This document shows positions 1-64,000 of a stretch of DNA of 64,000 bases, in pieces. The notes below the pieces were generated by a model. That model was not told the origin of the DNA. It searched no databases and worked only from the letters and a program-made list of their open reading frames with translations. The DNA is from Hyphomicrobium denitrificans 1NES1 (lineage in GTDB: Bacteria; Pseudomonadota; Alphaproteobacteria; Rhizobiales; Hyphomicrobiaceae): NCBI RefSeq assembly GCF_000230975.2, contig NC_021172.1, positions 744,001 through 808,000 on the forward strand, given 5' to 3'. How positions within the stretch are numbered: position 1 is the first letter of the stretch; each line of letters opens with the position of its first letter. The position numbers were made by a program, and so were the translations under genes.

Positions 1-1452
1 CCAGCCGTGTTCCACCATGTCGTCACGCATGAAGAGAGTCGGATCGCCGATCATCACATCGTAGAGCAGCGTCTCATAGCCGACGTTCGGCTCCTTCGGA
101 AACCAGTCGTTATAGTGGAAGTCCATCTTGACGGCGGCGAGGTCTACGACCGGCCCGCGCCGCTTGACCTCGAACTGCAAGGATATGCCTTCGTCTGGCG
201 CGATACGCAGCACCAGCCAGTTGGGTCGCAGGGCATCAACCGGCGTGTATTGGAACGCGGTGTAGGGCGCTTGCTTAAAGCAGATTGCAATTTCAGTTTT
301 TCGGTTCGACAAGTGCTTGCCGGTTCGGACGTAAAACGGCACTCCGGCCCAACGCCAGTTATCGACTTCGAGCTTCATGGCGACATAAGTTTCGACGTTC
401 GAGTCCGTCGCCACGTGTGGCTCTTGTCGATAGGATTTGACCTTCTTGTCCAGTACGTTTCCGGCTCCGTATTGGCCCCGCGCAGCGCAAGCTGGTTCGA
501 CGGCAGGCATTGCGGCAAGCACATCGGCCTTCTTCGAGCGGATTGCGCGGGCATCGAAACCCGTGGGGGGCTCCATGGCCACCATCGAGAGCAATGAGAA
601 CACGTGATTGGGAATCATGTCGCGCAGGGCGCCAGTCACCTCGTAGAATGCGCCGCGCTGCTCGACGCCCACCGTTTCCGCCGCGGTGATCTGTACATGG
701 TCGATCCGATCGCGATTCCAAATCGGTTCAAACAGCCCGTTGCCGAAACGGAATGCCATGATACTCTGGACGGTGTCCTTACCCAGGAAGTGATCGATGC
801 GAAAAATTTGATCTTCGTGCAATGTGCGCAGGATTTGCGTGTTCAACGCGCCTGCCGAGTCCAGGCTATGCCCGAATGGCTTCTCGACGACCACGCGACG
901 CCAGAACCGCTGCTTCCCATCTTGATTCTCATTTTGATTGGTGAGTTTCGCCTCGCCGAGGTGGTCCACAACGGTACCGAAGAGACGATCGGCAACTGCG
1001 AGGTAGAAGATGGCGTTGCCATTGGTTCCATGCTCCTTTTCGGCATCTTGAAGAGAACCACGAAGCGCTTCGTACAATTCGGGCTTGGTCAGATCGCCCT
1101 GGATATACGACATTTTCTCCGCAAGCCGCTGCCACGCAGCCTCGTCGATGTGATCGATATCAAAATCGGTCACAGGATTTCCGACATAGCTTTTCAGAGT
1201 ATCGTAAAGGTAATCGCGCCAACTTTCCGAAGTTTCCGGTGTCCGCGCCACGCCGATCAGCGCGAATTTCTCCGGCAACGCCCTAGTGCGCGAGAGATTG
1301 TAAAGCGCGGGAATCACTAGGCGTTTGGTGAGGTCACCGGAAGCGCCAAAGATCACCATGACGCAAGGATCTGTCGGCTTGGGTTTCCGAGCCGGTGGGC
1401 ATTGAATGAGCTGCGCAGCATGGTGCGTTCGGACCGGAGCTTTGACGGACAT
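1..1452 (-). CDS. zwf: Glucose-6-phosphate 1-dehydrogenase (C-terminus cut by window edge)
   Basis: Oxidises glucose-6-phosphate to 6-phosphogluconolactone with NADP+, the entry step of the oxidative pentose phosphate or Entner-Doudoroff pathway in the cytoplasm. The frame is open for 484 codons from the ATG at 1452 to base 1 without a stop, so perhaps 10-30 residues are missing. The nucleotide-binding motif FGASGDLTKR lies near residue 38 and the catalytic signature RIDHFLGK near residue 200. It starts 4 bases after the gnd stop, with AGCGGAGTAG as a likely ribosome binding site inside gnd. Last visible gene of the tkt-tal/pgi-gnd-zwf operon. Identity is seen directly; the exact C-terminus is not visible. 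Confidence 0.95.
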   Translation of the reverse strand, partial: MSVKAPVRTHHAAQLIQCPPARKPKPTDPCVMVIFGASGDLTKRLVIPALYNLSRTRALPEKFALIGVARTPETSESWRDYLYDTLKSYVGNPVTDFDIDHIDEAAWQRLAEKMSYIQGDLTKPELYEALRGSLQDAEKEHGTNGNAIFYLAVADRLFGTVVDHLGEAKLTNQNENQDGKQRFWRRVVVEKPFGHSLDSAGALNTQILRTLHEDQIFRIDHFLGKDTVQSIMAFRFGNGLFEPIWNRDRIDHVQITAAETVGVEQRGAFYEVTGALRDMIPNHVFSLLSMVAMEPPTGFDARAIRSKKADVLAAMPAVEPACAARGQYGAGNVLDKKVKSYRQEPHVATDSNVETYVAMKLEVDNWRWAGVPFYVRTGKHLSNRKTEIAICFKQAPYTAFQYTPVDALRPNWLVLRIAPDEGISLQFEVKRRGPVVDLAAVKMDFHYNDWFPKEPNVGYETLLYDVMIGDPTLFMRDDMVEHGW

Positions 1453-1456
1453 CGAT

Positions 1457-2503
1457 CTACTCCGCTGGGTTTTGTGATGCCGCGCGTCCCTGCAATTTCT
1501 TTGTCCTTGTTTCGGGGGCAATGGGCTCGCTGCCCTCGATGTGGCCACCAAAGCCGAAGCGCATCGCCGAAAGGATCTTTTCCCCGAAGGTATGATCCTG
1601 CCGCGACCGGAAGCGGGCATAAAGCGCCGTCGAGAGCACCTCTGCCGGGACCGCTTCCTCAATCGCGGCCTCTACGGTCCATCGGCCCTCGCCGGAATCC
1701 TGGACGAAGCCGGAGAAATTCTGCAGCTGCGCGTCCTTCGCTAACGCCGCGGCGCTGAGATCGAGCAGCCAGGATGATATGACGCTGCCGCGCCGCCAGA
1801 CCTCCGCGATGTCCGGCATGTTGAGAACGAAGCGCTCATCGTCGGGTAGGTCCTTCGAGTCCTTGTTGTGCAGAATGTCGAAGCCCTCGGCGTAGGCTTG
1901 CATCAATCCGTACTCGATGCCGTTGTGCACCATCTTGACGAAGTGTCCAGCTCCAGATGGACCCGCATGAATATAGCCACGCTCCGCACGCGGATCTCCT
2001 TTCGCTCGGCCCGGTGTGCGCGTGATGTCGCCCAAACCTGGAGCAAGCGCTGCGAAGATTGGGTCGAGATGATCGATAACCTCCTTCGGACCACCGATCA
2101 TCATGCAATAGCCGCGTTCGATACCCCACACACCGCCAGATGTGCCGCAATCAACATAGCGGATGCTCTTCTCGGCCAATTTCTTCGCGCGCCGAATGTC
2201 GTCTTTATAAAAGGAGTTGCCGCCATCGATAATAATGTCGTTCGGTTCCAGCAGGCCGCCGAGGCGTTCGACAGTCTCCTCGGTTATTCGGCCGGCGGGT
2301 AACATAACCCAGACGGCGCGTGGCCGCTCCTTGAGCGTCTCGCCCAAATCCTCAAGTGATTGAACCACTGTGGCGCCCTCCTTAGCCAGCGCCACGCGCG
2401 GTTTTTCGTCGGCATCGAACACAACACAGTGGTGACTCGCCTTCATCAACCGACGAGAGATGTTGCCACCCATGCGGCCCAGACCGACCACGCCGATTTC
2501 CAT
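1457..2503 (-). CDS. gnd: 6-phosphogluconate dehydrogenase, decarboxylating (short form)
   Basis: Oxidatively decarboxylates 6-phosphogluconate to ribulose-5-phosphate. The protein is about 348 residues, the short GndA/YqeC type rather than the 470-residue form. It shows the Rossmann motif GLGRMGGN at the N-terminus, the substrate-loop [11 protein letters not shown], and the catalytic lysine region [13 protein letters not shown] near residue 175. I chose the ATG at 2503 because TAAGGAG lies 8 bases upstream; a GTG at 2512 would overlap that ribosome binding site. It lies between the fused tal-pgi gene and zwf in one operon, so it probably shares their transcript. Cofactor preference (NAD+ or NADP+) cannot be read here. 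Confidence 0.93.
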
Positions 2504-2528
2504 TTGCGTCACTCCTTACAAAATATCG

Positions 2529-5357
2529 CTACTCCAGCGCTTCATCGATGGCGCGAGCCAGCTCAACAAGGCCTGCATCGACGTCCTTGACGTGAACGCG
2601 CAGTGCACGCCGGTTCCGTTCGACAAGCACATCGAGATCGCCACGCGCTTGGGCCGCCTTCACGATACCGAAGCTGTAGGAATGACCGGGAACGTCGATG
2701 TCGGACGGGTCATCGCAGGTGACCTGCAGAAATACACCGGAATTCGGCCCGCCCTTGTAGGCTTGTCCGGTTGAATGCTGGAAGCGAGGTCCGAAGCCGA
2801 GGGAGGTGGCTGCGTGCGTCTTGTCGCGGATGCGCGTGCGCATGGCAGTCATTGCTCGCGTGTGTATCTCATCGCGCTGGATGTAAGGTAGCAGAGCCAC
2901 ATAGTCGCCAGCCTTCATGCGCCCGAAATGGCTTTTCAAATATCCCGCCAGTGTGTTGTGTCGACCGAGTTCTGCGGCGTTGCGCGGATCGGCGTAGAGG
3001 GCGACGCCATTTTCACGAAATACCGGTTCTTCCTTCGGCAGGCTGTGCGATTTCTCGTAGACTTCAGTTAGCGCGCTCGACTTGACTTTGCTCGCCTCGA
3101 CGTCCGGCTGATCGAATGGGTCGATGCCGATGATCTTGCCAGCAACGGCGGTGGCGATCTCCCAACGGAAGAATTCCTGTCCGATGTGCCAGATATCCTT
3201 GACGTGGATTTTTGCAATCGGATGGCCGGCCTTCTCAAGTGCCGCCACAGCATCCTGTTGTGATTGAGCCGCTCGCCCATCCAGTTCCAGATATGCAAAG
3301 AAGCGGTCACTGCCGTAATGATCCGGTGTGTTCGGCGGTTCATCGGCCAGTGGAATGAGGCCGCAACCGTGCTTGCCTGTGCTTTCCGCCAGAAGCTGTT
3401 CCAGCCACGCCCCCAAATCGGCGATTTCCGGTGAAGCAATGATTGTCACCTTGTTGCGGCCGAAGCTCGTTGCCGCAATGCCGAGCGCGATGCCGAGTTT
3501 TACACCGGAATTCTCGGAAGGCGGCACGTCAGAGCCGCAGGCGCGTTCCATGAACAGCGCCGTCTCAAGAAGCCGTTTGACATCGAGCCCCATCGCCGCC
3601 GCCGGCACCAGACCGAACTTCGACAATACGGAGTAGCGGCCACCGATTGAGGGCACGCCGTAGAAGATATGGGCAAAGCCGAGTTGCTTAGCGCGACGCT
3701 CCAGCGACGATCCGGGGTCGGTTACGGCGACGAATTGATCGCCGGCCTTATGCTTGCCGCGTACAACGCCGACGCGTTCGAAAAAATAGTCCATGAAAAT
3801 GTTTGGCTCTAGCGTGCTGCCAGATTTTGAGGAGACAATGAAGAGCGTCTTGCCGAGGTCGATTGCGCGCTCAATCGCTTTGATCTGCGCGGGATCTGTG
3901 CTGTCCAGCATGTGAAAATGCGGCCAGCCTGTCTGCTGGCCGAACGTCTCGCTCAAGACTTCCGGACCCAAGCTCGAGCCGCCCATGCCAAGTAGAACGA
4001 CGTCGGTGAAATCGCGCTGCTTTACATCGGCCGCGAAGCCTTGCAATAGGCCGACACCGGCGAGCTCGTGGCCAACGATATCTAGCCAGCCGAGCCACTT
4101 ATCCTCGTCTGCCCCCGTCCAGAGTGATTTGTCGCCAGCCCAAAAGCGCCGAATGAATCCATTCTTGCGCCAGACCTCGAGTTCATTTTCGTAAGCCGAC
4201 TTCATTTCCGGGAATCCCGGAACGATTTCCAGATCCGCACGTTTGCCGTCGGTCAGCGCATGGCGGTTGCGCGCGATGGCGCCAAACAATTTGTCAAACG
4301 CCTCCGCGAACAATTGCACGCCATCGGTGACCAACTCATCCGTGACGTCCTTTAACGAAATGCCGTGCTTTTCTAGCGCCGCGAGCACCGCACGTGCGCC
4401 CGATACGTCTTGTTCTATGGCGTCGGGTGTCGCTTGGCCGTGGTCTCGGAACGCATCTATCGTTGCCGGCGGCATGGTGTTCACGGTATCTCGACCGACG
4501 AGACCTTCCACATACATTGTGTCCTTGTAGGCAGGATTCTTCGTGCTGGTTGAAGCCCAGAGCAGCCGTTGTGTCTTGGCGCCGGCAGCCGCGAGACGTT
4601 CCCAACGTGGACCAGAGAATAGTGCTTTGTATTGAACGTAGGCGAGTTTCGCGTTGGCGATCGCAGCCTTGCCGTGCAATTCGTCCGCGACTTCTTTGTC
4701 ACCAAGCTTATCAAGCTGCTTATCGACTGCGGTGTCGATGCGGCTGACGAAGAAGCTCGCGACACTGCCGACCTTGGTAATGTCACCGTCAGATTTCTTA
4801 AGATCTTCGAGCCCGGAGATATAGGCTTCAACGACTTGCTCGTAGACGTTCACGGAAAAGAGCAACGTGATGTTGATGTTCAGTCCGCGGCCGATCAACT
4901 GGCGGATTGCCGGTATGCCGGCTGGCGTCGCCGGGACCTTCACCATCAGGTTCGGACGATCCACTGCCGTACATAGCCGCAGCGCTTCCCTCACCGTGGC
5001 TTCCGTATCGTTGGCCAGATAGGGCGAACATTCGAGGCTGACGTAGCCGTCGCGGCCGTGCGTGTTGTCGTAAACTGGACGCAGGACATCAGCGGCCGCC
5101 CGAATGTCGGCAAATGCAAGATGTTCATAGATCGCGGAGATGCTGTGATCAGCCTGCACTTGAAAGTGCTTCAACGCATCGGTGTATTCATTGGTCTCGG
5201 CTATAGCTTTCTCGAAGATTGACGGATTTGACGTAACACCCTTCAAGCCATCGCGTTCGACGAGTGTGCGAAGTTCGCCTTTATCGATAAGGCTGCGCTT
5301 TATGTAATCCAGCCAAAGTGACTGGCCGAGCGCTTCAAGCTGTTTCAGCGGATTCAT
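2529..5357 (-). CDS. Bifunctional transaldolase / phosphoglucose isomerase
   Basis: A natural fusion of two pentose-phosphate enzymes in 942 residues. Residues 1 to about 360 are transaldolase (LMVKVPATPAG carries the Schiff-base lysine; GVTSNPSIFEKAI is typical). Residues from about 380 on are glucose-6-phosphate isomerase (GMGGSSLGPEVLSE; SSKSGSTLEPN as sugar-phosphate loop). Together they link sedoheptulose-7-P/glyceraldehyde-3-P exchange to fructose-6-P/glucose-6-P interconversion. The start has AAGGAG 8 bases upstream and overlaps the tkt stop by four bases (ATGA), which suggests translational coupling. The fusion is known from several bacterial groups, so it is not new. Both halves look intact. 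Confidence 0.96.
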   Translation of the reverse strand: MNPLKQLEALGQSLWLDYIKRSLIDKGELRTLVERDGLKGVTSNPSIFEKAIAETNEYTDALKHFQVQADHSISAIYEHLAFADIRAAADVLRPVYDNTHGRDGYVSLECSPYLANDTEATVREALRLCTAVDRPNLMVKVPATPAGIPAIRQLIGRGLNINITLLFSVNVYEQVVEAYISGLEDLKKSDGDITKVGSVASFFVSRIDTAVDKQLDKLGDKEVADELHGKAAIANAKLAYVQYKALFSGPRWERLAAAGAKTQRLLWASTSTKNPAYKDTMYVEGLVGRDTVNTMPPATIDAFRDHGQATPDAIEQDVSGARAVLAALEKHGISLKDVTDELVTDGVQLFAEAFDKLFGAIARNRHALTDGKRADLEIVPGFPEMKSAYENELEVWRKNGFIRRFWAGDKSLWTGADEDKWLGWLDIVGHELAGVGLLQGFAADVKQRDFTDVVLLGMGGSSLGPEVLSETFGQQTGWPHFHMLDSTDPAQIKAIERAIDLGKTLFIVSSKSGSTLEPNIFMDYFFERVGVVRGKHKAGDQFVAVTDPGSSLERRAKQLGFAHIFYGVPSIGGRYSVLSKFGLVPAAAMGLDVKRLLETALFMERACGSDVPPSENSGVKLGIALGIAATSFGRNKVTIIASPEIADLGAWLEQLLAESTGKHGCGLIPLADEPPNTPDHYGSDRFFAYLELDGRAAQSQQDAVAALEKAGHPIAKIHVKDIWHIGQEFFRWEIATAVAGKIIGIDPFDQPDVEASKVKSSALTEVYEKSHSLPKEEPVFRENGVALYADPRNAAELGRHNTLAGYLKSHFGRMKAGDYVALLPYIQRDEIHTRAMTAMRTRIRDKTHAATSLGFGPRFQHSTGQAYKGGPNSGVFLQVTCDDPSDIDVPGHSYSFGIVKAAQARGDLDVLVERNRRALRVHVKDVDAGLVELARAIDEALE

Positions 5358-7465
5358 GCGGCCTTCTCCTTAGCCAATCCGAGCTGTTGTCTCGCCGCGG
5401 TAAGCACCGCCTCCCGCGTGAAGCCGAATTTCTTCATTAGATCTTTGATCGGCGCGGAGGCGCCAAAGGTATGCATGCCGATCCTCGCACCGCCCGGGCC
5501 GACATAACGATCCCAACCGATCACCGATCCAGCCTCGACGGACACGCGCGCTTTGATTTCGGGCGGCAGCACGCTGTCGCGATAAGCCTGATCCTGCTGT
5601 TCGAACAATTCCCACGACGGCATGCTGACAAGACGAGCCGCGACACCCTCTTTGTTCAGTGCCTCGTAGGCGTCAGCGCAAAGCGCAACTTCGCTGCCGG
5701 TGCCGATCAGGATCACTGCCGGTTTCCCGCGTTTGGCATCCGCCATGACGTAGGCGCCGCGAGCAACGCCGGCGGCAGAGGCGTAGATCGTGCGGTCGAA
5801 GGTGGTGAGAGGCTGCCGGGTTAGTATGAGGCATGCCGGCTGATGCTTCAGCCCGACGACGACCCGCCAAGCCTCGACAACTTCGTTGGCGTCGGCCGGT
5901 CGGAGCGTAATGAGATCCGGAATGCTTCGCAGCGCGACGAGTTGCTCGACCGGTTGGTGCGTCGGACCATCTTCGCCGAGACCAATTGAATCGTGCGTGA
6001 AGATATAAATGACTGGCAGTTCCATCAGCGCGCCGAGGCGGATGGGCGCCTTCATGTAATCCGAAAAGTTGAGAAAGCTCGAGCCGTACGCACGGATATT
6101 GGACAGTGCGAGCCCGTTTAGAATCGTTCCCATCGCGTGTTCGCGAATTCCGAAATGCAGATTGCGACCGCCGTACTTGCCGGCCTCGAAGTCTCCAGCG
6201 GCTTCGATTGTAAGGCGCGTCTTGGTCGAAGGTGAAAGATCGGCTGAGCCGCCGATAAGTGAGGGACAATGCCGCGCGATGGCGTTCTGGACCTTGCTGG
6301 AGGAATCGCGCGTCGCGAGACCTTTCGGGTCAGCAGCGAAGCTTGGCAGATTGGCGTCCCATCCGTCGGGGAGTTCGCGCTTCTGCAACCGCTCGATTTC
6401 TCTGCTGAGCTTGGGGTATTTGGATTTGTAGGCCTTAATAAGTTCCGACCAGCCCTTTTGTAGACGCCGTCCGCGTTCGCCGATGCTGGCGTTGAAGTGC
6501 TGACGCACACCATCGGGGACGAGAAACTCGGCATCTTCCGGCCAGCCATAGGCGCGCTTCGCCAGACGAATTTCTTCCACACCAAGTGGCTCGCCATGTG
6601 CCGCGTTGGTATCCTGCTTATGGGGTGCGCCATAGCCGATATGGCTGTCGACGATGATCAAGGTCGGAACGTCGTGTGAGCGCCGGAAGGTTTCGATCGC
6701 GTCTGCGATCCGCTCGGTGTCGTTGGCATCACCGACGCGATGCACGTTCCAGCCATAGGCAAGGAAGCGCGCCGCAACGTCGTCGCTGAAGGCAAGATCC
6801 GTATGGCCTTCGATCGTGACGCGATTGCTGTCGTAAATCCAGCAGAGGTTCCCGAGCATGAGGTGGCCTGCGATCGAGGCAGCTTCGCTCGTGACGCCTT
6901 CCATCATGTCGCCGTCACCGCAGAAGGCATAAACGTCGTAGTTGAACACCTCGAAGTCAGGCTTATTGAAGTGCTTCGCCAGCCAACGCTCTGCGATCGC
7001 CATGCCGACGCTCATCCCACAGCCCTGACCCAAAGGCCCGGTCGTCGCCTCGATACCCGTTGTGCGACGATACTCAGGATGTCCGGGACATTTACTGTCT
7101 AACTGGCGGAAGCGTTTGATGTCGCCGATGGTAACCGCGAGCTCGCCGGAACGTACCTGCTCGCCATTATTGGGATTCTTGACGCCGGTGAGATGCAGCA
7201 TCGAATAGAGCAGCATCGACGCATGTCCATTGGACAGCACGAAGCGGTCGCGATTTGGCCAAGACGCGTCATCCGGATCAAAGCGCAGAAAGCGTTGCCA
7301 TAATGTGTAAATGACGGGCGCCAAGGCCATAGGGGTGCCGGGGTGGCCGGATTCGGCCTGCTGCACCGCATCCATCGACAATGTACGGATGGTGTTGATG
7401 CACCGTTCGTCGATAGATCGATCGCCAGATGTTGGCCGCGTATTCCTATCTGTGCCGCTACTCAT
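5354..7465 (-). CDS. tkt: Transketolase
   Basis: Thiamine-diphosphate enzyme that moves two-carbon units between ketose and aldose phosphates. At 703 residues it is full length. The ThDP motif GDGDMMEGVTSEA and the DSNRVTIEG segment are clear, as are the central GHPGTPMALAP and the pyrimidine-domain HDSIGLGEDGPTHQP motif. It is the first gene of the operon and its stop overlaps the start of tal-pgi. The ribosome binding site is weak. In a methylotroph it could serve sugar interconversion in general; nothing here marks it as a dihydroxyacetone synthase. Confidence 0.96.
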   Translation of the reverse strand: MSSGTDRNTRPTSGDRSIDERCINTIRTLSMDAVQQAESGHPGTPMALAPVIYTLWQRFLRFDPDDASWPNRDRFVLSNGHASMLLYSMLHLTGVKNPNNGEQVRSGELAVTIGDIKRFRQLDSKCPGHPEYRRTTGIEATTGPLGQGCGMSVGMAIAERWLAKHFNKPDFEVFNYDVYAFCGDGDMMEGVTSEAASIAGHLMLGNLCWIYDSNRVTIEGHTDLAFSDDVAARFLAYGWNVHRVGDANDTERIADAIETFRRSHDVPTLIIVDSHIGYGAPHKQDTNAAHGEPLGVEEIRLAKRAYGWPEDAEFLVPDGVRQHFNASIGERGRRLQKGWSELIKAYKSKYPKLSREIERLQKRELPDGWDANLPSFAADPKGLATRDSSSKVQNAIARHCPSLIGGSADLSPSTKTRLTIEAAGDFEAGKYGGRNLHFGIREHAMGTILNGLALSNIRAYGSSFLNFSDYMKAPIRLGALMELPVIYIFTHDSIGLGEDGPTHQPVEQLVALRSIPDLITLRPADANEVVEAWRVVVGLKHQPACLILTRQPLTTFDRTIYASAAGVARGAYVMADAKRGKPAVILIGTGSEVALCADAYEALNKEGVAARLVSMPSWELFEQQDQAYRDSVLPPEIKARVSVEAGSVIGWDRYVGPGGARIGMHTFGASAPIKDLMKKFGFTREAVLTAARQQLGLAKEKAA

Positions 7466-7838
7466 GACTACGACCCGCGTTTTTAAAATCCCGGCGGTCT
7501 AGTCGGCTGGCTCGTCGCCTTCTTCGTAATGGTGAAAAGCAGTCGGCCTGATATCTCTCCGTCGATCTCGAGAGTCAGTTGGCGCTGATGTTGTGCAAAT
7601 ACCAGCGTCAGGGAAAGTGAATAAGGATTAAGGTTGTCCGTTTGCAGGGCCATCTTTTCGCAGCGCCGCTATGAAAAACGGACACGCGGCAAATTCGTTC
7701 CCATCTTACAAGTTACAGGCGCCGAAGCCAGCCTTCGGTTGCACTGTCGTTTGGATCATAATCCTATGCGGAATCGTCGCTGCTAGACTGAGAGACCGGA
7801 CAATTTCACCGTCGATATTGTCTGAAAGGGCCTCGCGA
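7466..7838. promoter_or_regulatory. Intergenic region between divergent tkt operon and glucosidase genes
   Basis: A 373-base gap between two divergently transcribed operons, so it must hold promoters for both. I see no unambiguous -35/-10 pair or operator. An in-frame upstream extension of the glucosidase gene back to 7671 exists, with a hydrophobic stretch, but it is not typical of the family and I leave it out. Confidence 0.5.
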
Positions 7839-10001
7839 ATGGTATTCAAGGTTCAAGTCGGGCCAGCACTCATCGCGATCCATCAGGGACAGACGGTATT
7901 GGTCACCGATCCTGACGGGCAGGTGAAATTGCCAAGCAAACACGGAATGTATTTCCGTGACACCAGGGTCATCAGCGCTTGGGCGATTTACGCGAACGGA
8001 GAACCGTGGGACCTGCTGAACGGCGGCGCCATCTCCGCTCATGCGGCGCGCATCTACCAGACGAACCACGCCTTCATGAGCGAGGATGGGGCGATCCCGG
8101 CACGCTCGCTGGGCTTGCTGATAGGCCGCCACGTTGAAGGAGGGATGCACGAGGATATCGACGTCACGAACAACGGCCGAACGGTAGTTCGCTTCAATCT
8201 TGAAATTGTAATCCGCGCCGATTTTGCCGACATCTTCGAGGTCAAGAGCGATGCGATCGTGCGACGGGGTTGCATCACGACATCGTGGTCCGGCAAACGG
8301 CAGATGCTTCGCGTGACCTATCGCAACAAGGACTTCTGCCGGGAGGTCGTTGTCCATGCGGGGAAAGGCGACGGTGGTCCGGCGTTGAGTGCGAATGGGC
8401 GGCTCAGCTTCGAGATCGCATTGAAGGCCGGGGAGACTTGGCATCGCTGTCTGATTTATGAACTTGCGGATGGCAAGAAACGCGTTCAAGCGCCGGGGAA
8501 GTGCATAGATTCCAGCGCAATGACGCGCCACGCCGGAGAGATCAGCAAATGGCAGCGAACCGTTCTGAAAATTACGACCAGCAACGAGGAGTTCTATCGC
8601 TGCTACAATCAGGGCGTCCTCGACATGGCTGCGCTTCGGCTGCTGCTGAAGGGAACCGACCGCATGGTGTTTGTTCCCGCCGCCGGGCTGCCCTGGTTCG
8701 TGGCTCTCTTCGGTCGTGATACGCTGATCGCGTCGTTGCAGACAATGATCGTCTACCCGGAATTCGCTGCCGGTGCGCTGGAGGTGCTGGGCCAGTATCA
8801 GGCGACGGAGCACGACGACTACAGAGACGCCGAACCGGGGAAGATACTGCACGAGCTTCGATACGGCGAGCTGGCGCATTTCAAATTGATCCCGCATACG
8901 CCGTACTACGGCACCGCGGATGCGACGCCGTTGTATCTGGTAGCGCTTCACGCAGCGTGGCGAGCCACGGGCGACCGTGAGCTGATCGAGCGGCAACTGC
9001 CCAATGCCGAGGCCTGCCTGACTTGGATCGAGAAGTACGGCGATCGCGACGGCGACGGGTTTCAAGAATACCAAACTCGCTCGGAGGCTGGCTATGAGAA
9101 CATGTCTTGGAAGGATTCTGGAGATGCGGTGATGTATCCTGATGGGACGCCGGTATCCGGACCAAAGGCATTGTGTGAATTGCAAGGTTATGTCTACGAC
9201 GCCTGGCTACGTATGGCCGAGATTTACGATGAACTCGGCAACAAACGGCGCGCCAACGCCCTGCGCATAAAGGCGGCGGAGCTATTCAAGAAGTTCAACG
9301 ACGCATTCTGGGACGAGGGCTCGGGCTTCTATGCCTATGCGCTGGACGGCCAAAAGAAGAAGGTAATGTCGGTGGCGTCCAATGTCGGACAGTGTTTGTG
9401 GTCCGGCATAATTGAGCCGAGACGCGCCGGGATCGTCATAAAGCGTCTGATGCGGAAAGATATGTGGAGTGGCTGGGGCATACGCACGCTCTCGGCGGAT
9501 CATCCCTCATTTAATCCGTATAACTATCAGACCGGAGCTGTATGGCCGCATGACAACTCGCTTATTGCATTAGGCATGCGTCGCTATGGGTTTGCATCGG
9601 AGGCGGCGATGGTGGCGCGCGATATCAGCGGAGCGGCGAGGCATTTTCTGTTGAACCAGTTGCCGGAGTTGTATGCTGGGCTGCAGCGCGACGGCGCGAG
9701 CTTTCCCGTGCAATATCTCGGCGCCAACGTGCCGCAAGCGTGGGCAGCGGGGGCCCCATTCATGCTTCTCCAGGCGATGCTGGGGCTGCAGCAGGATGCG
9801 CCGCGTGGCAAATTGTACGTCGATCCCGCGCTTCCTGACTGGTTACCCGATGTGACGCTGATCGATCTGCGGCTGGGGCGGGCGCGCTTTGATATCCGCT
9901 TCTGGCGAGACGGTAAGGAAACGTTATTCAAGGTGACGAAGGGGAAGCGAAACGCTGTTGAGCGGATGAGACATCGCGATGTCTGGAAGCGTGACCAGTA
10001 G
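7839..10001 (+). CDS. Amylo-alpha-1,6-glucosidase (glycogen debranching family)
   Basis: Predicted to hydrolyse alpha-1,6 branch points in glycogen-like glucans. The protein has about 720 residues. The N-terminal beta-sandwich begins with the family pattern around VTDPDGQV and GMYFRDTR, followed by a linker and an (alpha/alpha)6 barrel with LPWFVALFGRDTLIAS and YQTGAVWPHDNSLIA. I chose the ATG at 7839 (AAAGGG upstream, family-like N-terminus) over an upstream in-frame ATG at 7671. The next gene starts 85 bases downstream on the same strand, so the two probably act together in storage-glucan turnover. Some members of this family act on other glycosides, so the substrate is inferred. Confidence 0.88.
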   Translation: MVFKVQVGPALIAIHQGQTVLVTDPDGQVKLPSKHGMYFRDTRVISAWAIYANGEPWDLLNGGAISAHAARIYQTNHAFMSEDGAIPARSLGLLIGRHVEGGMHEDIDVTNNGRTVVRFNLEIVIRADFADIFEVKSDAIVRRGCITTSWSGKRQMLRVTYRNKDFCREVVVHAGKGDGGPALSANGRLSFEIALKAGETWHRCLIYELADGKKRVQAPGKCIDSSAMTRHAGEISKWQRTVLKITTSNEEFYRCYNQGVLDMAALRLLLKGTDRMVFVPAAGLPWFVALFGRDTLIASLQTMIVYPEFAAGALEVLGQYQATEHDDYRDAEPGKILHELRYGELAHFKLIPHTPYYGTADATPLYLVALHAAWRATGDRELIERQLPNAEACLTWIEKYGDRDGDGFQEYQTRSEAGYENMSWKDSGDAVMYPDGTPVSGPKALCELQGYVYDAWLRMAEIYDELGNKRRANALRIKAAELFKKFNDAFWDEGSGFYAYALDGQKKKVMSVASNVGQCLWSGIIEPRRAGIVIKRLMRKDMWSGWGIRTLSADHPSFNPYNYQTGAVWPHDNSLIALGMRRYGFASEAAMVARDISGAARHFLLNQLPELYAGLQRDGASFPVQYLGANVPQAWAAGAPFMLLQAMLGLQQDAPRGKLYVDPALPDWLPDVTLIDLRLGRARFDIRFWRDGKETLFKVTKGKRNAVERMRHRDVWKRDQ

Positions 10002-10086
10002 GTAAGAAGCACACCCGGCGACGCGAAAATGACTGCTTGGTTGTTTCGCGACGTGACACCGCACAATAATCGTCGAGAAAACGCCG

Positions 10087-11934
10087 ATGCAACCGGACGG
10101 CTCCATCATCGCTGATCTTCCAATCACGCCGCGGCGAATCGCAGATTACGCTCTCATTGGCGATTGCGAGACCGCCGCGCTCGTCGGCTGTGATGGGTCG
10201 ATCGACTGGCTCTGCTGGCCCCGGTTTGACTCGGGCGCCTGCTTTGCAGCCCTCCTCGGTGGCCCAGAGCACGGACGATGGTTCATCGCGCCGAAGGACA
10301 GGGCGCCTCGGATTACGCGGCGCTACATCGACGGCTCGCTCATTCTTGTCACGACCTTCGAGACCAAAAGCGGGATCGTCGAACTCGTGGATTTCATGCC
10401 GCCGCACGATGGCAGCGCCGATCTCGTTCGTCTTGTTCGCGGCGTACGCGGCCATGTCGATCTACGCACCGAGTTCATTCTGCGGTTCGATTACGGTTCG
10501 ATCGTGCCGTGGGTGGAGCGTCTTGACGGCGAAGGTTTGCGCGCAATTGCCGGACCCGAGATGGCGGTGCTGCGGACGTCGGTTTCGTTACACGGCCAGG
10601 ATTTCACGACGGTTGGTGAGTTCGCCGTTGGTGCTGGCGACGTCGTGCCGTTCGTCTTGAGCTATGGTCCATCGCAGCTGCAGCCACCAAAAGGAGTCGA
10701 TCCCGAGCGCGCACTGCAAGAGACCGAAGCGTTTTGGCGTGCTTGGTCTGATCGCTGTGCCACCGCCGGCAATTGGAGCGAACCGGTCAAGCGATCGCTG
10801 ACGGTGCTGAAGGGGCTGACCTATGCGCCCACCGGCGGCATCGTCGCCGCGCCGACGACTTCGCTGCCTGAGCAAGCGGGCGGCGTGCGCAACTGGGATT
10901 ACCGTTATTGCTGGCTAAGAGATGCGACCTTCACGCTGCTCGCGCTTGGGACTGCCGGTTACTACGAAGAGGCACGCGACTGGCGCGATTGGCTCTTGCG
11001 TGCGGTCGCCGGGCGCCCGGATAAACTACAAATCATGTATGGTCTTGGCGGCGAACGGCGTTTGCCCGAATGGGAAGTTCCTTGGCTTTCGGGATTTGAC
11101 GGCGCGCGTCCGGTCCGTATCGGCAATGCCGCCGCAACGCAGCTTCAACTCGACGTCTACGGCGAGATCGCTGATGCGATGTTCCAAGCTCACCAGCATG
11201 GCCTGCCGCCGGTCGATCGCTGGTCGGCGATCCGGCGCGGTTTCCTCGATCATCTCGAAACCGCCTGGCGCAAACCCGACGAGGGGATTTGGGAGGTGCG
11301 CGGGCCGCCACAACACCTCACGCATTCCAAGGTTATGGCCTGGGTTGCATTCGATCGGGCGGTGAGGTGGGTCGACCAACTCGGCGTGGTGGCCCCAATT
11401 GATCACTGGTGCGAGGTTCGGGATGCGATCCATGCTGACGTCTGCCGCAATGGTTTCAACAGCAAACTGGATACCTTCGTGCAGGCCTACGGATCGGAGA
11501 TACTCGATGCCAGCCTTTTACTTCTGCCGATCGTCGGCTTTTTGCCTCCGTCCGATCCACGGATTTTGGGCACGCTCCGCGCTATTGAGCGCCGACTCCT
11601 CGTGGATGGACTTGTCTTCCGCTACAAGACCGGGGAAACGGAAGACGGATTGCCGCCCGGCGAGAACGCATTCCTCGCCTGCAGCTTCTGGTTCGTCGAC
11701 AACCTAATTTTGCAGGGCCGTATCGCCGAGGCGCAGTCAATGTTCGAGCGGCTACTCGCGCTTCGCAACGATGTCGGTCTACTTGCGGAAGAATATGATC
11801 CCCGAACCGGACGTCTTATGGGAAACTTTCCGCAGGCATTCAGCCACGTCTCTCTCGTGAATACGGCCTACAACCTCACCCGCTACAAGGGTCCCTCGGA
11901 AGAACGTGCTGATCAGAAGGCCGCCGAGGACTAG
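10087..11934 (+). CDS. Glycoside hydrolase family 15 protein (glucoamylase/trehalase-like)
   Basis: A 615-residue GH15 protein. The N-terminal domain has IADYALIGDCETAALVG and GSIDWLCWPRFDS, and the catalytic barrel has RNWDYRYCWLRDATFTLLAL, all typical of bacterial GH15 proteins. Members hydrolyse terminal glucose from glucans, and some are trehalases; the trehalose-6-phosphate synthase 16 kb away makes trehalase a possibility, but this is inference. No signal peptide is visible, so it is probably cytoplasmic. It follows the debranching enzyme at 85 bases, probably in the same transcript. Confidence 0.9.
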   Translation: MQPDGSIIADLPITPRRIADYALIGDCETAALVGCDGSIDWLCWPRFDSGACFAALLGGPEHGRWFIAPKDRAPRITRRYIDGSLILVTTFETKSGIVELVDFMPPHDGSADLVRLVRGVRGHVDLRTEFILRFDYGSIVPWVERLDGEGLRAIAGPEMAVLRTSVSLHGQDFTTVGEFAVGAGDVVPFVLSYGPSQLQPPKGVDPERALQETEAFWRAWSDRCATAGNWSEPVKRSLTVLKGLTYAPTGGIVAAPTTSLPEQAGGVRNWDYRYCWLRDATFTLLALGTAGYYEEARDWRDWLLRAVAGRPDKLQIMYGLGGERRLPEWEVPWLSGFDGARPVRIGNAAATQLQLDVYGEIADAMFQAHQHGLPPVDRWSAIRRGFLDHLETAWRKPDEGIWEVRGPPQHLTHSKVMAWVAFDRAVRWVDQLGVVAPIDHWCEVRDAIHADVCRNGFNSKLDTFVQAYGSEILDASLLLLPIVGFLPPSDPRILGTLRAIERRLLVDGLVFRYKTGETEDGLPPGENAFLACSFWFVDNLILQGRIAEAQSMFERLLALRNDVGLLAEEYDPRTGRLMGNFPQAFSHVSLVNTAYNLTRYKGPSEERADQKAAED

Positions 11935-12306
11935 ATCTTATGATCGAGAGCCAATGATGCGAATGCCTCAGTCGCCGATCAGGGCCGGTCGGAAAAAGCC
12001 GCCACTTCCGCTTAAGACCGATGATGTTGCAGACGTCGACCCCCCGAGAAGCTAATTACCTCGTTGAGATCGAAGGCGTGTCCTTCCCTTGGCGCTGGCT
12101 CGCAAGGAGCGGCGCTGACACGTGATAATTGATCAGGCCCCGAGGAAGCGAGACTGTCCCGATGGCATCTGGCAAGATGAGGTGATACGCCGTTTTGAGG
12201 CTGGCCGCCTTGAGGGTGCGACGCCTGCTAAATAGAACGGGTCTTTTTGCGCGAAATCCTTGTTCCGGCATGATCATTGGCTGTTTAATGCCGCAAGCAT
12301 GCCTAT
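11935..12306. other. Intergenic, nothing recognised
   Basis: No convincing gene, hairpin or repeat. A short minus-strand open frame at 12056-12277 has no ribosome binding site and no recognisable protein features. Confidence 0.5.
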
Positions 12307-12735
12307 ATGCAAGAGATGTTCCGGTCCTTCGCCATTTTGTCGGCTGCGTTATGGCTCATCGCGCCCAATGCGTGGGGCGCATCCGTGCCGAACCAAGCCG
12401 CGATGATTTTCCTCCCGCCCGGCGCCGCTTATTGCCGAGATTTTCTCCGACTTGAGCCCATGCAAAAGTACGACAGTGGGACACTGCCCGTCCGAGAAGG
12501 TGAGGCCGAGGACTACTTTACCTACCGAGGCATCGAAGAATGGGTGCGAGGGTTCGTCACTGCCGCTAACATTATGGGCGCAAAGAACAACGGATCGAGT
12601 GACGCAACGAAGGGGAAAGATCTCTACGAGCTGATGCCGCAATTATTTGAATATTGCCGATCTCATCGAAACGACATCTTCTCCAACGCGGTGCTGCAGC
12701 TTTTGTCCGGTCCGCATACATCAGCAAACCGCTGA
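12307..12735 (+). CDS. Small exported protein of unknown function
   Basis: A 142-residue protein with a clear cleavable signal peptide (hydrophobic core AILSAALWLIA, likely cleavage after WGA). The mature part has two cysteines (YCRDFL and EYCRSH), which could form a disulfide in the periplasm, and ends in DIFSNAVLQLL, a pattern seen in small alphaproteobacterial periplasmic proteins of unknown role. An ATG three codons downstream is an alternative start. It stands alone, and I cannot assign a function. Confidence 0.65.
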   Translation: MQEMFRSFAILSAALWLIAPNAWGASVPNQAAMIFLPPGAAYCRDFLRLEPMQKYDSGTLPVREGEAEDYFTYRGIEEWVRGFVTAANIMGAKNNGSSDATKGKDLYELMPQLFEYCRSHRNDIFSNAVLQLLSGPHTSANR

Positions 12736-13466
12736 AGCCAAGCGCCGCGCGCCTTCGGGGATCTGGCTGTCGCCCAAACGACGCCGCGATCCGAAACCGC
12801 AAACTATATGGGCAGGACTTTGCAAGGGCTGAAAGCAGCGCCGAAGCTCGCCTGCAATTTCGAGAATCTGATGGCGATCAGTCCCGGGCCGATCGTGAAA
12901 TTCGTTATTCGGCCAGAATTTCCTTACACGGCGACTTGAAAATCGGAGGTTATGCCGGAAGTTTAAGCAGATTAAAGACACGTCCTCGGGCGCGACGGAA
13001 CATCTGAATGGACTGGATCACATCGCGGTCCAAGCCGCACTTATCCAAACGCTGAACGCCCACTGGACATATGGTTTCGGGTTCGCGCCGTGGTGCCGAC
13101 GTTGCATTCCAGATAAGGCACCAACACTCGCAGAAGCCTTTGCGTCAGCAGAACTCGCAACCGAGGGCGAAGGAGCACTCTGACATCAAAGTTCAACTCG
13201 GGATTTACTGCACTGGTGGGCAGAGTCGCTGCAAACCCGAACTTGCAAAGTTATCCGATTTTATCGCTGCGCTGGCGATGCAAAAGCGCTGCTCTTTGGG
13301 TTCAGATCGAATGCCGGACACTAAGGAGGTGGTCTGCAGACACCGAATACCATTGAAAGACCGAGCAAGAGACATCGAGGCGCCGCGGGCGAGGTGCAAC
13401 AGTAAACGGACGCAGGCCGATATGCTCCTTTTGGATCGATCATGGATTTTCCGCATGCGTTCTATA
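12736..13466. other. Intergenic, nothing recognised
   Basis: About 730 bases with only short overlapping open frames rich in arginine and serine, typical of non-coding GC-rich DNA. It may be a decayed gene, but I recognise no protein similarity. Confidence 0.45.
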
Positions 13467-13494
13467 AAAAAAGCCCGCGTGGAACCTCGCGGGC
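13466..13494 (-). terminator. Rho-independent terminator downstream of serA
   Basis: A hairpin with 7-bp stem (GCCCGCG at 13473-13479 pairing with CGCGGGC at 13488-13494) and an 8-base loop, preceded on the plus strand by seven A. Read on the minus strand this is a GC stem followed by seven T, a classic terminator. It lies about 230 bases beyond the serA stop. Confidence 0.8.
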
Positions 13495-13508
13495 CTTAAG
13501 GAGGAAAT

Positions 13509-13580
13509 ATGGACGAGTCATACTCCCATGAACCGACCTTGGATGCCATGAGGCTAAAGTCCATGCTCAATGTCATTTGA
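13509..13580 (+). CDS. Candidate 23-residue small protein
   Basis: A short frame starting ATG GAC GAG, ending TGA at 13578-13580, directly behind TAAGGAGGAAAT, one of the best Shine-Dalgarno sequences in the window (spacing 5-6 bases). The peptide has no signal sequence or known motif. It lies just right of the hairpin assigned to serA termination, on the opposite strand. It could be a leader peptide or a chance match. Low confidence. Confidence 0.3.
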   Translation: MDESYSHEPTLDAMRLKSMLNVI

Positions 13581-13727
13581 TGCCAGTGCCATGCCGCAGT
13601 TCGTCGCGTGCATGGCATGCCATGCACAGACGCTCGACAAGATGATCTTGGCTTGGACCGCAAAAGGCAACTTCCAAGCCCTTCGCTCCGACGACACTAG
13701 GCGGCAGGCATTTGTGTTCTTGCGTCA

Positions 13728-15320
13728 CTAGAATTCAAGCATGCTTGCCTGTCTCACCTCTGGAAGCATCCTGATTCCTGCGAGTACCCGATCGGGGATA
13801 CTGTCGTCGACCGCGATCAAGGAAATCGCCGATCCGCCTTGATGATCTCGTCCCAACGCCAACGTGGCGATGTTGATGCCCGCGTCGCCTAACAAGCTTG
13901 CGAAGCGACCCACTAAACCTGGCTTGTCCTCGTTCAATGCGTAGATCATCGTCGACGAGAATTCAGCGTCGGTTTTAATGCCGTTGATTGAGACAACCCG
14001 AGGCTTGCCGTCGTGGAAGACCGTTCCAGCTATGAAGAATTTCTCGTCCTTCGTCTGGACGATAAGCGTGATCAAAGACTCATAGTCGCCTTCGGCGGCT
14101 CGGATTGTCTCGTCGATTACGACGCCGCGCTCACTGGCGACGGACGGTGCAGATACGACGTTGATGTCAGACAGCGCGGGACGGAGCACCCCGGCGATCG
14201 CTGCAGCCGTAAGCGCCTTTGTCTTGAGGTCGACGAGCGCACCTTCATAAATGATCGACACCTTGTTGATGTTGGACGCGGCGAGCTGTCCGGCAAACGA
14301 TCCCAGACGTTCCGCCAATGCGATGAACGGCTTAAGCTTCGGCGCTTCCTCGGCAGTGATCGAGGGAAAGTTTACCGCGTTAGTGATGGCGCCACGCGTG
14401 AGAAAATCCGACATTTGCTCGGCAATTTGCAATGCCACATTCTCTTGCGCCTCTTTCGTCGATGCGCCGAGATGCGGGGTGCAGACGACGTTTGGATGGC
14501 CAAAGAGCGGGTTTTCAGTGGCGGGCTCAGTCGCGAAGACATCGAGTGCCGCGCCTGCCACGCGGCCGGAGTCCAGCGCGCTTCGCAGGGCCTTTTCATC
14601 GATGAGGCCGCCGCGGGCGCAATTTATGATATGGACGCCGCTTTTTGTCTTGGCGATATTTTCGGCAGACAGGATGTTCTTGGTCTGAGGCGTTAGCGGC
14701 GTATGGAGTGAAACGAAATCGGCCAGCGCCAGGAGATTGTCGAGATCGACCTTTTCGATTCCCAATTGTGCGGCCCGTTCCGGCGATAAAAACGGATCGT
14801 ATGCGATCACGTGCATGCGCAGGCCTATGGCTCGTTCGGCGACGATGGAGCCGATATTCCCGCAGCCGATCAATCCAATCACCTTCCCCGTGATCTCCAT
14901 GCCCAGAAAGCGGTTTTTCTCCCATTTGCCGGCTTGCGTAGACATATCCGCGGCCGGGATCTGCCGCGCGAGGGCAAACATCATCGCAATCGCGTGTTCC
15001 GCAGTCGTGATGGAGTTGCCGAATGGCGTATTCATCACGATTACGCCCCGCGCCGTTGCGGCCGGAAGGTTGACATTGTCGACTCCGATACCGGCACGGC
15101 CAATGACCTTCAAATTGGTCGCAAGTTCCAGCAATTGGGGCGTTACTTTCGTCGCGGATCGGATCGCAAGCCCGTCGTAGCCGCCGATGATCGCCGCGAG
15201 CTTATCCTTGTCTTTTCCAAGGTTAGGTTGAAAATCAACCTCGACGCCGCGTATCTTGAAGATTGCAAGTGCGGCTTGAGACAGAGCGTCGGAGACGAGA
15301 ACGCGAGGCGACATCAGCAT
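13728..15320 (-). CDS. serA: D-3-phosphoglycerate dehydrogenase
   Basis: Oxidises 3-phosphoglycerate to 3-phosphohydroxypyruvate with NAD+, the first step of serine synthesis. The 530-residue length is that of the long form. Seen in order: the substrate-binding segment, the NAD-binding fold with GLIGCGNIGSIVAERA, the catalytic HLGASTKEAQ (His) near residue 280, an allosteric substrate-binding domain, and a C-terminal ACT domain (NEDKPGLVGRFASLLGDAGINIA) that normally mediates feedback by serine. GGGAG precedes the start. serC lies directly upstream on the same strand, so both probably share one transcript. Confidence 0.97.
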   Translation of the reverse strand: MLMSPRVLVSDALSQAALAIFKIRGVEVDFQPNLGKDKDKLAAIIGGYDGLAIRSATKVTPQLLELATNLKVIGRAGIGVDNVNLPAATARGVIVMNTPFGNSITTAEHAIAMMFALARQIPAADMSTQAGKWEKNRFLGMEITGKVIGLIGCGNIGSIVAERAIGLRMHVIAYDPFLSPERAAQLGIEKVDLDNLLALADFVSLHTPLTPQTKNILSAENIAKTKSGVHIINCARGGLIDEKALRSALDSGRVAGAALDVFATEPATENPLFGHPNVVCTPHLGASTKEAQENVALQIAEQMSDFLTRGAITNAVNFPSITAEEAPKLKPFIALAERLGSFAGQLAASNINKVSIIYEGALVDLKTKALTAAAIAGVLRPALSDINVVSAPSVASERGVVIDETIRAAEGDYESLITLIVQTKDEKFFIAGTVFHDGKPRVVSINGIKTDAEFSSTMIYALNEDKPGLVGRFASLLGDAGINIATLALGRDHQGGSAISLIAVDDSIPDRVLAGIRMLPEVRQASMLEF

Positions 15321-15412
15321 ATGCTCCCGTTTTCTAAGAATTTGAGGACTTGACTAGCCGGGGCGATTGAGCGGACATCAAGGTCCGCTCGCATCTGGAT
15401 GGACACTAAAGA

Positions 15413-16588
15413 TCAGTTGGCACTGGCGAGATCGCGCTTGGTCTTTGCGTAAGCGTAGTCAAGCCATCGCGTCAGCACTTCAAGATCGGCGGCTTCGACG
15501 GTTGCCCCGCACCAGATGCGCAATCCTGGCGGCGCATCCCGATAGGCACCGATGTCGAACGCAACGCGCTCCTGCTCCAGAACGCTCGCTAGCGCCTTTG
15601 CAAAACGTGCTTGGTCGTCCGGTCCCCACGCCGCGATTTGCGGATCAACGATCTTCAGGCATACGCTTGTATTGGATCTCGTTTCGGGGGCTTTGGCGAG
15701 AAAATCAACCCAGGGCGTTCGTTTGACCCAGTCTTCAAGAACCTTGGCGTTCGAGTTTGCTCTGGCTATTAGGCGGTCGAGTCCTCCGACCGACTTCGCC
15801 CATTGAAGAGCGTCAAGATAATCTTCAACGCAGAGCATGGATGGCGTATTGATTGTCTCGCCGGAAAAAATCCCTTCGATCAGTTTTCCATTTTTGACTA
15901 GGCGAAAAATTTTCGGTAGGGGCCAGGGGGGAACATAGGTTTGAAGACGCTCGACGGCGCGCGGTCCCAGCACGATCATTCCATGCGCGGCTTCGCCGCC
16001 AAGCACCTTCTGCCATGAGAACGTCATGACATCGAGTTTTTCCCAGTCCAGCCTCTGGGCAAAAGCCGCCGACGTGGCATCGCAAATCGTTAGCCCCTTG
16101 CGATCGGCGGCGATCCAATCTGAATTTGGAACCCGCACTCCGGACGTCGTGCCGTTCCAAGTGAAGACAACGTCGTTATCGAAGTTTACCGCGGCGAGAT
16201 CGGCGATATCTCCATAGTCCGCTCTCAGCGTGCGCGCCCCTTCGATCTTGAGCTCTTTGACGACGTCGGATACCCAGCCTTCACCGAACGACTCCCAGGC
16301 GAGTATGTCTACGCCTCGCGCGCCGAGAAGCGACCAAAGAGCCATCTCGAGAGCACCGGTGTCTGACGCTGGGACGATGCCCAACTGATGGAGTGCGGGA
16401 ATGCCCAATATTTCGCGGGTTTCGTCGATGGCGCGTTTCAAACGCGCCTTAGGCTCTTTGGCGCGGTGAGACCGTCCAACCAATGCAGTCTTCAGCGCTT
16501 CAAAGCTCCAACCGGGATGCTTGCTGCACGGACCGGAGGAAAAGCAGGCGTTCGCCGGCCAGAGGCCGGGCGGTTCTTCGGTAATCAT
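15413..16588 (-). CDS. serC: Phosphoserine aminotransferase
   Basis: PLP enzyme converting phosphohydroxypyruvate and glutamate to phosphoserine, the second serine step. About 391 residues. The N-terminal [12 protein letters not shown], and [14 protein letters not shown] containing the PLP-binding lysine, are characteristic of the alphaproteobacterial form. I chose the ATG at 16588, preceded by GAGAGGG; a GTG three codons upstream is possible. The gap to serA is 92 bases. A decayed copy of its 5' end lies upstream (16741-16853). Confidence 0.95.
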
Positions 16589-16740
16589 GTCATCCACCCT
16601 CTCAGATGGGCGCCTCTCGTTGGGGAGAGGTGTCCCGACGCCCTAGTGGCGGAATGGCGTTAGTTCGTCAATTCATCGAAAGTTGCAGAATATGCGCGGA
16701 TGCTGCCTTGAACCATTTGAATAGCGAACCCTTTTCAGGT

Positions 16741-16853
16741 CATCCGCAAATGGTGACGGCAAACGACCGACCACCACCGAATTGAGAGAATTGACGTCCC
16801 GGCTGGGACGCTTACTGCACAGGCCAGAAAAAAGGTGAGGCGTTTGCCGGCCC
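16741..16853 (-). pseudogene. Relic of a duplicated serC 5' end
   Basis: Read on the minus strand, this stretch aligns with the first part of serC. The DNA shares GCCGGC-AACGCCT, a pyrimidine tract, GTGCAG-AAGC-TCCC and GGT-GG-CGGT blocks. In translation it gives FSGLCSKRPS and VVVGR, against [11 protein letters not shown] and ALVGR in serC. No PLP-binding region follows, so it cannot encode an enzyme. It may be a partial tandem duplication or the remains of an older gene copy. Confidence 0.6.
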
Positions 16854-17093
16854 CACGTTGGGAACGGGTGTCCCACCGCCGAAACTATATGAATAGCGAC
16901 GGGACAAGACCTAAGTTGGAGCGGTGACTGGGAGACGATGGCGTAAGTCGAAGCGCGAACCTAGTCCTTCGTCGGGCTTGTGCGGGAATTCGGAGTGCTT
17001 AGTGAACGTTGCACAATGTGCCTTTCGTAATTGGTAGAGTCATTCCGGCAACATCGCTGTGCTGCATCCCGTGGGAGGACAGTCGGAAACCCC

Positions 17094-17708
17094 ATGAAAA
17101 TTCTTTTGGTTGAGGATCATCCGATAATCGTCTCGGGTTGCCAACTAGTCTTTGCACAACACCCCAACATTGTATTTCGTGATGCGGCTACGCTTGCCAC
17201 GGCTCGGCAGGAGTTGAGAAAGCACCAACCTGACGTGACGATTGTCGATATCAATCTTCCCGACGGTTCTGGGCTCGATTTCGTCCGTGAGCTGACTGAA
17301 TCAAACATCGCCTCTAAAGTAATCGTCTTTTCGATGCTAGACGAGCCATGCGTGGTAAAAAAGGCCTTGAACTATGGCGCCAGGGGATTCGTCAGCAAGT
17401 TTGATAAACCCGACACCCTCTTAGATGCCGTGGGTGCCGTCAGTCGCGGAGAAACATGGCTGTCCGACGAAGTTTTGCAAAAGGTATTCATGGGGACAGC
17501 TCCAAGATCGGACACACCGAGGCTGACGACGCGTCAGAAAAACGTGCTGAAATGTCTAGGCGAGGGTCGGTATATGTCCGAGATTGCGGGCGAACTAAAT
17601 ATATCGTCGAATGTTGTCTACGCCGAATGCGCTGCGGTCAGGAAAAAGCTCAAAGCACGCACAAATGCAGAAATGGTCGCCATCGCGATGAAACTTCAAC
17701 TCAACTGA
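17094..17708 (+). CDS. NarL/FixJ-type response regulator
   Basis: A 204-residue two-component response regulator. The receiver domain has the acidic pair ED (residues 7-8) and the phospho-acceptor Asp near 52 in IVDINLPDGSG. The C-terminal LuxR-type helix-turn-helix is TTRQKNVLKCLGEGRYMSEIAGELNISSNVVYAE. I chose the ATG at 17094 (MKILLVEDHP); GGGAGGAC lies about 15 bases upstream, rather far. No kinase is adjacent, so it is an orphan or a partner of the kinase at 19.4 kb. Target genes are unknown. Confidence 0.88.
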   Translation: MKILLVEDHPIIVSGCQLVFAQHPNIVFRDAATLATARQELRKHQPDVTIVDINLPDGSGLDFVRELTESNIASKVIVFSMLDEPCVVKKALNYGARGFVSKFDKPDTLLDAVGAVSRGETWLSDEVLQKVFMGTAPRSDTPRLTTRQKNVLKCLGEGRYMSEIAGELNISSNVVYAECAAVRKKLKARTNAEMVAIAMKLQLN

Positions 17709-18050
17709 CAGACGCTATCAGATCCGTTTTCCGCCGGAGCGCGTGGGTCTTGAGAACGACTAACCACCAGAGTTCCGGTACCCCACACAGCCCATAATCC
17801 CGAACCACGACGGCAACAGCCACAAGCGGACGCGCACTTCTCACGACCGTCGTCGCAGATCAGAGAAGGGAGGCATTTGGGCACTGCGCGCCGCGCGCCA
17901 GGCGCACAACACGACCGTGGCGCTCTTGATCCTTCTCGCGCGAGCAATATTCTTACAATTCGGTGACCGAGTTCTGACCCTCGGCTGCGATCGTCATCGT
18001 AGAGTGTGATGCTGCTCTTGCGGCATTTGCATAACATGGGAGAGGGATTG
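17709..18050. other. Intergenic, nothing recognised
   Basis: No gene or clear regulatory site. In-frame extensions of the DUF3047 gene upstream of 18051 were not accepted because the strong ribosome binding site points to 18051. Confidence 0.4.
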
Positions 18051-19265
18051 ATGGTGCTGTGTGGGTGCTGCCTGAACACTGTGGGATTGGGCAAGGCGCG
18101 GACGCGACGAGAGGTTCTGGGCGCGATGGGCGCGACCACTGTCGCCGGGGTGGTTTTTGCGGCAGGGATTGCGCCAGCAGGCGCCGCAACTGCCGAGGTG
18201 GACATCGGCGGCGGCGTCAAGCAAATTGCGGCGCTCGTTAAGCGAAACCCTATTCCAGAGCTTGCTGCCGTAACTTCTTTCGAGCTCCGCGGAAGTGATA
18301 TGCCCTGGTCGAAGGAACTCGCTGCGGTGAAGGAGGGCCAGCAGATCACCTTTTTGCTCGCCGGGCGCTGGTATCTGTCGCGCGAGGCCGACATGTGGGT
18401 CGAGCCAGGCGTTGCGTTTCACGCTCGGTCTGGAAAGGGCTCTCTGTACAATCCGATGACGAATACCGGAACCATGCGCGCCGATCGTGATGGTCCGCTC
18501 GCCATTGCCCGCTCCGTTGGCGAATGGGCCTCGCCCAATGGTGACCTCGCGACGCCGGCCGATCTCTACGTCAAGGCGGATGGGCGGATCGAAGGTGTGG
18601 CGCTTATCTGGAAGGGAGATGCGTGGGCTGGCCTTGCGAAGCTCGCGGCTAGTGGCGATGCGCCGTCGCTCATCAACGACGAGATCGCGCGGCTCGCCTC
18701 TAATCCCGTCCTGCCTTCGGGCTGGGAAAGCATCTTCCTCTTCGGAAATGGCAGCGGCACCTTCCGAATGTCGTCTGAAGGCGAAATGCTCTGCTCCACG
18801 CACAAAACGGTGGGGATTGTACAACGTCCTGTCGCGCTGGAATTGGCTCCTGGCGCTAAGCTTGAATGGAGCTGGCTCGTCGACGAGCTGCCGAGTCCTT
18901 CCGCCGAGGACGGGATCGGCACGCACGATTACCTCTCCATCGCCGTCGAATTCGACGACGGGCAGGATCTGACCTACATGTGGAGCGCTGGCCTCACCTC
19001 GGGCCATGTTTTTCGCTGCCCGCTGCCACTTTGGACAAAGCGCGAAACGCATATGGTGGTGAGGAGCGGGCGCGATGAACTTGGTCAGTGGCTGTCGGAG
19101 GCGCGGCCGGTTTATAGCGACTACAAGGCGCATATTGGTGGGGAAGCGCGCAATATCGTCGGCGTCTGGCTTATCGCCAACAGCACCTTCCTGAGACGCT
19201 TCGGGAAGTGCCGGTATAAGGACATCGTGGTTTCGAGCAGCGGAACTAGACATAGGGTGCTGTGA
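18051..19265 (+). CDS. Exported DUF3047 domain protein
   Basis: About 404 residues. The N-terminus has a twin-arginine-like signal (TRREVLGAMGATTVAG followed by a hydrophobic run and AGA), so export by Tat is likely. The C-terminal half carries the DUF3047 pattern LEWSWLVDELP, an acidic loop, YLSIAVEF and LTYMWSAG. The function of DUF3047 is unknown. I chose the ATG at 18051 because GGGAGAGG lies 7 bases upstream. It lies directly before a sensor kinase and an OmpR-type regulator on the same strand, so it may be a sensed or sensing periplasmic component of that system; this is inference. Confidence 0.75.
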   Translation: MVLCGCCLNTVGLGKARTRREVLGAMGATTVAGVVFAAGIAPAGAATAEVDIGGGVKQIAALVKRNPIPELAAVTSFELRGSDMPWSKELAAVKEGQQITFLLAGRWYLSREADMWVEPGVAFHARSGKGSLYNPMTNTGTMRADRDGPLAIARSVGEWASPNGDLATPADLYVKADGRIEGVALIWKGDAWAGLAKLAASGDAPSLINDEIARLASNPVLPSGWESIFLFGNGSGTFRMSSEGEMLCSTHKTVGIVQRPVALELAPGAKLEWSWLVDELPSPSAEDGIGTHDYLSIAVEFDDGQDLTYMWSAGLTSGHVFRCPLPLWTKRETHMVVRSGRDELGQWLSEARPVYSDYKAHIGGEARNIVGVWLIANSTFLRRFGKCRYKDIVVSSSGTRHRVL

Positions 19266-19357
19266 AATGCTCCCCTGAGACCATACCTTTGGCCTGATTG
19301 CTCGAAAGCGGACACGATGCGCAAATAGCTAAGAGACTCGTGCAGATCAGGCAGTCG

Positions 19358-20842
19358 ATGGCCAGTTTTAGGGATGAGACCTTCGAGCAAGACCGTCGGC
19401 GGCACCTACGCATCGCCGCACACTTGCTGCTTGTCATACCACTTCTGATCATTGTCGCCATGGCGCTCAGAACGGTCGATGCGGAACGCGCCGCGCAGGA
19501 TGCGCGCGCATCCGCGGCGTCCGAGAATCGCGGGTCTGCGATCGGCCGGTATCTTGCGACCGCTATGGCCAATGCAACCGCGATCGGCGACGCACTCGTA
19601 TCTCGAGTGCTCAGCGATGGCACGAACGAAGCAAGTGCACTGCGCCGTCTGGTATCGGACGGCGCGATCGTCTTTGCCGTTCTCTTACGCAATGGCAGGC
19701 GCGTTTTTCCTCCGGAAGAACCCGCTGCCGCGCTTGTGCAAGAAGTCGAGAAGCTGGACCGATTTAATACTGCACTATCCGTCGCGGCATCACGGGCGCA
19801 AAAAGACAGTAACGGTACGGCATGGTCGTTTATCGACGACATGCCAGTGCTCCTCTCCTGCCGCGTAGAGCAGACACAAACGCTCTGTCTAGCGCTGTCT
19901 TTCGAATCCATCATGCAGTTGCTGGTAGAGAGAGCCGCGAGCAAGACCTACCCTTGGGACGTGCCTTTTGAAGTTGTCGATCCATGGTCGCGGTCAAGGT
20001 GGCGCTCGCAATCGGATGGTTGGGCGCTCTCCAAGGCCGCAGTCGTCGATCTTGCAGCCCCAATGGATGGCTGGAAAATCCGTGTGGCGCTTCCGCCGTA
20101 TCCCGCGTACCATTATATGGTCCTCGCCATTTCGATCCTCACACCGGTCATCATTGGCTGGGGCATGGCCTTCTGGGGCCTCATGCGCCGGCAAGCCGAT
20201 CAAGCCGACGAGGCGTGCCGCCGCGCGGAGAACGCCGCGTGCCTCTCGCACGATCTGCGTACGCCTTTGTCCAACTTCCTCCTCTACGTCGATCTTATTT
20301 CCCGTAACGCGCGGGATGATGCCAAGGTCTCTCGCTACTGCGCCGTTCTGGAAGAAGAGATTGCGCGCCTTCAGGCCATCGTCGGGGAAGCGGTGCAACG
20401 CGCTCGTGGTACGCCCATTGCGATCACGCCGGATAAGGCTAGTCCCGATGCCGTGATACAATCGCTTGTCGTCCGTTACGAACCACTGATGAAGGAGGCC
20501 GGCTGTCGCGTTGAATTCGAAGGAAATGCAGGCGAAGTCGTCACGACTGACCGTTCCACACTTGAACGCATCGTCGTGAACCTTCTTGACAATGCTAGGA
20601 AGCACGCGGCGGGATCGCTTATCACCATCGCGACTGCGGAAGATGCCGGAACGCTCCTGTTGCGCGTGAGCGATGAGGGAGCAAAGGGAAGAGCAAACCA
20701 CCAGGGCGGTGGCGCCCCCGGCTTCGGGATCGGCCTCAAAATCATCGATAAGCTCGTAAAGTCGAGTGGCGGGACATTCAACGCAATCATCGACGCGGGT
20801 GGTTCTCGCTTTTCGGTCACGCTGCCGATGCAAGAGAGATGA
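19358..20842 (+). CDS. Sensor histidine kinase
   Basis: A membrane histidine kinase of about 494 residues. A first membrane helix (AAHLLLVIPLLIIVAMAL) and a second one (MVLAISILTPVIIGWGMAFWG) enclose a periplasmic sensor region of about 210 residues with no domain I can name. The cytoplasmic part has the phospho-acceptor His in SHDLRTPLSNF, the N box IVVNLLDNARKHA and the G box GGGAPGFGIGL. No HAMP domain is evident. A TTG start at 19298 is an alternative. The response regulator follows 4 bases after the stop, so the two form a pair. Confidence 0.88.
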   Translation: MASFRDETFEQDRRRHLRIAAHLLLVIPLLIIVAMALRTVDAERAAQDARASAASENRGSAIGRYLATAMANATAIGDALVSRVLSDGTNEASALRRLVSDGAIVFAVLLRNGRRVFPPEEPAAALVQEVEKLDRFNTALSVAASRAQKDSNGTAWSFIDDMPVLLSCRVEQTQTLCLALSFESIMQLLVERAASKTYPWDVPFEVVDPWSRSRWRSQSDGWALSKAAVVDLAAPMDGWKIRVALPPYPAYHYMVLAISILTPVIIGWGMAFWGLMRRQADQADEACRRAENAACLSHDLRTPLSNFLLYVDLISRNARDDAKVSRYCAVLEEEIARLQAIVGEAVQRARGTPIAITPDKASPDAVIQSLVVRYEPLMKEAGCRVEFEGNAGEVVTTDRSTLERIVVNLLDNARKHAAGSLITIATAEDAGTLLLRVSDEGAKGRANHQGGGAPGFGIGLKIIDKLVKSSGGTFNAIIDAGGSRFSVTLPMQER

Positions 20843-20846
20843 GCTG

Positions 20847-21566
20847 ATGGCAGTAAACCGAAGGGGGCGCGAGGAAACTAAAAGTGTTCTGTTGGCAGAG
20901 GATGATGCAAACCTCCGGCGGGGCATTGCCGATTTGCTTTCCATGGAGGGCTTCACGTGCTTTGCCGCATCCGACGGCGAGGTGGCGTTGACACTTCTCC
21001 GCGCGCGTGCGCCGCACATCGCCATCATCGATGTCATGATGCCAAAACTTGACGGCCTCACCGTCTGTCGGAGGATTCGCGAACAAGACCCCGTGCTGCC
21101 GATTTTAATCCTCTCGGCTCGTGATTCGGAGATCGATCGTGTCGTCGGTCTGGAATATGGCGCCGATGATTACCTCTCGAAGCCATTCGGCCCGCGCGAG
21201 CTTCTCGCGCGCATAAGGTCGCTTTTGAGGCGCGCGGCGCTTTGCAGGACGCAGCCCCCTGCTGACACACGTTTTACCCTCGGCGACATTGAGGTGGTGA
21301 CCGGGGAGCTTCGCGCTTATCGCGGAGCGAACCGCTTCGATCTCACCGCGCGCGACGTCATGTTGCTCAAGGTTCTTTACGATCGCAAAGGGCGGGTAGT
21401 CTCTCGTGACGATCTCTTTGACCTATGCTGGGGCCGCGATCACATGCCCAATAGCCGTGCGCTCGATCAGTACGTCTCGGCGCTCAGAAAGAAGATCGAG
21501 ATAGATCCGAGCAACCCGCAGATCATCAAGACGGTACACGGATTTGGTTACCGGTTCGATGTGTAG
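20847..21566 (+). CDS. OmpR/PhoB-type response regulator
   Basis: About 239 residues: a receiver domain with EDD near residue 18 and the phospho-acceptor Asp near 62 in IIDVMMPKLDG, then a winged-helix DNA-binding domain (DLTARDVMLLKVLYDRKGRVVSRDDLF; SRALDQYVSALRKKIE; IIKTVHGFGYRF). The ATG at 20847 is 4 bases after the kinase stop, and the kinase end AGAGAG may serve as ribosome binding site. It is the cognate partner of the kinase just upstream. Regulated genes are unknown; the DUF3047 gene is a natural candidate. Confidence 0.93.
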   Translation: MAVNRRGREETKSVLLAEDDANLRRGIADLLSMEGFTCFAASDGEVALTLLRARAPHIAIIDVMMPKLDGLTVCRRIREQDPVLPILILSARDSEIDRVVGLEYGADDYLSKPFGPRELLARIRSLLRRAALCRTQPPADTRFTLGDIEVVTGELRAYRGANRFDLTARDVMLLKVLYDRKGRVVSRDDLFDLCWGRDHMPNSRALDQYVSALRKKIEIDPSNPQIIKTVHGFGYRFDV

Positions 21567-21726
21567 AGTAACATCCAGTTATGAGTCATTGCCATTTCAC
21601 TTAACTCTGAGAGATGCCTGCCGTTAATATCCTTACACATTTCTTGAAACCTCGACAGCAGCGCCTGACTTCTTTCCGATCCTGCTGGGCTACCATCGTG
21701 TTGTCGCCAACGGAGAGGAAGAAACA

Positions 21727-22308
21727 ATGACATCTATGCGCGTCGCGAGCCTCAGCTTGTGTGCGGCCCTACTTTCTGCCGTCCTCGCCTCCGCCACCCC
21801 AACGGCATTCGCGGGCGAAACCGTCGTCGACGAGGCGGGCGTCCTCAATCCGTAGGAATTTTCAATAGATTCCGTCATGCGGCGAATCGAAGAGAAACGC
21901 GCGACCAACTGGGATTGCCTGGCGGGATACGAAGCAGCGAAAGCAGGTCTACACGCTTACGCCGAGCGCATCTTCACCTATTGCGCCAAAATCGGCGTCG
22001 TCGGAGCATTCCCATGGATAGCGTGGATTGAAGAGAACGGCTATCGACACCCCTCCAACCCCGTCGCCGCGGCCGAGTGGGACAAGCGCGCCGCCGATAT
22101 GGGTTACTCCGTGGGAGAATTCAACTACGGATTAGATCTTTTGCGAGGACATGGCGTCGAGCGCGATACCGTTCTTGGTCGGCGCTATGTCAATCGGGCT
22201 GCGAAGCACGGCGATCAGACCGCCAAGGAACTCATTAAGAACGGCTACGACCCGGATTTCGTAACACCGGACGCCAACGAGCAGCGCTACGGAAAGCCGA
22301 TGTATTGA
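21727..22308 (+). pseudogene. Sel1-repeat-like exported protein with in-frame amber codon
   Basis: GGAGAGGAAG precedes an ATG at 21727 that opens a clear signal peptide ending in AFAG. After 42 codons there is a TAG (21853-21855). The same frame then continues open for 150 codons to the stop at 22308, with a Sel1/TPR-like end (AAEWDKRAADMGYSVGEFNYGLDLLRG; RRYVNRAAKHGDQTAKELI). Because start signal, signal peptide and body share one frame, the simplest reading is one gene interrupted by a nonsense mutation, a base-call error or an unusual readthrough. Alone, the downstream part lacks export. Confidence 0.7.
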
Positions 22309-23351
22309 ATTGCTACCTAAGCCTCTGCTCGCTCTGGCCCGCAAACTATGCTCATACGGAACTTGGCCTTCTTCAGAGAAGGCGTCACCCGCAAGGTGGA
22401 GAGCAAATGAACAGATAAGTCCGTGGCGGTTTTCATGCCGTAAGAACTGCCGCGGCGTAATCGCTGTCAAATGATTTGGCCAAAGTGGTTGCCCAAGCGT
22501 GTCCCCACGAAATTGCGCAATCGCATAGAGCAGTCGATGAGGCCGGGCATCCTTTCTGGCTTCTCAATTATTGCAGCGATGTCCACTCTGCAGAGAGATT
22601 GTGTGACAACGATGTCTCGCTCGATCTGTAGGCGCCTCGCGCGACAGGGAAGCTCGCTTCCAGTCCTCAGACACTGCCAAGGAAGCGCTTGTTCCGGATC
22701 TTTGGTCTTCGCTCTTTCTCGTTGTCCCCGCGGTATCAACAACCTTTGCTTCCGTCGAGCGTATGCTCGGACAATTGCCGCCAGAGGATCATTATCTCTG
22801 GCAATAATCCGCACACTTCGTAATTTTTATCGCGTGACCTACAATGCCGACTCCGACGAGCTCCTCCGCGCCTTCAATGGCATGCGCGCCTACTGGGCAA
22901 GCGCGGAGATCGACGCGCCGAAAGGCGTGTCGTTCTCGGACGATTTCCGCGGCAAGACCATACCCACCAAGACCCGGTGGCGGGCAGACATCGTCATCAG
23001 CCGCAACCTGGCGCGGGCCGATGCAAGCGTTTCGTAGCATTGTTGATGCTGCGAGGAGAGTGCAAAATCAAGCCGGACGGCATTTGCAGGCCGCGTCGCG
23101 AGAGAACCCAACCAGCACAACCACGGTTGCCCGAAAAAAATCTCTGGAGGATGCGATGAAGCTTTCACGCCGATATGCAGGCTTGCGTAGATCTTTGTAC
23201 AACCTGTCCCGCCCAGATGCTTCAATGAAGCGATGAACCATTGTCTGGAGCCGTAGCGTGCAAAAGGCAGCATAAGCCGCAAGCGCGTATCTAATCTCCA
23301 CCGAATAGCGTGGCCGCACGCAGTGAAGCCTTATCTGACCGCAATTTTGGG
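22309..23351. other. Long gap with no recognised gene
   Basis: About 1 kb. A plus-strand frame at 22471-23037 is open but lacks a ribosome binding site. Its last 75 residues (from about IIRTLRNFYRVTYNADS to RADIVISRN) look more protein-like than the rest and might be a decayed gene, but I cannot name it. A small hairpin (GCCTTCT/AGAAGGC, about 22374-22391) has no T-tract. Confidence 0.35.
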
Positions 23352-24557
23352 TCAGCGCCGTTGGTATTGGGGTAACGCTAGCTTGTCGGTAATGTCACGG
23401 CCGAAAGTCAGCCGCGCCAAGCCCGGGATCGCCGTGGCTCTGATAACAAGATTGCGAAACAACAAACCTGGGGCCGTCTTCGGCGCGAGTGCCGCGCTGA
23501 ATCTCGAGGCGGCCCGTTGCTTCGTTTCGATGTAGGGTCGCAGAAGGTTCTCATATTGCAGAAAGGCCTCATCGTGCGAGGCGCCGGGGCGGCCGAGTTC
23601 GCCTGCCAGAACATAAGCCGCGGTCATGGCAAGGGCTGATCCTTGACCGGCCATCAGCGAAACAGAGAACGCGGCATCGCCGACAAGGCCGATGCGACCG
23701 TTAGACCAGTGGGGCATGTGGATCTGACTGACGCGATCGAAATAAAGATCGTCCGCGCCTTCCAGCTCATCGAGAATGCGCGACATTTCCCATCCTGCGC
23801 CCCTGTAGCTCTGGCGCAGGATGGCCTTTTGTTCTTCTGCGTTCCCTGGCGCATCGGAGGGCAAGGTAGGGTCGGCGAACACAAAAAGAAAAAGGGTGCG
23901 GTCGTCACGGAGCGCAACGCGTCCGAGCATGCGTCGTGGCTCGTTGTGCATGATGTAGACGTCTTCGTCGCGCGGTCGGTATTCCGAAGCTTCAAAGGCC
24001 GCGACAGTATAGCCGAGCGATCTTTCGAACTGGCTCTGCGGGCCGAAGGCAAGTTTGCGAACCTTGGAATGCAAGCCGTCAGCACCGATGACAAGGTCGA
24101 AGGTACGCGGCCCCGCGTGCTCGAACGTGACTTCGACCCCATCCTCGTCCTCACAGAGTCCTTTGATGCTATCGCCGAAGAGAATTTCCGTGGTGGACCG
24201 TGCGCGTTCAAGCAGGAGATAGGCGAGATCGCTACGGCGGATGGTGACGAAACGACCTCCGGCCACCTCCCGGAACACACTTGTGCCGAACCCTGCTAAG
24301 CGCCGGCCCGCATCGTCGACGACACGAAGCTCCTGCACATGGTAGCCGAGGCGCTCGATGTCGTCTGACACTCCCATTCGTTCGGCGATATCGTAACCGA
24401 GGCCCCAGAAATCGATTACATAGCCGCCAGTGCGGAAAGAGGGGGCGTGTTCAATGACGGTCGGTTCGAACCCAGACTTGTGCAGCCAGTAGGCTAGTGT
24501 CGGACCGGCTATGCCGGCACCCGAAATGAGGACGGTCTTCGCCTGAAAACACGTCAT
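23352..24557 (-). CDS. FAD-dependent monooxygenase
   Basis: A 401-residue class A flavin monooxygenase (UbiH/TetX-like group). The N-terminal dinucleotide-binding motif is GAGIAGPTLAYWL, the middle motif is LVIGADGLHSKVR, and the FAD ribityl motif is GLVGDAAFSVSLMAGQGSALAM. Such enzymes hydroxylate aromatic or related small molecules using NAD(P)H and O2; the substrate cannot be told. It overlaps the upstream small gene by four bases (ATGA) and so is probably translationally coupled to it. Confidence 0.9.
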   Translation of the reverse strand: MTCFQAKTVLISGAGIAGPTLAYWLHKSGFEPTVIEHAPSFRTGGYVIDFWGLGYDIAERMGVSDDIERLGYHVQELRVVDDAGRRLAGFGTSVFREVAGGRFVTIRRSDLAYLLLERARSTTEILFGDSIKGLCEDEDGVEVTFEHAGPRTFDLVIGADGLHSKVRKLAFGPQSQFERSLGYTVAAFEASEYRPRDEDVYIMHNEPRRMLGRVALRDDRTLFLFVFADPTLPSDAPGNAEEQKAILRQSYRGAGWEMSRILDELEGADDLYFDRVSQIHMPHWSNGRIGLVGDAAFSVSLMAGQGSALAMTAAYVLAGELGRPGASHDEAFLQYENLLRPYIETKQRAASRFSAALAPKTAPGLLFRNLVIRATAIPGLARLTFGRDITDKLALPQYQRR

Positions 24558-24892
24558 TGCTTCGACCGGGAGTGGATCAGGTTCGTCACGGGAACCAAAT
24601 GGCGTCGGTAAGCCTCTGCCAGCATATCGATCAATGCCGCTAAGTTTGAATCATGGATTCCGAACATGTATAAACCGCCGCACTGAGCATGAATCAGCCC
24701 GCGCTCCTCCAAGCGGTTTAACACTGCGTCCGCCGTTGCCTCAGATACATAGATGCGATTTGCCATTGTGGCCGCGGTCCACGCTTGCGACGGAGCGTCG
24801 TGCAGCAACATCAGCGCTTCCAGATGGATGACCGAATCGATATGCGTAACGATGAATTCTCCGACTTCAGCGGAGACGAAACCGTCGTTCAT
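24554..24892 (-). CDS. Small winged-helix-like protein, probable regulator
   Basis: About 112 residues, with the pattern HLEALMLLHDAPSQAWTAATMANRIYVSEATADAVLNRLEERGLIHAQ, which fits a winged helix-turn-helix (MarR/PadR-like) fold. I chose the ATG at 24892 (MNDGFV). It lies directly upstream of, and overlaps, the flavin monooxygenase, which suggests it senses the substrate or controls that gene; this is inference. There is no separate ligand domain. Confidence 0.6.
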   Translation of the reverse strand: MNDGFVSAEVGEFIVTHIDSVIHLEALMLLHDAPSQAWTAATMANRIYVSEATADAVLNRLEERGLIHAQCGGLYMFGIHDSNLAALIDMLAEAYRRHLVPVTNLIHSRSKQ

Positions 24893-25126
24893 GTAGTGAC
24901 CGTTCGAGGGTCTGGCGCAGGCGCATCGCCCCACCGGCTAACTCGTCGTGTTGGTGCCGCACTCAGCACTTTTATCTTCTGTTTTTGGCGCGACTGATGG
25001 TCATCGCGAAGCGATCGCGGTGCCACACGAGCGTCGTGAAAACCTGCTGGCCGAAAATTGCAACCACTCTCCTTGCCTGCCCCGTATAGTCAATGAAAAT
25101 CAGATCCTTCTTCAACGTGAAGCACC

Positions 25127-25462
25127 TCATAGTTCCTTGCTTGCGTCAGGAGAAATTGGTCTGGTCAACTGGATGTCGGCAGGTTGTGACGTCATGCGCG
25201 TCGGGGTCGGGTAGGCCCCACCATCGCAGATTTCCGCCGGTAATGGTTGAGCCGCGCCTAGCAGTGCGCCATCAGGTGTCGGAACTAGAACGGTCAGGAC
25301 TGCGCCCGCTAGGTAGATCATCATGATTGCATAGAACAGGATGTGATTCGCACTCTCTGACTTCGGCGACGGCCGTCGCGGCAGCTTGATGCGTCGCGAC
25401 ACGGATTTGAGCGAAGCCTTGCGAATATGCGACCGGCAGAACGATGATTTCATCCCCATCCC
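25127..25462 (-). CDS. Possible small membrane protein
   Basis: From a candidate ATG at 25462, with a G-rich sequence just upstream, a frame of about 111 residues contains one membrane helix (HILFYAIMMIYLAGAVLTVLV) flanked by basic and proline-rich stretches. No known domain. It could be real but has no neighbours on its strand. A longer frame up to 25567 is possible. Low confidence. Confidence 0.35.
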   Translation of the reverse strand, partial: GMGMKSSFCRSHIRKASLKSVSRRIKLPRRPSPKSESANHILFYAIMMIYLAGAVLTVLVPTPDGALLGAAQPLPAEICDGGAYPTPTRMTSQPADIQLTRPISPDASKEL

Positions 25463-25640
25463 CTGTTGCTTCGGCGCAAAGCGACATGATGAATCACCCT
25501 GAATTGGCTGTTTGCCTTCTCGGCGTTCGTTGAAAAGTGATCTAGCATCCAAAGGACGGCAGCTCACACCCTTAAGGGATTGGGTGTGGCTGGTTTATTC
25601 TCCGAAATAAGCGTGGCTGCTTCGCGCCCAGTCCTGCAAG

Positions 25641-25657
25641 TACGTAGAACTCCGTAG
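25641..25657 (+). promoter_or_regulatory. TACGTAG/TCCGTAG direct repeat upstream of the MASE1 kinase
   Basis: TACGTAG (25641-25647) and TCCGTAG (25651-25657) are spaced exactly 10 bp apart, one helical turn, about 40 bases before the kinase start. This arrangement suits a dimeric FixJ/NarL-type regulator, such as the one encoded by the next gene, and suggests autoregulation. Inferred only. Confidence 0.35.
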
Positions 25658-25695
25658 TCCCCGCGAAGCAACGCCGTTGCAAGCTAGGAGGACAC

Positions 25696-27294
25696 ATGCC
25701 GATCAGATCTCTAGGGGCGCGATTTCTTATCGGATTGGTCTACCTGGCGGCCTATTTCGTCTTGGATTATCTGAGCTTTGTGCGGCCTTTTCACAATTTA
25801 GGGATTACGCCCTGGAATCCGTCGCCTGGTCTGAGCCTAGCTCTTGGCTATCTTGGCGGCCTATTCTTCGCACCGTTTCTGCTCGTCGCTCCTGCGCTGT
25901 CCGAGATTGCCTTGAGGGGCGGCGCCACCAGTTTTGCCGTTGCTCTGGCCGCATCGCTTTCGACCGGAGGTAGTTATCTCGCTGCGGGACTCGGTCTGCG
26001 ACTGCTGCCGTTCAATCCAAAACTCGATAGCTTGCGTGATGTGTTGATACTGATTGCAGCAGCACTTGCTGCGGCGACAGCCGCGGCGGTCACATATGCT
26101 GTTCTACTGGGGTTTGTCGGTGCGGTTGCATGGTTTGAACTTAGGGAAGTTGCCTGGCACGGTTTTGTCGGCAATCTCATCGGCACGTTAGTTACTGCGC
26201 CGCTCGTTCTCTTGGCTGTCGTGCAACGACAACCGGTGAAGCTGGACCTCGTCAACATTCTTCAGCTTTCCGCCATTCTAGCCGCTCTGACCATTGTCTT
26301 TGGCTATCGGGAAGCTACCGCATTCCAATTATTCTATCTGCTCTTTCTTCCTCTGCTCTGGGTGGCGCTGAGCCACGGGACTTTAGGCGCAGTTATCGCG
26401 CTGGTCGTCATTCAGATAGGCCTTATCGTCGGAGCTGAAATCAGGTTCGGTTCCGACCCTGGCCTCAACGCGTTGCAGGTTCTGATGATAGCGCTGGCGA
26501 TTACAGGGCTGATCGTGGGCGCTATCGTTTCGGAACGCGCTATCGCTGCCGTGCGGCTGCGCGAGCAGCAGGCGGCCCTGAGTCGTGCCTTTCGGCTCCG
26601 CTCAGCAGGCGAGATCGCAGCCACCATCGCACACGAGATTAATCAGCCGCTGACAGCGGTATCGGCCTATTCGGGCATTGCCGTCGACGCGACGGAGAAG
26701 AAGAATTGGGAACTCGCCGCCAGCACGATTCGTAAGGTGAAGAGCGAATGCGATAGGGCCAATGACGTATTGCGAAGCATCAGGGACGTGCTGAGCCAAG
26801 GCGCTCTATACAAGACCGAGGTCGATATCGGTGCACTACTATCACAGCTGTCCGATGTCGTCAGAGACGATTTGGAGAAGAAGAACGTTTATCTGCATAT
26901 CGATGTCGCGTCGGGTGTCACATCCGTGCTCGCCGATGCCGTACAGCTCCAACAAGCAGTCCATAATTTGATAGTCAACAGTGCCGAAGCCATCTTCGGC
27001 AGCGGTGTAGGTGACCGCATCGATGTCGCTGCGCGACTTGGCCCGGGCAACACCCTAGTACTAGAGGTTCGCGACAATGGGCCGGGATTTCCGCCAGGAG
27101 TCGACACCGTCGCACTTGCGCCGTTCGTCACGACGAAACTAGAAGGTTCCGGCCTTGGCTTGGTCGTTGCGCGCTCTATCGCAGAAGGGCATGGTGGCGG
27201 CTTCGCGATCCACTCGAATGATCGTGGCACGGCCATTCAACTGACATTGCCGGTGGTAAAGGATAAACATGGCACTGACAGTTTCACTGATTGA
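25696..27294 (+). CDS. MASE1-type membrane histidine kinase
   Basis: A 532-residue kinase. Residues 1 to about 280 hold eight or so membrane helices in a MASE1-like arrangement (FHNLGITPWNPSPGLSLAL is typical), presumably the sensor. The kinase part has His313 in IAHEINQPLTA, the FixL/NtrB-like H box, followed by the ATP-binding region (LQQAVHNLIVNSAEAI; VRDNGPGFPPG; LEGSGLGLVVARSI). A strong AGGAGG precedes the start. The C-terminus overlaps the FixJ-type regulator gene by 26 bases. The ligand is unknown. Confidence 0.93.
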   Translation: MPIRSLGARFLIGLVYLAAYFVLDYLSFVRPFHNLGITPWNPSPGLSLALGYLGGLFFAPFLLVAPALSEIALRGGATSFAVALAASLSTGGSYLAAGLGLRLLPFNPKLDSLRDVLILIAAALAAATAAAVTYAVLLGFVGAVAWFELREVAWHGFVGNLIGTLVTAPLVLLAVVQRQPVKLDLVNILQLSAILAALTIVFGYREATAFQLFYLLFLPLLWVALSHGTLGAVIALVVIQIGLIVGAEIRFGSDPGLNALQVLMIALAITGLIVGAIVSERAIAAVRLREQQAALSRAFRLRSAGEIAATIAHEINQPLTAVSAYSGIAVDATEKKNWELAASTIRKVKSECDRANDVLRSIRDVLSQGALYKTEVDIGALLSQLSDVVRDDLEKKNVYLHIDVASGVTSVLADAVQLQQAVHNLIVNSAEAIFGSGVGDRIDVAARLGPGNTLVLEVRDNGPGFPPGVDTVALAPFVTTKLEGSGLGLVVARSIAEGHGGGFAIHSNDRGTAIQLTLPVVKDKHGTDSFTD

Positions 27295-27868
27295 CGACGA
27301 TCCCTCGGTATTGGATGCGGTGTCGCTATTGCTTCGCACACAAGGGGTTACAACGGTATGTTTTTCTTGCGCGCAAGACTTTCTCGCAGCTACACCCGAT
27401 CCAGGGTGCATCGTTAGCGACGTTCGCATGCCGGAGGTCTCAGGACTTGATTTGTTGCGTCAGCTCTCAGTCGCTGGTGATCCACGGCCGCTGATCTTGC
27501 TGACAGGTCACGGCGATGTTGCCATGGCAGTCGAAGCGGTTAAGCTCGGAGCCTTCGATTTCATCGAGAAGCCGTTCGATAACGTCAATCTTGTTACAGT
27601 CGTGAAGGACGCGCTTGAAGCTGCAGTAGCGACCCATCGGGATCGCACGGAGCTTACGGAGTTGCGGGAGCGCTTCCAAGGCCTGTCTGAACGCCAGCGC
27701 GATACCATGCAGCTCCTGGTCCGCGGCTTCGCCAATAAAGAAATCGGCCGGCAGCTCGGCATCAGCCCACGCACCGTGGAAATTCACCGGACCTTGGTGA
27801 TGAATAAGATGGGTGCCAAGACGCTTGCCGAACTCGTTCGTAAAGCAATGGCCCTGGGTGTCGGATGA
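27269..27868 (+). CDS. FixJ-family response regulator
   Basis: A 199-residue FixJ-like regulator. The receiver has IDDDP near the N-terminus, the phospho-acceptor Asp51 in VSDVRMPEVSGLDLL and FDFIEKPFDN; the C-terminal LuxR-type helix-turn-helix is LSERQRDTMQLLVRGFANKEIGRQLGISPRTVEIHR. Paired with the overlapping MASE1 kinase. In alphaproteobacteria such pairs control respiration or alcohol oxidation, but the target here is not known. Confidence 0.94.
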   Translation: MALTVSLIDDDPSVLDAVSLLLRTQGVTTVCFSCAQDFLAATPDPGCIVSDVRMPEVSGLDLLRQLSVAGDPRPLILLTGHGDVAMAVEAVKLGAFDFIEKPFDNVNLVTVVKDALEAAVATHRDRTELTELRERFQGLSERQRDTMQLLVRGFANKEIGRQLGISPRTVEIHRTLVMNKMGAKTLAELVRKAMALGVG

Positions 27869-28016
27869 GCTTGATGGGACTGCGAATGCAGTGGTCATCG
27901 CGCCGCTTGGCGTTGCGATTCGAGTTTGCCAACTAAATCGCCGTTGCGGCGCATTTTTCGCGCGATCACTTCCCGGATATCGCAGGCTGGACTTTCGGGG
28001 TTGATTTGGACTTCGT

Positions 28017-30302
28017 ATGATGCTTGTTGCCTTACAGTGTTCAACAAGCTTCGCCAGGGCAGTGCGGGCCAGCAATTTGCGCACTTATTTACAATACGGA
28101 GCGGCGCTTCTGGTCGCCGCTGTATTAATAGCGATTGCCGTGATGCCGTCGGCCTCGTTTCTGGTCGGCGATTGGCGGCGCGATATGGAGGTTCGCTCCA
28201 AGCTAATCTTTAACTCGATTCAAGATCAAGTCGCACGGCAGTTGGCAAATGGAAATGATGCCGCGCTCGCTCGATTTTTCGAACGCCTGACCGGCGATGA
28301 GAAACTCCTAGCGCTCGGCTTCTGCGATTCAAACAGCGAGCTTCGCGATGTGACGAAATTCATGCCCGCAGCAATAACGTGCGAGAAGCTGGCGCGTGCT
28401 GAGACGCCGAGCTTCTCGACGTTGACGAGCGGTGGACGCAATATCTTCGTGGCGTCGTTTCCGATTTCCGTGAAAGACACGAGCGGTCACGTCGTGATCT
28501 TGCATGATCTTTCCTACATCGAGCAACGCTCCGCACAAGCACGGTACTACTGGGCGCTTGCTGTTGCTGCGATCGCGATCGGGCTCGGCATTCTGGGCAC
28601 GTTCCTCATTTCAAACCTTATCCGGCGCTGGCGCAATCTGGTGCGCGAGTCGATCAAAGAAGCGCGGATGGGCACGCTTGCGGACGCCTCAGGTGAAGCG
28701 ATCTCGGTCCTCGGGCCGGAACTCCGTGGGCTGCTGCGAGAGTTGCGGTCGGAACAGACGGCGGGTTCGGCCATCCAAGTCGATTGGTCTCCGGAAACTC
28801 TTCATCTGTTGCTTGAAAAGGAATTGCCGGAAACGGAAGTCATCGTCGTCTCCAACCGCGAGCCCTACATCCACAACCGCATTAACGGCGAGACCGTGCT
28901 GCAGATTCCGGCGAGCGGCCTCGTTGCGGCTCTGGAACCCGTTATGCGGGCGTGCGGCGGAACGTGGATCGCGCACGGCAGCGGCTCGGCCGACCGCGAA
29001 ACCGTCGATGCCAACGACAGAGTCGCAGTGCCGCCTGCTGCTCCAGCTTACGCTCTGCGGCGGGTCTGGCTCTCGGAGGAGGAACAGAACGGCTACTACT
29101 ATGGCTTTGCGAACGAGGGACTATGGCCGCTCTGCCATATTTCGTTTGTGAGGCCGACGTTTCGGGAGGGCGACTGGCGAACCTATGAAAACGTCAACGC
29201 GCGTTTCGCGGACGCCATTGCAGAAGAATCGAAGGGACGGGACCCGATCGTTCTCGTCCAGGATTATCATTTCGCACTTCTGCCGAGGCTCCTGCGCAAG
29301 CGGCTGCCGCGCGCGACCATCCTGATGTTCTGGCACATTCCGTGGCCGAACGCCGAGACGTTCAGTATTTGTCCGTGGAAGGAAGACATCATCGACGGCC
29401 TGCTCGGAAGCGATGTTTTAGGATTCCATACGCAATTCCACTGCAACAATTTCATGGAAACCGTCGATCGCTTCATCGAGAGCCGCATCGATCGCGAGCG
29501 GGCGTCCGTCACGCTTGGCGGACATGAGACTATTGTGCGGCCCTATCCTATTTCCATTGAATGGCCGCCGGCTGCACTCGCGTCGCAGAAGCCTGTTGCA
29601 GAGTGCCGTAAGGCGGTGCGCGAGCGCTTCGACATTGGCCAGGACGCGATGCTTGGTGTCGGGGTCGAGCGGTTCGACTATACGAAAGGCGTTCTCGACC
29701 GGTTGCGCGGCGTCGATGAGCTGTTGACGCGTCATTCCGAATGGAAGAACCGCTTTGTTTTCATTCAAGCGGCGGCGCCAACGCGGAGCAAGCTCGAGAC
29801 GTACCAGGGGCTACAGGAAGAAGCTCTGGCTCTCGCCGCAGAGATCAACGAGAAGCATGGCGGTAAACCGATCAGGCTGGTTATCCGTCACCATGAGCCC
29901 GATGAAGTGTTCGAACTCTTCCGCGCCTCTGACGTCTGCGTCGTCAGCAGCCTGCATGACGGCATGAATCTCGTTGCCAAGGAATTCGTCGCGGCGCGGG
30001 ACGACGAGCAGGGTGTTCTCATTCTCTCGCATTTCGCGGGAGCCTCACGCGAACTAGCGGAAGCTTTGATCGTTAACCCTTATGACCCGCACGGCTTTGG
30101 TGAAGCCATGAACGAAGCGCTGACGATGCCGCGCGACGAACAACGTGCGCGGATGCGGCTCATGCGGGCGTTGGTGCGTGAGCGCAATGTCTACAGGTGG
30201 GCCGGACAGATGCTACTCGACGCGAGCCAGCTTAGGCGGCGTCAGCGCGTATTGGACCTGATTGATCGGCGAGGAGCTGCTTTGACGGCTGCACGGCGTT
30301 AG
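28017..30302 (+). CDS. otsA: Membrane-anchored trehalose-6-phosphate synthase with sensor-like N-terminus
   Basis: A 761-residue fusion. Residues 1-270 form a two-helix membrane module (helices near 27-49 and 177-199) enclosing a periplasmic loop of about 125 residues, followed by a HAMP-like linker. Residues from about 274 are a GT20 trehalose-6-phosphate synthase ([56 protein letters not shown]), making trehalose-6-P from UDP-glucose and glucose-6-P. No otsB phosphatase is next to it. Ordinary OtsA is soluble and about 470 residues, so the N-terminal half is the odd part and suggests activity controlled by an external signal. Confidence 0.88.
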
Positions 30303-30931
30303 AGCGATGGCGAGTGCCCGCGCAGATCACCGCCAAACCCTGGACCACGAATATCGAGCGCCAACCAATGTCCTTCATCGTGGCCGACGGGATTCGGATT
30401 GTCAGAATGTTCGCGCCAAACGGATTTCGGACAATCAAGCGGCACCCCACCGCTGGATCATTGACGCGCGGACAACCTGGTGGCTGCTTATTGTTCGCGG
30501 CCAAAGCCATGCGAGCCTGTCTCGCGGGCCTTCTAGACATGGCGCTCCGCGAATACAAGCAATGCATGGCGCACGACGAGGAGATAGCCATTCCCGACGG
30601 CTTGCCGCAAGAGCTCCTCGGCCTGCTACGCCACGGTCGCGACCTCGCGCTCGACCGCGCCAGTGTCGTCCACGAGGCCATCGCAGTCACGTCAACCGCC
30701 TGCCCATCGACAAGGTGCCGGAGAAGTACCACCGCTTCCACAAAGACCGCAAGGAAACCCACACCGCGCGTGTTTGAAGCGCTGTAGTGCGCATTCCCCC
30801 CACCCCCCAAGCGAGACGACAGCCGAGCGCAGCCCGCCCCAGAAACAGCGAGCGCGAAGCGCGACCATGTTTCGTCGGCGGGTTTGTCGGAGCCCCTGGA
30901 GCGAAGCGGAACCCGAAGGGCGAGACGAGGA
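30303..30931. other. Left flank of the accessory island, possible broken small gene
   Basis: Between otsA and the first long inverted repeat. A plus-strand frame near 30540-30690 (YKQCMAHDEEIAIPDGLPQELLGLLRHGRDLALDRA) looks protein-like and seems to continue in another frame as VNRLPIDKVPEKYHRFHKDRK, so it may be a frameshifted small gene. I do not recognise it. Base composition changes here to GC-rich direct and inverted repeats. Confidence 0.35.
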
Positions 30932-31003
30932 GCATCGGACGCGCGGGATTTCGTGTGTTCGTTAGCCCCACTGGACTAACGCGACGCACCGCGCGTCCGA
31001 TGC
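30932..31003. repeat. Long inverted repeat with nested hairpin
   Basis: Perfect 15-bp arms GCATCGGACGCGCGG (30932-30946) and CCGCGCGTCCGATGC (30989-31003), with an inner 5-bp hairpin GTTAG/CTAAC (30961-30965, 30976-30980). It can form a cruciform. It shares the core ATCGGACGCG with the repeat at 31329. Could be a plasmid resolution, transfer or partition site; function not shown. Confidence 0.75.
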
Positions 31004-31328
31004 CCCGCAGTCGGGGGGGCGCCCGGCTATGCCGGCCGACCTCGTGCCGACAGCCGAGCCCGCGATCGCGGCTCCACCTGCGCGAAAGCAAGCGCTCTGT
31101 TTGGCCAGCACTGGAGAGCACACCAAACGCGGGCGAGTGCCGCCAGTTCCGTCGTTAGTGTGGTGCTACGCAAGCTTGCACACACTCGACGGAATGGCGG
31201 CACGAGGTCGGGCGGCAGCCCGACAAAGGGGGTGGGGGGAAATGCGTTGAATTGCAGTGCCTTTTGTTTCGCGTGCCCTCTGCAGCGCCCTACAAACGCG
31301 CGTAGGGGTGTGTGTAGGGGTGCAAAGC
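31004..31328. other. GC-rich spacer between the two inverted repeats
   Basis: No gene recognised. Contains short direct repeats such as GTAGGGGTG (two copies near 31302-31321). The sequence has the feel of a plasmid non-coding region. Confidence 0.4.
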
Positions 31329-31372
31329 CTATCGGACGCGTTCGATACCGCGTATCGCGACGTGTCCGATAG
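31329..31372. repeat. Second inverted repeat sharing the ATCGGAC core
   Basis: CTATCGGAC (31329-31337) pairs with GTCCGATAG (31364-31372), and pairing continues inward through CGATAC/GTATCG around a 3-base centre, with a few mismatches. About 44 bp in all. The shared ATCGGAC/GTCCGAT ends link it to the repeat at 30932, 0.4 kb away. Confidence 0.7.
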
Positions 31373-31421
31373 GGGAGAAGGTAGAGTCGGTTCCTCGTGC
31401 CTTGGATGTTCGTCTGACGGA

Positions 31422-31994
31422 TCAGGACGCGAGATCGGCGATGATATTGGTGAGGTCGATTTCGTCACCACCGAAGCTTGCGATCATCGCTTGAAGCACC
31501 GCATCCGGCTCAAGTTTGTCGAGATCGAGCGGGTGTCCGGCTTGGTGGGCGAGTAGCGTCAGGAAGGTGAGTTGGGTTCGGCCGTTGCCCTCCCGGAAGG
31601 GATGGATCGCGTTGAGCTCGGCGAGGAAGTGAGCGGCAGCAGCTGCAAACTCACTTGTGCCGAGGCCGCAAAGGTAGCGCTGCTGCTTTAATCCGGCAAA
31701 GACACGAGTCATCTCCGCGGCGATGTTTTCCGGATAGCAAAACACGCTCTGGCCCTTGGCAATCCGAACGGTCCGGTATTTTCCAGCCCACGGAAAGACG
31801 TCCTGAAAGAGGTGAAAGTGGATCGCGCGGTAGTGCGTGGCTGAGAAACGGCCGTTGGGTAAAGGCTCTTCGGATCGCGCGAAGGTCATCGCCGTCTCGA
31901 AGCGTTCGAGCGCCTCCTTAGAGGTGAGACCCGCTTTATTCTTGAGAACAGAGCTGCCTGAATGGCAGTAGGGATCGCGTTCTGCCTCGTACAT
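31422..31994 (-). CDS. Fic domain protein (probable toxin)
   Basis: A 190-residue Fic protein. The catalytic motif HPFREGNGRTQ, near residue 130, is complete, so it should transfer AMP or a related group to a target protein. The family-typical FHLFQDVFPWAGKYRTVRI precedes it. It begins 9 bases after a small gene of antitoxin type, and the two very probably form a toxin-antitoxin pair of the class often carried on plasmids. No inhibitory helix is evident within the Fic protein itself, which fits a separate antitoxin. Confidence 0.9.
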   Translation of the reverse strand: MYEAERDPYCHSGSSVLKNKAGLTSKEALERFETAMTFARSEEPLPNGRFSATHYRAIHFHLFQDVFPWAGKYRTVRIAKGQSVFCYPENIAAEMTRVFAGLKQQRYLCGLGTSEFAAAAAHFLAELNAIHPFREGNGRTQLTFLTLLAHQAGHPLDLDKLEPDAVLQAMIASFGGDEIDLTNIIADLAS

Positions 31995-32003
31995 GAGCGA
32001 GGC

Positions 32004-32225
32004 TTATTTCTTCCCGAACTTCTGGGCAAGCTCGGAGCGACGCTTCGCTGGGTTCATGCCTTCAGTTCGGGCAAGCTCTTTGTGCATGGCTTGCGTGAGC
32101 GTGATTCCTTCCACGGAGCTTATGCTACTGAAGGCGCCCCGGCCGAGCGTGAATTGGCCCGTGCGCGCATCGCGCTTAAGGCTGCCGCTAGATTTCTTGC
32201 TGCACTGGGAGACCGTCTTTGCCAT
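32004..32225 (-). CDS. Antitoxin partner of Fic protein
   Basis: About 73 residues from the ATG at 32225 (MAKTVSQ). It is basic, with RDARTGQFTLGRGAFSSISSVEGITLT and a C-terminal AKRRSELAQKFGKK; the FxxISxVEGI pattern is typical of small proteins encoded just before Fic toxins in alphaproteobacteria. Position, strand and size support an antitoxin. In-frame extension to 32330 lacks family similarity. Confidence 0.7.
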   Translation of the reverse strand: MAKTVSQCSKKSSGSLKRDARTGQFTLGRGAFSSISSVEGITLTQAMHKELARTEGMNPAKRRSELAQKFGKK

Positions 32226-32450
32226 GGACGGAATATAGCACGCGGGGCGTTGATCTGCACGTGGCACTTGCACGCGAATGAGGCGAAAGTAGCAAAATAG
32301 CCGTGTCGCAGAATATCTGTTTTGCGACACGCAAAGCTCATATTGTCAAGCAGGCCACCTTCATTTGACAGATATGGGTGAATGTACTCCTGAAATGCAA
32401 CGCGCCGCCGCTCTGTTGAGACACTTTGTAACCCGTTTCGTTTGATCGGT

Positions 32451-32744
32451 TCAGGCTGTGCCCTTTTTGTTGTTTTTCGTTGTGGGAATTCCAGTGCCCG
32501 TAGACCCCCGCGAAAAACTTTTTGAAATCTTTCTCTGATTGCCCCCGCCGATCGTACGGCCGTCACGTCTGGCGGGCTCGGCCGTCTGACTCTTCGCCGG
32601 CTGAGACGAATGAGAAATGTCTCGGGAGCCCAGATGGGCCGCATCGAGAGCGATAATCTCGAATGGGATGCGCTCGTCGATAATCACTCGGCGCAAGAAG
32701 AGCTCCATGGCCTCGGACATGTTGAGGCCGATCCCTTTTGCCAT
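32451..32744 (-). pseudogene. Truncated RelB/DinJ-type antitoxin
   Basis: The first 35 residues (GIGLNMSEAMELFLRRVIIDERIPFEI) match the middle of RelB/DinJ antitoxins. The usual N-terminal strand that contacts DNA (about 20 residues) is missing upstream of the ATG; the frame upstream has no start codon next to the good GGAGGAGG at about 32779. The tail is basic and unlike the family. No RelE toxin follows. Probably a broken antitoxin remnant. Confidence 0.55.
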
Positions 32745-32849
32745 AGGGTAGGCGCAAAGGTGATAGTACTTCCCTCCTCCCCTACCCAGTCAGCCGCGCC
32801 TTCAATTCCTTCCTTGATGCATTTGAGTTTTGTATTTCGCTTTAAGCGT

Positions 32850-32905
32850 CCCTATTTTTTAGGTCTGTAAATATAGATATGGATATAAATACTATTATAG
32901 TGTCG
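32850..32905. other. AT-rich stretch
   Basis: A marked AT-rich segment (TTTTTTAGGTCTGTAAATAT, then alternating AT to about 32900) in otherwise GC-rich DNA, right next to the iteron-like array. It is a natural candidate for a DNA unwinding element of a plasmid-type origin. Confidence 0.5.
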
Positions 32906-32933
32906 CGTTGTTTTACGTATCGCGTAACGTTTC

Positions 32934-33050
32934 TTTACAAGAGGCGTCGCAATTATTTACGAGGGCGTCGGGAATCGCGACGGCGTGTAAGGACTTTTGA
33001 CAGGGCGTAAAGCTTCGCGACAGGGTGTCCAAAATCTTTACAGGGTGGCG
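32934..33050. repeat. Iteron-like array, candidate plasmid replication origin
   Basis: Six degenerate direct repeats of the form TTTACAGGGCGTCG begin near 32934, 32956, 32975, 32995, 33014 and 33035, a period of about 19-22 bp (two helical turns). Examples are TTTACAAGAGGCGTCG, TTTACGAGGGCGTCG and TCTTTACAGGGTGGCG. The array abuts an AT-rich stretch, the usual layout of an iteron origin. The SPARTA operon starts 0.3 kb to the right. No typical Rep_3 or RepABC initiator is adjacent; the helix-turn-helix protein at 36.6 kb is the nearest candidate. Confidence 0.6.
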
Positions 33051-33375
33051 TAGAGCGCGGCTGGTACCTTGGATCTGCGTTTCAGCGAGATGCCGGAGAT
33101 CAGAAATGGGCACCGGGGAATTATCAGTCATTGGGTCGGCTAGCACATATTTGATGGACAGCGTTGCTCGCCGAGCGCAGCCTGCCTCCGGTCATCGTCC
33201 AGAATAGTTACCCCGCAATCGCCGTGCCGCTACGTATGCAGCACCTCACCGACGGCCGTCGCGTGGCCGGCACTGAGGGGGCAATCAGCCTCAAATAAAG
33301 CAATGCACGACACGCGGGATTCCGCACTGCTTGCGTAACACCCCCCAGGCTATACTCGAGGCGGAGGCGAATCAC

Positions 33376-34787
33376 GTGGCAGACCCCAACGCGATAACAG
33401 CGGCACAACGGCAGACGATTCTGATTACGCATGCAAATGCGGAAGACAATGACGTCGCGCGCTGGCTGGCGGCACGGCTGGTGATGGCGGGCTATCACAC
33501 GTGGGTCGATCTGCGGTCATTGAAGGGCGGCCAAGATTTCTGGGACGAGATCGAAAACGAACTCCGGCATCGTGTCATCAAGCAGATCGTTCTGATCTCG
33601 CCCCACATTCGCAAACCTGGTGTCAAGAAAGAACTCGCGCTCGGCGACGCTATCGGCCGTCAGCTAAACGATCCGGATTTCATGATCCCGATCCGTATCG
33701 CGCCAGTTCCCCACTCGGAATTTCCGCCCGAACTCCTGCGGCGCAATGCCATCGAAGCTCAGCCCAGCTGGTCAGCTTGCCTCCCGCTTCTGCTTGAGAC
33801 CTTGCAGGATGCCGGCGTGCCTCGATCGACCTCCGGCCGCGGCGATCTCGTCGCCAACATTGTTGCCGCGCAGGAAGCTGCCCGGCGGGCTATTGTCCGG
33901 TCGCCAGAGAAACTCGTGTCGAATTGGTTCGATCTTGCACCTGGCAGGCCCAATCTCAGGATGTTTGGAAGCAAAGGCACGCCGGGCCAGTTGGACGCTT
34001 GGCTGGACACTGTGCGGCTACCCTTCATTCGCCACAGCGGGCTCGTGGCCACATTCTGCGATCCTGCAACCTTTGCAGCAGCGGGCAGCCGCGGCCCCAC
34101 GCTGGTTGACCGGTTCAATCTTCCTTTCGACAGCCTAGTTCGGGGCCGCGATGATACGCCCTTCGTCAATCGCGCAGACGCCCGCCGCAACGTCACCAAT
34201 CTTGTCCGCCAGCACTGGGATCTGGCGCTCGAACGACGGGGCCTCAAAATATTCGAGTTCGCCGCCGGCAAGACGGGTTGGTACTTTCCTGACGGCCTGA
34301 TCGACGGCTCCGTCACCGCCGACCTCGGCGATGGGTTGCGCGTCGACCGCATCCTCAGCGGCAAGTTCAAGGAGCGGCGTTGGCATCTCTGTCTTGTCGC
34401 CCGAACGCGGCTGTGGCCAGATCCGCTGTCCGCGTCCATGCCAACATCGCTCTCTCCGAGGACGGCAAGGTCCTCGCAGGCGAGGCCACGCACGGGCTGC
34501 GCCGCCGACTGACGCGCTCCTGGTGGAACAACAAGTGGCGCGATCTGCTCCTCGCTGGCATGCATTGGCTTGCAGAAGGACAGCCGGTGCTATCGATGGC
34601 TGCTGGGGCCGAGATGTTCGGCGTCTCAACCTTGCCCCGTCGAGCGGAAATTCCCGTCTCCTTTCAGGCAAGCGAAGGACGTGACGCGGAGGAAGATGCG
34701 GCAGGAGAGATCCTTCTGTCATCCGAACTCGACGACGAGGTGGGCGAGGAGTTGTCCACTCCCGACGAGGAGCAGAACGACGCATGA
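33376..34787 (+). pseudogene. TIR-APAZ protein of a SPARTA system, one-base frameshift
   Basis: The reconstructed product is about 470 residues. From the GTG at 33376 (GGCGGAGG upstream) residues 14-150 are a TIR domain (ILITHANAEDNDVARWLAARL; YHTWVDLRSLKGGQDFWDEIENEL with the expected catalytic Glu; IVLISPHIRKPGVKKELALG). The rest is an APAZ domain that in known systems binds the Argonaute. The first frame runs to 34512 but loses sense after DPLS near 34430. The conserved end (RVHANIALSEDGKVLAGEA; SWWNNKWRDLLLAGMHWLA) continues in another frame to 34787, consistent with loss of one C in TCC(C)GCG. It is a genuine inactivation or a base-call error. In SPARTA the TIR hydrolyses NAD(P). Confidence 0.88.
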
Positions 34788-36319
34788 CACTCGAGGCAAT
34801 CCACCTGCCGGAACCGTTGCTCGCATTTGCACACGGCCAGTCGCTAGAAGGGCCCAAGGATGGGCTGTTCCTGTTCGGCCCGGTCGAGGATGCGAGTGGC
34901 CGCAATCAGGTCCGTATCGGTATCATCGGAACGCCGGAGGGCGTTGGGCTTGCGCGGCTCTGGCTTAGGCGCCTGTCGGGCTTCATCCTCGGCAAGACCG
35001 ACAAGAGCGGCAATCCGGTATCATGGGCACCCTCGTGGCCCGGCTTCGCCGAGTGTTTCGGGGTCTCCCTTCCACTGCAAGGTACCGCCGAGCTAAAGCT
35101 CGATCGCGTCGCCGTCGAGGCCGCGATCAAGAAGGGGAATCGCGCCGATGCCGTTAGGTCGACGGTGATCATGTTCGCAGCCGCCATTCGCAATCATGTC
35201 CGCACCGAGGAGCGGCAACCCGACCTGTGGTTAGTCGTGGTGCCCGATGTTGTCTTCCGGTACGGCCGACCGCAGGTCGGCCTCCCGCCCAAGGCAGAGC
35301 GCACACGATCGACGATCATCTCGGCCAAGGCTGCGAAACGGGCGCTCATCGGCGGCGACCTGTTTCCCGAGATCGTCGACGAAGCAGAGACCTATCTTTT
35401 TTCGAGCAATTTCCATCACCAGCTCAAGGCTGAACTGCTGCAGGACAAGATAGCACTCCAACTCGCCCTCGAGAGCACGCTGGAGGATCGGGCGATCACC
35501 AACGCCAAGGCAGAGCGCCGTCGTGGGCTGCTGGACGAGGCAACCGTCGCCTGGAACTTCGCCACGACGCTGTACTTTAAGATGGACGCCAAGCCGTGGG
35601 CCCTGGCCGAGGTGCGACCCGGCGTTTGCTACGTTGGCTTGGTTTTCAAGAAGAACCCCTCTCCAACTGCCGCAGGCGAGACATGCTGCGCAGCGCAGAT
35701 GTTCCTAAATTCGGGCGACGGTCTCGTGTTCCGCGGTGCCCTCGGACCCTGGTACTCCGATAAGACGCGCGAGTATCACCTCTCGCTGAAGGCGGCCAAG
35801 TCTCTCATGATCTCCGTGGTCAACGGCTACAAGGCCAAACACGGACGCTACCCCGTTCAGTTGTTCATCCATGGCAGGCACACGTTCAACGTCGATGAGT
35901 GGCGTGGCTTCGCCTCCGCCGTCACTGATGAGACCCAGTTAATCGGCGTGCGCATCCAGAGCCAGGATGACATGCGCCTATTCCGCCCGCAGGCATCCAC
36001 CCCTGTCCTGCGCGGGACGGCTATTCTCGTGACCAAGCGCACGGGGCTCCTGTGGACCCTCGGGTATGTCCCGCGCCTTGCTAGCTACCAGGGCTTCGAA
36101 ACACCCAAGCCGCTATCCGTCGAGGTCACGCATGGTGATGTCGATCTGAAGCAGGTGCTCGCTGACGTACTTGCCTTGACCAAGCTCAACTATAACGCCT
36201 GCGATTTTGCGAGCGGATTGCCCGTGACGCTGAAGTTCGCCGATCGTGTCGGCGAAATTCTCATGGCCTCCCCTCGGACCGTCTCGGCACCACCTCTTCC
36301 TTTCCGCTTCTATATTTGA
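34784..36319 (+). CDS. Short prokaryotic Argonaute (MID-PIWI) of a SPARTA system
   Basis: A 511-residue short Argonaute, full length. The MID-domain guide-binding region is FHHQLKAELLQDKIALQ (residues 210-226). The PIWI domain spans about 255-511 (WNFATTLYFKMDAKPWALAEV; CYVGLVFKK; GALGPWYSDKTREYHL; LFIHGRHTFNVDEW). The first catalytic Asp of active PIWI is absent in VCYVGLVF, as in short Argonautes that only bind nucleic acid. The ATG overlaps the TIR-APAZ stop by four bases (ATGA), the usual operon layout. The known role is guide-directed sensing of invader DNA that switches on the TIR NADase and kills or arrests the infected cell. Confidence 0.93.
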   Translation: MTLEAIHLPEPLLAFAHGQSLEGPKDGLFLFGPVEDASGRNQVRIGIIGTPEGVGLARLWLRRLSGFILGKTDKSGNPVSWAPSWPGFAECFGVSLPLQGTAELKLDRVAVEAAIKKGNRADAVRSTVIMFAAAIRNHVRTEERQPDLWLVVVPDVVFRYGRPQVGLPPKAERTRSTIISAKAAKRALIGGDLFPEIVDEAETYLFSSNFHHQLKAELLQDKIALQLALESTLEDRAITNAKAERRRGLLDEATVAWNFATTLYFKMDAKPWALAEVRPGVCYVGLVFKKNPSPTAAGETCCAAQMFLNSGDGLVFRGALGPWYSDKTREYHLSLKAAKSLMISVVNGYKAKHGRYPVQLFIHGRHTFNVDEWRGFASAVTDETQLIGVRIQSQDDMRLFRPQASTPVLRGTAILVTKRTGLLWTLGYVPRLASYQGFETPKPLSVEVTHGDVDLKQVLADVLALTKLNYNACDFASGLPVTLKFADRVGEILMASPRTVSAPPLPFRFYI

Positions 36320-36592
36320 TGAGCGGGTCTTTTCGTAGAGCCGATGGGAATCGCACCTGTGTCGCTGAGTTTGGATGTCTGCTTGTTGGCAGTATCCGGA
36401 CGACGCGTCGATCGACTTCTGAGCCTACCAAGCATCCGTGTCCCACTTCCGGTTTCTCCGCGTCACATCTTTGACTCTCAGGACAAGGACAATTGACTCC
36501 CCTTCGGCTCGGGAGGTGATCCTTACGCATTCTGCGGGGCTAGTTCTTCGGAATCGCATGAGCGTCCTCCCCCGTAAAGCCGACACGCGCTC

Positions 36593-36994
36593 TTAGTCGC
36601 CGAACACGAGCGCCTTCGTGACTTCAACGGTGTCGCGCCATTTCTGTGTCGAACGGAGGTAGCCGGTCTCCGGCTGGAGCTCGACAAGGCCCACCTCGCG
36701 CAGGCGCTTGATCATCCCGTGGATGGACTGGCGAGAGAAACCGAGGCTCTGGCCGAGCTGCTCCTTGGAGGCGAAGCACCAGCCAGGCACGGGGCTGTGC
36801 GTGCTCGAAAGCTTATGGACGCTGTCGGCCAGGCAGTATTCGTGGATCGAGATGCCGAGCTTCTTGCGTGCGGAGTGCAGGATCAGCGTGTAGCGGGCCT
36901 CTTCGGTCTGTAGACGCTTGCGCTTCTGCTGCGCGGCCTGGCGGCCTTCCTCGATCCTCTGTGCCTGAGAACCTAAATTGACGCGATTGAAAGC
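36593..36994 (-). CDS. Helix-turn-helix replication-type protein
   Basis: About 133 residues from the ATG at 36994. After a basic, coiled N-terminus comes a winged-helix domain (YTLILHSARKKLGISIHEYCLADSVHKLS; GWCFASKEQLGQSLGFSRQSIHGMIKRLREVGLVE; TGYLRSTQKW), the pattern found in plasmid and phage replication-initiator-like proteins. It lies between SPARTA and a coiled-coil gene on the same strand as the latter. It might bind the iteron or palindrome arrays nearby; this is inference. Confidence 0.65.
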   Translation of the reverse strand, partial: AFNRVNLGSQAQRIEEGRQAAQQKRKRLQTEEARYTLILHSARKKLGISIHEYCLADSVHKLSSTHSPVPGWCFASKEQLGQSLGFSRQSIHGMIKRLREVGLVELQPETGYLRSTQKWRDTVEVTKALVFGD

Positions 36995-37066
36995 CATAGC
37001 GCTTGCCCGCATTATAGCGCGGCTAGAGCGCGTCAGTGGGTTATCAACAGTAGATGAAGGAATGCC

Positions 37067-38529
<1,463 letters not shown>

Positions 38530-38530
<1 letters not shown>

Positions 38531-39018
38531 TCATACCCGACTTCGGTCCCTGGGTTGACGGTCTGAAGAGTACATCGATTGAAAAACGTGCGCGCGTATA
38601 TCTCGACGACGGGCCGCAACCGATTTTGGATCGGGAACTGCCGGCGGATGTCTCGCTCCACACGACCGCACTTGCCGGCGGACCACATCGGCTGACGATC
38701 GTGGCGCGCGGTGAGAGTGGAGGCGAAGGCGTCAAGGAAGTTCCGTTTGTCGTTCACAACGGGCCCGGGATCATCATCTCGGGGCTGCGGCCGCATTCCA
38801 CACGGCGCGGCAATATCCGCTTCACAGTCGACGCTTTCAGCGCTGATGATCCGTTTGATCCACGCCGTGCCTAGGCGCGCTCGTCAATTCCGGTTTGGGT
38901 GATGTCCCTGTTCGTGGTCGCCTGGGCCGTCTGGTACGCAGCTCGCATGCTGGATGTGCCGGCCGAGTTCGCGCATACGCCGACCTACAGCAGCCAGACC
39001 ATAGGATCTCCGCGTTGA
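38530..39018 (+). pseudogene. Remnant of membrane-anchored cytochrome-type protein with in-frame amber
   Basis: Directly after the terminase piece the frame reads FIPDFGPWVDGLKS, then an Ig-like segment (ARVYLDDGPQPILDRELPADV; VPFVVHNGPGIIISGLRP; VDAFSADDPFDPRRA), a TAG at 38872-38874, and without frame change a membrane helix (IPVWVMSLFVVAWAVWYAA) and VPAEFAHTPTYS. In relatives, as I recall, this pattern is followed by a c-type heme domain; here it ends at TGA 39016-39018 with no CxxCH. The 5' end is missing. It lies just upstream of xoxF, so it may once have been an electron acceptor; this is inference. Confidence 0.6.
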
Positions 39019-39310
39019 TCGCAAGCTCATCGAAGATCACCGAATTCGGATTTGGCCGCGAATTTGTTCAATCAGATTCCGGGCGAGAAAGGCGATCTCA
39101 ACCCAGGCGTGCCCACCTCATCAAAAAACGTCGCGTGCGCCGCATCCGTGCGTGCACCCACAATCGCGTCGACATGGGCGTTGTCACAAAAATATGTATT
39201 TCAAATATATCTTATGTGTACGATGTTCAGTGGCACGTCGCGCAATAGCGCGAAACTAATCAAGGGGGCGATTTCGACTGACGGGGCATACGTCGCATAA
39301 GGAGAATGAG

Positions 39311-41134
39311 ATGCGAATATCCACCGTAAGCTGCGCACTGGCCTTACTGGCCTACGCCACGACGCCAGCTCTCGCCAACGAGAGCGTGACAGAGGCCGTT
39401 AAGAATCCAAAAAACTGGGCGATGCAGCAAGGCGACTACGCCAACCATCGCTATTCCACACTCGATCAGATCAACACGTCGAATGTCGGAAAAATGCAGA
39501 CGGCATGGAGCTTTTCAACCGGCGTTCTCAGAGGTCACGAAGGATCGCCGCTCGTCATCGGCAACATGATGTACCTGACGACGCCATTCCCCAACGTCGT
39601 CTTTGCACTCGACCTCGATAAGAACCAACAGATCGTCTGGAAATATACGCCAAAGCAGGATCCTTCCGTTATTCCCGTCATGTGCTGTGATACAGTGAAC
39701 CGTGGCGTGCAGTATGCGGACGGCAAGATCTTCCTCTATCAAGCGGACACGACGCTCGTCGCCCTCGATGCCAAGACAGGCAAGGAAATTTGGAAAGCCG
39801 TCAACGGTGATCCAAAGAAGGGCGAAACTGGTACGAGCGCGCCGCTCATCGTCAAGGACAAAGTGATTGTCGGCATTTCCGGTGCCGAGTTTGGTATCCG
39901 CGGGCGCCTGACGGCCTACAACATCTCGGACGGCAAGCTCGCCTGGACCGCCTACTCGACCGGTCCGGATCATGACATGCTTGTTGATCCGGAAAAGACG
40001 ATGTCGCTCGGGAAGCCGATCGGCAAGGACAGCTCGCTGAAGACCTGGAACGGGGACCAGTGGCGGATTGGCGGCGGCTCGACCTGGGGCTGGTATTCGT
40101 ACGATCCCGAGCTAAACCTGATCTATTACGGGACGGCAAATCCCGGAACCTGGAACTCGGTGCAGCGCGCGGGGCCGGACGGCAAGCCCATCGATCAGAA
40201 GTGGACGATGACGATCTTTGCCCGCGATCCTGACACGGGCGTGGCAAAGTGGGTATATCAGATGACGCCGTTCGACCAGTGGGACTACGATGGCGTCAAC
40301 GAGATGATCCTCGTGGATGGCCTCGACATCAAAGGTCAGAAGCATAATGCGCTCGTTCACTTCGATCGCAGCGGCATTGCCTACACACTGGACCGCAAGA
40401 CGGGCATCCCGCTGGTGGCGGAGAAGTTCGATCCGGTCGTCAACTGGACGACGGGTATCGATCTTGATCCGCAGAGTGCGACATATGGGCGGCCGAAGGT
40501 GGTTGACGCCAAATCGCCATTCCACAATGGCCAGGACGTGAACTCCAAGGACATCTGTCCAGCGGCCCTCGGCAGCAAAGACGAACAACCCGCTTCGTAT
40601 TCGCCATTAACGGGCCTCTTCTACGTGCCGACCAACCATGTGTGCATGGACTATGAGCCATTCAAAGTCTCGTATACGGCGGGACAGCCCTACGTCGGCG
40701 CAACATTGTCGATGTATCCGCCGAAGGGTGAAGAAGGCCACATGGGCAACTTCATTGCCTGGGACGCGAGCAAGGGCAAGATTGTCTGGTCGAAGCCCGA
40801 GAGGTTCTCGGTGTGGTCGGGCGCGCTCACGACGGCCGGCGGCATCGCCTGCTACGGCACGCTCGAAGGTTACTTCAAGTGCGTCGATCAGAAAGACGGC
40901 AAGGAATTGTACAAGTACAAGACGTCATCGGGCGTCATCGGCAACGTCTTCACCTACGAGCATAACGGCAAGCAGTACATCGGCGTCTTCTCGGGCGTCG
41001 GTGGTTGGGCCGGCATCGGCCTTGCGGCCGGGCTAACCAATCCAACAGACGGATTAGGTACGGTCGGCGGCTACTCAGCCTTAAGCAACTACACGGCTCT
41101 TGGCGGTTCGTTGACCGTCTGGTCGTTGCCATGA
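39311..41134 (+). CDS. xoxF: Lanthanide-type PQQ methanol dehydrogenase
   Basis: A periplasmic quinoprotein of 607 residues with a signal peptide ending near ALA/NE. It oxidises methanol (and formaldehyde) using PQQ. Features: adjacent Cys125-Cys126 (VMCCDT) that form the family's vicinal disulfide, metal ligands expected at Glu193 and Asn277 (GTANPGTWN), catalytic Asp325 and the extra Asp327 in WDYDGVNE. The second Asp marks XoxF and coordinates a lanthanide; calcium MxaF enzymes have Ala there. AAGGAG lies 7 bases upstream. Neither xoxG (cytochrome) nor xoxJ is adjacent, which is unusual. A strong terminator follows. Confidence 0.95.
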
Positions 41135-41150
41135 CACTGAGTTGAAGGGA

Positions 41151-41177
41151 TGGCGCGGATTAACGTGATCCGCGCCA
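41151..41177 (+). terminator. Terminator downstream of xoxF
   Basis: A perfect 10-bp stem, TGGCGCGGAT (41151-41160) pairing with ATCCGCGCCA (41168-41177) around a 7-base loop, followed by CTTTCGT. It begins 16 bases after the xoxF stop. The T-tract is short but the stem is very stable. Confidence 0.75.
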
Positions 41178-41569
41178 CTTTCGTGCGGCGGGGAAGTGAC
41201 CACTTCCTTCTAGCAACGCAGAGAATCGAGCGTGCACTGGATTCCCATACCGGCTTGCTGCGGAAAGCAGTACCTGATCCTGGGGGTTGAGCTGCCGCAC
41301 CATACCAGGATTGTGCGTTTTTGCGTGAGATGAGTTGCTTTCCGATGGAGCGGCAGCTGGGCCAGCATCGGTTTGCTGCCGGATTGAACAATCCGATGGA
41401 TAAATCTTGGTACGGCCGGCGGTTAATCAGTCCTCAGCAAATACACGGTGTTCGGCGGTTTGCCATCCGGACGCTGTCGTAGTGGTAAGAAATTGGCGCA
41501 GATCGAAAGCTCTACACCAATTTTTTCAACTGCAAGCGATTTAGGAAAACATTGTGTCGTGGGGATTGC

Positions 41570-42283
41570 TTAGTAGCCCGCGAATTCTTCCGTCCGAATG
41601 TTGTCTTCGTTCACGTTCAGCCGGATGAGTAACTCGCGCATCGCCTTGACCATGCCTTCGGGGCCGGCCAGATAATAGATTGGCCGGTTCAGATCCGGGA
41701 CGTATTTCATCACCATTGCTTCGTCGACGCGGCCGCGTTCGCCATGCCAGTCATCCGGCGCCGACTCGGACGCGACCGGCACGTAGGTGATGCGCCGATG
41801 TTTCGATGCGAGTTGTTCGAATTCCGCCTTGAACGGAAAATCTTCGAACGTACGGCAAGCATGCAGTAAGGTGATCTCATGCGCGGTCCGGTCATGAAGG
41901 GATTGGGCGATCATGCTCCGGACCGGCGTCACGCCGATACCGCCGATTAAAAACGCCGCCGGCGTCGCTTGCGTCTTATGCAAGGTAAAGTCGCCGTACG
42001 GTCCGTCCAGGGCCACTCCCGCGCCAACGGGCAAGTTCTTCAGGCATCTTTTGTATGCGGTATTGCGCATGCGTGTCGCAACCACCAAATTCGGCTCGAA
42101 CGGCGCGTGCACCAGCGAAAAACCACGCGTATCGCCTTCGGTATCCGTCTCCGCCGGATTGATCAGCGTGAAATCCGCAAATTGTCCTGCCCGGAATTCG
42201 AAATTCTCCGGCTTCTCAAATGAGAAAGCCATGGTATCGCGAGCGATAGTTTCCTTTTTGAGCAGTTTCACATTGGATTTCAT
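41570..42283 (-). CDS. FAD/NAD-binding oxidoreductase (ferredoxin reductase type)
   Basis: About 237 residues. An FAD-binding barrel (FRAGQFADFTLINP) is followed by a nucleotide-binding domain (AAFLIGGIGVTPVRSMIAQSL; YYLAGPEGMVKAMRELL). No plant-type 2Fe-2S domain and no CxxxxCxxC motif is present, so it should take electrons to or from a separate carrier. I chose the ATG at 42283 (GAGG upstream); an ATG four codons upstream is possible. It is transcribed towards xoxF and ends 0.4 kb from its terminator; no functional link is proven. Confidence 0.85.
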   Translation of the reverse strand: MKSNVKLLKKETIARDTMAFSFEKPENFEFRAGQFADFTLINPAETDTEGDTRGFSLVHAPFEPNLVVATRMRNTAYKRCLKNLPVGAGVALDGPYGDFTLHKTQATPAAFLIGGIGVTPVRSMIAQSLHDRTAHEITLLHACRTFEDFPFKAEFEQLASKHRRITYVPVASESAPDDWHGERGRVDEAMVMKYVPDLNRPIYYLAGPEGMVKAMRELLIRLNVNEDNIRTEEFAGY

Positions 42284-42461
42284 GGGCAACCTCATTTCTA
42301 TACAGTTTTAACAGGGGCTTATTCAAATATGAGAATTTAAGCCGCTAATCGCAATATATTGAGCATGGGAATTCGGATATGCGTGACCGAAGTGATTTGC
42401 ACTGGTACTGTTTCAGATAAAATCGGCCAGGAACAACTTCCATCAAAGAAGTTACGTCATG

Positions 42462-42693
42462 ATGAGACAATCATTTCCCACAGCTCATTCGAAACTGAAA
42501 CGCGCCTACGAGCCCGAAGGCGAACGATGGCACCCGTATTCTTGTCGACCGTCTATGGCCGCGCGGCGTCAGCAAGGCGGAGGCCGGGATCGATGAATGG
42601 ATGAAGGAAATCGCCCCAAGTACCGAGTTGCGCAACTGGTTCGGCTATGAGCCGACACACTGGAATGAGTTCCAGCGTCGAAGTCGAGACTAG
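42462..42693 (+). pseudogene. DUF488 family gene fragment, frameshifted
   Basis: The first frame gives LKRAYEPEGE, then an extra base near 42525 moves the sense into DGTRILVDRLWPRGVSKAEAG and IDEWMKEIAPSTELRNWFG, ending at TAG 42691-42693. The motif is characteristic of DUF488. Only about half of the family length is left. It runs directly into a TonB receptor fragment. Confidence 0.8.
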
Positions 42694-42947
42694 CGGCAGC
42701 TGGGCTTGGGGTCGTGCATCACACCAACTCCTACGCGTCGCTCCAACCGGCAACCAATCGCGTGAAGCTGCCGGAATTTACCACAGTCGACGCCGCGCTC
42801 TATTGCCAAATCAATGATTACGTCCGAGCGCAGTTCAACGTCACCAATCTCTTCAACGAGAACTACATCGTCTCTGCAGACAGCAATGATAATCTGCTGC
42901 CTGGCGCAACGAGGACCTTCTTAGTCTCGCTGACTTTATCCTTTTAG
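42694..42947 (+). pseudogene. C-terminal fragment of a TonB-dependent receptor
   Basis: About 84 residues forming the last strands of an outer-membrane siderophore receptor (VKLPEFTTVDAALYCQIND; RAQFNVTNLFNENYIVSAD; ATRTFLVSLTLSF with the terminal Phe). The remaining 600 or so residues are missing and there is no start signal. A deletion has joined it to the DUF488 fragment. Confidence 0.85.
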
Positions 42948-43062
42948 AATCGAGCCGCGCAGCTACGTGTGTGCGCACCTCGTTTGTTACTCGAAGGAAG
43001 AAGTTGCACGTAGTTTGCATGGGCTGGGAGGCAATCGATGACAAAGCACGGCGATTAAATCG

Positions 43063-43245
43063 TTGCCGCAGCAGAGAAGACCCGCCGCTGCTGCCGTGGC
43101 CTGGAGCTTGATCCGCTACGTCGATGTCATCTTGCGCCGCTATCATGAAGTCACGGGCGAGCACGGAATATTGCACGAGACCGGGGAGACGTTCCTAGAA
43201 CTGGCGGAACGTCGGATGCAGGAGACAGAATCCGAAGGGCAATAA
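43063..43245 (+). CDS. Small protein, paralogue A (GETFLELAERRM family)
   Basis: Up to 60 residues, ending IRYVDVILRRYHEVTGEHGI, LHETGETFLELAERRM. A second copy with the same ending lies at 44230-44463. The conservation between the two suggests the protein sequence was under selection. The start is uncertain, and the family is not one I recognise. Confidence 0.4.
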   Translation: MPQQRRPAAAAVAWSLIRYVDVILRRYHEVTGEHGILHETGETFLELAERRMQETESEGQ

Positions 43246-43391
43246 GTGCGACGCGATAGCCGGGTCTGGCTATTAAAATTTCGGGGATCGGCGCCTTACC
43301 TTCTAAAACAAGACGGCAGCGACCCTCAAGAGCGTGCCTCGCAGGCGATGAAGACGTGCCGCGGACCGAGGTTTCTCTCGGAGGCGGGAGA

Positions 43392-43853
43392 TCAACTTCG
43401 CGAAGGCCTTTCCTCGTCATCGAGAATAGCCGCGGCGCGACGTACGATACCAAGCATTAAGCCCGACTCAAATGCACGCAGTAGTACGCCCTCGCAAAAA
43501 CGTTCCTGTCGGATGACAGCAGTGAGCAGGCGCAAAAGTTATTCGGGCGTCGCTTGGGCGAGCTTCGACGGATCATGGCACAGCGACTGTGCTTCGTCCG
43601 CGTGCGCCCAGCCTGCCCATCTGAACCCTGTCAGAACGCAGCCATTATCATAGGCGGATTCAACGAAATCTTCGGCGATGTCGCTGTAGACCACATACGG
43701 CATGATGAACTCCCCGGACTCGGTATTCCGACCAGAGGTAATGGCGCCAGCGTGGAAGTCAGGGCTTTCCAGAGCTGGAAGATAACGCGTCAACGCCCGG
43801 AGTTGCGGCAGGAAATCGGCCTTGTGAAAGACGTTGTCGCTGTTTTCGATCAT
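43392..43853 (-). pseudogene. DUF6508 protein broken by TAA
   Basis: The first 104 residues (LRALTRYLPALESPDFHAGA; MPYVVYSDIAEDFVESAYDNG) match DUF6508. A TAA at 43539-43541 stops the frame after ATPE, but the same frame continues with the family's C-terminus (LLRLLTAVIRQERFCEGVLL; AFESGLMLGIVRRAAAIL) to TGA at 43392. CAA to TAA by one transition would explain it. Confidence 0.8.
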
Positions 43854-44229
43854 CGTGCTTGGCCGACTCGCGGAATCAAGAACCAGTAAATCCTTGACCT
43901 ACTGGTGGACTGCTTCTGCGGCTCGGAGAAAATGGAACGTGCGGCGCAGACGTCGACACTAACGCGTCCTTTTCATCAGAAGTCCAGCCAGTTTTTCGCT
44001 GCAGAAATCGGAATTTCGCACAAATGCCGGGATCTATTCGCGCGTCACCTAAAGAGGTTGCGCGTTTTTCGATCAGCGCTTCAGTTGTTCCGTCGTGACA
44101 CCGCCTGCCGCGCAGGCGAGAAGCGTGTCCACGTCAGGTAACAGTTGGAGAATCCGGGTTGTCACGTCGGATATTGTCGACCTTGTTCTGATCGGTTGAG
44201 TTTATCATTCTTACTCTCTCCCTGTTCTT
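43854..44229. other. Intergenic, nothing recognised
   Basis: No gene, repeat or hairpin of note. Lies between the DUF6508 remnant and the second copy of the small protein. Confidence 0.4.
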
Positions 44230-44463
44230 ATGTGTCACTGCTTGAGGCGGTTCGCAGGGAAGGAGATGACGGCCTGCCGGCCACATCTTTATGATGGAGC
44301 CCTATTCGGCACGCTCATCGACTGGTCCGCGCTATGTAGCTATGTATACGTCACCCTGCGCCGCCACCATGCATTCGGCCACCTCGGTATTCTGCGCGAC
44401 ACCGGGGAGGCGTTTCTGGAACTGGCAGAACGGCGGATGTGGGAGAAAGACTCCGCAAAATAA
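44230..44463 (+). CDS. Small protein, paralogue B (GEAFLELAERRM family)
   Basis: Up to 77 residues, ending YVYVTLRRHHAFGHLGILR, DTGEAFLELAERRM, clearly related to the protein at 43063-43245. The beginning of the frame is uncertain (ATGs at 44230 and 44266). No known domain. It lies just left of higBA. Confidence 0.4.
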   Translation: MCHCLRRFAGKEMTACRPHLYDGALFGTLIDWSALCSYVYVTLRRHHAFGHLGILRDTGEAFLELAERRMWEKDSAK

Positions 44464-44529
44464 CCTCGGGCATCCTAAGTCCTGAACGTGATCGCGCAAG
44501 CAAGGCAAAACGGGCGCTGAAGCTACGCC

Positions 44530-44859
44530 TTACGCGGCCCTGCGCCCCACGATTGCAGTATACACTTTCCGCTTCTCGACGACCGCCTTGGTCAAGTCGT
44601 ACATCGATTGTAGGTTCATCCAGAATTCTGCCGAGCCGCCGAAATAGCGCGCCAACCGGATTGCCGTATCTGCCGTCATGCCGCGCCGCTCTGCGATCAG
44701 CTCCGTCAGCCGATTAGCGGGAACGCCGATTTCCTTGGCAAGCGACCGCGCACTCATGTTGAGCGGCTTTAGGAACTCTTCGTCCAACATTTCGCCTGGA
44801 TGCGTCGAAACACGCTTCATGTCGAGCAGGCTCGGTGCCGGATGGGATTTCTTCGTCAT
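44530..44859 (-). CDS. higA: HigA-type antitoxin
   Basis: A 109-residue helix-turn-helix antitoxin (VSTHPGEMLDEEFLKPLNMSARSLAKEIGVPANRLTELIAERRGMT; ADTAIRLARYFGGSAEFWMNLQ), the standard HigA/VapI pattern. It neutralises the toxin encoded just upstream and represses the operon. GAGGAGAAAGG precedes the ATG. The order toxin-then-antitoxin is typical of higBA. Confidence 0.93.
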   Translation of the reverse strand: MTKKSHPAPSLLDMKRVSTHPGEMLDEEFLKPLNMSARSLAKEIGVPANRLTELIAERRGMTADTAIRLARYFGGSAEFWMNLQSMYDLTKAVVEKRKVYTAIVGRRAA

Positions 44860-44870
44860 CGCCTTTCTCC

Positions 44871-45152
44871 TCAGTGGTAATCCGTAATCTCAACTTCGCT
44901 CGGCCCCGCTTCCGTCCAACGGAAGCAAACTCGCCATTGGTCGTTGATACGGATCGAGTGCTGGCCGTCTCTGTCACCAGCCAATGCCTCCAAATGATTG
45001 CCAGGAGGAACAGCCAGTTCGCTCAACGCCGTTGTGCTCGCAAGCTGGTCGAGTTTGCGCTTCGCCACCGAGCTGACGTTTTGCCAACCCTCCTTAGTCT
45101 TTCCCGTAGCGAAGAATTCAGCCGTCGCTTTCGAGGCGAAATCGATTATCAT
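44871..45152 (-). CDS. higB: HigB-type toxin
   Basis: A 93-residue RelE/HigB mRNA interferase (MIIDFASKATAEFF; LDQLASTTALSELAVPPGNHLEALAGD; QHSIRINDQWRVCFRW; VEITDYH). HigB toxins cut translated mRNA at the ribosome. I chose the ATG at 45152 because family members start at this point; a GTG at 45176 is in frame. The promoter places the transcript start almost on this ATG, so the mRNA may be leaderless. Confidence 0.92.
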   Translation of the reverse strand: MIIDFASKATAEFFATGKTKEGWQNVSSVAKRKLDQLASTTALSELAVPPGNHLEALAGDRDGQHSIRINDQWRVCFRWTEAGPSEVEITDYH

Positions 45153-45153
45153 G

Positions 45154-45186
45154 CCGTAATATATAATACGGATCACGTATCGTCAA
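45154..45186 (-). promoter_or_regulatory. higBA promoter and palindromic operator
   Basis: On the minus strand TTGACG (45186-45181), a 17-base spacer and TATATT (45163-45158) form a near-consensus promoter. The near-perfect 18-bp palindrome CCGTAATATATAATACGG (45154-45171, plus strand) covers the -10 box and is the likely HigA operator. Confidence 0.7.
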
Positions 45187-45573
45187 CAGACAGTCGACCC
45201 TTACCATCCGGAAGGCGATGCGCCAGACTTCCCGTCCCGAGGTGGCAAACAGGGGCGATGCAGGGACCCACGCCGGGTTCAGATCGGCGTGCGTTTTCCT
45301 TACCATGGAAGGCTGCAGTCTCGCGATATTGGTGAACACCCGAGCCTATGCGCAGGCCAAGATATAGCTGGGCTAGGGAGTGTTCGGCGGACCGCGCTAG
45401 CAAGGGCGATCGGCGCGGCCAGGATCGGCGCGCTAATTTTTTGAAGTCTGCGGCGGATCAAGCGACGGAATTGGGAGTATGCTTCCCGCACGCATGCACT
45501 GACCAAACACGGCATGAAGCCTTGGTGCTTATCGAACATGAGCACAACAATGTTTCGTGGCCATTATTGACGG
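45187..45573. other. Intergenic, nothing recognised
   Basis: No gene recognised. It separates higBA from the truncated RTX frame; the missing start of that gene is not here. Confidence 0.4.
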
Positions 45574-46884
45574 TTGCGCTCAAATAAGTCGGCCCAGCCT
45601 CCTACGCGCCACAACGGCACCGGCAACTCGCTTGCGAACGTCATCACTGCTAATGCCGGTAATAACGTTCTCGACGGTGGGGCGGGCACCGATACCGCGA
45701 GCTACGCGACAGCGATGTCGGGCGTGATGGTGTCGTTGGGCTTGACAGGTGCGCAGGCGACGGGTGGATCGGGTACCGACACGCTCTTGAACTTCGAGAA
45801 CCTGACGGGCAGCGCCTATAACGACACGCTGACCGGGTCGGCGGGAGTCAGCAACGTCTTGACCGGCGGTGCCGGCAACGACACCTACTACGTCCAAGAC
45901 ACCGGTGACATTGTCACTGAGGCGGCCAATGGAGGCACCGACAGTGTGTTCTCTTCCGTAACCTACACTCTCGCTGCTAACGTCGAAAACCTGACGCTGA
46001 CGGGAACAGCGAATATCAACGGCACCGGCAACGCGCTCAACAATATCTTGACTGGCAACTCCGGCACCAACGCGTTGGCGGGTGGCGCAGGCAACGATAC
46101 CTACATCATCCAGAACACGACCGATGTGGTGAGCGAGGCCTCGAGTGCCGGAACCGATACCGTTCTCTCATCGGTGACCTACACGCTCGGGTCCAATGTT
46201 GAGAACCTGACGTTGACGGGGGCGGCGGCGATCAATGCAACGGGTAACGCGCTCGCCAATACCTTGAATGGTGGTTCCGGTATCGATACCATGATCGGCC
46301 ACGGCGGCAATGATACCTACTATGTCGACAACGCCGCCGACGTCGTGACCGAAGGCTACCAGGGTGGCAGCGACACGGTTTACGCGAGCGTCAGCTATAC
46401 GCTGGCGGCCGGCCAGGAAATCGAATTCCTACGGGGCAATGCCGGCTCGACTGGCCTGACGCTCACCGGCAATGAGTTCAACAACACGATCATCGGCAAT
46501 ACCGGCGCGGACACCCTCAATGGCGGTCTCGGCAATGACACCTTGACGGGCGGCTCGGGCGCCGACTCCTTCGTCTTCAACACGGCGCTCAATGCTTCGA
46601 CCAACGTCGACACGATCACTGACTTCACGCGTGGCTCGGATAAGATCAAGCTCGACAATGCGATCTTCACGGCTCTCGGGACAACGCAGAACATCGCGTT
46701 GCCGGCTTCCGCCTTCTACATCGGCACCGCCGCGCATGATTCAGACGATCACATTATTTACAATTCGACGACGGGAGACCTGATGTACGATCCTGACGGC
46801 ACCGGATCCGCTCCAGCTGTCCTGTTTGCCCATTTGTCTCCCGGGCTGACGACGTTGGCGGCAAGCGATTTTACGATCGTTTGA
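45574..46884 (+). pseudogene. RTX calcium-binding repeat protein, 5'-truncated
   Basis: Up to 436 residues of RTX-type sequence: nonapeptide blocks (GGAGNDTYYVQD, GGSGIDTMIGHGGNDTYYV, GGLGNDTLTGGSGADSFVF) alternate with SSVTYTLAANVENLTLTG units in three to four tandem modules, followed by a C-terminal domain (ITDFTRGSDKIKLDN; LMYDPDGTGSAPAVLFAHL) that normally carries the type I secretion signal. The only start is a TTG without a ribosome binding site and no N-terminal functional domain is present, so the 5' part of a larger exported protein seems lost. Confidence 0.75.
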
Positions 46885-47304
46885 CATTTGTCATTCGAGC
46901 GAGGGTTCCAGCGGATTCTCGCTCAAATGTTCCAACGAGAACTCCTTGCTGTTTACCTACGCCGAAATCATAGCTGCTTGAAAACAAGTGAGGCCTCGTA
47001 ACCATGAGGCCTACCGCAGAATGTTTGGGAGCTAATGTGGTGGGCCGAGTCACTACAAACCGGAGCTTGCGAATTGAGCAATCCAAGCAGCTCAGCGTCG
47101 GTTTGACGTTGATTCACTCTTAAGCCAAGGCGCCGTTAGCCGCGCGTCTAAGCCGGCTCCGCAGAGAAAGCTGCCGAGGACGGGATGGGGCATAGTGCAT
47201 CACACACGGGCGATCGTCCCAATAGCTGACATCGGCATCAAGACAATCGGCGACGCAAGAGCGCCGCCGACGGCGTCCGGTCTTAGGGGCATGGCGTCAG
47301 AGGA
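46885..47304. other. Intergenic: hairpin and conserved integrase 3' flank
   Basis: AGGCCTC/GAGGCCT forms a small hairpin near 46991-47012 without T-tract. The right part (about 47236-47300) is the downstream flank shared with the other integrase copies, with a TCGGCGACGC/GCGCCGCCGA inverted repeat. Confidence 0.5.
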
Positions 47305-47927
47305 TCAGATATCGATCTTCTCGGCGATCTCAATCGCGTTGTCGACCTCGATGCCGAGATATCTGACTGTGCTTTCAATCTTGGAATGCCCAAGCAAGAG
47401 TTGGACAGCCCGAAGGTTTCCAGTCCGCCGGTAGATGAGCACCGCCTTTGTCCGGCGCAGCAAGTGCGTGCCGAACTTCGCTGGGTCCAGGCCGATGCTG
47501 GCGATCCACTCCAGCACCAAACGCGTACTGCCGCGTTGTAAGCCCGCCTCTGTCGCCACGACCAGCGACGAGGAACTGGCCCGGCTTGCGTCCGGTCAAG
47601 CGCAGATACTCGTCGATGGCCTGGCGTGTCTGATCGGTCAGCTCAAACCGTACCGGCCTGCCGGTTTTCTTCTGCCGGATGGTTGCGCGGTCCATCGAGT
47701 ATCCACTCGGCGCAACATCATCGACGCGGACGGCAACTACGTCACAGCCGCGAAGCTTGCTGTCGATCGCTAGGTTGAAGAGCGCGAGATCTCTCTTCTT
47801 CCCTCGATTTGCAGCTTGGTCCGGATCGACCAGACGTGGCTAGGCCGCAGGGGCGGCTTCACGCCGACGAGCTTGCCTTATTCCAAGGTACTCGGGTCAC
47901 TGTCTTTCGGGCATGTTCCTGTTCCAT
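47305..47927 (-). pseudogene. Tyrosine integrase copy 1, multiply frameshifted
   Basis: Corresponds along its whole length to the intact integrase at 62718-63350, including start (MEQEHA, with AAAAGGAG upstream) and end (EIAEKIDI). It has lost bases near 47877 (WNKGKL broken), 47801 (IEGKKRDL broken) and 47523 (QYARLVLEW broken), and HSLRR has become HLLRR. It cannot make a working recombinase. Confidence 0.93.
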
Positions 47928-48060
47928 GATTTGTCTCCTTTTTAGAGAGACAAACGAACATGCTCCGCGGCAGCACCTACGCCCGACGGCCGGATTCGGG
48001 CTAAAACTTCCGTAGCTTGGTTAGCGGCAGACGCTTTTGACCCATAGCAGACGTCGACGG

Positions 48061-48864
48061 TCAACGAGCGTTGGCAGCGTCGCGCCAGTGTGCAACGAAC
48101 TCGCTGAGCTCGCCATCGGCGATATCGGAGACGGCGAAATAATCGAAATCGCGTCCACGCCAACGGATCACGGAATAACCATCGCGCGTTTCCGCAACCG
48201 ACGGCGAAGATGTCGCATTTGTTCGGCCGCTGGGTACAGCAACGACGCTGATGACGTGGGCGCGGCGACGATAAACCAGGACCGGAACGGCCTTTCCGTC
48301 CAGAATTTCGACGCGCCCTCCCGCCAGCGGAAATCCTGAAGATGCGAGATCGACCACCTGCGGCGAGAGTGCAAGCTTGCTATCAAACCAGGGTTTTACC
48401 GTATGCCGATCGCTTGATGCGACGTCGTAGGGTGTCGCCGCCAGCAAGGCACGCCGGTGATCGGCGACGATTGCTGCCACATCATTGGAGACCGGATCCT
48501 GACGCAGGATACCATACATACCAGCCCCCGCGACGAAAGCCGCCAGCGCCGCAGCCGCGGCCAACCGCCCCCAACCATCACGCCTTTGAAATGATGAGCG
48601 AAGCGGAACGATGACCGCGCCCGGAGGATCCGCAATTTGCGCAATACGACTCTTCAGATCATCCGAGGCGCGCTCCGTTGCGATTTGTGACTGTAGCGCG
48701 CTCTGCAGCTGCTTCAATCGATCGTATTCGGCTTTGAGTGTGGCGTCGCTTGCCAGACGCCGCTCTACGTCCAGCGCCGAGGCCGCATCAAGTTCATTAT
48801 CGATATAAGCATTCAGCAGAAGAAGCGATTCCTCCCGCGAGGACCATGCCGTTGGTTTGATCAT
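48061..48864 (-). CDS. Anti-sigma factor, single-pass membrane protein
   Basis: 267 residues. The N-terminal part (LLLLNAYIDNELDAASALDVERRLASDATLKAEYDRL) is the anti-sigma helical module; one membrane helix follows (AAAAALAAFVAGAGMYGIL), then a periplasmic domain of about 150 residues. It overlaps the ECF sigma gene by four bases, so it almost certainly holds that sigma factor inactive until a periplasmic or membrane signal arrives. It lacks the HxxxCxxC zinc motif, so it is not a zinc-binding ChrR-type anti-sigma. Confidence 0.88.
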   Translation of the reverse strand: MIKPTAWSSREESLLLLNAYIDNELDAASALDVERRLASDATLKAEYDRLKQLQSALQSQIATERASDDLKSRIAQIADPPGAVIVPLRSSFQRRDGWGRLAAAAALAAFVAGAGMYGILRQDPVSNDVAAIVADHRRALLAATPYDVASSDRHTVKPWFDSKLALSPQVVDLASSGFPLAGGRVEILDGKAVPVLVYRRRAHVISVVAVPSGRTNATSSPSVAETRDGYSVIRWRGRDFDYFAVSDIADGELSEFVAHWRDAANAR

Positions 48865-49403
48865 GCGACACCCGCCTTTCCGGTGCCTGCCATTCCGATG
48901 CGCTGAATGAGAAGGTTGCGGGCACGCGCAAGACGCGACATCACTGTTCCAATGGGGATCGAAAGAACTTTCGCGACTTCCTGATAGCTAAGGCCCTCGA
49001 TCTCTCTGAGCACCAAGACCTCGCGATAAGCGACAGGCAATGCCGCGATGGCATGATGGATGTGCTCGGCATCCGCTTTCTCGATCAACATGGCTTCCGG
49101 CGAGGATTTCGGTCCGACCATTTCCAAGCTTGCCCGTTCGAACGTTCCTTCGTCATCGGTCGTTATCATGGCCTTGGGTCGGTTCTTCGCCATCCAGGTA
49201 AAGGCCGTGTTGCGGACAATGGCGAGAAACCACGCACGCGGAGCATCATCGCCGACGGATGAAATCGCGCGGAAGGCACGTATGCAGGCGTCCTGCAGAA
49301 CATCTTCGGCATCGGCGCAATTGCCCGTAAGCCAACGCGCCAAAGCGAGCGCGTCGTCAACGTGCGGCAGCACCACTTCTGCAAATCGTTGCTTGTCGTC
49401 CAT
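48861..49403 (-). CDS. ECF-type RNA polymerase sigma factor
   Basis: 180 residues with region 2 (ALARWLTGNCADAEDVLQDACIRAFRAI; PRAWFLAIVRNTAFTWM) and region 4 (LPVAYREVLVLREIEGLSYQEVAKVLSIPIGTVMSRLARARNLL). Together with the anti-sigma factor, cytochrome c and metallophosphoesterase genes on the same strand it forms one operon. A possible self-recognised promoter lies before the phosphoesterase gene. Confidence 0.95.
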   Translation of the reverse strand: MDDKQRFAEVVLPHVDDALALARWLTGNCADAEDVLQDACIRAFRAISSVGDDAPRAWFLAIVRNTAFTWMAKNRPKAMITTDDEGTFERASLEMVGPKSSPEAMLIEKADAEHIHHAIAALPVAYREVLVLREIEGLSYQEVAKVLSIPIGTVMSRLARARNLLIQRIGMAGTGKAGVA

Positions 49404-49447
49404 GCCGCCTCACGCAGGCATTACTTGAACAGAATGATTGATGCGAG

Positions 49448-49813
49448 CTAACGCGCCCGTTCCTTCAGGTATTCGATGACGTCCGCACGATCCTTTGCCG
49501 CATCGAGATGAAAGAACATTTTCGAACCGGGAACGAGCTTCTGCGGGTCGGTCAACCACTTGTCGAGTGTCTCCTCGGTCCACGTCAAGCCCGAATTCTT
49601 CAAGGCGGGAGAGTAGTTGTAGTCCAGAACTGAGCCGGCCTTCCTGCCGAACACCCCGCGATGTTTCGGTCCGAGATCGTTCGTGTCCAGCGAATGACAG
49701 TCCTGGCAGCTCTGATAGACCTCTTCACCGTGCGATACGTCAGCCGCCAGTGCGCGACCGGAAACAACCAGGCCAAGCGCCGCGACAGCGACGCATTTCA
49801 ATATCTGCATCAT
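49448..49813 (-). CDS. Periplasmic c-type cytochrome
   Basis: 121 residues with a signal peptide (VAVAALGLVVSGRALA) and one heme site CQDCH near residue 36. The likely sixth ligand is Met in VPGSKMFFHL, where class I c2-type cytochromes have GTKM. It is a small soluble electron carrier. It sits between the metallophosphoesterase and the ECF sigma gene in one operon. Confidence 0.92.
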   Translation of the reverse strand: MMQILKCVAVAALGLVVSGRALAADVSHGEEVYQSCQDCHSLDTNDLGPKHRGVFGRKAGSVLDYNYSPALKNSGLTWTEETLDKWLTDPQKLVPGSKMFFHLDAAKDRADVIEYLKERAR

Positions 49814-49825
49814 GTCGAAAAACCC

Positions 49826-50770
49826 TCAGTCAGCCAATGACGTGTCGGTTATGGCCAGCGGCAAATTATTCCTCTTGAACGCGACGCTGGTGATGCCGAG
49901 CACGCTGCGAAGTTTGTCAGCCGGCACCCGGAGTGGCCCGGGGGAAGGCGCTGTACCGGGCTCCGGCTGTGGGAAGGCCGTGGATCGTGCGGTATGAAAC
50001 GTCACGTTCCCTTCGACCTTCTGCATGAGCTGATGAATGTGGCCGTTGAGGACGGTCACCGATCCGAAACGCTTCAGGTAGCTTAGCGCTACGGCAGCAT
50101 CGTCCGTCCCCCATCCCCAGCTCGGATAGACCGACCATAGCGGGATATGCGCGAAGACGACGATCGGCGTCGAAGACTTCAGCGGTCGCAAATCATCCTC
50201 GAGCCATTCAAGCTGCTCGTGTCCGAGGTATCCCAATCCGAACTGCTTCAAATCGACGATGTTGTTGAGCCCGACGAAGTGCACGCCATTGGCATCGAAG
50301 CTGTACCAGCCGCCGCCTTTCGTGTGTTTGCCATAGCGTTCGAGATAAGCTTTCTCGGTCGCAGGGTCGGTAATGTCATGCTCGCCCGGAACATAGTGCA
50401 CGTTGAGACGCGTGCCGCTGATGATCTGGTTCGCGTCATCGAATTCTGCGGGCTTTGCGCTGTGCGTAATATCGCCGGTGTGTAACAGGAAGGCTGGTTT
50501 TGTCGGCAGTGCATCGATTCGGCCGACAGCTTCTTTCAGTGTGTCTATCGCGTGAGGATTGGCCGGCTTGTCGAATCCGACATGGCTGTCGGAAATTTGC
50601 ATGAAGGTGAAGCCGCTCGTTGCCGCCGCAGCCGCTTGCGCATCATCGAGCAACGAAAGCGACTTGGGGACCCCGCCGGCCACTGTCCAAAGGACACCCG
50701 TGCCTGCCCAAAGCATGCATTCCAGTGCATGCCGTCGATTGAGCTTGGGATCATTAGCGCTATCGTCCAT
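49826..50770 (-). CDS. Exported metallophosphoesterase
   Basis: About 314 residues from the ATG at 50770 (AAGGGA 9 bases upstream). The N-terminus has LNRRHALECMLWAGTG, a Tat-like signal. Metal ligands of the calcineurin-like fold are visible in ISDSHVG, HTGDITH, GEHD (GNHD variant), FAHIPLW and NGHIHQ. It would cleave a phosphoester in the periplasm; the substrate is unknown. First gene of the operon ending in the ECF sigma/anti-sigma pair. Confidence 0.88.
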   Translation of the reverse strand: MDDSANDPKLNRRHALECMLWAGTGVLWTVAGGVPKSLSLLDDAQAAAAATSGFTFMQISDSHVGFDKPANPHAIDTLKEAVGRIDALPTKPAFLLHTGDITHSAKPAEFDDANQIISGTRLNVHYVPGEHDITDPATEKAYLERYGKHTKGGGWYSFDANGVHFVGLNNIVDLKQFGLGYLGHEQLEWLEDDLRPLKSSTPIVVFAHIPLWSVYPSWGWGTDDAAVALSYLKRFGSVTVLNGHIHQLMQKVEGNVTFHTARSTAFPQPEPGTAPSPGPLRVPADKLRSVLGITSVAFKRNNLPLAITDTSLAD

Positions 50771-50835
50771 GAGAGAATTCCCTTCTGTAAGTCGTGACAT
50801 CGTCATTCGAAGGGCAAGACTCAGGGGTTCGGCGC

Positions 50836-50843
50836 TTTATTCC
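50836..50843 (-). promoter_or_regulatory. Candidate -35 element of the ECF operon promoter
   Basis: Minus-strand GGAATAAA, about 66 bases upstream of the phosphoesterase ATG, resembles the -35 box of several ECF sigma groups. A matching -10 about 16-17 bases downstream is not obvious. Tentative. Confidence 0.3.
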
Positions 50844-51425
50844 GCCGTCAGCGAAAAAATTTGGTCATTGCCTCGCGCGCCCAGCAATTACGGCAGTAAG
50901 GCTCCGCACCGGCGAGTCTAGTCAGATTGTTGGACCCAATTGAAAAAGGAAAACCCATGTCCCGGTATCTCAAGCTTTGTGCTGCTTGTGTCGAATATCG
51001 AACACGCACGCAGCAGTCGGCGTTGACGAAAATTTCCAGGTCAGTTTGAAGATCTGCTGAAATTTTTGTCACGGTGAACCTGGAGCCGAACATATCATCT
51101 AGATATGTGATTGCGAGCGCTATGACGCAGTCCGCTGCTGGCCTTAAGCGCCATTAGGCTAATGGCGGCATTCAGACAATCGCGAGAAAGCTCGAACGAC
51201 TGAAGGTCGATCGGTGGTCGATGCCGATAGCAGTCTTTCTTCACAGTAGTTTAGGCGGGTTTCTTCCTCACGCCGTTCGTGTCGGTTATTAAGTGAGCGG
51301 ACTACGGAGCGTGGCGTGGTGACTAAGGCACAGAGGATACTCTGGCTGCCCTAGCTTCGAGTTGACTGTAACGACTCCCGCCAAGCCAACGTAAAGCCCC
51401 TCGTAATCATTACGGGAGCTTCCAA
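50844..51425. other. Intergenic, nothing recognised
   Basis: A divergent gap between the ECF operon and the thioredoxin/CcdA genes. It must contain promoters for both, but I see no clear boxes besides the GGAATAAA next to it and no repeats. Confidence 0.4.
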
Positions 51426-51818
51426 ATGCGTGTTTTTACAATTCTCTTGGGTGCATTTTTCGCGTTGTCCGTCGGTGCGTCCTCGTCGTTCGCGTTCGAA
51501 ACCAAGCCATTTAATACAAAAGCCTTTGAAGATGCGCAGTCGCGGGGAAAACCAATTTTGGTCGACGTGTTTGCACCATGGTGCCCGTATTGTAAGGCCC
51601 AGCATCGGGTCCTTGATCATCTGAAATCGAATCCCGCATACGATGAAATCGAAGTTTTTCAAATCGACTTTGATCATCAGCCGGACGCGCTGAGAGCGTT
51701 GAAAGCGACCAAACAAAGCACGTTGATAGCCTTCAGGGGGGACAAAGAGACGGGCAGGGCGGTTGGCATCACCGACACGCAGCAGATTGAAGATCTTTTA
51801 CGATCGACACGGAACTAG
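51426..51818 (+). CDS. Periplasmic thioredoxin-fold protein
   Basis: 130 residues with a signal peptide ending near SFAF. The active site is CPYC in VDVFAPWCPYCKAQ, and the DsbD-like ending STLIAFRGDKETGR is present. It probably reduces or exchanges disulfides in exported proteins. The CcdA-like membrane protein follows after 3 bases; together they look like a split DsbD (membrane plus C-terminal domain). Confidence 0.88.
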   Translation: MRVFTILLGAFFALSVGASSSFAFETKPFNTKAFEDAQSRGKPILVDVFAPWCPYCKAQHRVLDHLKSNPAYDEIEVFQIDFDHQPDALRALKATKQSTLIAFRGDKETGRAVGITDTQQIEDLLRSTRN

Positions 51819-51821
51819 GCC

Positions 51822-52529
51822 ATGCTACTGGCCATCATTGCCGGCTTGCTTTCATCGTTGTCACCGTGCGTCCTCCCTTTGCTGCCGATTGTATTCGGAT
51901 CTGCGTTTAGCGAGCATCGCTATGGTCCTGCCGCGCTTGCGGCCGGGCTTGCGATTTCCTTCACCACGATCGGTATGTTCGTCGCAACCGTCGGATTTTC
52001 ACTCGGATTGACAGAAGGATTGTTTCGCATGCTCGCTGCAGCCCTTCTCGCCATCTTTGGAATGGTATTAATAGTTCCGCGACTTCATGTGGGATTTTCT
52101 GTACTGGCCAGCCCCATCAGCGCCTGGACGGAGAGTCGCTTCGGCGGGATTGATAGTTCTGGCTTGGGTGGACAGTTCCTGTTGGGCCTACTACTGGGGG
52201 CTGTTTGGAGCCCCTGCATTGGACCGACGCTGGGAGCGGCATCGGTCTTAGCTTCGCAAGGCAAGAATTTTACCGAGGTGGCGCTGACGATGGGTGCCTT
52301 CGGATTGGGAGCGGCGTTGCCTCTTCTCGCAGTAGGCATTCTTTCGCGCGAGAAGCTAGCAAGCATGCGGGGGAGGCTCGCCAACGCCGGAACGAATGGC
52401 AAGCTCGTGCTTGGTGGGCTACTCCTGGTTTCTGCATCGCTCGTTTTGACAGGACTCGATAAAGTCGTCGAAACCAAGCTGCTTGAACTATCGCCGACGT
52501 GGCTGACGCAGATTACGACGTCCGTATAG
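51822..52529 (+). CDS. CcdA/DsbD-type membrane electron transporter
   Basis: 235 residues with about six membrane helices. The two redox cysteines sit in SSLSPCVLPLLP (helix 1) and GAVWSPCIGPTLG (helix 4), as in CcdA. It carries electrons from cytoplasmic thioredoxin to periplasmic partners such as the thioredoxin-fold protein encoded just before it. It may support cytochrome c or metal-protein maturation. Confidence 0.9.
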   Translation: MLLAIIAGLLSSLSPCVLPLLPIVFGSAFSEHRYGPAALAAGLAISFTTIGMFVATVGFSLGLTEGLFRMLAAALLAIFGMVLIVPRLHVGFSVLASPISAWTESRFGGIDSSGLGGQFLLGLLLGAVWSPCIGPTLGAASVLASQGKNFTEVALTMGAFGLGAALPLLAVGILSREKLASMRGRLANAGTNGKLVLGGLLLVSASLVLTGLDKVVETKLLELSPTWLTQITTSV

Positions 52530-52631
52530 CCGTGAGCACCGTCCCACTCCAACCAATTTGGCCAGTTTTTCGAGCGCGCTCTTGGCTGCTCGCCGCTCGC
52601 CATATCCGAATGAGAAGAGAGAACTAAACCG

Positions 52632-53153
52632 ATGAACCAACGAGGAATTGCAATTGCAGCTGCAGGCGTTATGCCATTCGTGTTGCACGCGGGCAGTGCG
52701 CTTGCGCAAGTACAGGAATCTGGCCGCTTCCTGAGCTTAGACCTGGCGATGGATGCGGCGAACGAGGCGGTCCGCGTATGCCGAGAAAAAGGTTGGCCCG
52801 TCAGCGTCTCTATCGTTGACGCTACCGGTAAAATCAAACTGCAGGCCACGGGCGATTTCAGCGCCAGTCACACGAAGGATGCGAGCTTTCGCAAAGCCTA
52901 TACGACAGTGGCATATGCGTCACTTTTCCATTTCACCAAGCTCAGCGAATGGGTTGCGGCGCTGAAAACTAATCCGTTCGCGTCCACCTACGCGACGCTG
53001 CCCAACATCTTTTTGCTTCCGGGCGCAGTAGCCATCAAGGACGGTGATGAAGTTATTGCTGCGATCGGAGTCGGCGGAGCCCCCGGAGGCGATAAGGATG
53101 AAATGTGCGCGGAGGCTGGCTTGGCGAAAATCAAAGATCGCCTCACAAAGTGA
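52632..53153 (+). CDS. Exported GlcG/HbpS-family (DUF336) protein
   Basis: 173 residues with a signal peptide ending near ALA. The DUF336 pattern is complete (LSLDLAMDAANEAVRVCREKGWPVSVSIVDATGKIKLQ; KAYTTVAYA; AIGVGGAPGGDKDEMCAEAGLAKI). Relatives bind heme or a small metabolite in the periplasm. It lies 102 bases after the CcdA gene on the same strand, so it might help a redox or heme process. Confidence 0.9.
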   Translation: MNQRGIAIAAAGVMPFVLHAGSALAQVQESGRFLSLDLAMDAANEAVRVCREKGWPVSVSIVDATGKIKLQATGDFSASHTKDASFRKAYTTVAYASLFHFTKLSEWVAALKTNPFASTYATLPNIFLLPGAVAIKDGDEVIAAIGVGGAPGGDKDEMCAEAGLAKIKDRLTK

Positions 53154-53172
53154 AACGAAGGCGAACATACAA

Positions 53173-53646
53173 GTGCAGCCTTATGAAGGCGACCGTCTCA
53201 CCTTGCTGCCATTGTTTCGGTTGGCAGACGAGTCGGAGGTTCATATCCTCAGCTATTATGAAATCGGACACGTCCTTGTGGCGCGCAGTGAAGGGTCAAT
53301 CGTCGGGTTGCTCCAGATTTCGGAAGAGCAGCAGGAAGCTGAGATCGTCAGCTTGGCGGTTATTCCAGAACGCCAACGGCAAGGTATTGGAACGTTGCTT
53401 ATCGACGAGGCGACTGACTATTGTCGCCTAAACTCCAATCGTCGGCTTACCGTCTGCACAGGGGCCTGGGAGACGGATAACGTCACGTTCTACATGAGGA
53501 GAGGGTTTCGCATTTTTAATGTGGCGCGGGATTTCTTTACTCGTGAAAAGGGGTACGAGTTGGCAAACCGCGATCAAGTCCAATTAGAGAAGTGTTGTAG
53601 TGAAGCAAACATTCAAAGCTCAGACGCTCTCGTTCGAACTGGTTAA
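53173..53646 (+). CDS. GNAT-family N-acetyltransferase
   Basis: About 157 residues from a GTG at 53173 (GAAGG upstream). The acetyl-CoA binding motif is AVIPERQRQGIGTLLIDEA, followed by WETDNVTFYMRRGFRIF. The substrate is unknown. In-frame ATGs upstream (53044, 53098) lie inside the DUF336 gene and add no family sequence, so I prefer the GTG. Confidence 0.8.
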   Translation: MQPYEGDRLTLLPLFRLADESEVHILSYYEIGHVLVARSEGSIVGLLQISEEQQEAEIVSLAVIPERQRQGIGTLLIDEATDYCRLNSNRRLTVCTGAWETDNVTFYMRRGFRIFNVARDFFTREKGYELANRDQVQLEKCCSEANIQSSDALVRTG

Positions 53647-54011
53647 CTTTCGGCCTTTAACTCACTTGGTACCGGATGCAAAAATCCCATTTGTCGACAT
53701 TGCACCCGATATGCGAGGCCCCAGCGGTAGCCCGTCGAGGACGTCTGCCTAGCCGAGGAGAGCAGACGTCAGCAGGACATTGCTAATTGGCGGCGACTAC
53801 TCAAAGAGGACTTTGAGAAGGTCTGCTGCCGAGCGTTCCGGAGCGCCATCCCCCAACCGCTTCGACTTGATGGTTCGATTGATTAATTCGTACGGGACGG
53901 TTGCTGCCATCCAAATCAGACTGACCTTTCTCGTCCGTTTGGATCTACCTAAGGAAACCGCTCCCAACCACCGCAATGAATGCGATGCCCTAAAGAACGA
54001 CTTTTAAGCCA
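53647..54011. other. Intergenic, nothing recognised
   Basis: No gene or clear signal found. Confidence 0.4.
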
Positions 54012-54512
54012 TCATCCTTTGGCAGGAGTTGAACTGTCTGGGTCTGGCGAGACCCATTTTGGAGGTGGACCGCTAGGGAAGATCCATTCGCGACCCGTTT
54101 TCTCCTTCAGCTTCTCAAGTTGCACGTGAAGTCGACGGAACATCAACTCGTCAAGAAATACAACGAGAGGCTCCCATTCGAGCGCGCCCCCTACATGAAA
54201 GCCCATATTGAAATTGACTCCGACGTCGAACTTCCCACCTTCGAAACCGATCTCTAAGCTTCCGGTTATCGAGTCGTGGGCATCGTTGTGAGCGTAGCGT
54301 TTATTGCGAAGTTCAACGATGTTGTAATGCACGGGGCGAAGCTCGGCCGGTAACGCGCTGCCCGCCGGCTCCAGAAGCGATCTTGCCGCCAGCATCCGGT
54401 CTGCCCTACGCTCTGCTTCGGCCAGCCCCGACGCTGGCCAATGACGGCCGGATTCTAACTTAGTGCCTGGTATCGTGACGTGGGGCAGACCACAGTGCCC
54501 CTTGTTTGCCAA
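54012..54512 (-). CDS. Hypothetical protein with HEPN-like motif
   Basis: 166 residues. The central LRNKRYAHND resembles the RNxxxxH-type motif of HEPN/AbiU2-like proteins, many of which are toxins or RNases in defence and toxin-antitoxin systems. The C-terminus (VVFLDELMFRRLHVQLEKLKEKTG) is helical. No partner gene is adjacent, and the domain call is tentative. Confidence 0.5.
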   Translation of the reverse strand: MANKGHCGLPHVTIPGTKLESGRHWPASGLAEAERRADRMLAARSLLEPAGSALPAELRPVHYNIVELRNKRYAHNDAHDSITGSLEIGFEGGKFDVGVNFNMGFHVGGALEWEPLVVFLDELMFRRLHVQLEKLKEKTGREWIFPSGPPPKWVSPDPDSSTPAKG

Positions 54513-54586
54513 TCTGTTGATTGTTACGCGAGCGTTTTCTAAAAGTTAAGCTGCCATCGCCGGTTAAGCCCTATATCTTCTTTTCC

Positions 54587-56665
54587 ATGGTACGTCAGAC
54601 TTTCTCGACCTATTGCGCCTTGTGCATATCGCGTTGCGGGTGCTTAGCGACCGTTGAGGATGGCAAGCTTGTTCGGGTCAGTGCTGATCACGATCATCCC
54701 ACCGGCCGCGCAATTTGCGTCAAGGCAAAGACGGCCCCGCAGCTTGTGACCCACCCTGACCGACTGACGCGGCCGCTTCTTCGCACCCGGCCGAAAGGTG
54801 ATCCAGACCCTGGCTGGCGTCCTATCGACTGGAACGAAGCTTTGTCGCTCGCCGGTGAACGCTTAAGAGCTGCCGGACCAGAGAGTACGGCTTTCGCCGT
54901 AACGACACCTAGTGGCACAGCGGTCGCTGATAGTTTCGATTGGATACTTCGGCTCGTGCATATTTGGGGTAGCCCAAATCTCGTTTTTGCCACCGAGAAC
55001 TGCAACTGGCACCGAGATTTCAGCCCCTCTCTCACCTGGGGCAGAAGCTTCGGCATGCCAGATTATGCTCGAACGAAAACGATACTACTTTGGGGAAGCA
55101 ATCCCGCCGCGACCTGGCTCGCGCACGCCGAACGGATTCGCGCGGCACAAAGGCGTGGAGCGAATCTTATTGTCGTTGATCCGCGTCGAAGCGGGTTGGC
55201 CTCTCATGCTGACATTTGGCTGGCTGTGAAGCCCGGCTCGGACGCTGCGCTGGCGCTTGGCCTCATTCACCTCATGCTAACAAAAGGCGGGGTGGACCTT
55301 GATTTCCTACGTCTGCACTCCGACGCATTTTCTCCTTGTCCGGACGGGGAGTGTTCCGTTCTTGAGCGCCTCACCGAACACGCTGCCCAGTGGCCGCCTG
55401 GGCGCGTCGCATCGGTGACCGGCGTGTCAGAGGAATTGCTTTACCGTACTGCCACTATGATCGCCGAAGCAAAACCAGTTTCTCTTTATACTTGGGCTGG
55501 CACCTGCCAGCAGCAGCAGGCAACCGTCACTGCCCGATGCATTAGTCTGTTCTATGCGCTCACCGGCAGTCTTGGGCAACCCGGCGGAAATCGCTGGTTT
55601 GCCAAACCACGGTTGAACGATATTGCTGCATTTGACCAGGTCGCGCCTCACCTCCGCGATAGAACTCTAGGAATCAAAGAGCGCCCGCTCGGGCCGCCGT
55701 CTCGGGGTTGGATAACCACGCGCGATCTTTTCCGCACCATCGTCTCCGAGCAACCTTATCCAATTCGAGCCTTAGTAGCCTTTGGCGGCAATTTTATCGT
55801 TTCGAAACCCGCCACACAGTACGCTGAGGCCGCTCTCGCGAAATTGGATTTTTTCATTCAAAGCGAGTTGTTCGAGACGCCGTCTGCTCGTTGGGCTGAT
55901 CTGTTGCTTCCCGCCGCCTCATGCTGGGAACGCCAAGGGTTACAGGCCGGATTTTTCGTGGACGAAGCGGCAGAAGCTCACGTTCAGCTGCGTCGGGCAC
56001 TTGTACGCCCGCCCGGAGACGCGCGATCCGACACTGCGATCGTTTTTGATCTTGCCCGTGTGCTCGGGCTTTCTGAGGACTTCTTCAACGGAGATCAGGA
56101 AGCCGGTCTCGCCCACATCCTCGCCCCAAGCGGGCTAAGCGTTGAGGCGCTGCGCTCTCACGAAAGAGGACTTACAGCTACAAACCTTGACGTTAAAGGC
56201 CAGCTCCCAGTGATCACATTATGGTCAAAAGCTTTGGCTCGCTTGGGTGAAGACGCACTGCCTATATGGGAGCCGCCCGCAAGCCCGCCAGAATTTCCGT
56301 TTCTTCTCACGTCTGGAAAGACCGTTCCCTACTGCCACAGCCAGTTTCATCAGATCGAGACATTGCGAAAGCTAGAGCCAGAGCCCGTGGCCGAACTCGC
56401 CCCGGATGTGGCGGCGGCTCGGAAGGTCAGACCTGGTGATACTATTGTCATTCGCACTGCGGTTGGCGAAGTGTACTTCCGTGCCACGATAAATTCCGGA
56501 CTTTCCGCCGGAACGATTTGGGCTCACTACGGCTGGTGGCGTGCAGATCAAAACATCAACTACAATGCAGTTATGGATGGAGAATGCTTCGACGTTGTAT
56601 CCGGCAGCAACGCGCTTAGAGGAATCGCCTGCGATTTGACAAAACGCGAGCTTCTTGCCACGTAA
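54587..56665 (+). CDS. Molybdopterin-dependent oxidoreductase
   Basis: About 692 residues of the DMSO-reductase superfamily. An N-terminal 4Fe-4S site is formed by Cys10, Cys13, Cys17 and Cys44 (YCALCISRCG ... AICVK). The likely Mo ligand is Cys139 in ATENCNWHRDF. MGD-binding segments include LLWGSNPAATWLAHAERIRAAQ and VVDPRRSGLASHAD, and the C-terminal cap domain starts about residue 575. No signal peptide and no partner subunit genes are present, so it is a soluble single-subunit enzyme of unknown substrate. I chose ATG 54587; an upstream start adds 22 unrelated residues. Confidence 0.85.
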   Translation: MVRQTFSTYCALCISRCGCLATVEDGKLVRVSADHDHPTGRAICVKAKTAPQLVTHPDRLTRPLLRTRPKGDPDPGWRPIDWNEALSLAGERLRAAGPESTAFAVTTPSGTAVADSFDWILRLVHIWGSPNLVFATENCNWHRDFSPSLTWGRSFGMPDYARTKTILLWGSNPAATWLAHAERIRAAQRRGANLIVVDPRRSGLASHADIWLAVKPGSDAALALGLIHLMLTKGGVDLDFLRLHSDAFSPCPDGECSVLERLTEHAAQWPPGRVASVTGVSEELLYRTATMIAEAKPVSLYTWAGTCQQQQATVTARCISLFYALTGSLGQPGGNRWFAKPRLNDIAAFDQVAPHLRDRTLGIKERPLGPPSRGWITTRDLFRTIVSEQPYPIRALVAFGGNFIVSKPATQYAEAALAKLDFFIQSELFETPSARWADLLLPAASCWERQGLQAGFFVDEAAEAHVQLRRALVRPPGDARSDTAIVFDLARVLGLSEDFFNGDQEAGLAHILAPSGLSVEALRSHERGLTATNLDVKGQLPVITLWSKALARLGEDALPIWEPPASPPEFPFLLTSGKTVPYCHSQFHQIETLRKLEPEPVAELAPDVAAARKVRPGDTIVIRTAVGEVYFRATINSGLSAGTIWAHYGWWRADQNINYNAVMDGECFDVVSGSNALRGIACDLTKRELLAT

Positions 56666-57296
56666 CCATGGGCGTGAGCGAGCCTAGAAAGCTGTTCACT
56701 GGCGGCGGAAGGCATCCTGGCACCGTCACGTCGACGGGGACGACGGCAGATACCGGTCCGATGCAAGCGTAGCTTCCAGCAAAAACACCGCCCGTGCACG
56801 CACAGGCGCCGACGGCCACCTGGTCAACGGAAGCAAGAGCGAGGGGACTCTCTCGCTATCCGGAATTCGTCTGCTCTATTCAGTTTTTTCAGCGCACGGC
56901 CTAAATGCGTACGAAATATTCGGCCTCAGCCAGAGTTTCGGATCCGTCGAGCAGAGGTTATTCCGATTGCACCCTGCCATAGTTTGTGCAGAAATTTGCG
57001 GCGGAGGCCGCTGTCCCGGTCCATCGCGACTAACGCGCGCTCTAGCGAAGACGAACCTCCAGACACACTATTACCAACATTCGCCAACCATCTATCATCA
57101 CGAGCTTCGCCGATAGATGAGGACGTTGGAGCGACAGACGGCTTCTTCACAACGGCGCGATGCGCGGTTCCACATTCCATATCAACATTCATACTCAACG
57201 GAACATCCTTTGCTTACAGCTAATAAGTAATAAGTCGCCGTTTAGCGAAATTGCGTGCTGAAAGACAAGTGATGTGAATAACACGGTAGAAATACA
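56666..57296. other. Intergenic, nothing recognised
   Basis: About 630 bases with only short unsupported frames on both strands. No repeats stand out. It may hold eroded sequence. Confidence 0.4.
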
Positions 57297-57581
57297 GTGA
57301 CGCTCTCAGCGCCGCAGCCCGTGAGGATCATCGCTCAGCGTCTGTCGAATTATAGGCGTAGATACCTCACACATGTCGTTGCTAGTCACTGTAAGCCTTG
57401 GCGTGACGCAACAAACCAAGAGCGGCTCGATGGCGAGAACGGATTTTTACTGACGCCCAGCATCGACCATTTGTTTGATCGGAAAATTTATTGGCTTGAA
57501 GATAGTGGCCGGCTCATCATTTCTCCTGTCGCTCATAGGCCGTCTCTTCAACGGAGGAGATCGAAGCCTCCGAGACGGTAA
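57297..57581 (+). pseudogene. HNH endonuclease C-terminal fragment
   Basis: The sequence VASHCKPWRDATNQERLDGENG, LLTPSIDHLFDR and GRLIISPVAHRPSLQR is the C-terminal HNH part of a known restriction-type nuclease family. The N-terminal domain is missing and the last residues are out of frame. Remnant of a nuclease, not functional. Confidence 0.8.
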
Positions 57582-57865
57582 ATGTTGGAAACTTCACCTC
57601 AGGGCAAAAGCGATTCCGTGAGTTTCATCGTAACTCTGCGCTTCTGCAGTCAATACTATAGACGGCAGACAGGCAGCATCAACTGACGCGAGTGATTCGA
57701 ACTTGCTGTAGCTATTGGTAGAAAACACAAACAACATTCGTGAATTGACAGTGTGCCGCTTTATCCGTGGCTGTGTGAGAACTCCGGCGTGAAGGTCACT
57801 CGGTGAAGCTGACGTGTTCACCGTCCTGACCTCAGCCGCGAACCGCTGCGATCAGCGGCTAAACG

Positions 57866-58134
57866 CCCATGATCGAGATCATCCGCTTGATGTTGTAGGC
57901 CAGGACGCAGAGGCTCATCTCGGCTTTCATGCGCTCAAGTCCTCTTGTCAGGAAGTGCGTGTAGCCCATCCACGCTTTGATTGTGCCGAACGTGTGCTCG
58001 ACTGTTCTCCGGCGAACCGTCATGGCGTTGCCCGCATCGAGCCGCCTCTGCATCTCCTCGATGACGCCCTCATGTTCCCAGCGATTCACGCGGCACGCCT
58101 CGGCGCGAGAGGGGAGGAGTAGCGTTCGTATCAA
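57866..58134 (-). mobile_element. Transposase C-terminal fragment (IS1182/IS5-like)
   Basis: About 75 recognisable residues (RWEHEGVIEEMQRRLDAG; MTVRRRTVEHTFGTIKAWMG, containing the final catalytic Glu region; ERMKAEMSLCVLAYNIKRMISIMG). The rest of the transposase and both terminal inverted repeats are absent, so this is an IS remnant. Confidence 0.85.
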
Positions 58135-58750
58135 TTCTAACGGCTGAATGACGTCATCAGGTCAGCACTCCGGACCTATGCATTCAATGCAGCGCTAACC
58201 CCTTTTTATCAAAAAGATCTGTGCTTCGACGGCTGACCGCCCGGATCGTGATGCCCCGAAACCGCTTCATTCGCCCAGACGTTCGAGCTGGCCAAGCACA
58301 GTTCAAGGAACAAAAAGCCCGAGCATGAGTTCGAGCGGCAAATGAGCACCTACTGGCAAAAGAGTATTTGGGATGAAAAGCGTGAAGGGAGTGTCTCGTA
58401 ACACGCGCCTGCAGATTATGCTAACCAACGATGAACTTGTCGCAATCGACGACTGGCGGTGTCGGCATCGCATGCAGACTCGCAGCTCCTGAACTTTTAG
58501 CCAGGACGAAACTCCCGTGAAGCCGATGCGATCGTAGGATTATGGGCTGCTGAACTTCATCGAAGGAAGAGACAGAATGCTAAGGTTGTCTTCTTTTCGG
58601 CCATATCACCTCCGTCGGCAGTCGAACCCATTCTTCCGGTCCCGTTTTGACCGCCTTGGACATACGCTGCGAAGTCTCAGATGCAAACAAAAAACCAAAT
58701 CCGAGGATTTCAGCATCACTAGGAGCCTCGAGGCCTCAACGCATCCTGCG
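58135..58750. other. Intergenic, nothing recognised
   Basis: No recognisable gene; probably scar sequence around the transposase remnant. Confidence 0.4.
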
Positions 58751-59023
58751 CTATTTTTGCTTGCGAACACCCCTTGCTGTCGAAGATGCTGCCGGATTCG
58801 CCGCAGCACGGGCCAACCGCTCTGCTCTGAGGCGCGCTGTTTGCGCACGGGTCGCAGCTAATTTGGCCTTGATCTCATCAAGCGCCTCCTGCGCATCCGC
58901 CGCGCGCGTCTGCTTCTTTTCTGCAGCTTTCACTCTTGCAAGTTCGCTGTCATGGGTCGCCTGAAGCTGATCGATGAACGCCCGATGCTTCGCACTCTTC
59001 GGATAATCCCACATTTGATTCAC
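58751..59023 (-). CDS. Small charged helical protein (RLRAERLAR family)
   Basis: 90 residues, mostly charged helix (ATHDSELARVKAAEKKQTRA; ALDEIKAKLAATRAQ), ending in TARLRAERLARAAANPAAS. This ending is shared with the small protein at 59973-60161. Similar short proteins with a T-RLRxxRLAxEAA motif are common in alphaproteobacteria and have no known role. Confidence 0.6.
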   Translation of the reverse strand: MNQMWDYPKSAKHRAFIDQLQATHDSELARVKAAEKKQTRAADAQEALDEIKAKLAATRAQTARLRAERLARAAANPAASSTARGVRKQK

Positions 59024-59178
59024 GTAGGCAGTATAAGCGTAGTAACAAGGGTCCCTGTCGGCACAAGTTGATTGATCTATCAGACATTCAGCGGATTTAT
59101 GGGCACAATCATGGACTACGATATACCTTCGGCTTTGGTGTTGCCGGCTTGGGCAACCGTAATGAGAGCGAGAAGACG

Positions 59179-59424
59179 ATGATTCACTGGAAGCCAGTCG
59201 GAGAGTACGTAGAACCCAATTGGGTGAAACATGGAACGGACCTGCCGCCCATCCTTTTCTGGCGCTCTGTGAAAGGAGCAGTGCTCGGCTTTTTGCGGGA
59301 CGGCGAGCTGTTCGACGCGAAGTGGATTTACGTCTGCGACGCCAACAAAGTATCGCACTTCTCAGCCGTTAATGTCCCGGGTGACACCGTTGTAGAATTA
59401 GCGGCGCATCGCGCGGAAAGCTGA
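59179..59424 (+). CDS. Hypothetical protein
   Basis: About 81 residues from the ATG at 59179 (GAGAGCGAGAAG upstream). Aromatic-rich (IHWKPVGEYVEPNW; PPILFWRSVKGAVLGFLRDG; KWIYVCDANKVSHF), which suggests a compact beta-fold. No domain recognised and no operon partner. Confidence 0.5.
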   Translation: MIHWKPVGEYVEPNWVKHGTDLPPILFWRSVKGAVLGFLRDGELFDAKWIYVCDANKVSHFSAVNVPGDTVVELAAHRAES

Positions 59425-59578
59425 GCAGAGCCTGCCGGCACAATCACATCACGGCCACTCGCACATAAATATCTATAGCTAAATCATCGATTAGCGCGCA
59501 TGCTGACACCATCATCGGCAGGCAGCCCGGGCGCTGATGGCTGAGAGACAGACGCTCCCGCCTGAAGGAGGAGAAGCA

Positions 59579-59794
59579 ATGGACTCTCGTCCGCCATTCA
59601 ATCCAGATCAATTCGCGCTGTGCTATCGCGCGTATACCGCTGCTTTACTGGACGTCCAGAAGCAAAACGGCGGAACACCAAACGCACCATTGTCCGAAGG
59701 AATCCGGTTCATGGTCGCGCTGCGCATCATTGAAGCGTCAGCGAGCGGAGAGCGCGATCTTTCCAGGCTAAGGCGATTTGCACTGAGTGGTTGA
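59579..59794 (+). CDS. Hypothetical small protein
   Basis: 71 residues from the ATG at 59579, directly behind a strong GAAGGAGGAGAAG. The composition is soluble and helical (FALCYRAYTAALLDVQKQNGG; IRFMVALRIIEASASGERDL). The strong ribosome binding site supports a real gene. Function unknown. Confidence 0.6.
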   Translation: MDSRPPFNPDQFALCYRAYTAALLDVQKQNGGTPNAPLSEGIRFMVALRIIEASASGERDLSRLRRFALSG

Positions 59795-59972
59795 CGCATC
59801 ACTAGATGCTCGGTTCGCTTCGTCCTTGACCATCAACGGTCAGCCGCCATTCGTAGCTATCGCGGTGTGTCCACCGCTTATCGCAATGCTCGCAGCCGCA
59901 GGATTCCATCAATAAAAGGTGCATTTTTGTGGGGCGGATAATCTAAGAGACGACTATTGGGTCGCGTCCTCG

Positions 59973-60161
59973 TCACGGACGCGTCTTCGGCTGTTTGCTG
60001 GACGATGTTGCGGCTTCTCTCGCGAGTCTTTCCGCCCGAAGGCGTTGCGTTTTGGCCTGAACGGCAAGTCTTTCTGCTTCGTGATCCTTCATCGCTTGCT
60101 GTGCCTCTTGAGCCCTACGCAGCTTCGTCGCTGCGATAGCTCTTTTATCCCTTACGACCAT
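59973..60161 (-). CDS. Small charged helical protein (RLRAERLAR family), second member
   Basis: 62 residues, nearly all charged helix (ATKLRRAQEAQQAMKDHEAE), ending in KTQRLRAERLAREAATSS, the same C-terminal motif as the protein at 58751-59023. It lies just downstream of the cspA terminator on the same strand. Function unknown. Confidence 0.55.
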   Translation of the reverse strand: MVVRDKRAIAATKLRRAQEAQQAMKDHEAERLAVQAKTQRLRAERLAREAATSSSKQPKTRP

Positions 60162-60196
60162 GGCACAATGACTCCAAACTCAAAGTTCAACATAGC

Positions 60197-60226
60197 AAAA
60201 AGCCTCGCGCTGTTCCGCACGAGGCT
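60197..60226 (-). terminator. Rho-independent terminator of cspA
   Basis: AGCCTCG (60201-60207) pairs with CGAGGCT (60220-60226) around a 12-base loop, and on the minus strand the stem is followed by five T. It begins 65 bases after the cspA stop. Confidence 0.8.
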
Positions 60227-60291
60227 TCAAGAGAAAGAGCTCTGCCAGTACATCCGTGGTCAAGGCTCGATCTCATTTTATTGCGCGTCCT

Positions 60292-60501
60292 TTAGACGGG
60301 GCGTAGGTTTTGTGCGGAGGATTTTCCAGTCCGGCGATCTGCCACGACCTCGAAAGATACTTTCTCACCTTCGTTAAGATTGCTCAGACCTGCGCGTTCA
60401 ACAGCGCTGATATGAACAAAAACGTCCTGGGTGCCATCCTCCGGCTGGATAAATCCAAAGCCTTTTTGACTGTTGAACCACTTCACGGTGCCTGTTTGCA
60501 T
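60292..60501 (-). CDS. cspA: Cold-shock protein
   Basis: 69 residues, a single cold-shock domain with RNP1 [11 protein letters not shown] and RNP2 VFVHISAVE, the single-strand nucleic-acid binding motifs. I chose the ATG at 60501 ([12 protein letters not shown]), the family start. It acts as an RNA chaperone; whether this copy is cold-induced cannot be told. A clear terminator follows, so it is a single-gene transcript. Confidence 0.96.
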
Positions 60502-60744
60502 TGGGTATTTCCTTAAAAGCATTTAGTCGGCGCACGTTATGCGCGCTGGTTATTTGTCGAGATTGTTGGAAGGTCATCAGTCAGCCGCATTTTCGCGGGG
60601 AGGCCAAGTCATTCTGGCGAAGCTCGATCTTCGCTAAATAGTGATGATAATACGTTCGTGCAAGCCATTCGTTAGAAATAAAAAGAGTAGATGGGCTCCT
60701 TGCACTCCACAACGATCGAAATCTCCACCCGCGAATAGGTCAGC

Positions 60745-61020
60745 CTACGACGAAGAACGATGGTGTTTTGGAAGCGCATTTGCGTCGGGCGTCGACCGCG
60801 CAACATGGTACCCACAGGATATGAGATCGGCGATCGCAATAGTCCCGTCGATCATGAATGCGCAGAAAGCTGCTTCAGTCATCTCTATTTCGTAGGCACG
60901 GGACCAATGATGGGCAGGGCCAAAGGTTGAAGTTAGAGGCAAGTTGATACCGCGTTTATCGACCGAGAAGCCCAACAGACCGGGATTTCCGCAGACAAAG
61001 ACGTAGACGATCGAGAGCAA
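60745..61020 (-). CDS. Doubtful hypothetical protein
   Basis: A 91-residue frame with a hydrophobic start (IVYVFVCGNPGLLGF) and no recognised domain or ribosome binding site. It may be a real small protein but the evidence is weak. Confidence 0.25.
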   Translation of the reverse strand: MLSIVYVFVCGNPGLLGFSVDKRGINLPLTSTFGPAHHWSRAYEIEMTEAAFCAFMIDGTIAIADLISCGYHVARSTPDANALPKHHRSSS

Positions 61021-61094
61021 ACTGGCCTCCTCTCATGGAACCGGATCCTACGCCTTATATTGTCCAGGACCTCCAGTGGGGACGAAATGCAACG

Positions 61095-61478
61095 TTACGC
61101 CGAGCTTACTTCCTCGCTGCCCTTTTCCAGACTGAGGACTTCCTGCGTGTCGTCATCATCGTCCTCAACGTTGATAAGAACGTCTGGTGGCGAAAACGGC
61201 TCATCATCTTTCACGGGTTGATCTTGTTCGACCCCTTCGTCTTCGGGTGAAGGCGCTGGGATTGCTTCAAGACGATAAACTTTACCCTTCTTTGGGCGTA
61301 CGGCCATCTCGAACTCATACCGATCCACGGTTGAGACATCGCAAGGTGTTTGGCAGTAGGGGCATGCAGGGGAAACTTGATTAAGGTCGTAAAATCGGTG
61401 TCCACATATCTCGTTTGTACACGTATGTTTTGTTCCGCGCGGAGACGCAGGAAATTCCAGAGCAGCTATTAGGGGCAC
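61095..61478 (-). CDS. TIGR02300 family zinc-ribbon protein
   Basis: About 127 residues from a GTG at 61478 (GAGAGG upstream). The N-terminus RGTKHTCTNEICGHRFYDLNQ, with ACPYCQTPC, matches the TIGR02300 family, whose members begin with a CxxC zinc-ribbon-like element around FYDLN and end in an acidic tail, here VEDDDDDTQEVLSLEKGSEE. Function unknown. The N-terminus is a little diverged from the usual PELGTKR. A much longer upstream extension is not family-like. Confidence 0.75.
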   Translation of the reverse strand: MPLIAALEFPASPRGTKHTCTNEICGHRFYDLNQVSPACPYCQTPCDVSTVDRYEFEMAVRPKKGKVYRLEAIPAPSPEDEGVEQDQPVKDDEPFSPPDVLINVEDDDDDTQEVLSLEKGSEEVSSA

Positions 61479-62075
61479 ACAGTATCCTCTCAGCGTAAAG
61501 TCGTGTGGTTCTCGTGTACGCGCGATGCGCACTACGGGATTGTTGGTGTCAGTCGAGAAGCATGGGATAAGTGAGACTCGCCGACGATTGCCGGACGGCG
61601 ATGCCATTCCGATCATCGACGAACAACGGCAGCTGCCTGGAACAGGCCAAGGCTCTGCCGAATGCCACGGCATGGGCCTTAAGACGGAAACACAACAAGC
61701 ATAGATTACTTTGTCCGCGGAGTACCGACCACGAAGCCCCATGGGGCTTCGTGACGAGAATGTAATCACTTTTCATGAACACGTTCCTTTTGTGCCGAAT
61801 CGACGGCGTAATGCAGAGCGCAAAATCAGCTATGAATTGCTTGCGATTTATTCAGAAGCTGCATCGCCTTTTTTCAGCGGCCAATGTGCGCCAATTGATG
61901 TTTTTTGGGCGCGACGGCTTCGAAGCAGCTCAAATAACGCGAACACTAGTTAGCTTTAGAATTCGCCAGTCTAGTAATTGTAGGCTCCATGTCGCCAAAT
62001 GTCCAATCATATTCTTGCTCTTACGCAGAACATAACGCGAGCATTGGCAGCAATTGGGGTGGTTATCTGAGGCTG
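61479..62075. other. Intergenic, nothing recognised
   Basis: Upstream of the TIGR02300 gene. Only short unsupported frames on both strands. The right end borders the integrase fragment. Confidence 0.4.
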
Positions 62076-62331
62076 ACGGACAGAAAGTTAGGCCAGTTCC
62101 TATTCTCATGCCGGCCGTTGATTGTTGGCCCGCCGTTACGCCTCGTGCATGAATGGGTGGCCTGTATCGCCTCGATCCGAGGAAGTTTGCACGCATTCGC
62201 TACGCCGAACGAGGGCGGTACTAATCTACAGTCGGACAGGTAACCTTCGTGCGGTCCAAGAGAGCACAGCGCAGTATCTGGGAATCGAAGTCGACGATGC
62301 GATCGAGATCGCCGAGAAGATCGACATCTGA
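62076..62331 (+). pseudogene. Tyrosine integrase copy 3, C-terminal fragment
   Basis: Plus-strand relic of the integrase family: YLRLTDRKLGQFLF and ARRYA/VHEWVA, then in another frame THSLRRTRAVLIYSRTGNLRAVQ and YLGIEVDDAIEIAEKIDI. It carries small deletions (the LLLGHSKIES part is lost) and a frameshift. The 3' flank (62332-62392) is also shared with copy 2, which lies in the opposite orientation 0.4 kb away. Confidence 0.9.
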
Positions 62332-62717
62332 TGGCGTCACGCTCTACCTCCGATTCCAGACGTGATCGGCGTCGCCGATTGCCAGTCAGCTGATGGCCGC
62401 TAATGGGATAACCGGCTTTGCTGCAAACGACGATGCTTCGGTCCGCATGCCTGTTTCTGGCCCTGAACGCCGCGAGCTGAACGGCCGCTAACTGATCATT
62501 TCGTCGATCGCGGTTCGGTACGGCTTCAGTTCTTGCCTGGACCTAGCCAGCAGCTTCTAAAATTGTTTCTTGGCGCAGTACGCTACCCGACTCCGGGACA
62601 TGTTTCAAAATGATTCTATAGCAGATCAGTCCTATTAGCTGCCATGGTGTAGCAGAGATCGGCGACGCAGGGAGCGCCGCCGACCACGTCCGGTATCGGA
62701 GGCAGAGCGTTAGTCGC
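62332..62717. other. Spacer between two convergent integrase copies
   Basis: Holds the conserved 3' flanks of copies 3 and 2 (ACGCTCT-CCTCCGAT and TCGGCG...CGCCGA blocks), which form a large imperfect inverted repeat. No gene seen. Confidence 0.55.
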
Positions 62718-63350
62718 TCAGATATCGATCTTCTCCGCGATCTCGATCGCGTCGTCGACCTCGATGCCGAGATATCTGACCGTGCTTTCGATCTTGGAAT
62801 GCCCGAGCAAGAGTTGGACGGCCTGGAGATTTCCTGTTCGCCGGTAGATGAGTACGGCCTTCGTCCGCCGCAGCGAATGCGTGCCAAATTTTGCCGGGTC
62901 GAGACCGATGCTAGCGATCCACTCTAGCACCAGCCGCGCGTATTGCCGCGTTGTCAGCCCACCTCTGTCGCCACGGCCGGCGAAAAGGAACTGGCCCGGC
63001 TTGCGCTCCGTCAGACGCAGGTATTCGTCGATGGCCTGTCGAGTCTGATCGGTCAGTTCGAAGCGAACCGGCCTGCCGGTTTTCTTTTGCCGAATGGTTG
63101 CTCGATCCATTGAGTATCCGCTTGGAGCAACGTCATCGACGCGCACGGTGACAATATCGCAGCCGCGAAGTTTGCTGTCGATCGCTAGGTTGAAGAGTGC
63201 AAGATCCCTCTTCTTGCCCTCGATTTGCAACTTGGTTCTAATCGACCAGACATGGCTCGGCCTCAGCGGCGGTTTTGCGCCGACAAGTTTCCCTTTGTTC
63301 CACGGCACGCGAACTGGCTTGATAAGCGAATTGGCATGTTCCTGTTCCAT
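62718..63350 (-). CDS. Tyrosine recombinase/integrase, intact copy
   Basis: 210 residues from the ATG at 63350, with AAAGGAGACA upstream. Catalytic residues are visible: Arg62 (LRGCD), His158 and Arg161 (THSLRRT), His184 (GHSKIES) and Tyr193 (VRYLG). It is short for an integrase and lacks a long N-terminal arm-binding domain. Two dead copies (47305-47927 and 62076-62331) lie in the same window, all with a shared 3' inverted repeat, so the gene seems to move or be copied with its flanks. Confidence 0.93.
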   Translation of the reverse strand: MEQEHANSLIKPVRVPWNKGKLVGAKPPLRPSHVWSIRTKLQIEGKKRDLALFNLAIDSKLRGCDIVTVRVDDVAPSGYSMDRATIRQKKTGRPVRFELTDQTRQAIDEYLRLTERKPGQFLFAGRGDRGGLTTRQYARLVLEWIASIGLDPAKFGTHSLRRTKAVLIYRRTGNLQAVQLLLGHSKIESTVRYLGIEVDDAIEIAEKIDI

Positions 63351-63621
63351 GGTCTGTCTCCTTTCTAGAGAGACGAACGACCATGCGCTCGCGACGGCCG
63401 CGCGGATCAATCTAATGGTCGCTATCGGCCCAATTCTTCCTTGGCTTGGTTAGCGGTCCACGATTTTGACCCAAATCGGACACGCATCGATGGCCATGCC
63501 GTGCGCGCGGAGAGTCATAAATCTCATTGCGGAAAATATCTGTGCCGGCAACGGTCCTTTACTTGGCAACCGCCAAGCACTCGACTAGCGTTCGAGTAGA
63601 TTTGTTCTTACGGGGGTTGCA

Positions 63622-63921
63622 ATGCAGGTTTTCAAGTTAGGCTTCGCGGCCGCGGTTATGGTGTGCGCACTTTCGGCGATGGCTCAGGCGGCCGATTGTA
63701 CAAGGGTCGCAGCCATTGGCGATAACATCACCCACGATTTGGCGGTCCTGTTCTCCACAAACGCACTTAAGAATACGATCGCCGGGCGAGGGCTTATAGG
63801 GAAGGGGCCAGTGAAAACCAGCTGCAAATCGGCGTCGGCGATGATTGAGTGTTACTCCTCGCAGATGGCCTGCAAGGGCGGAACGCCCGCGACCTGCTTG
63901 GGCCCCTGGCTATGCTTCTGA
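63622..63921 (+). CDS. Small exported cysteine-rich protein
   Basis: 99 residues with a typical signal peptide (LGFAAAVMVCALSAMAQA/AD). The mature part has six or seven cysteines (ADCTRV, SCKS, IECYSSQMACKGG, ATCLGPWLC), suggesting disulfide bonding outside the cytoplasm. The ATG follows a moderate GGGGG sequence. No family recognised. Confidence 0.65.
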   Translation: MQVFKLGFAAAVMVCALSAMAQAADCTRVAAIGDNITHDLAVLFSTNALKNTIAGRGLIGKGPVKTSCKSASAMIECYSSQMACKGGTPATCLGPWLCF

Positions 63922-64000
63922 ACCCGGCACTAGACGTGCCCTCATCTTGAATCTGTTCTTGCGGCTCGAACCTCGCAGTTATGCCGGGCACCATCCGAAA

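Follow-up and report, generated by a model that had tools for sequence, protein, structure and literature searches.

We analysed a 64,000-nt window of the Hyphomicrobium denitrificans 1NES1 chromosome (NC_021172.1, positions 744,001 to 808,000; the source genome is one contig and 100% complete), which contains a TIR-APAZ gene in two pieces followed by a short prokaryotic Argonaute (Ago) gene. On one side lie a structured non-coding block, a Fic pair and a RelB remnant, and on the other two backbone genes and a phage terminase fragment (Table 1).

Table 1. Features of the island, in window coordinates
Feature	Coordinates	Strand	Evidence
Structured non-coding block, about 590 nt, common to sister island and relatives	30785..31375	.	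Fold z, compensatory changes
Fic/DOC protein, 190 aa, common to sister island	31422..31994	-	PF02661 E 7.8e-20; 80% aa identity to sister
Small ORF beside Fic, common to sister island	32004..32330	-	53% aa identity to sister, residues 21-108
RelB antitoxin remnant	32451..32744	-	PF04221 E 4.6e-5, residues 4-48 of 97
TIR-APAZ piece 1: TIR, APAZ-N, most of APAZ-L1	33376..34512	+	PF13676, PADLOC, PDB
TIR-APAZ piece 2, other frame: end of APAZ-L1, APAZ-L2, tail	34428..34787	+	PDB; relatives
Short prokaryotic Argonaute, MID-PIWI, 511 aa, catalytically inactive PIWI	34784..36319	+	PDB and PADLOC matches
Backbone winged-helix-type (HTH) protein, 139 aa	36593..37012	-	88% aa identity to sister copy
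Backbone coiled-coil protein, frameshifted, N-terminally truncated	37067..37656	-	Intact sister ORF
Phage terminase large-subunit fragment	37619..38558	+	phrog_38 E 5.5e-50

The relationship of the gene pair to SPARTA can be read directly from the sequence. Piece 1 matches TIR_2 (PF13676, E 1.3e-13) and the PADLOC model Aga_TIR-PNTD1-PNTD2 (E 1.3e-115), and covers residues 2-334 of most SPARTA TIR-APAZ chains in the PDB (4-336 in 8qlo). Piece 2 matches the same chains further on (e.g. residues 337-429 of 8fex, E 1e-7). Residues 4-511 of the Ago align with residues 3-507 of SPARTA Ago in the PDB (8qlo/8ifk/8fex, E 1e-115 to 2e-114; five sequences in all, E 1e-115 to 9e-114), and the protein matches PADLOC pAgo_I at E 1e-189; the next solved pAgo chain beyond SPARTA, 9om4, is far weaker (E 3.6e-43). 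The TIR and MID-PIWI matches lie far above chance, and because the Ago resembles solved structures along its whole length, its fold is not in doubt. The Piwi profile PF02171 gave no match when run against the source genome, a limit of that model, because the PADLOC and PDB searches match the Ago strongly. The preliminary description, which had predicted a TIR domain followed by APAZ sequence and a 511-residue MID-PIWI protein, was thus right on both, and the profile and structure-database searches it proposed returned SPARTA families rather than unrelated ones.

We located the PIWI residues by alignment to solved SPARTA Ago and compared them with the residue list in the excerpted text of PMC11156904. 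The tetrad positions 1-4 are Val287, Tyr331, Arg365 and Asp487, and the DEDX catalytic tetrad is absent; the first catalytic Asp, already suspected to be missing, is replaced by Val287. The TIR NADase residues Glu101 and Trp71 are kept. Glu101 lines up with E77, the catalytic residue of the solved protein; among 92 relatives, 88 have Glu at this position and 4 a gap. The catalytic Tyr105 position is occupied by His128 (92 relatives: F 52, H 23, Y 13, N 1, gap 3).

The TIR-APAZ gene does not run through. Its frame, which plausibly begins at the GTG at 33376 because the codons downstream align with the start of the relative P0121, is lost near nt 34428 and meets a stop at 34512; the two frames overlap across 34428-34512. 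Placed on solved SPARTA TIR-APAZ, the break lies after residue 334 and before residue 337; what is translated in frame stops short of the APAZ-L1 end and contains no APAZ-L2. An intact TIR-APAZ is ruled out, the gene being split over two frames, and the single gene spanning 33376-34787 and overlapping Ago by ATGA that had been described does not exist as such: the second frame (34428-34787) alone makes the overlap. The Ago frame is intact, with GAGGAG 11 nt ahead of its ATG. Since the TIR and a complete APAZ are not encoded in one protein, we class the locus, from its sequence, as a SPARTA operon with a frameshift and not as an intact member. The proposed SPARTA architecture holds for sequence, gene order and key residues but not for the continuity of TIR-APAZ, and with the frameshift in APAZ an active immune operon is unsupported.

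Both TIR-APAZ parts stand in a single open frame ahead of Ago in all 28 relatives' loci taken from genome contigs, many of which are closely related Sphingomonas copies and so not independent (one, L004, ends at a contig edge). Piece 1 was matched in 92/92 relatives and piece 2 in 87/92, and among the matches listed 39 of 40 proteins carry both, with adjacent or slightly overlapping coordinates. We counted window-specific substitutions against the sister protein P0121 with three outgroups and obtained 10 v 8, 9 v 7 and 6 v 6 for piece 1, and 7 v 5, 3 v 7 and 5 v 5 for piece 2; compared with P0122, piece 2 leans the opposite way (7 v 2 with P0127, 7 v 6 with P0126). These comparisons with relatives reveal no clear decay signal in either TIR-APAZ piece or in Ago. 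Substitutions being in no clear excess, the break is either recent or a sequencing error, and an old pseudogene is unsupported. Among the literature matches listed, no paper described a frameshifted TIR-APAZ, which is weak evidence as literature coverage is partial.

The flanking genes belong to a mobile element. The Fic pair and RelB remnant noted earlier are both present: the RelB remnant scores 23.7 bits against a PF04221 cut-off of 22.4, and the Fic partner, for which family searches gave no match, is a probable antitoxin by its position. Matches of the HTH protein to MarR_2/RP-C stay under cut-off and its assignment as a replication-initiation-type HTH is weak; among PHROG models, the copy from the sister island hits replication-initiation and DnaD-like ones (E 8.5e-5 to 3e-3), and HTH proteins of backbone relatives hit replication-initiation ones at E down to 6.5e-17. 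The coiled gene lies in two frames with stops inside the overlapping match, against an intact ORF of 246 aa in the sister island (L040, 10088-10828). Within it, at 37316-37470, sit 10-bp GTCGCGAC-type repeats, a pattern that the window contains 4 times where 0.10 occurrences would be expected. The iterons reported earlier are thus real as repeats, but occupy sequence that codes in the intact sister copy. The terminase fragment is joined to the truncated coiled gene and, judging from a weak Terminase_6C match in a second frame (E 0.059), is probably itself split into two frames. In the reading of the island family considered below, the coiled protein is DNA-binding-like, with iteron-like repeats inside its gene, and the HTH protein is replication-type.

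The sister island lies about 116 kb away on the same chromosome (G000:C1, about 892,300-897,800). It shares the structured block, Fic pair, HTH protein and coiled protein; in contrast to the island studied here, its coiled protein is intact and adjoins tRNA-Gln, and in place of SPARTA it carries as cargo a flavocytochrome c sulfide dehydrogenase-like gene with a cytochrome c-like ORF. The HTH gene and the block are about 0.3-0.6 kb apart in four relatives, and in this chromosome the slot between them holds either the Fic pair and SPARTA or the Fic pair and the sulfide dehydrogenase-like pair. tRNA genes adjoin the sister island and two related islands, and phage terminase genes are adjacent to another; we found no direct repeats of tRNA ends bounding the sister islands. 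The setting of the SPARTA pair is a decaying chromosomal island. Beyond it, the trehalose-phosphate-synthase-like neighbour has full-length relatives in just 3 of 21 other genus members, in none of which, among the matches listed, does a close PQQ dehydrogenase relative lie beside that gene; in genome G002 a 51% PQQ dehydrogenase paralogue lies about 18 kb from it on the same contig.

None of 72,556 plasmid records was significantly matched by the HTH protein of either the window or the sister island, or by the sister's coiled protein; a search run at E up to 1 gave two partial matches, at E 0.3 and 0.6. The structured block likewise had no significant plasmid match. The HTH protein of the relative L060 matched three plasmids, all Candidatus Chlorohelix (34-41% identity), and its coiled protein matched none. 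Direct matches of backbone proteins or block did not support a plasmid origin. The plasmid-like island of the preliminary description is partly supported: the backbone carries iteron-like repeats, in or near coding sequence, and an HTH gene of replication-initiation type, but the sister island is chromosomal, tRNA genes adjoin it and two related islands, phage terminase genes adjoin another, and plasmid matches are few. The block had no match in phage records. In viral contigs an HTH protein had a single weak relative; the window-type HTH and a block motif of 17 specified bases had none.

The most novel item of the locus is the candidate structured block. It folds strongly (z -8.5 / -11), about equally on both strands, and shows compensatory changes among its copies. 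At the DNA level, 7 of 103 family genomes gave a match, 3 of the 7 just through stretches of 23-57 bases. The RNA model R1 found the block core in 2/102 family and 1/385 class genomes (own genome included), under strict filters that scored 8-32 candidates per genome and may miss copies. Some GOLLD, ROOL and OLE RNAs are associated with mobile elements. As far as the excerpt of PMC12286853 describes these ornate large RNAs, the block resembles them as a large, multi-branched, strongly folded non-coding element; it differs in having no Rfam match at the gathering threshold and, inside the block, none at E up to 5. We give even odds to the island family being a new object, a chromosomal mobile backbone of coiled protein, HTH protein and an ornate structured RNA/DNA block of no described family, in which the block would be a core life-cycle element, for example in copy control, as a replication origin or in packaging. 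In any case the block can be tested as a possible new large RNA associated with mobile elements, and the paired islands offer a natural comparison of backbone and cargo within one chromosome.

We favor the view that a decaying, integrated mobile island bears a SPARTA operon as cargo, and that a recent APAZ frameshift has probably made the operon non-functional here (probability about 0.72). The intact ancestor would work as published SPARTA does: Ago and APAZ, in one complex, would load a small guide RNA and then bind complementary invader ssDNA, and the target-bound complex would tetramerise, its TIR domains hydrolysing NAD(P)+ to bring about cell death. As encoded, the TIR-APAZ product would end after TIR, APAZ-N and most of APAZ-L1; because it ends within APAZ-L1, it would lack part of the nucleic-acid-binding shell, and Ago could no longer be translated in coupling with the TIR-APAZ end. 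In the available text of PMC11156904, APAZ-L2 comprises residues 353-450, and His340 and Lys366 contact nucleic acid. The tail deletion reported as harmless in the excerpt of PMC10474274 is 418-452, whereas the break here strips the protein from about residue 335. SPARTA function has probably been lost in this genome.

Decay of the island is supported by the coiled gene, which is also broken, and by the terminase, which probably is. The same damage argues against a sequencing or assembly error in a cell with an ordinary functional SPARTA operon, an explanation that we regard as unlikely even though it would fit the lack of a clear decay signal in Ago and both TIR-APAZ pieces, the conserved TIR catalytic Glu and Trp, and the ATGA coupling to Ago that survives in the second frame. 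No homopolymer longer than 3 bases occurs within about 30 nt of the break, and indel errors are not rampant: long ORFs are present elsewhere in the window, and its 607-aa PQQ dehydrogenase aligns with relatives over its whole length without stops. A split gene that remains functional, its truncated TIR-APAZ joining Ago either unaided or together with a C-terminal piece translated separately, is highly improbable. The truncated product does retain TIR and most of APAZ-N/L1, the GAGGAG precedes the Ago ATG, and, in the excerpts of PMC10474274 and PMC11156904, TIR directly contacts the Ago MID domain and (PMC10474274) loss of one APAZ helix is tolerated; yet in the same excerpts APAZ mostly contacts PIWI and forms the guide/target channel, and none of the 28 relatives' loci has a split gene. 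Programmed ribosomal frameshifting fusing both frames is barely credible: the overlap that such a site requires exists, but all 28 relatives inspected use one frame and no X-XXY-YYZ slippery heptamer is seen by eye near 34428. If the break is real, the favored reading captures a mobile island while it is losing a costly abortive-infection system. It also corrects the defence annotation, in that a domain-scoring search would count a SPARTA here though its effector gene is out of frame.

Relatives of the Ago on plasmids are common (100 PLSDB records; among the matches listed, 5 of 20 have an annotated TIR protein under the Ago match) and thus not new. Those of Sphingomonas/Sphingobium (NZ_AP017656.1, NZ_CP065669.1, NZ_CP065714.1, NZ_CP061036.1) share an Ago about 70% identical and an annotated TIR protein under the match, but are carried by plasmids of 203-427 kb; when window positions 30700-37700 were compared with these four, nothing aligned outside the two SPARTA genes. 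The original SPARTA reports reportedly date from 2022, and the 8fex, 8ifk and 8qlo groups are, we take it, SPARTA complexes of the Crenotalea and Maribacter systems. Compared with these solved systems, the copy described here has a frameshifted TIR-APAZ, His128 in place of the catalytic Tyr105 and Phe158 in place of the guide-contacting Tyr148, and the fourth PIWI position, Asn484 in Crenotalea SPARTA according to the excerpt of PMC11156904, is Asp487. Shared with them are the two-gene operon with TIR-APAZ upstream of MID-PIWI, the TIR catalytic Glu and Trp and a non-catalytic PIWI, together with the PIWI sensor-loop Trp320 (Trp323 here) and the 5'-end pocket His207/Lys211 (His211/Lys215 here) named in the excerpts of PMC10474274 and PMC11156904.

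The downstream gene of the operon (Ago, window 34784-36319) encodes a 511-residue protein that aligns over its full length with the Argonautes of solved SPARTA complexes (short Argonaute plus TIR-APAZ; 8qlo, 8ifk, 8j8h, 8fex and 8j7s, E 1e-115 to 9e-114), bearing out its preliminary description as a SPARTA-type MID-PIWI protein. The next-best solved pAgo chain is 9om4 (E 3.6e-43). PADLOC assigns the protein to pAgo_I (E 1e-189); a Pfam search with it gave no match, and the Pfam Piwi model found nothing in the whole genome. Four PIWI positions in Crenotalea SPARTA are Val284, Tyr328, Arg362 and Asn484 (excerpt of PMC11156904). Aligned to 8ifk, where these residues are found at identical numbers, the equivalents in our Ago are Val287, Tyr331, Arg365 and Asp487. 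With these residues the PIWI domain is non-catalytic, as had been proposed, though the last position is Asp rather than the Asn of Crenotalea.

The gene upstream of Ago contains a TIR domain (PF13676, E 1.3e-13) and matches SPARTA TIR-APAZ proteins, but the match comes in two pieces. Read from GTG 33376, which lies inside an ORF listed from 33331, the frame stops at 34512, and its match to the closest relatives (piece 1) runs out at codon 366 of the 33331 ORF (nt 34428), where another frame takes up the match (piece 2), closes at 34787 and forms the ATGA overlap with Ago. The TIR and APAZ domains previously described are thus both present, but not in one reading frame, and the ATGA overlap exists but belongs to the second frame, not to that of the TIR domain. 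Compared with solved proteins, piece 1 covers up to residue 334, and piece 2 aligns with residues 337-429 of 8fex chain A. Placed on the APAZ boundaries of the Crenotalea structure (APAZ-N 167-280, L1 281-352, L2 353-450; excerpt of PMC11156904), the in-frame product is missing the last part of L1 and the whole of L2.

We used Ago similarity to collect 28 loci from contigs of isolate genomes and MAGs, many of which are Sphingomonas close to one another. In all 28 a single open frame immediately before Ago holds both pieces, L004 included, where the contig ends within that frame. Piece 1 matches 92 of 92 homologous proteins and piece 2 matches 87; among the 40 matches listed, 39 contain both pieces at adjacent or slightly overlapping coordinates, the sole exception being the 338-residue P0133. 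Changes in the window versus its sister protein P0121, counted with three outgroups, are 10 versus 8, 9 versus 7 and 6 versus 6 for piece 1, and 7 versus 5, 3 versus 7 and 5 versus 5 for piece 2. Versus a further homolog, P0122, they are 15 versus 15 and 13 versus 13 (piece 1), and 7 versus 6 and 7 versus 2 (piece 2). Since the window-specific changes about equal those of the sister, and Ago behaves alike (17 versus 12, 11 versus 17 and 10 versus 14), the frame break is either recent or an error. The TIR catalytic Glu101 is Glu in 88 of the 92 relatives (gap in 4) and Trp71 is Trp in 87 (gap in 5). Where solved SPARTA has the catalytic Tyr105, the window protein has His128 and the relatives have Phe (52), His (23), Tyr (13), Asn (1) or a gap (3), so Tyr is no fixed feature of this branch.

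TIR-APAZ was found in 1 of 41 genomes searched, as a single copy in its own genome and in none of the 40 others; of 100 genomes searched for Ago relatives, 12 have one, own genome counted. Within the genus the only close Ago is the own copy, two others having 30-31% identity. PLSDB holds 100 records with an Ago relative, counting pAgos of any type, of which 76 cover at least 80% of the query; 52 are predicted to be conjugative, 44 non-mobilizable and 4 mobilizable. Four Sphingomonas/Sphingobium plasmids carry an Ago of ~70% identity, and among the 20 PLSDB matches listed, 5 overlap an annotated TIR protein. Plasmid-borne SPARTA is therefore no surprise.

The backbone around the operon (genes for a coiled protein, an HTH protein and a Fic pair, and a structured block) recurs on this chromosome, ~116 kb onward, in a sister island, L040. 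The stretch that separates the HTH gene from the Fic pair is taken up by SPARTA in the window; in L040 it encodes a flavoprotein resembling flavocytochrome c sulfide dehydrogenase (PF21706, E 2.8e-35), together with two ORFs, one cytochrome c-like and one small with a Cys-rich repeat.

Coordinates of island features in the window, in L040 and in related loci
Feature	Window	L040	Other	Remark
Shared segment	30788-32351	5327-6891		79-85% nucleotide identity over the three segments
Shared segment	32797-33042	7201-7444		as above
Shared segment	36584-37618	9604-10649		as above
Flavocytochrome c sulfide dehydrogenase-like pair		7798-9483	G000:C1 (this chromosome) about 894,800-896,500	SPARTA's slot
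Terminase large-subunit fragment	37619-38558			mid-terminase; abuts truncated coiled gene
Structured block	30785-31375	5324-5921		~590 nt, non-coding
Structured block, relatives			L059 8124-8526 (partial); L060 6650-7235; L061 6640-7160	

Of 102 family genomes, 14 encode relatives of the coiled protein; the window-type HTH protein is found only in its own genome among 22 of the genus. By tblastn across 17 loci, which include most, not all, of the coiled-protein matches in family genomes, 13 have both proteins, 3 the coiled protein alone and 1 the HTH protein alone. The coiled gene is a single 246-residue ORF in L040 and is broken in the window, truncated and in two frames. Within or beside its coding sequence lie 10-bp GTCGCGAC-type repeats (window 37316-37470, L040 about 10348-10745), reminiscent of iterons inside a replication gene. 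The terminase fragment is probably itself broken into two frames, the second matching at E 0.059 only, and the cut of the coiled gene near 37619 against it is a probable deletion scar. Elsewhere, the window contains an 863-nt direct repeat (47212-48052 and 62624-63481, 80% identity) and a PQQ-dependent methanol/ethanol-type dehydrogenase (39311-41134); the latter has at least eight matches on the chromosome, which suggests a methylotroph.

A tRNA gene lies beside the coiled gene in L040 (Gln) and in two relatives, L060 (Leu) and L061 (Lys), and in each case TCAATRACTTA begins no more than 20 bases after the tRNA gene (10983, 4987 and 8977, respectively), a combination not seen in the other 14 of the 17 loci. 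The arrangement looks like an integration site; we found no direct repeats of the tRNA end at the opposite end of these three islands and no empty site in the genus, where full-length relatives of the window's trehalose-phosphate-synthase-like neighbor occur in only 3 of 21 other members. On the opposite flank of its coiled gene, L059 encodes a ParB-methyltransferase, a DUF5681 protein and an intact terminase large subunit. Past the block, L061 has a type IV coupling-protein/HerA-like ATPase ORF (5079-6434; PF10412, E 1.2e-11), along with an IS1595-type transposase (3808-4749). Plasmid searches with backbone proteins gave either no significant match or matches to three records, all from a single organism. 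The plasmid-like island first described is thus partly borne out: the evidence favors an island combining phage and plasmid traits over a plasmid itself.

The structured block is 92.4% identical between window and L040 (adjacent Fic gene, 74.3%), with mismatches spread evenly by codon phase (16, 13, 16) versus 100, 17 and 30 in the Fic gene. It is predicted to fold far better than shuffles on both strands (z -8.5 and -11), as in two relatives (z -8.9 and -7.5). RNAalifold on five sequences gave 155 pairs, 33 of them changed on both sides (shuffled mean 12.7, slid versions 2-11), with 90.5% of cells paired. The core hairpin region (four sequences) has 12 such pairs (5.4 shuffled, 0-1 slid) and 97.7% of cells paired; its measure of further pair types was reached by 10 of 500 shuffles. 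These structures were derived from the same few sequences that were scored, and helices 6, 8, 9, 11 and 20 have only 74-82% of cells paired. Rfam at threshold returned, across the window, L040, L059-L061 and L063, only tRNAs and, outside the block, a serC leader RNA (RF00517, window 16589-16640, minus strand, 65 bits); at E up to 5, the sole hit in 30300-33400 falls outside the block. The block is located beyond the HTH gene in the window, L040, L059, L060 and L061. The gap is ~0.3-0.6 kb in L059, L060, L061 and L063 versus 3.7 and 5.2 kb in this genome's two copies, which we read as a cargo slot.

When SPARTA is intact, Ago/APAZ carrying a guide binds its ssDNA target, and the complexes tetramerize via TIR and then hydrolyze NAD(P)+ (excerpts of PMC10474274 and PMC11156904). 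The window operon as encoded would not be expected to have this activity: its APAZ is truncated, and TIR-APAZ translation stops 271 nt upstream of the Ago start. A GAGGAG motif lies 11 nt upstream of that start, and Ago may therefore still be made. The system is of a known and ordinary type, this copy of it is frameshifted and probably inactive, and the finding is useful as a correction; the structured block and the paired islands are more novel. Maribacter SPARTA tolerates deletion of residues 418-452 or of one APAZ helix (excerpt of PMC10474274), whereas the loss in the window TIR-APAZ exceeds either. Because one defining feature proved absent when tested, the locus is not an intact member of the SPARTA kind, though it is a further one of that kind.
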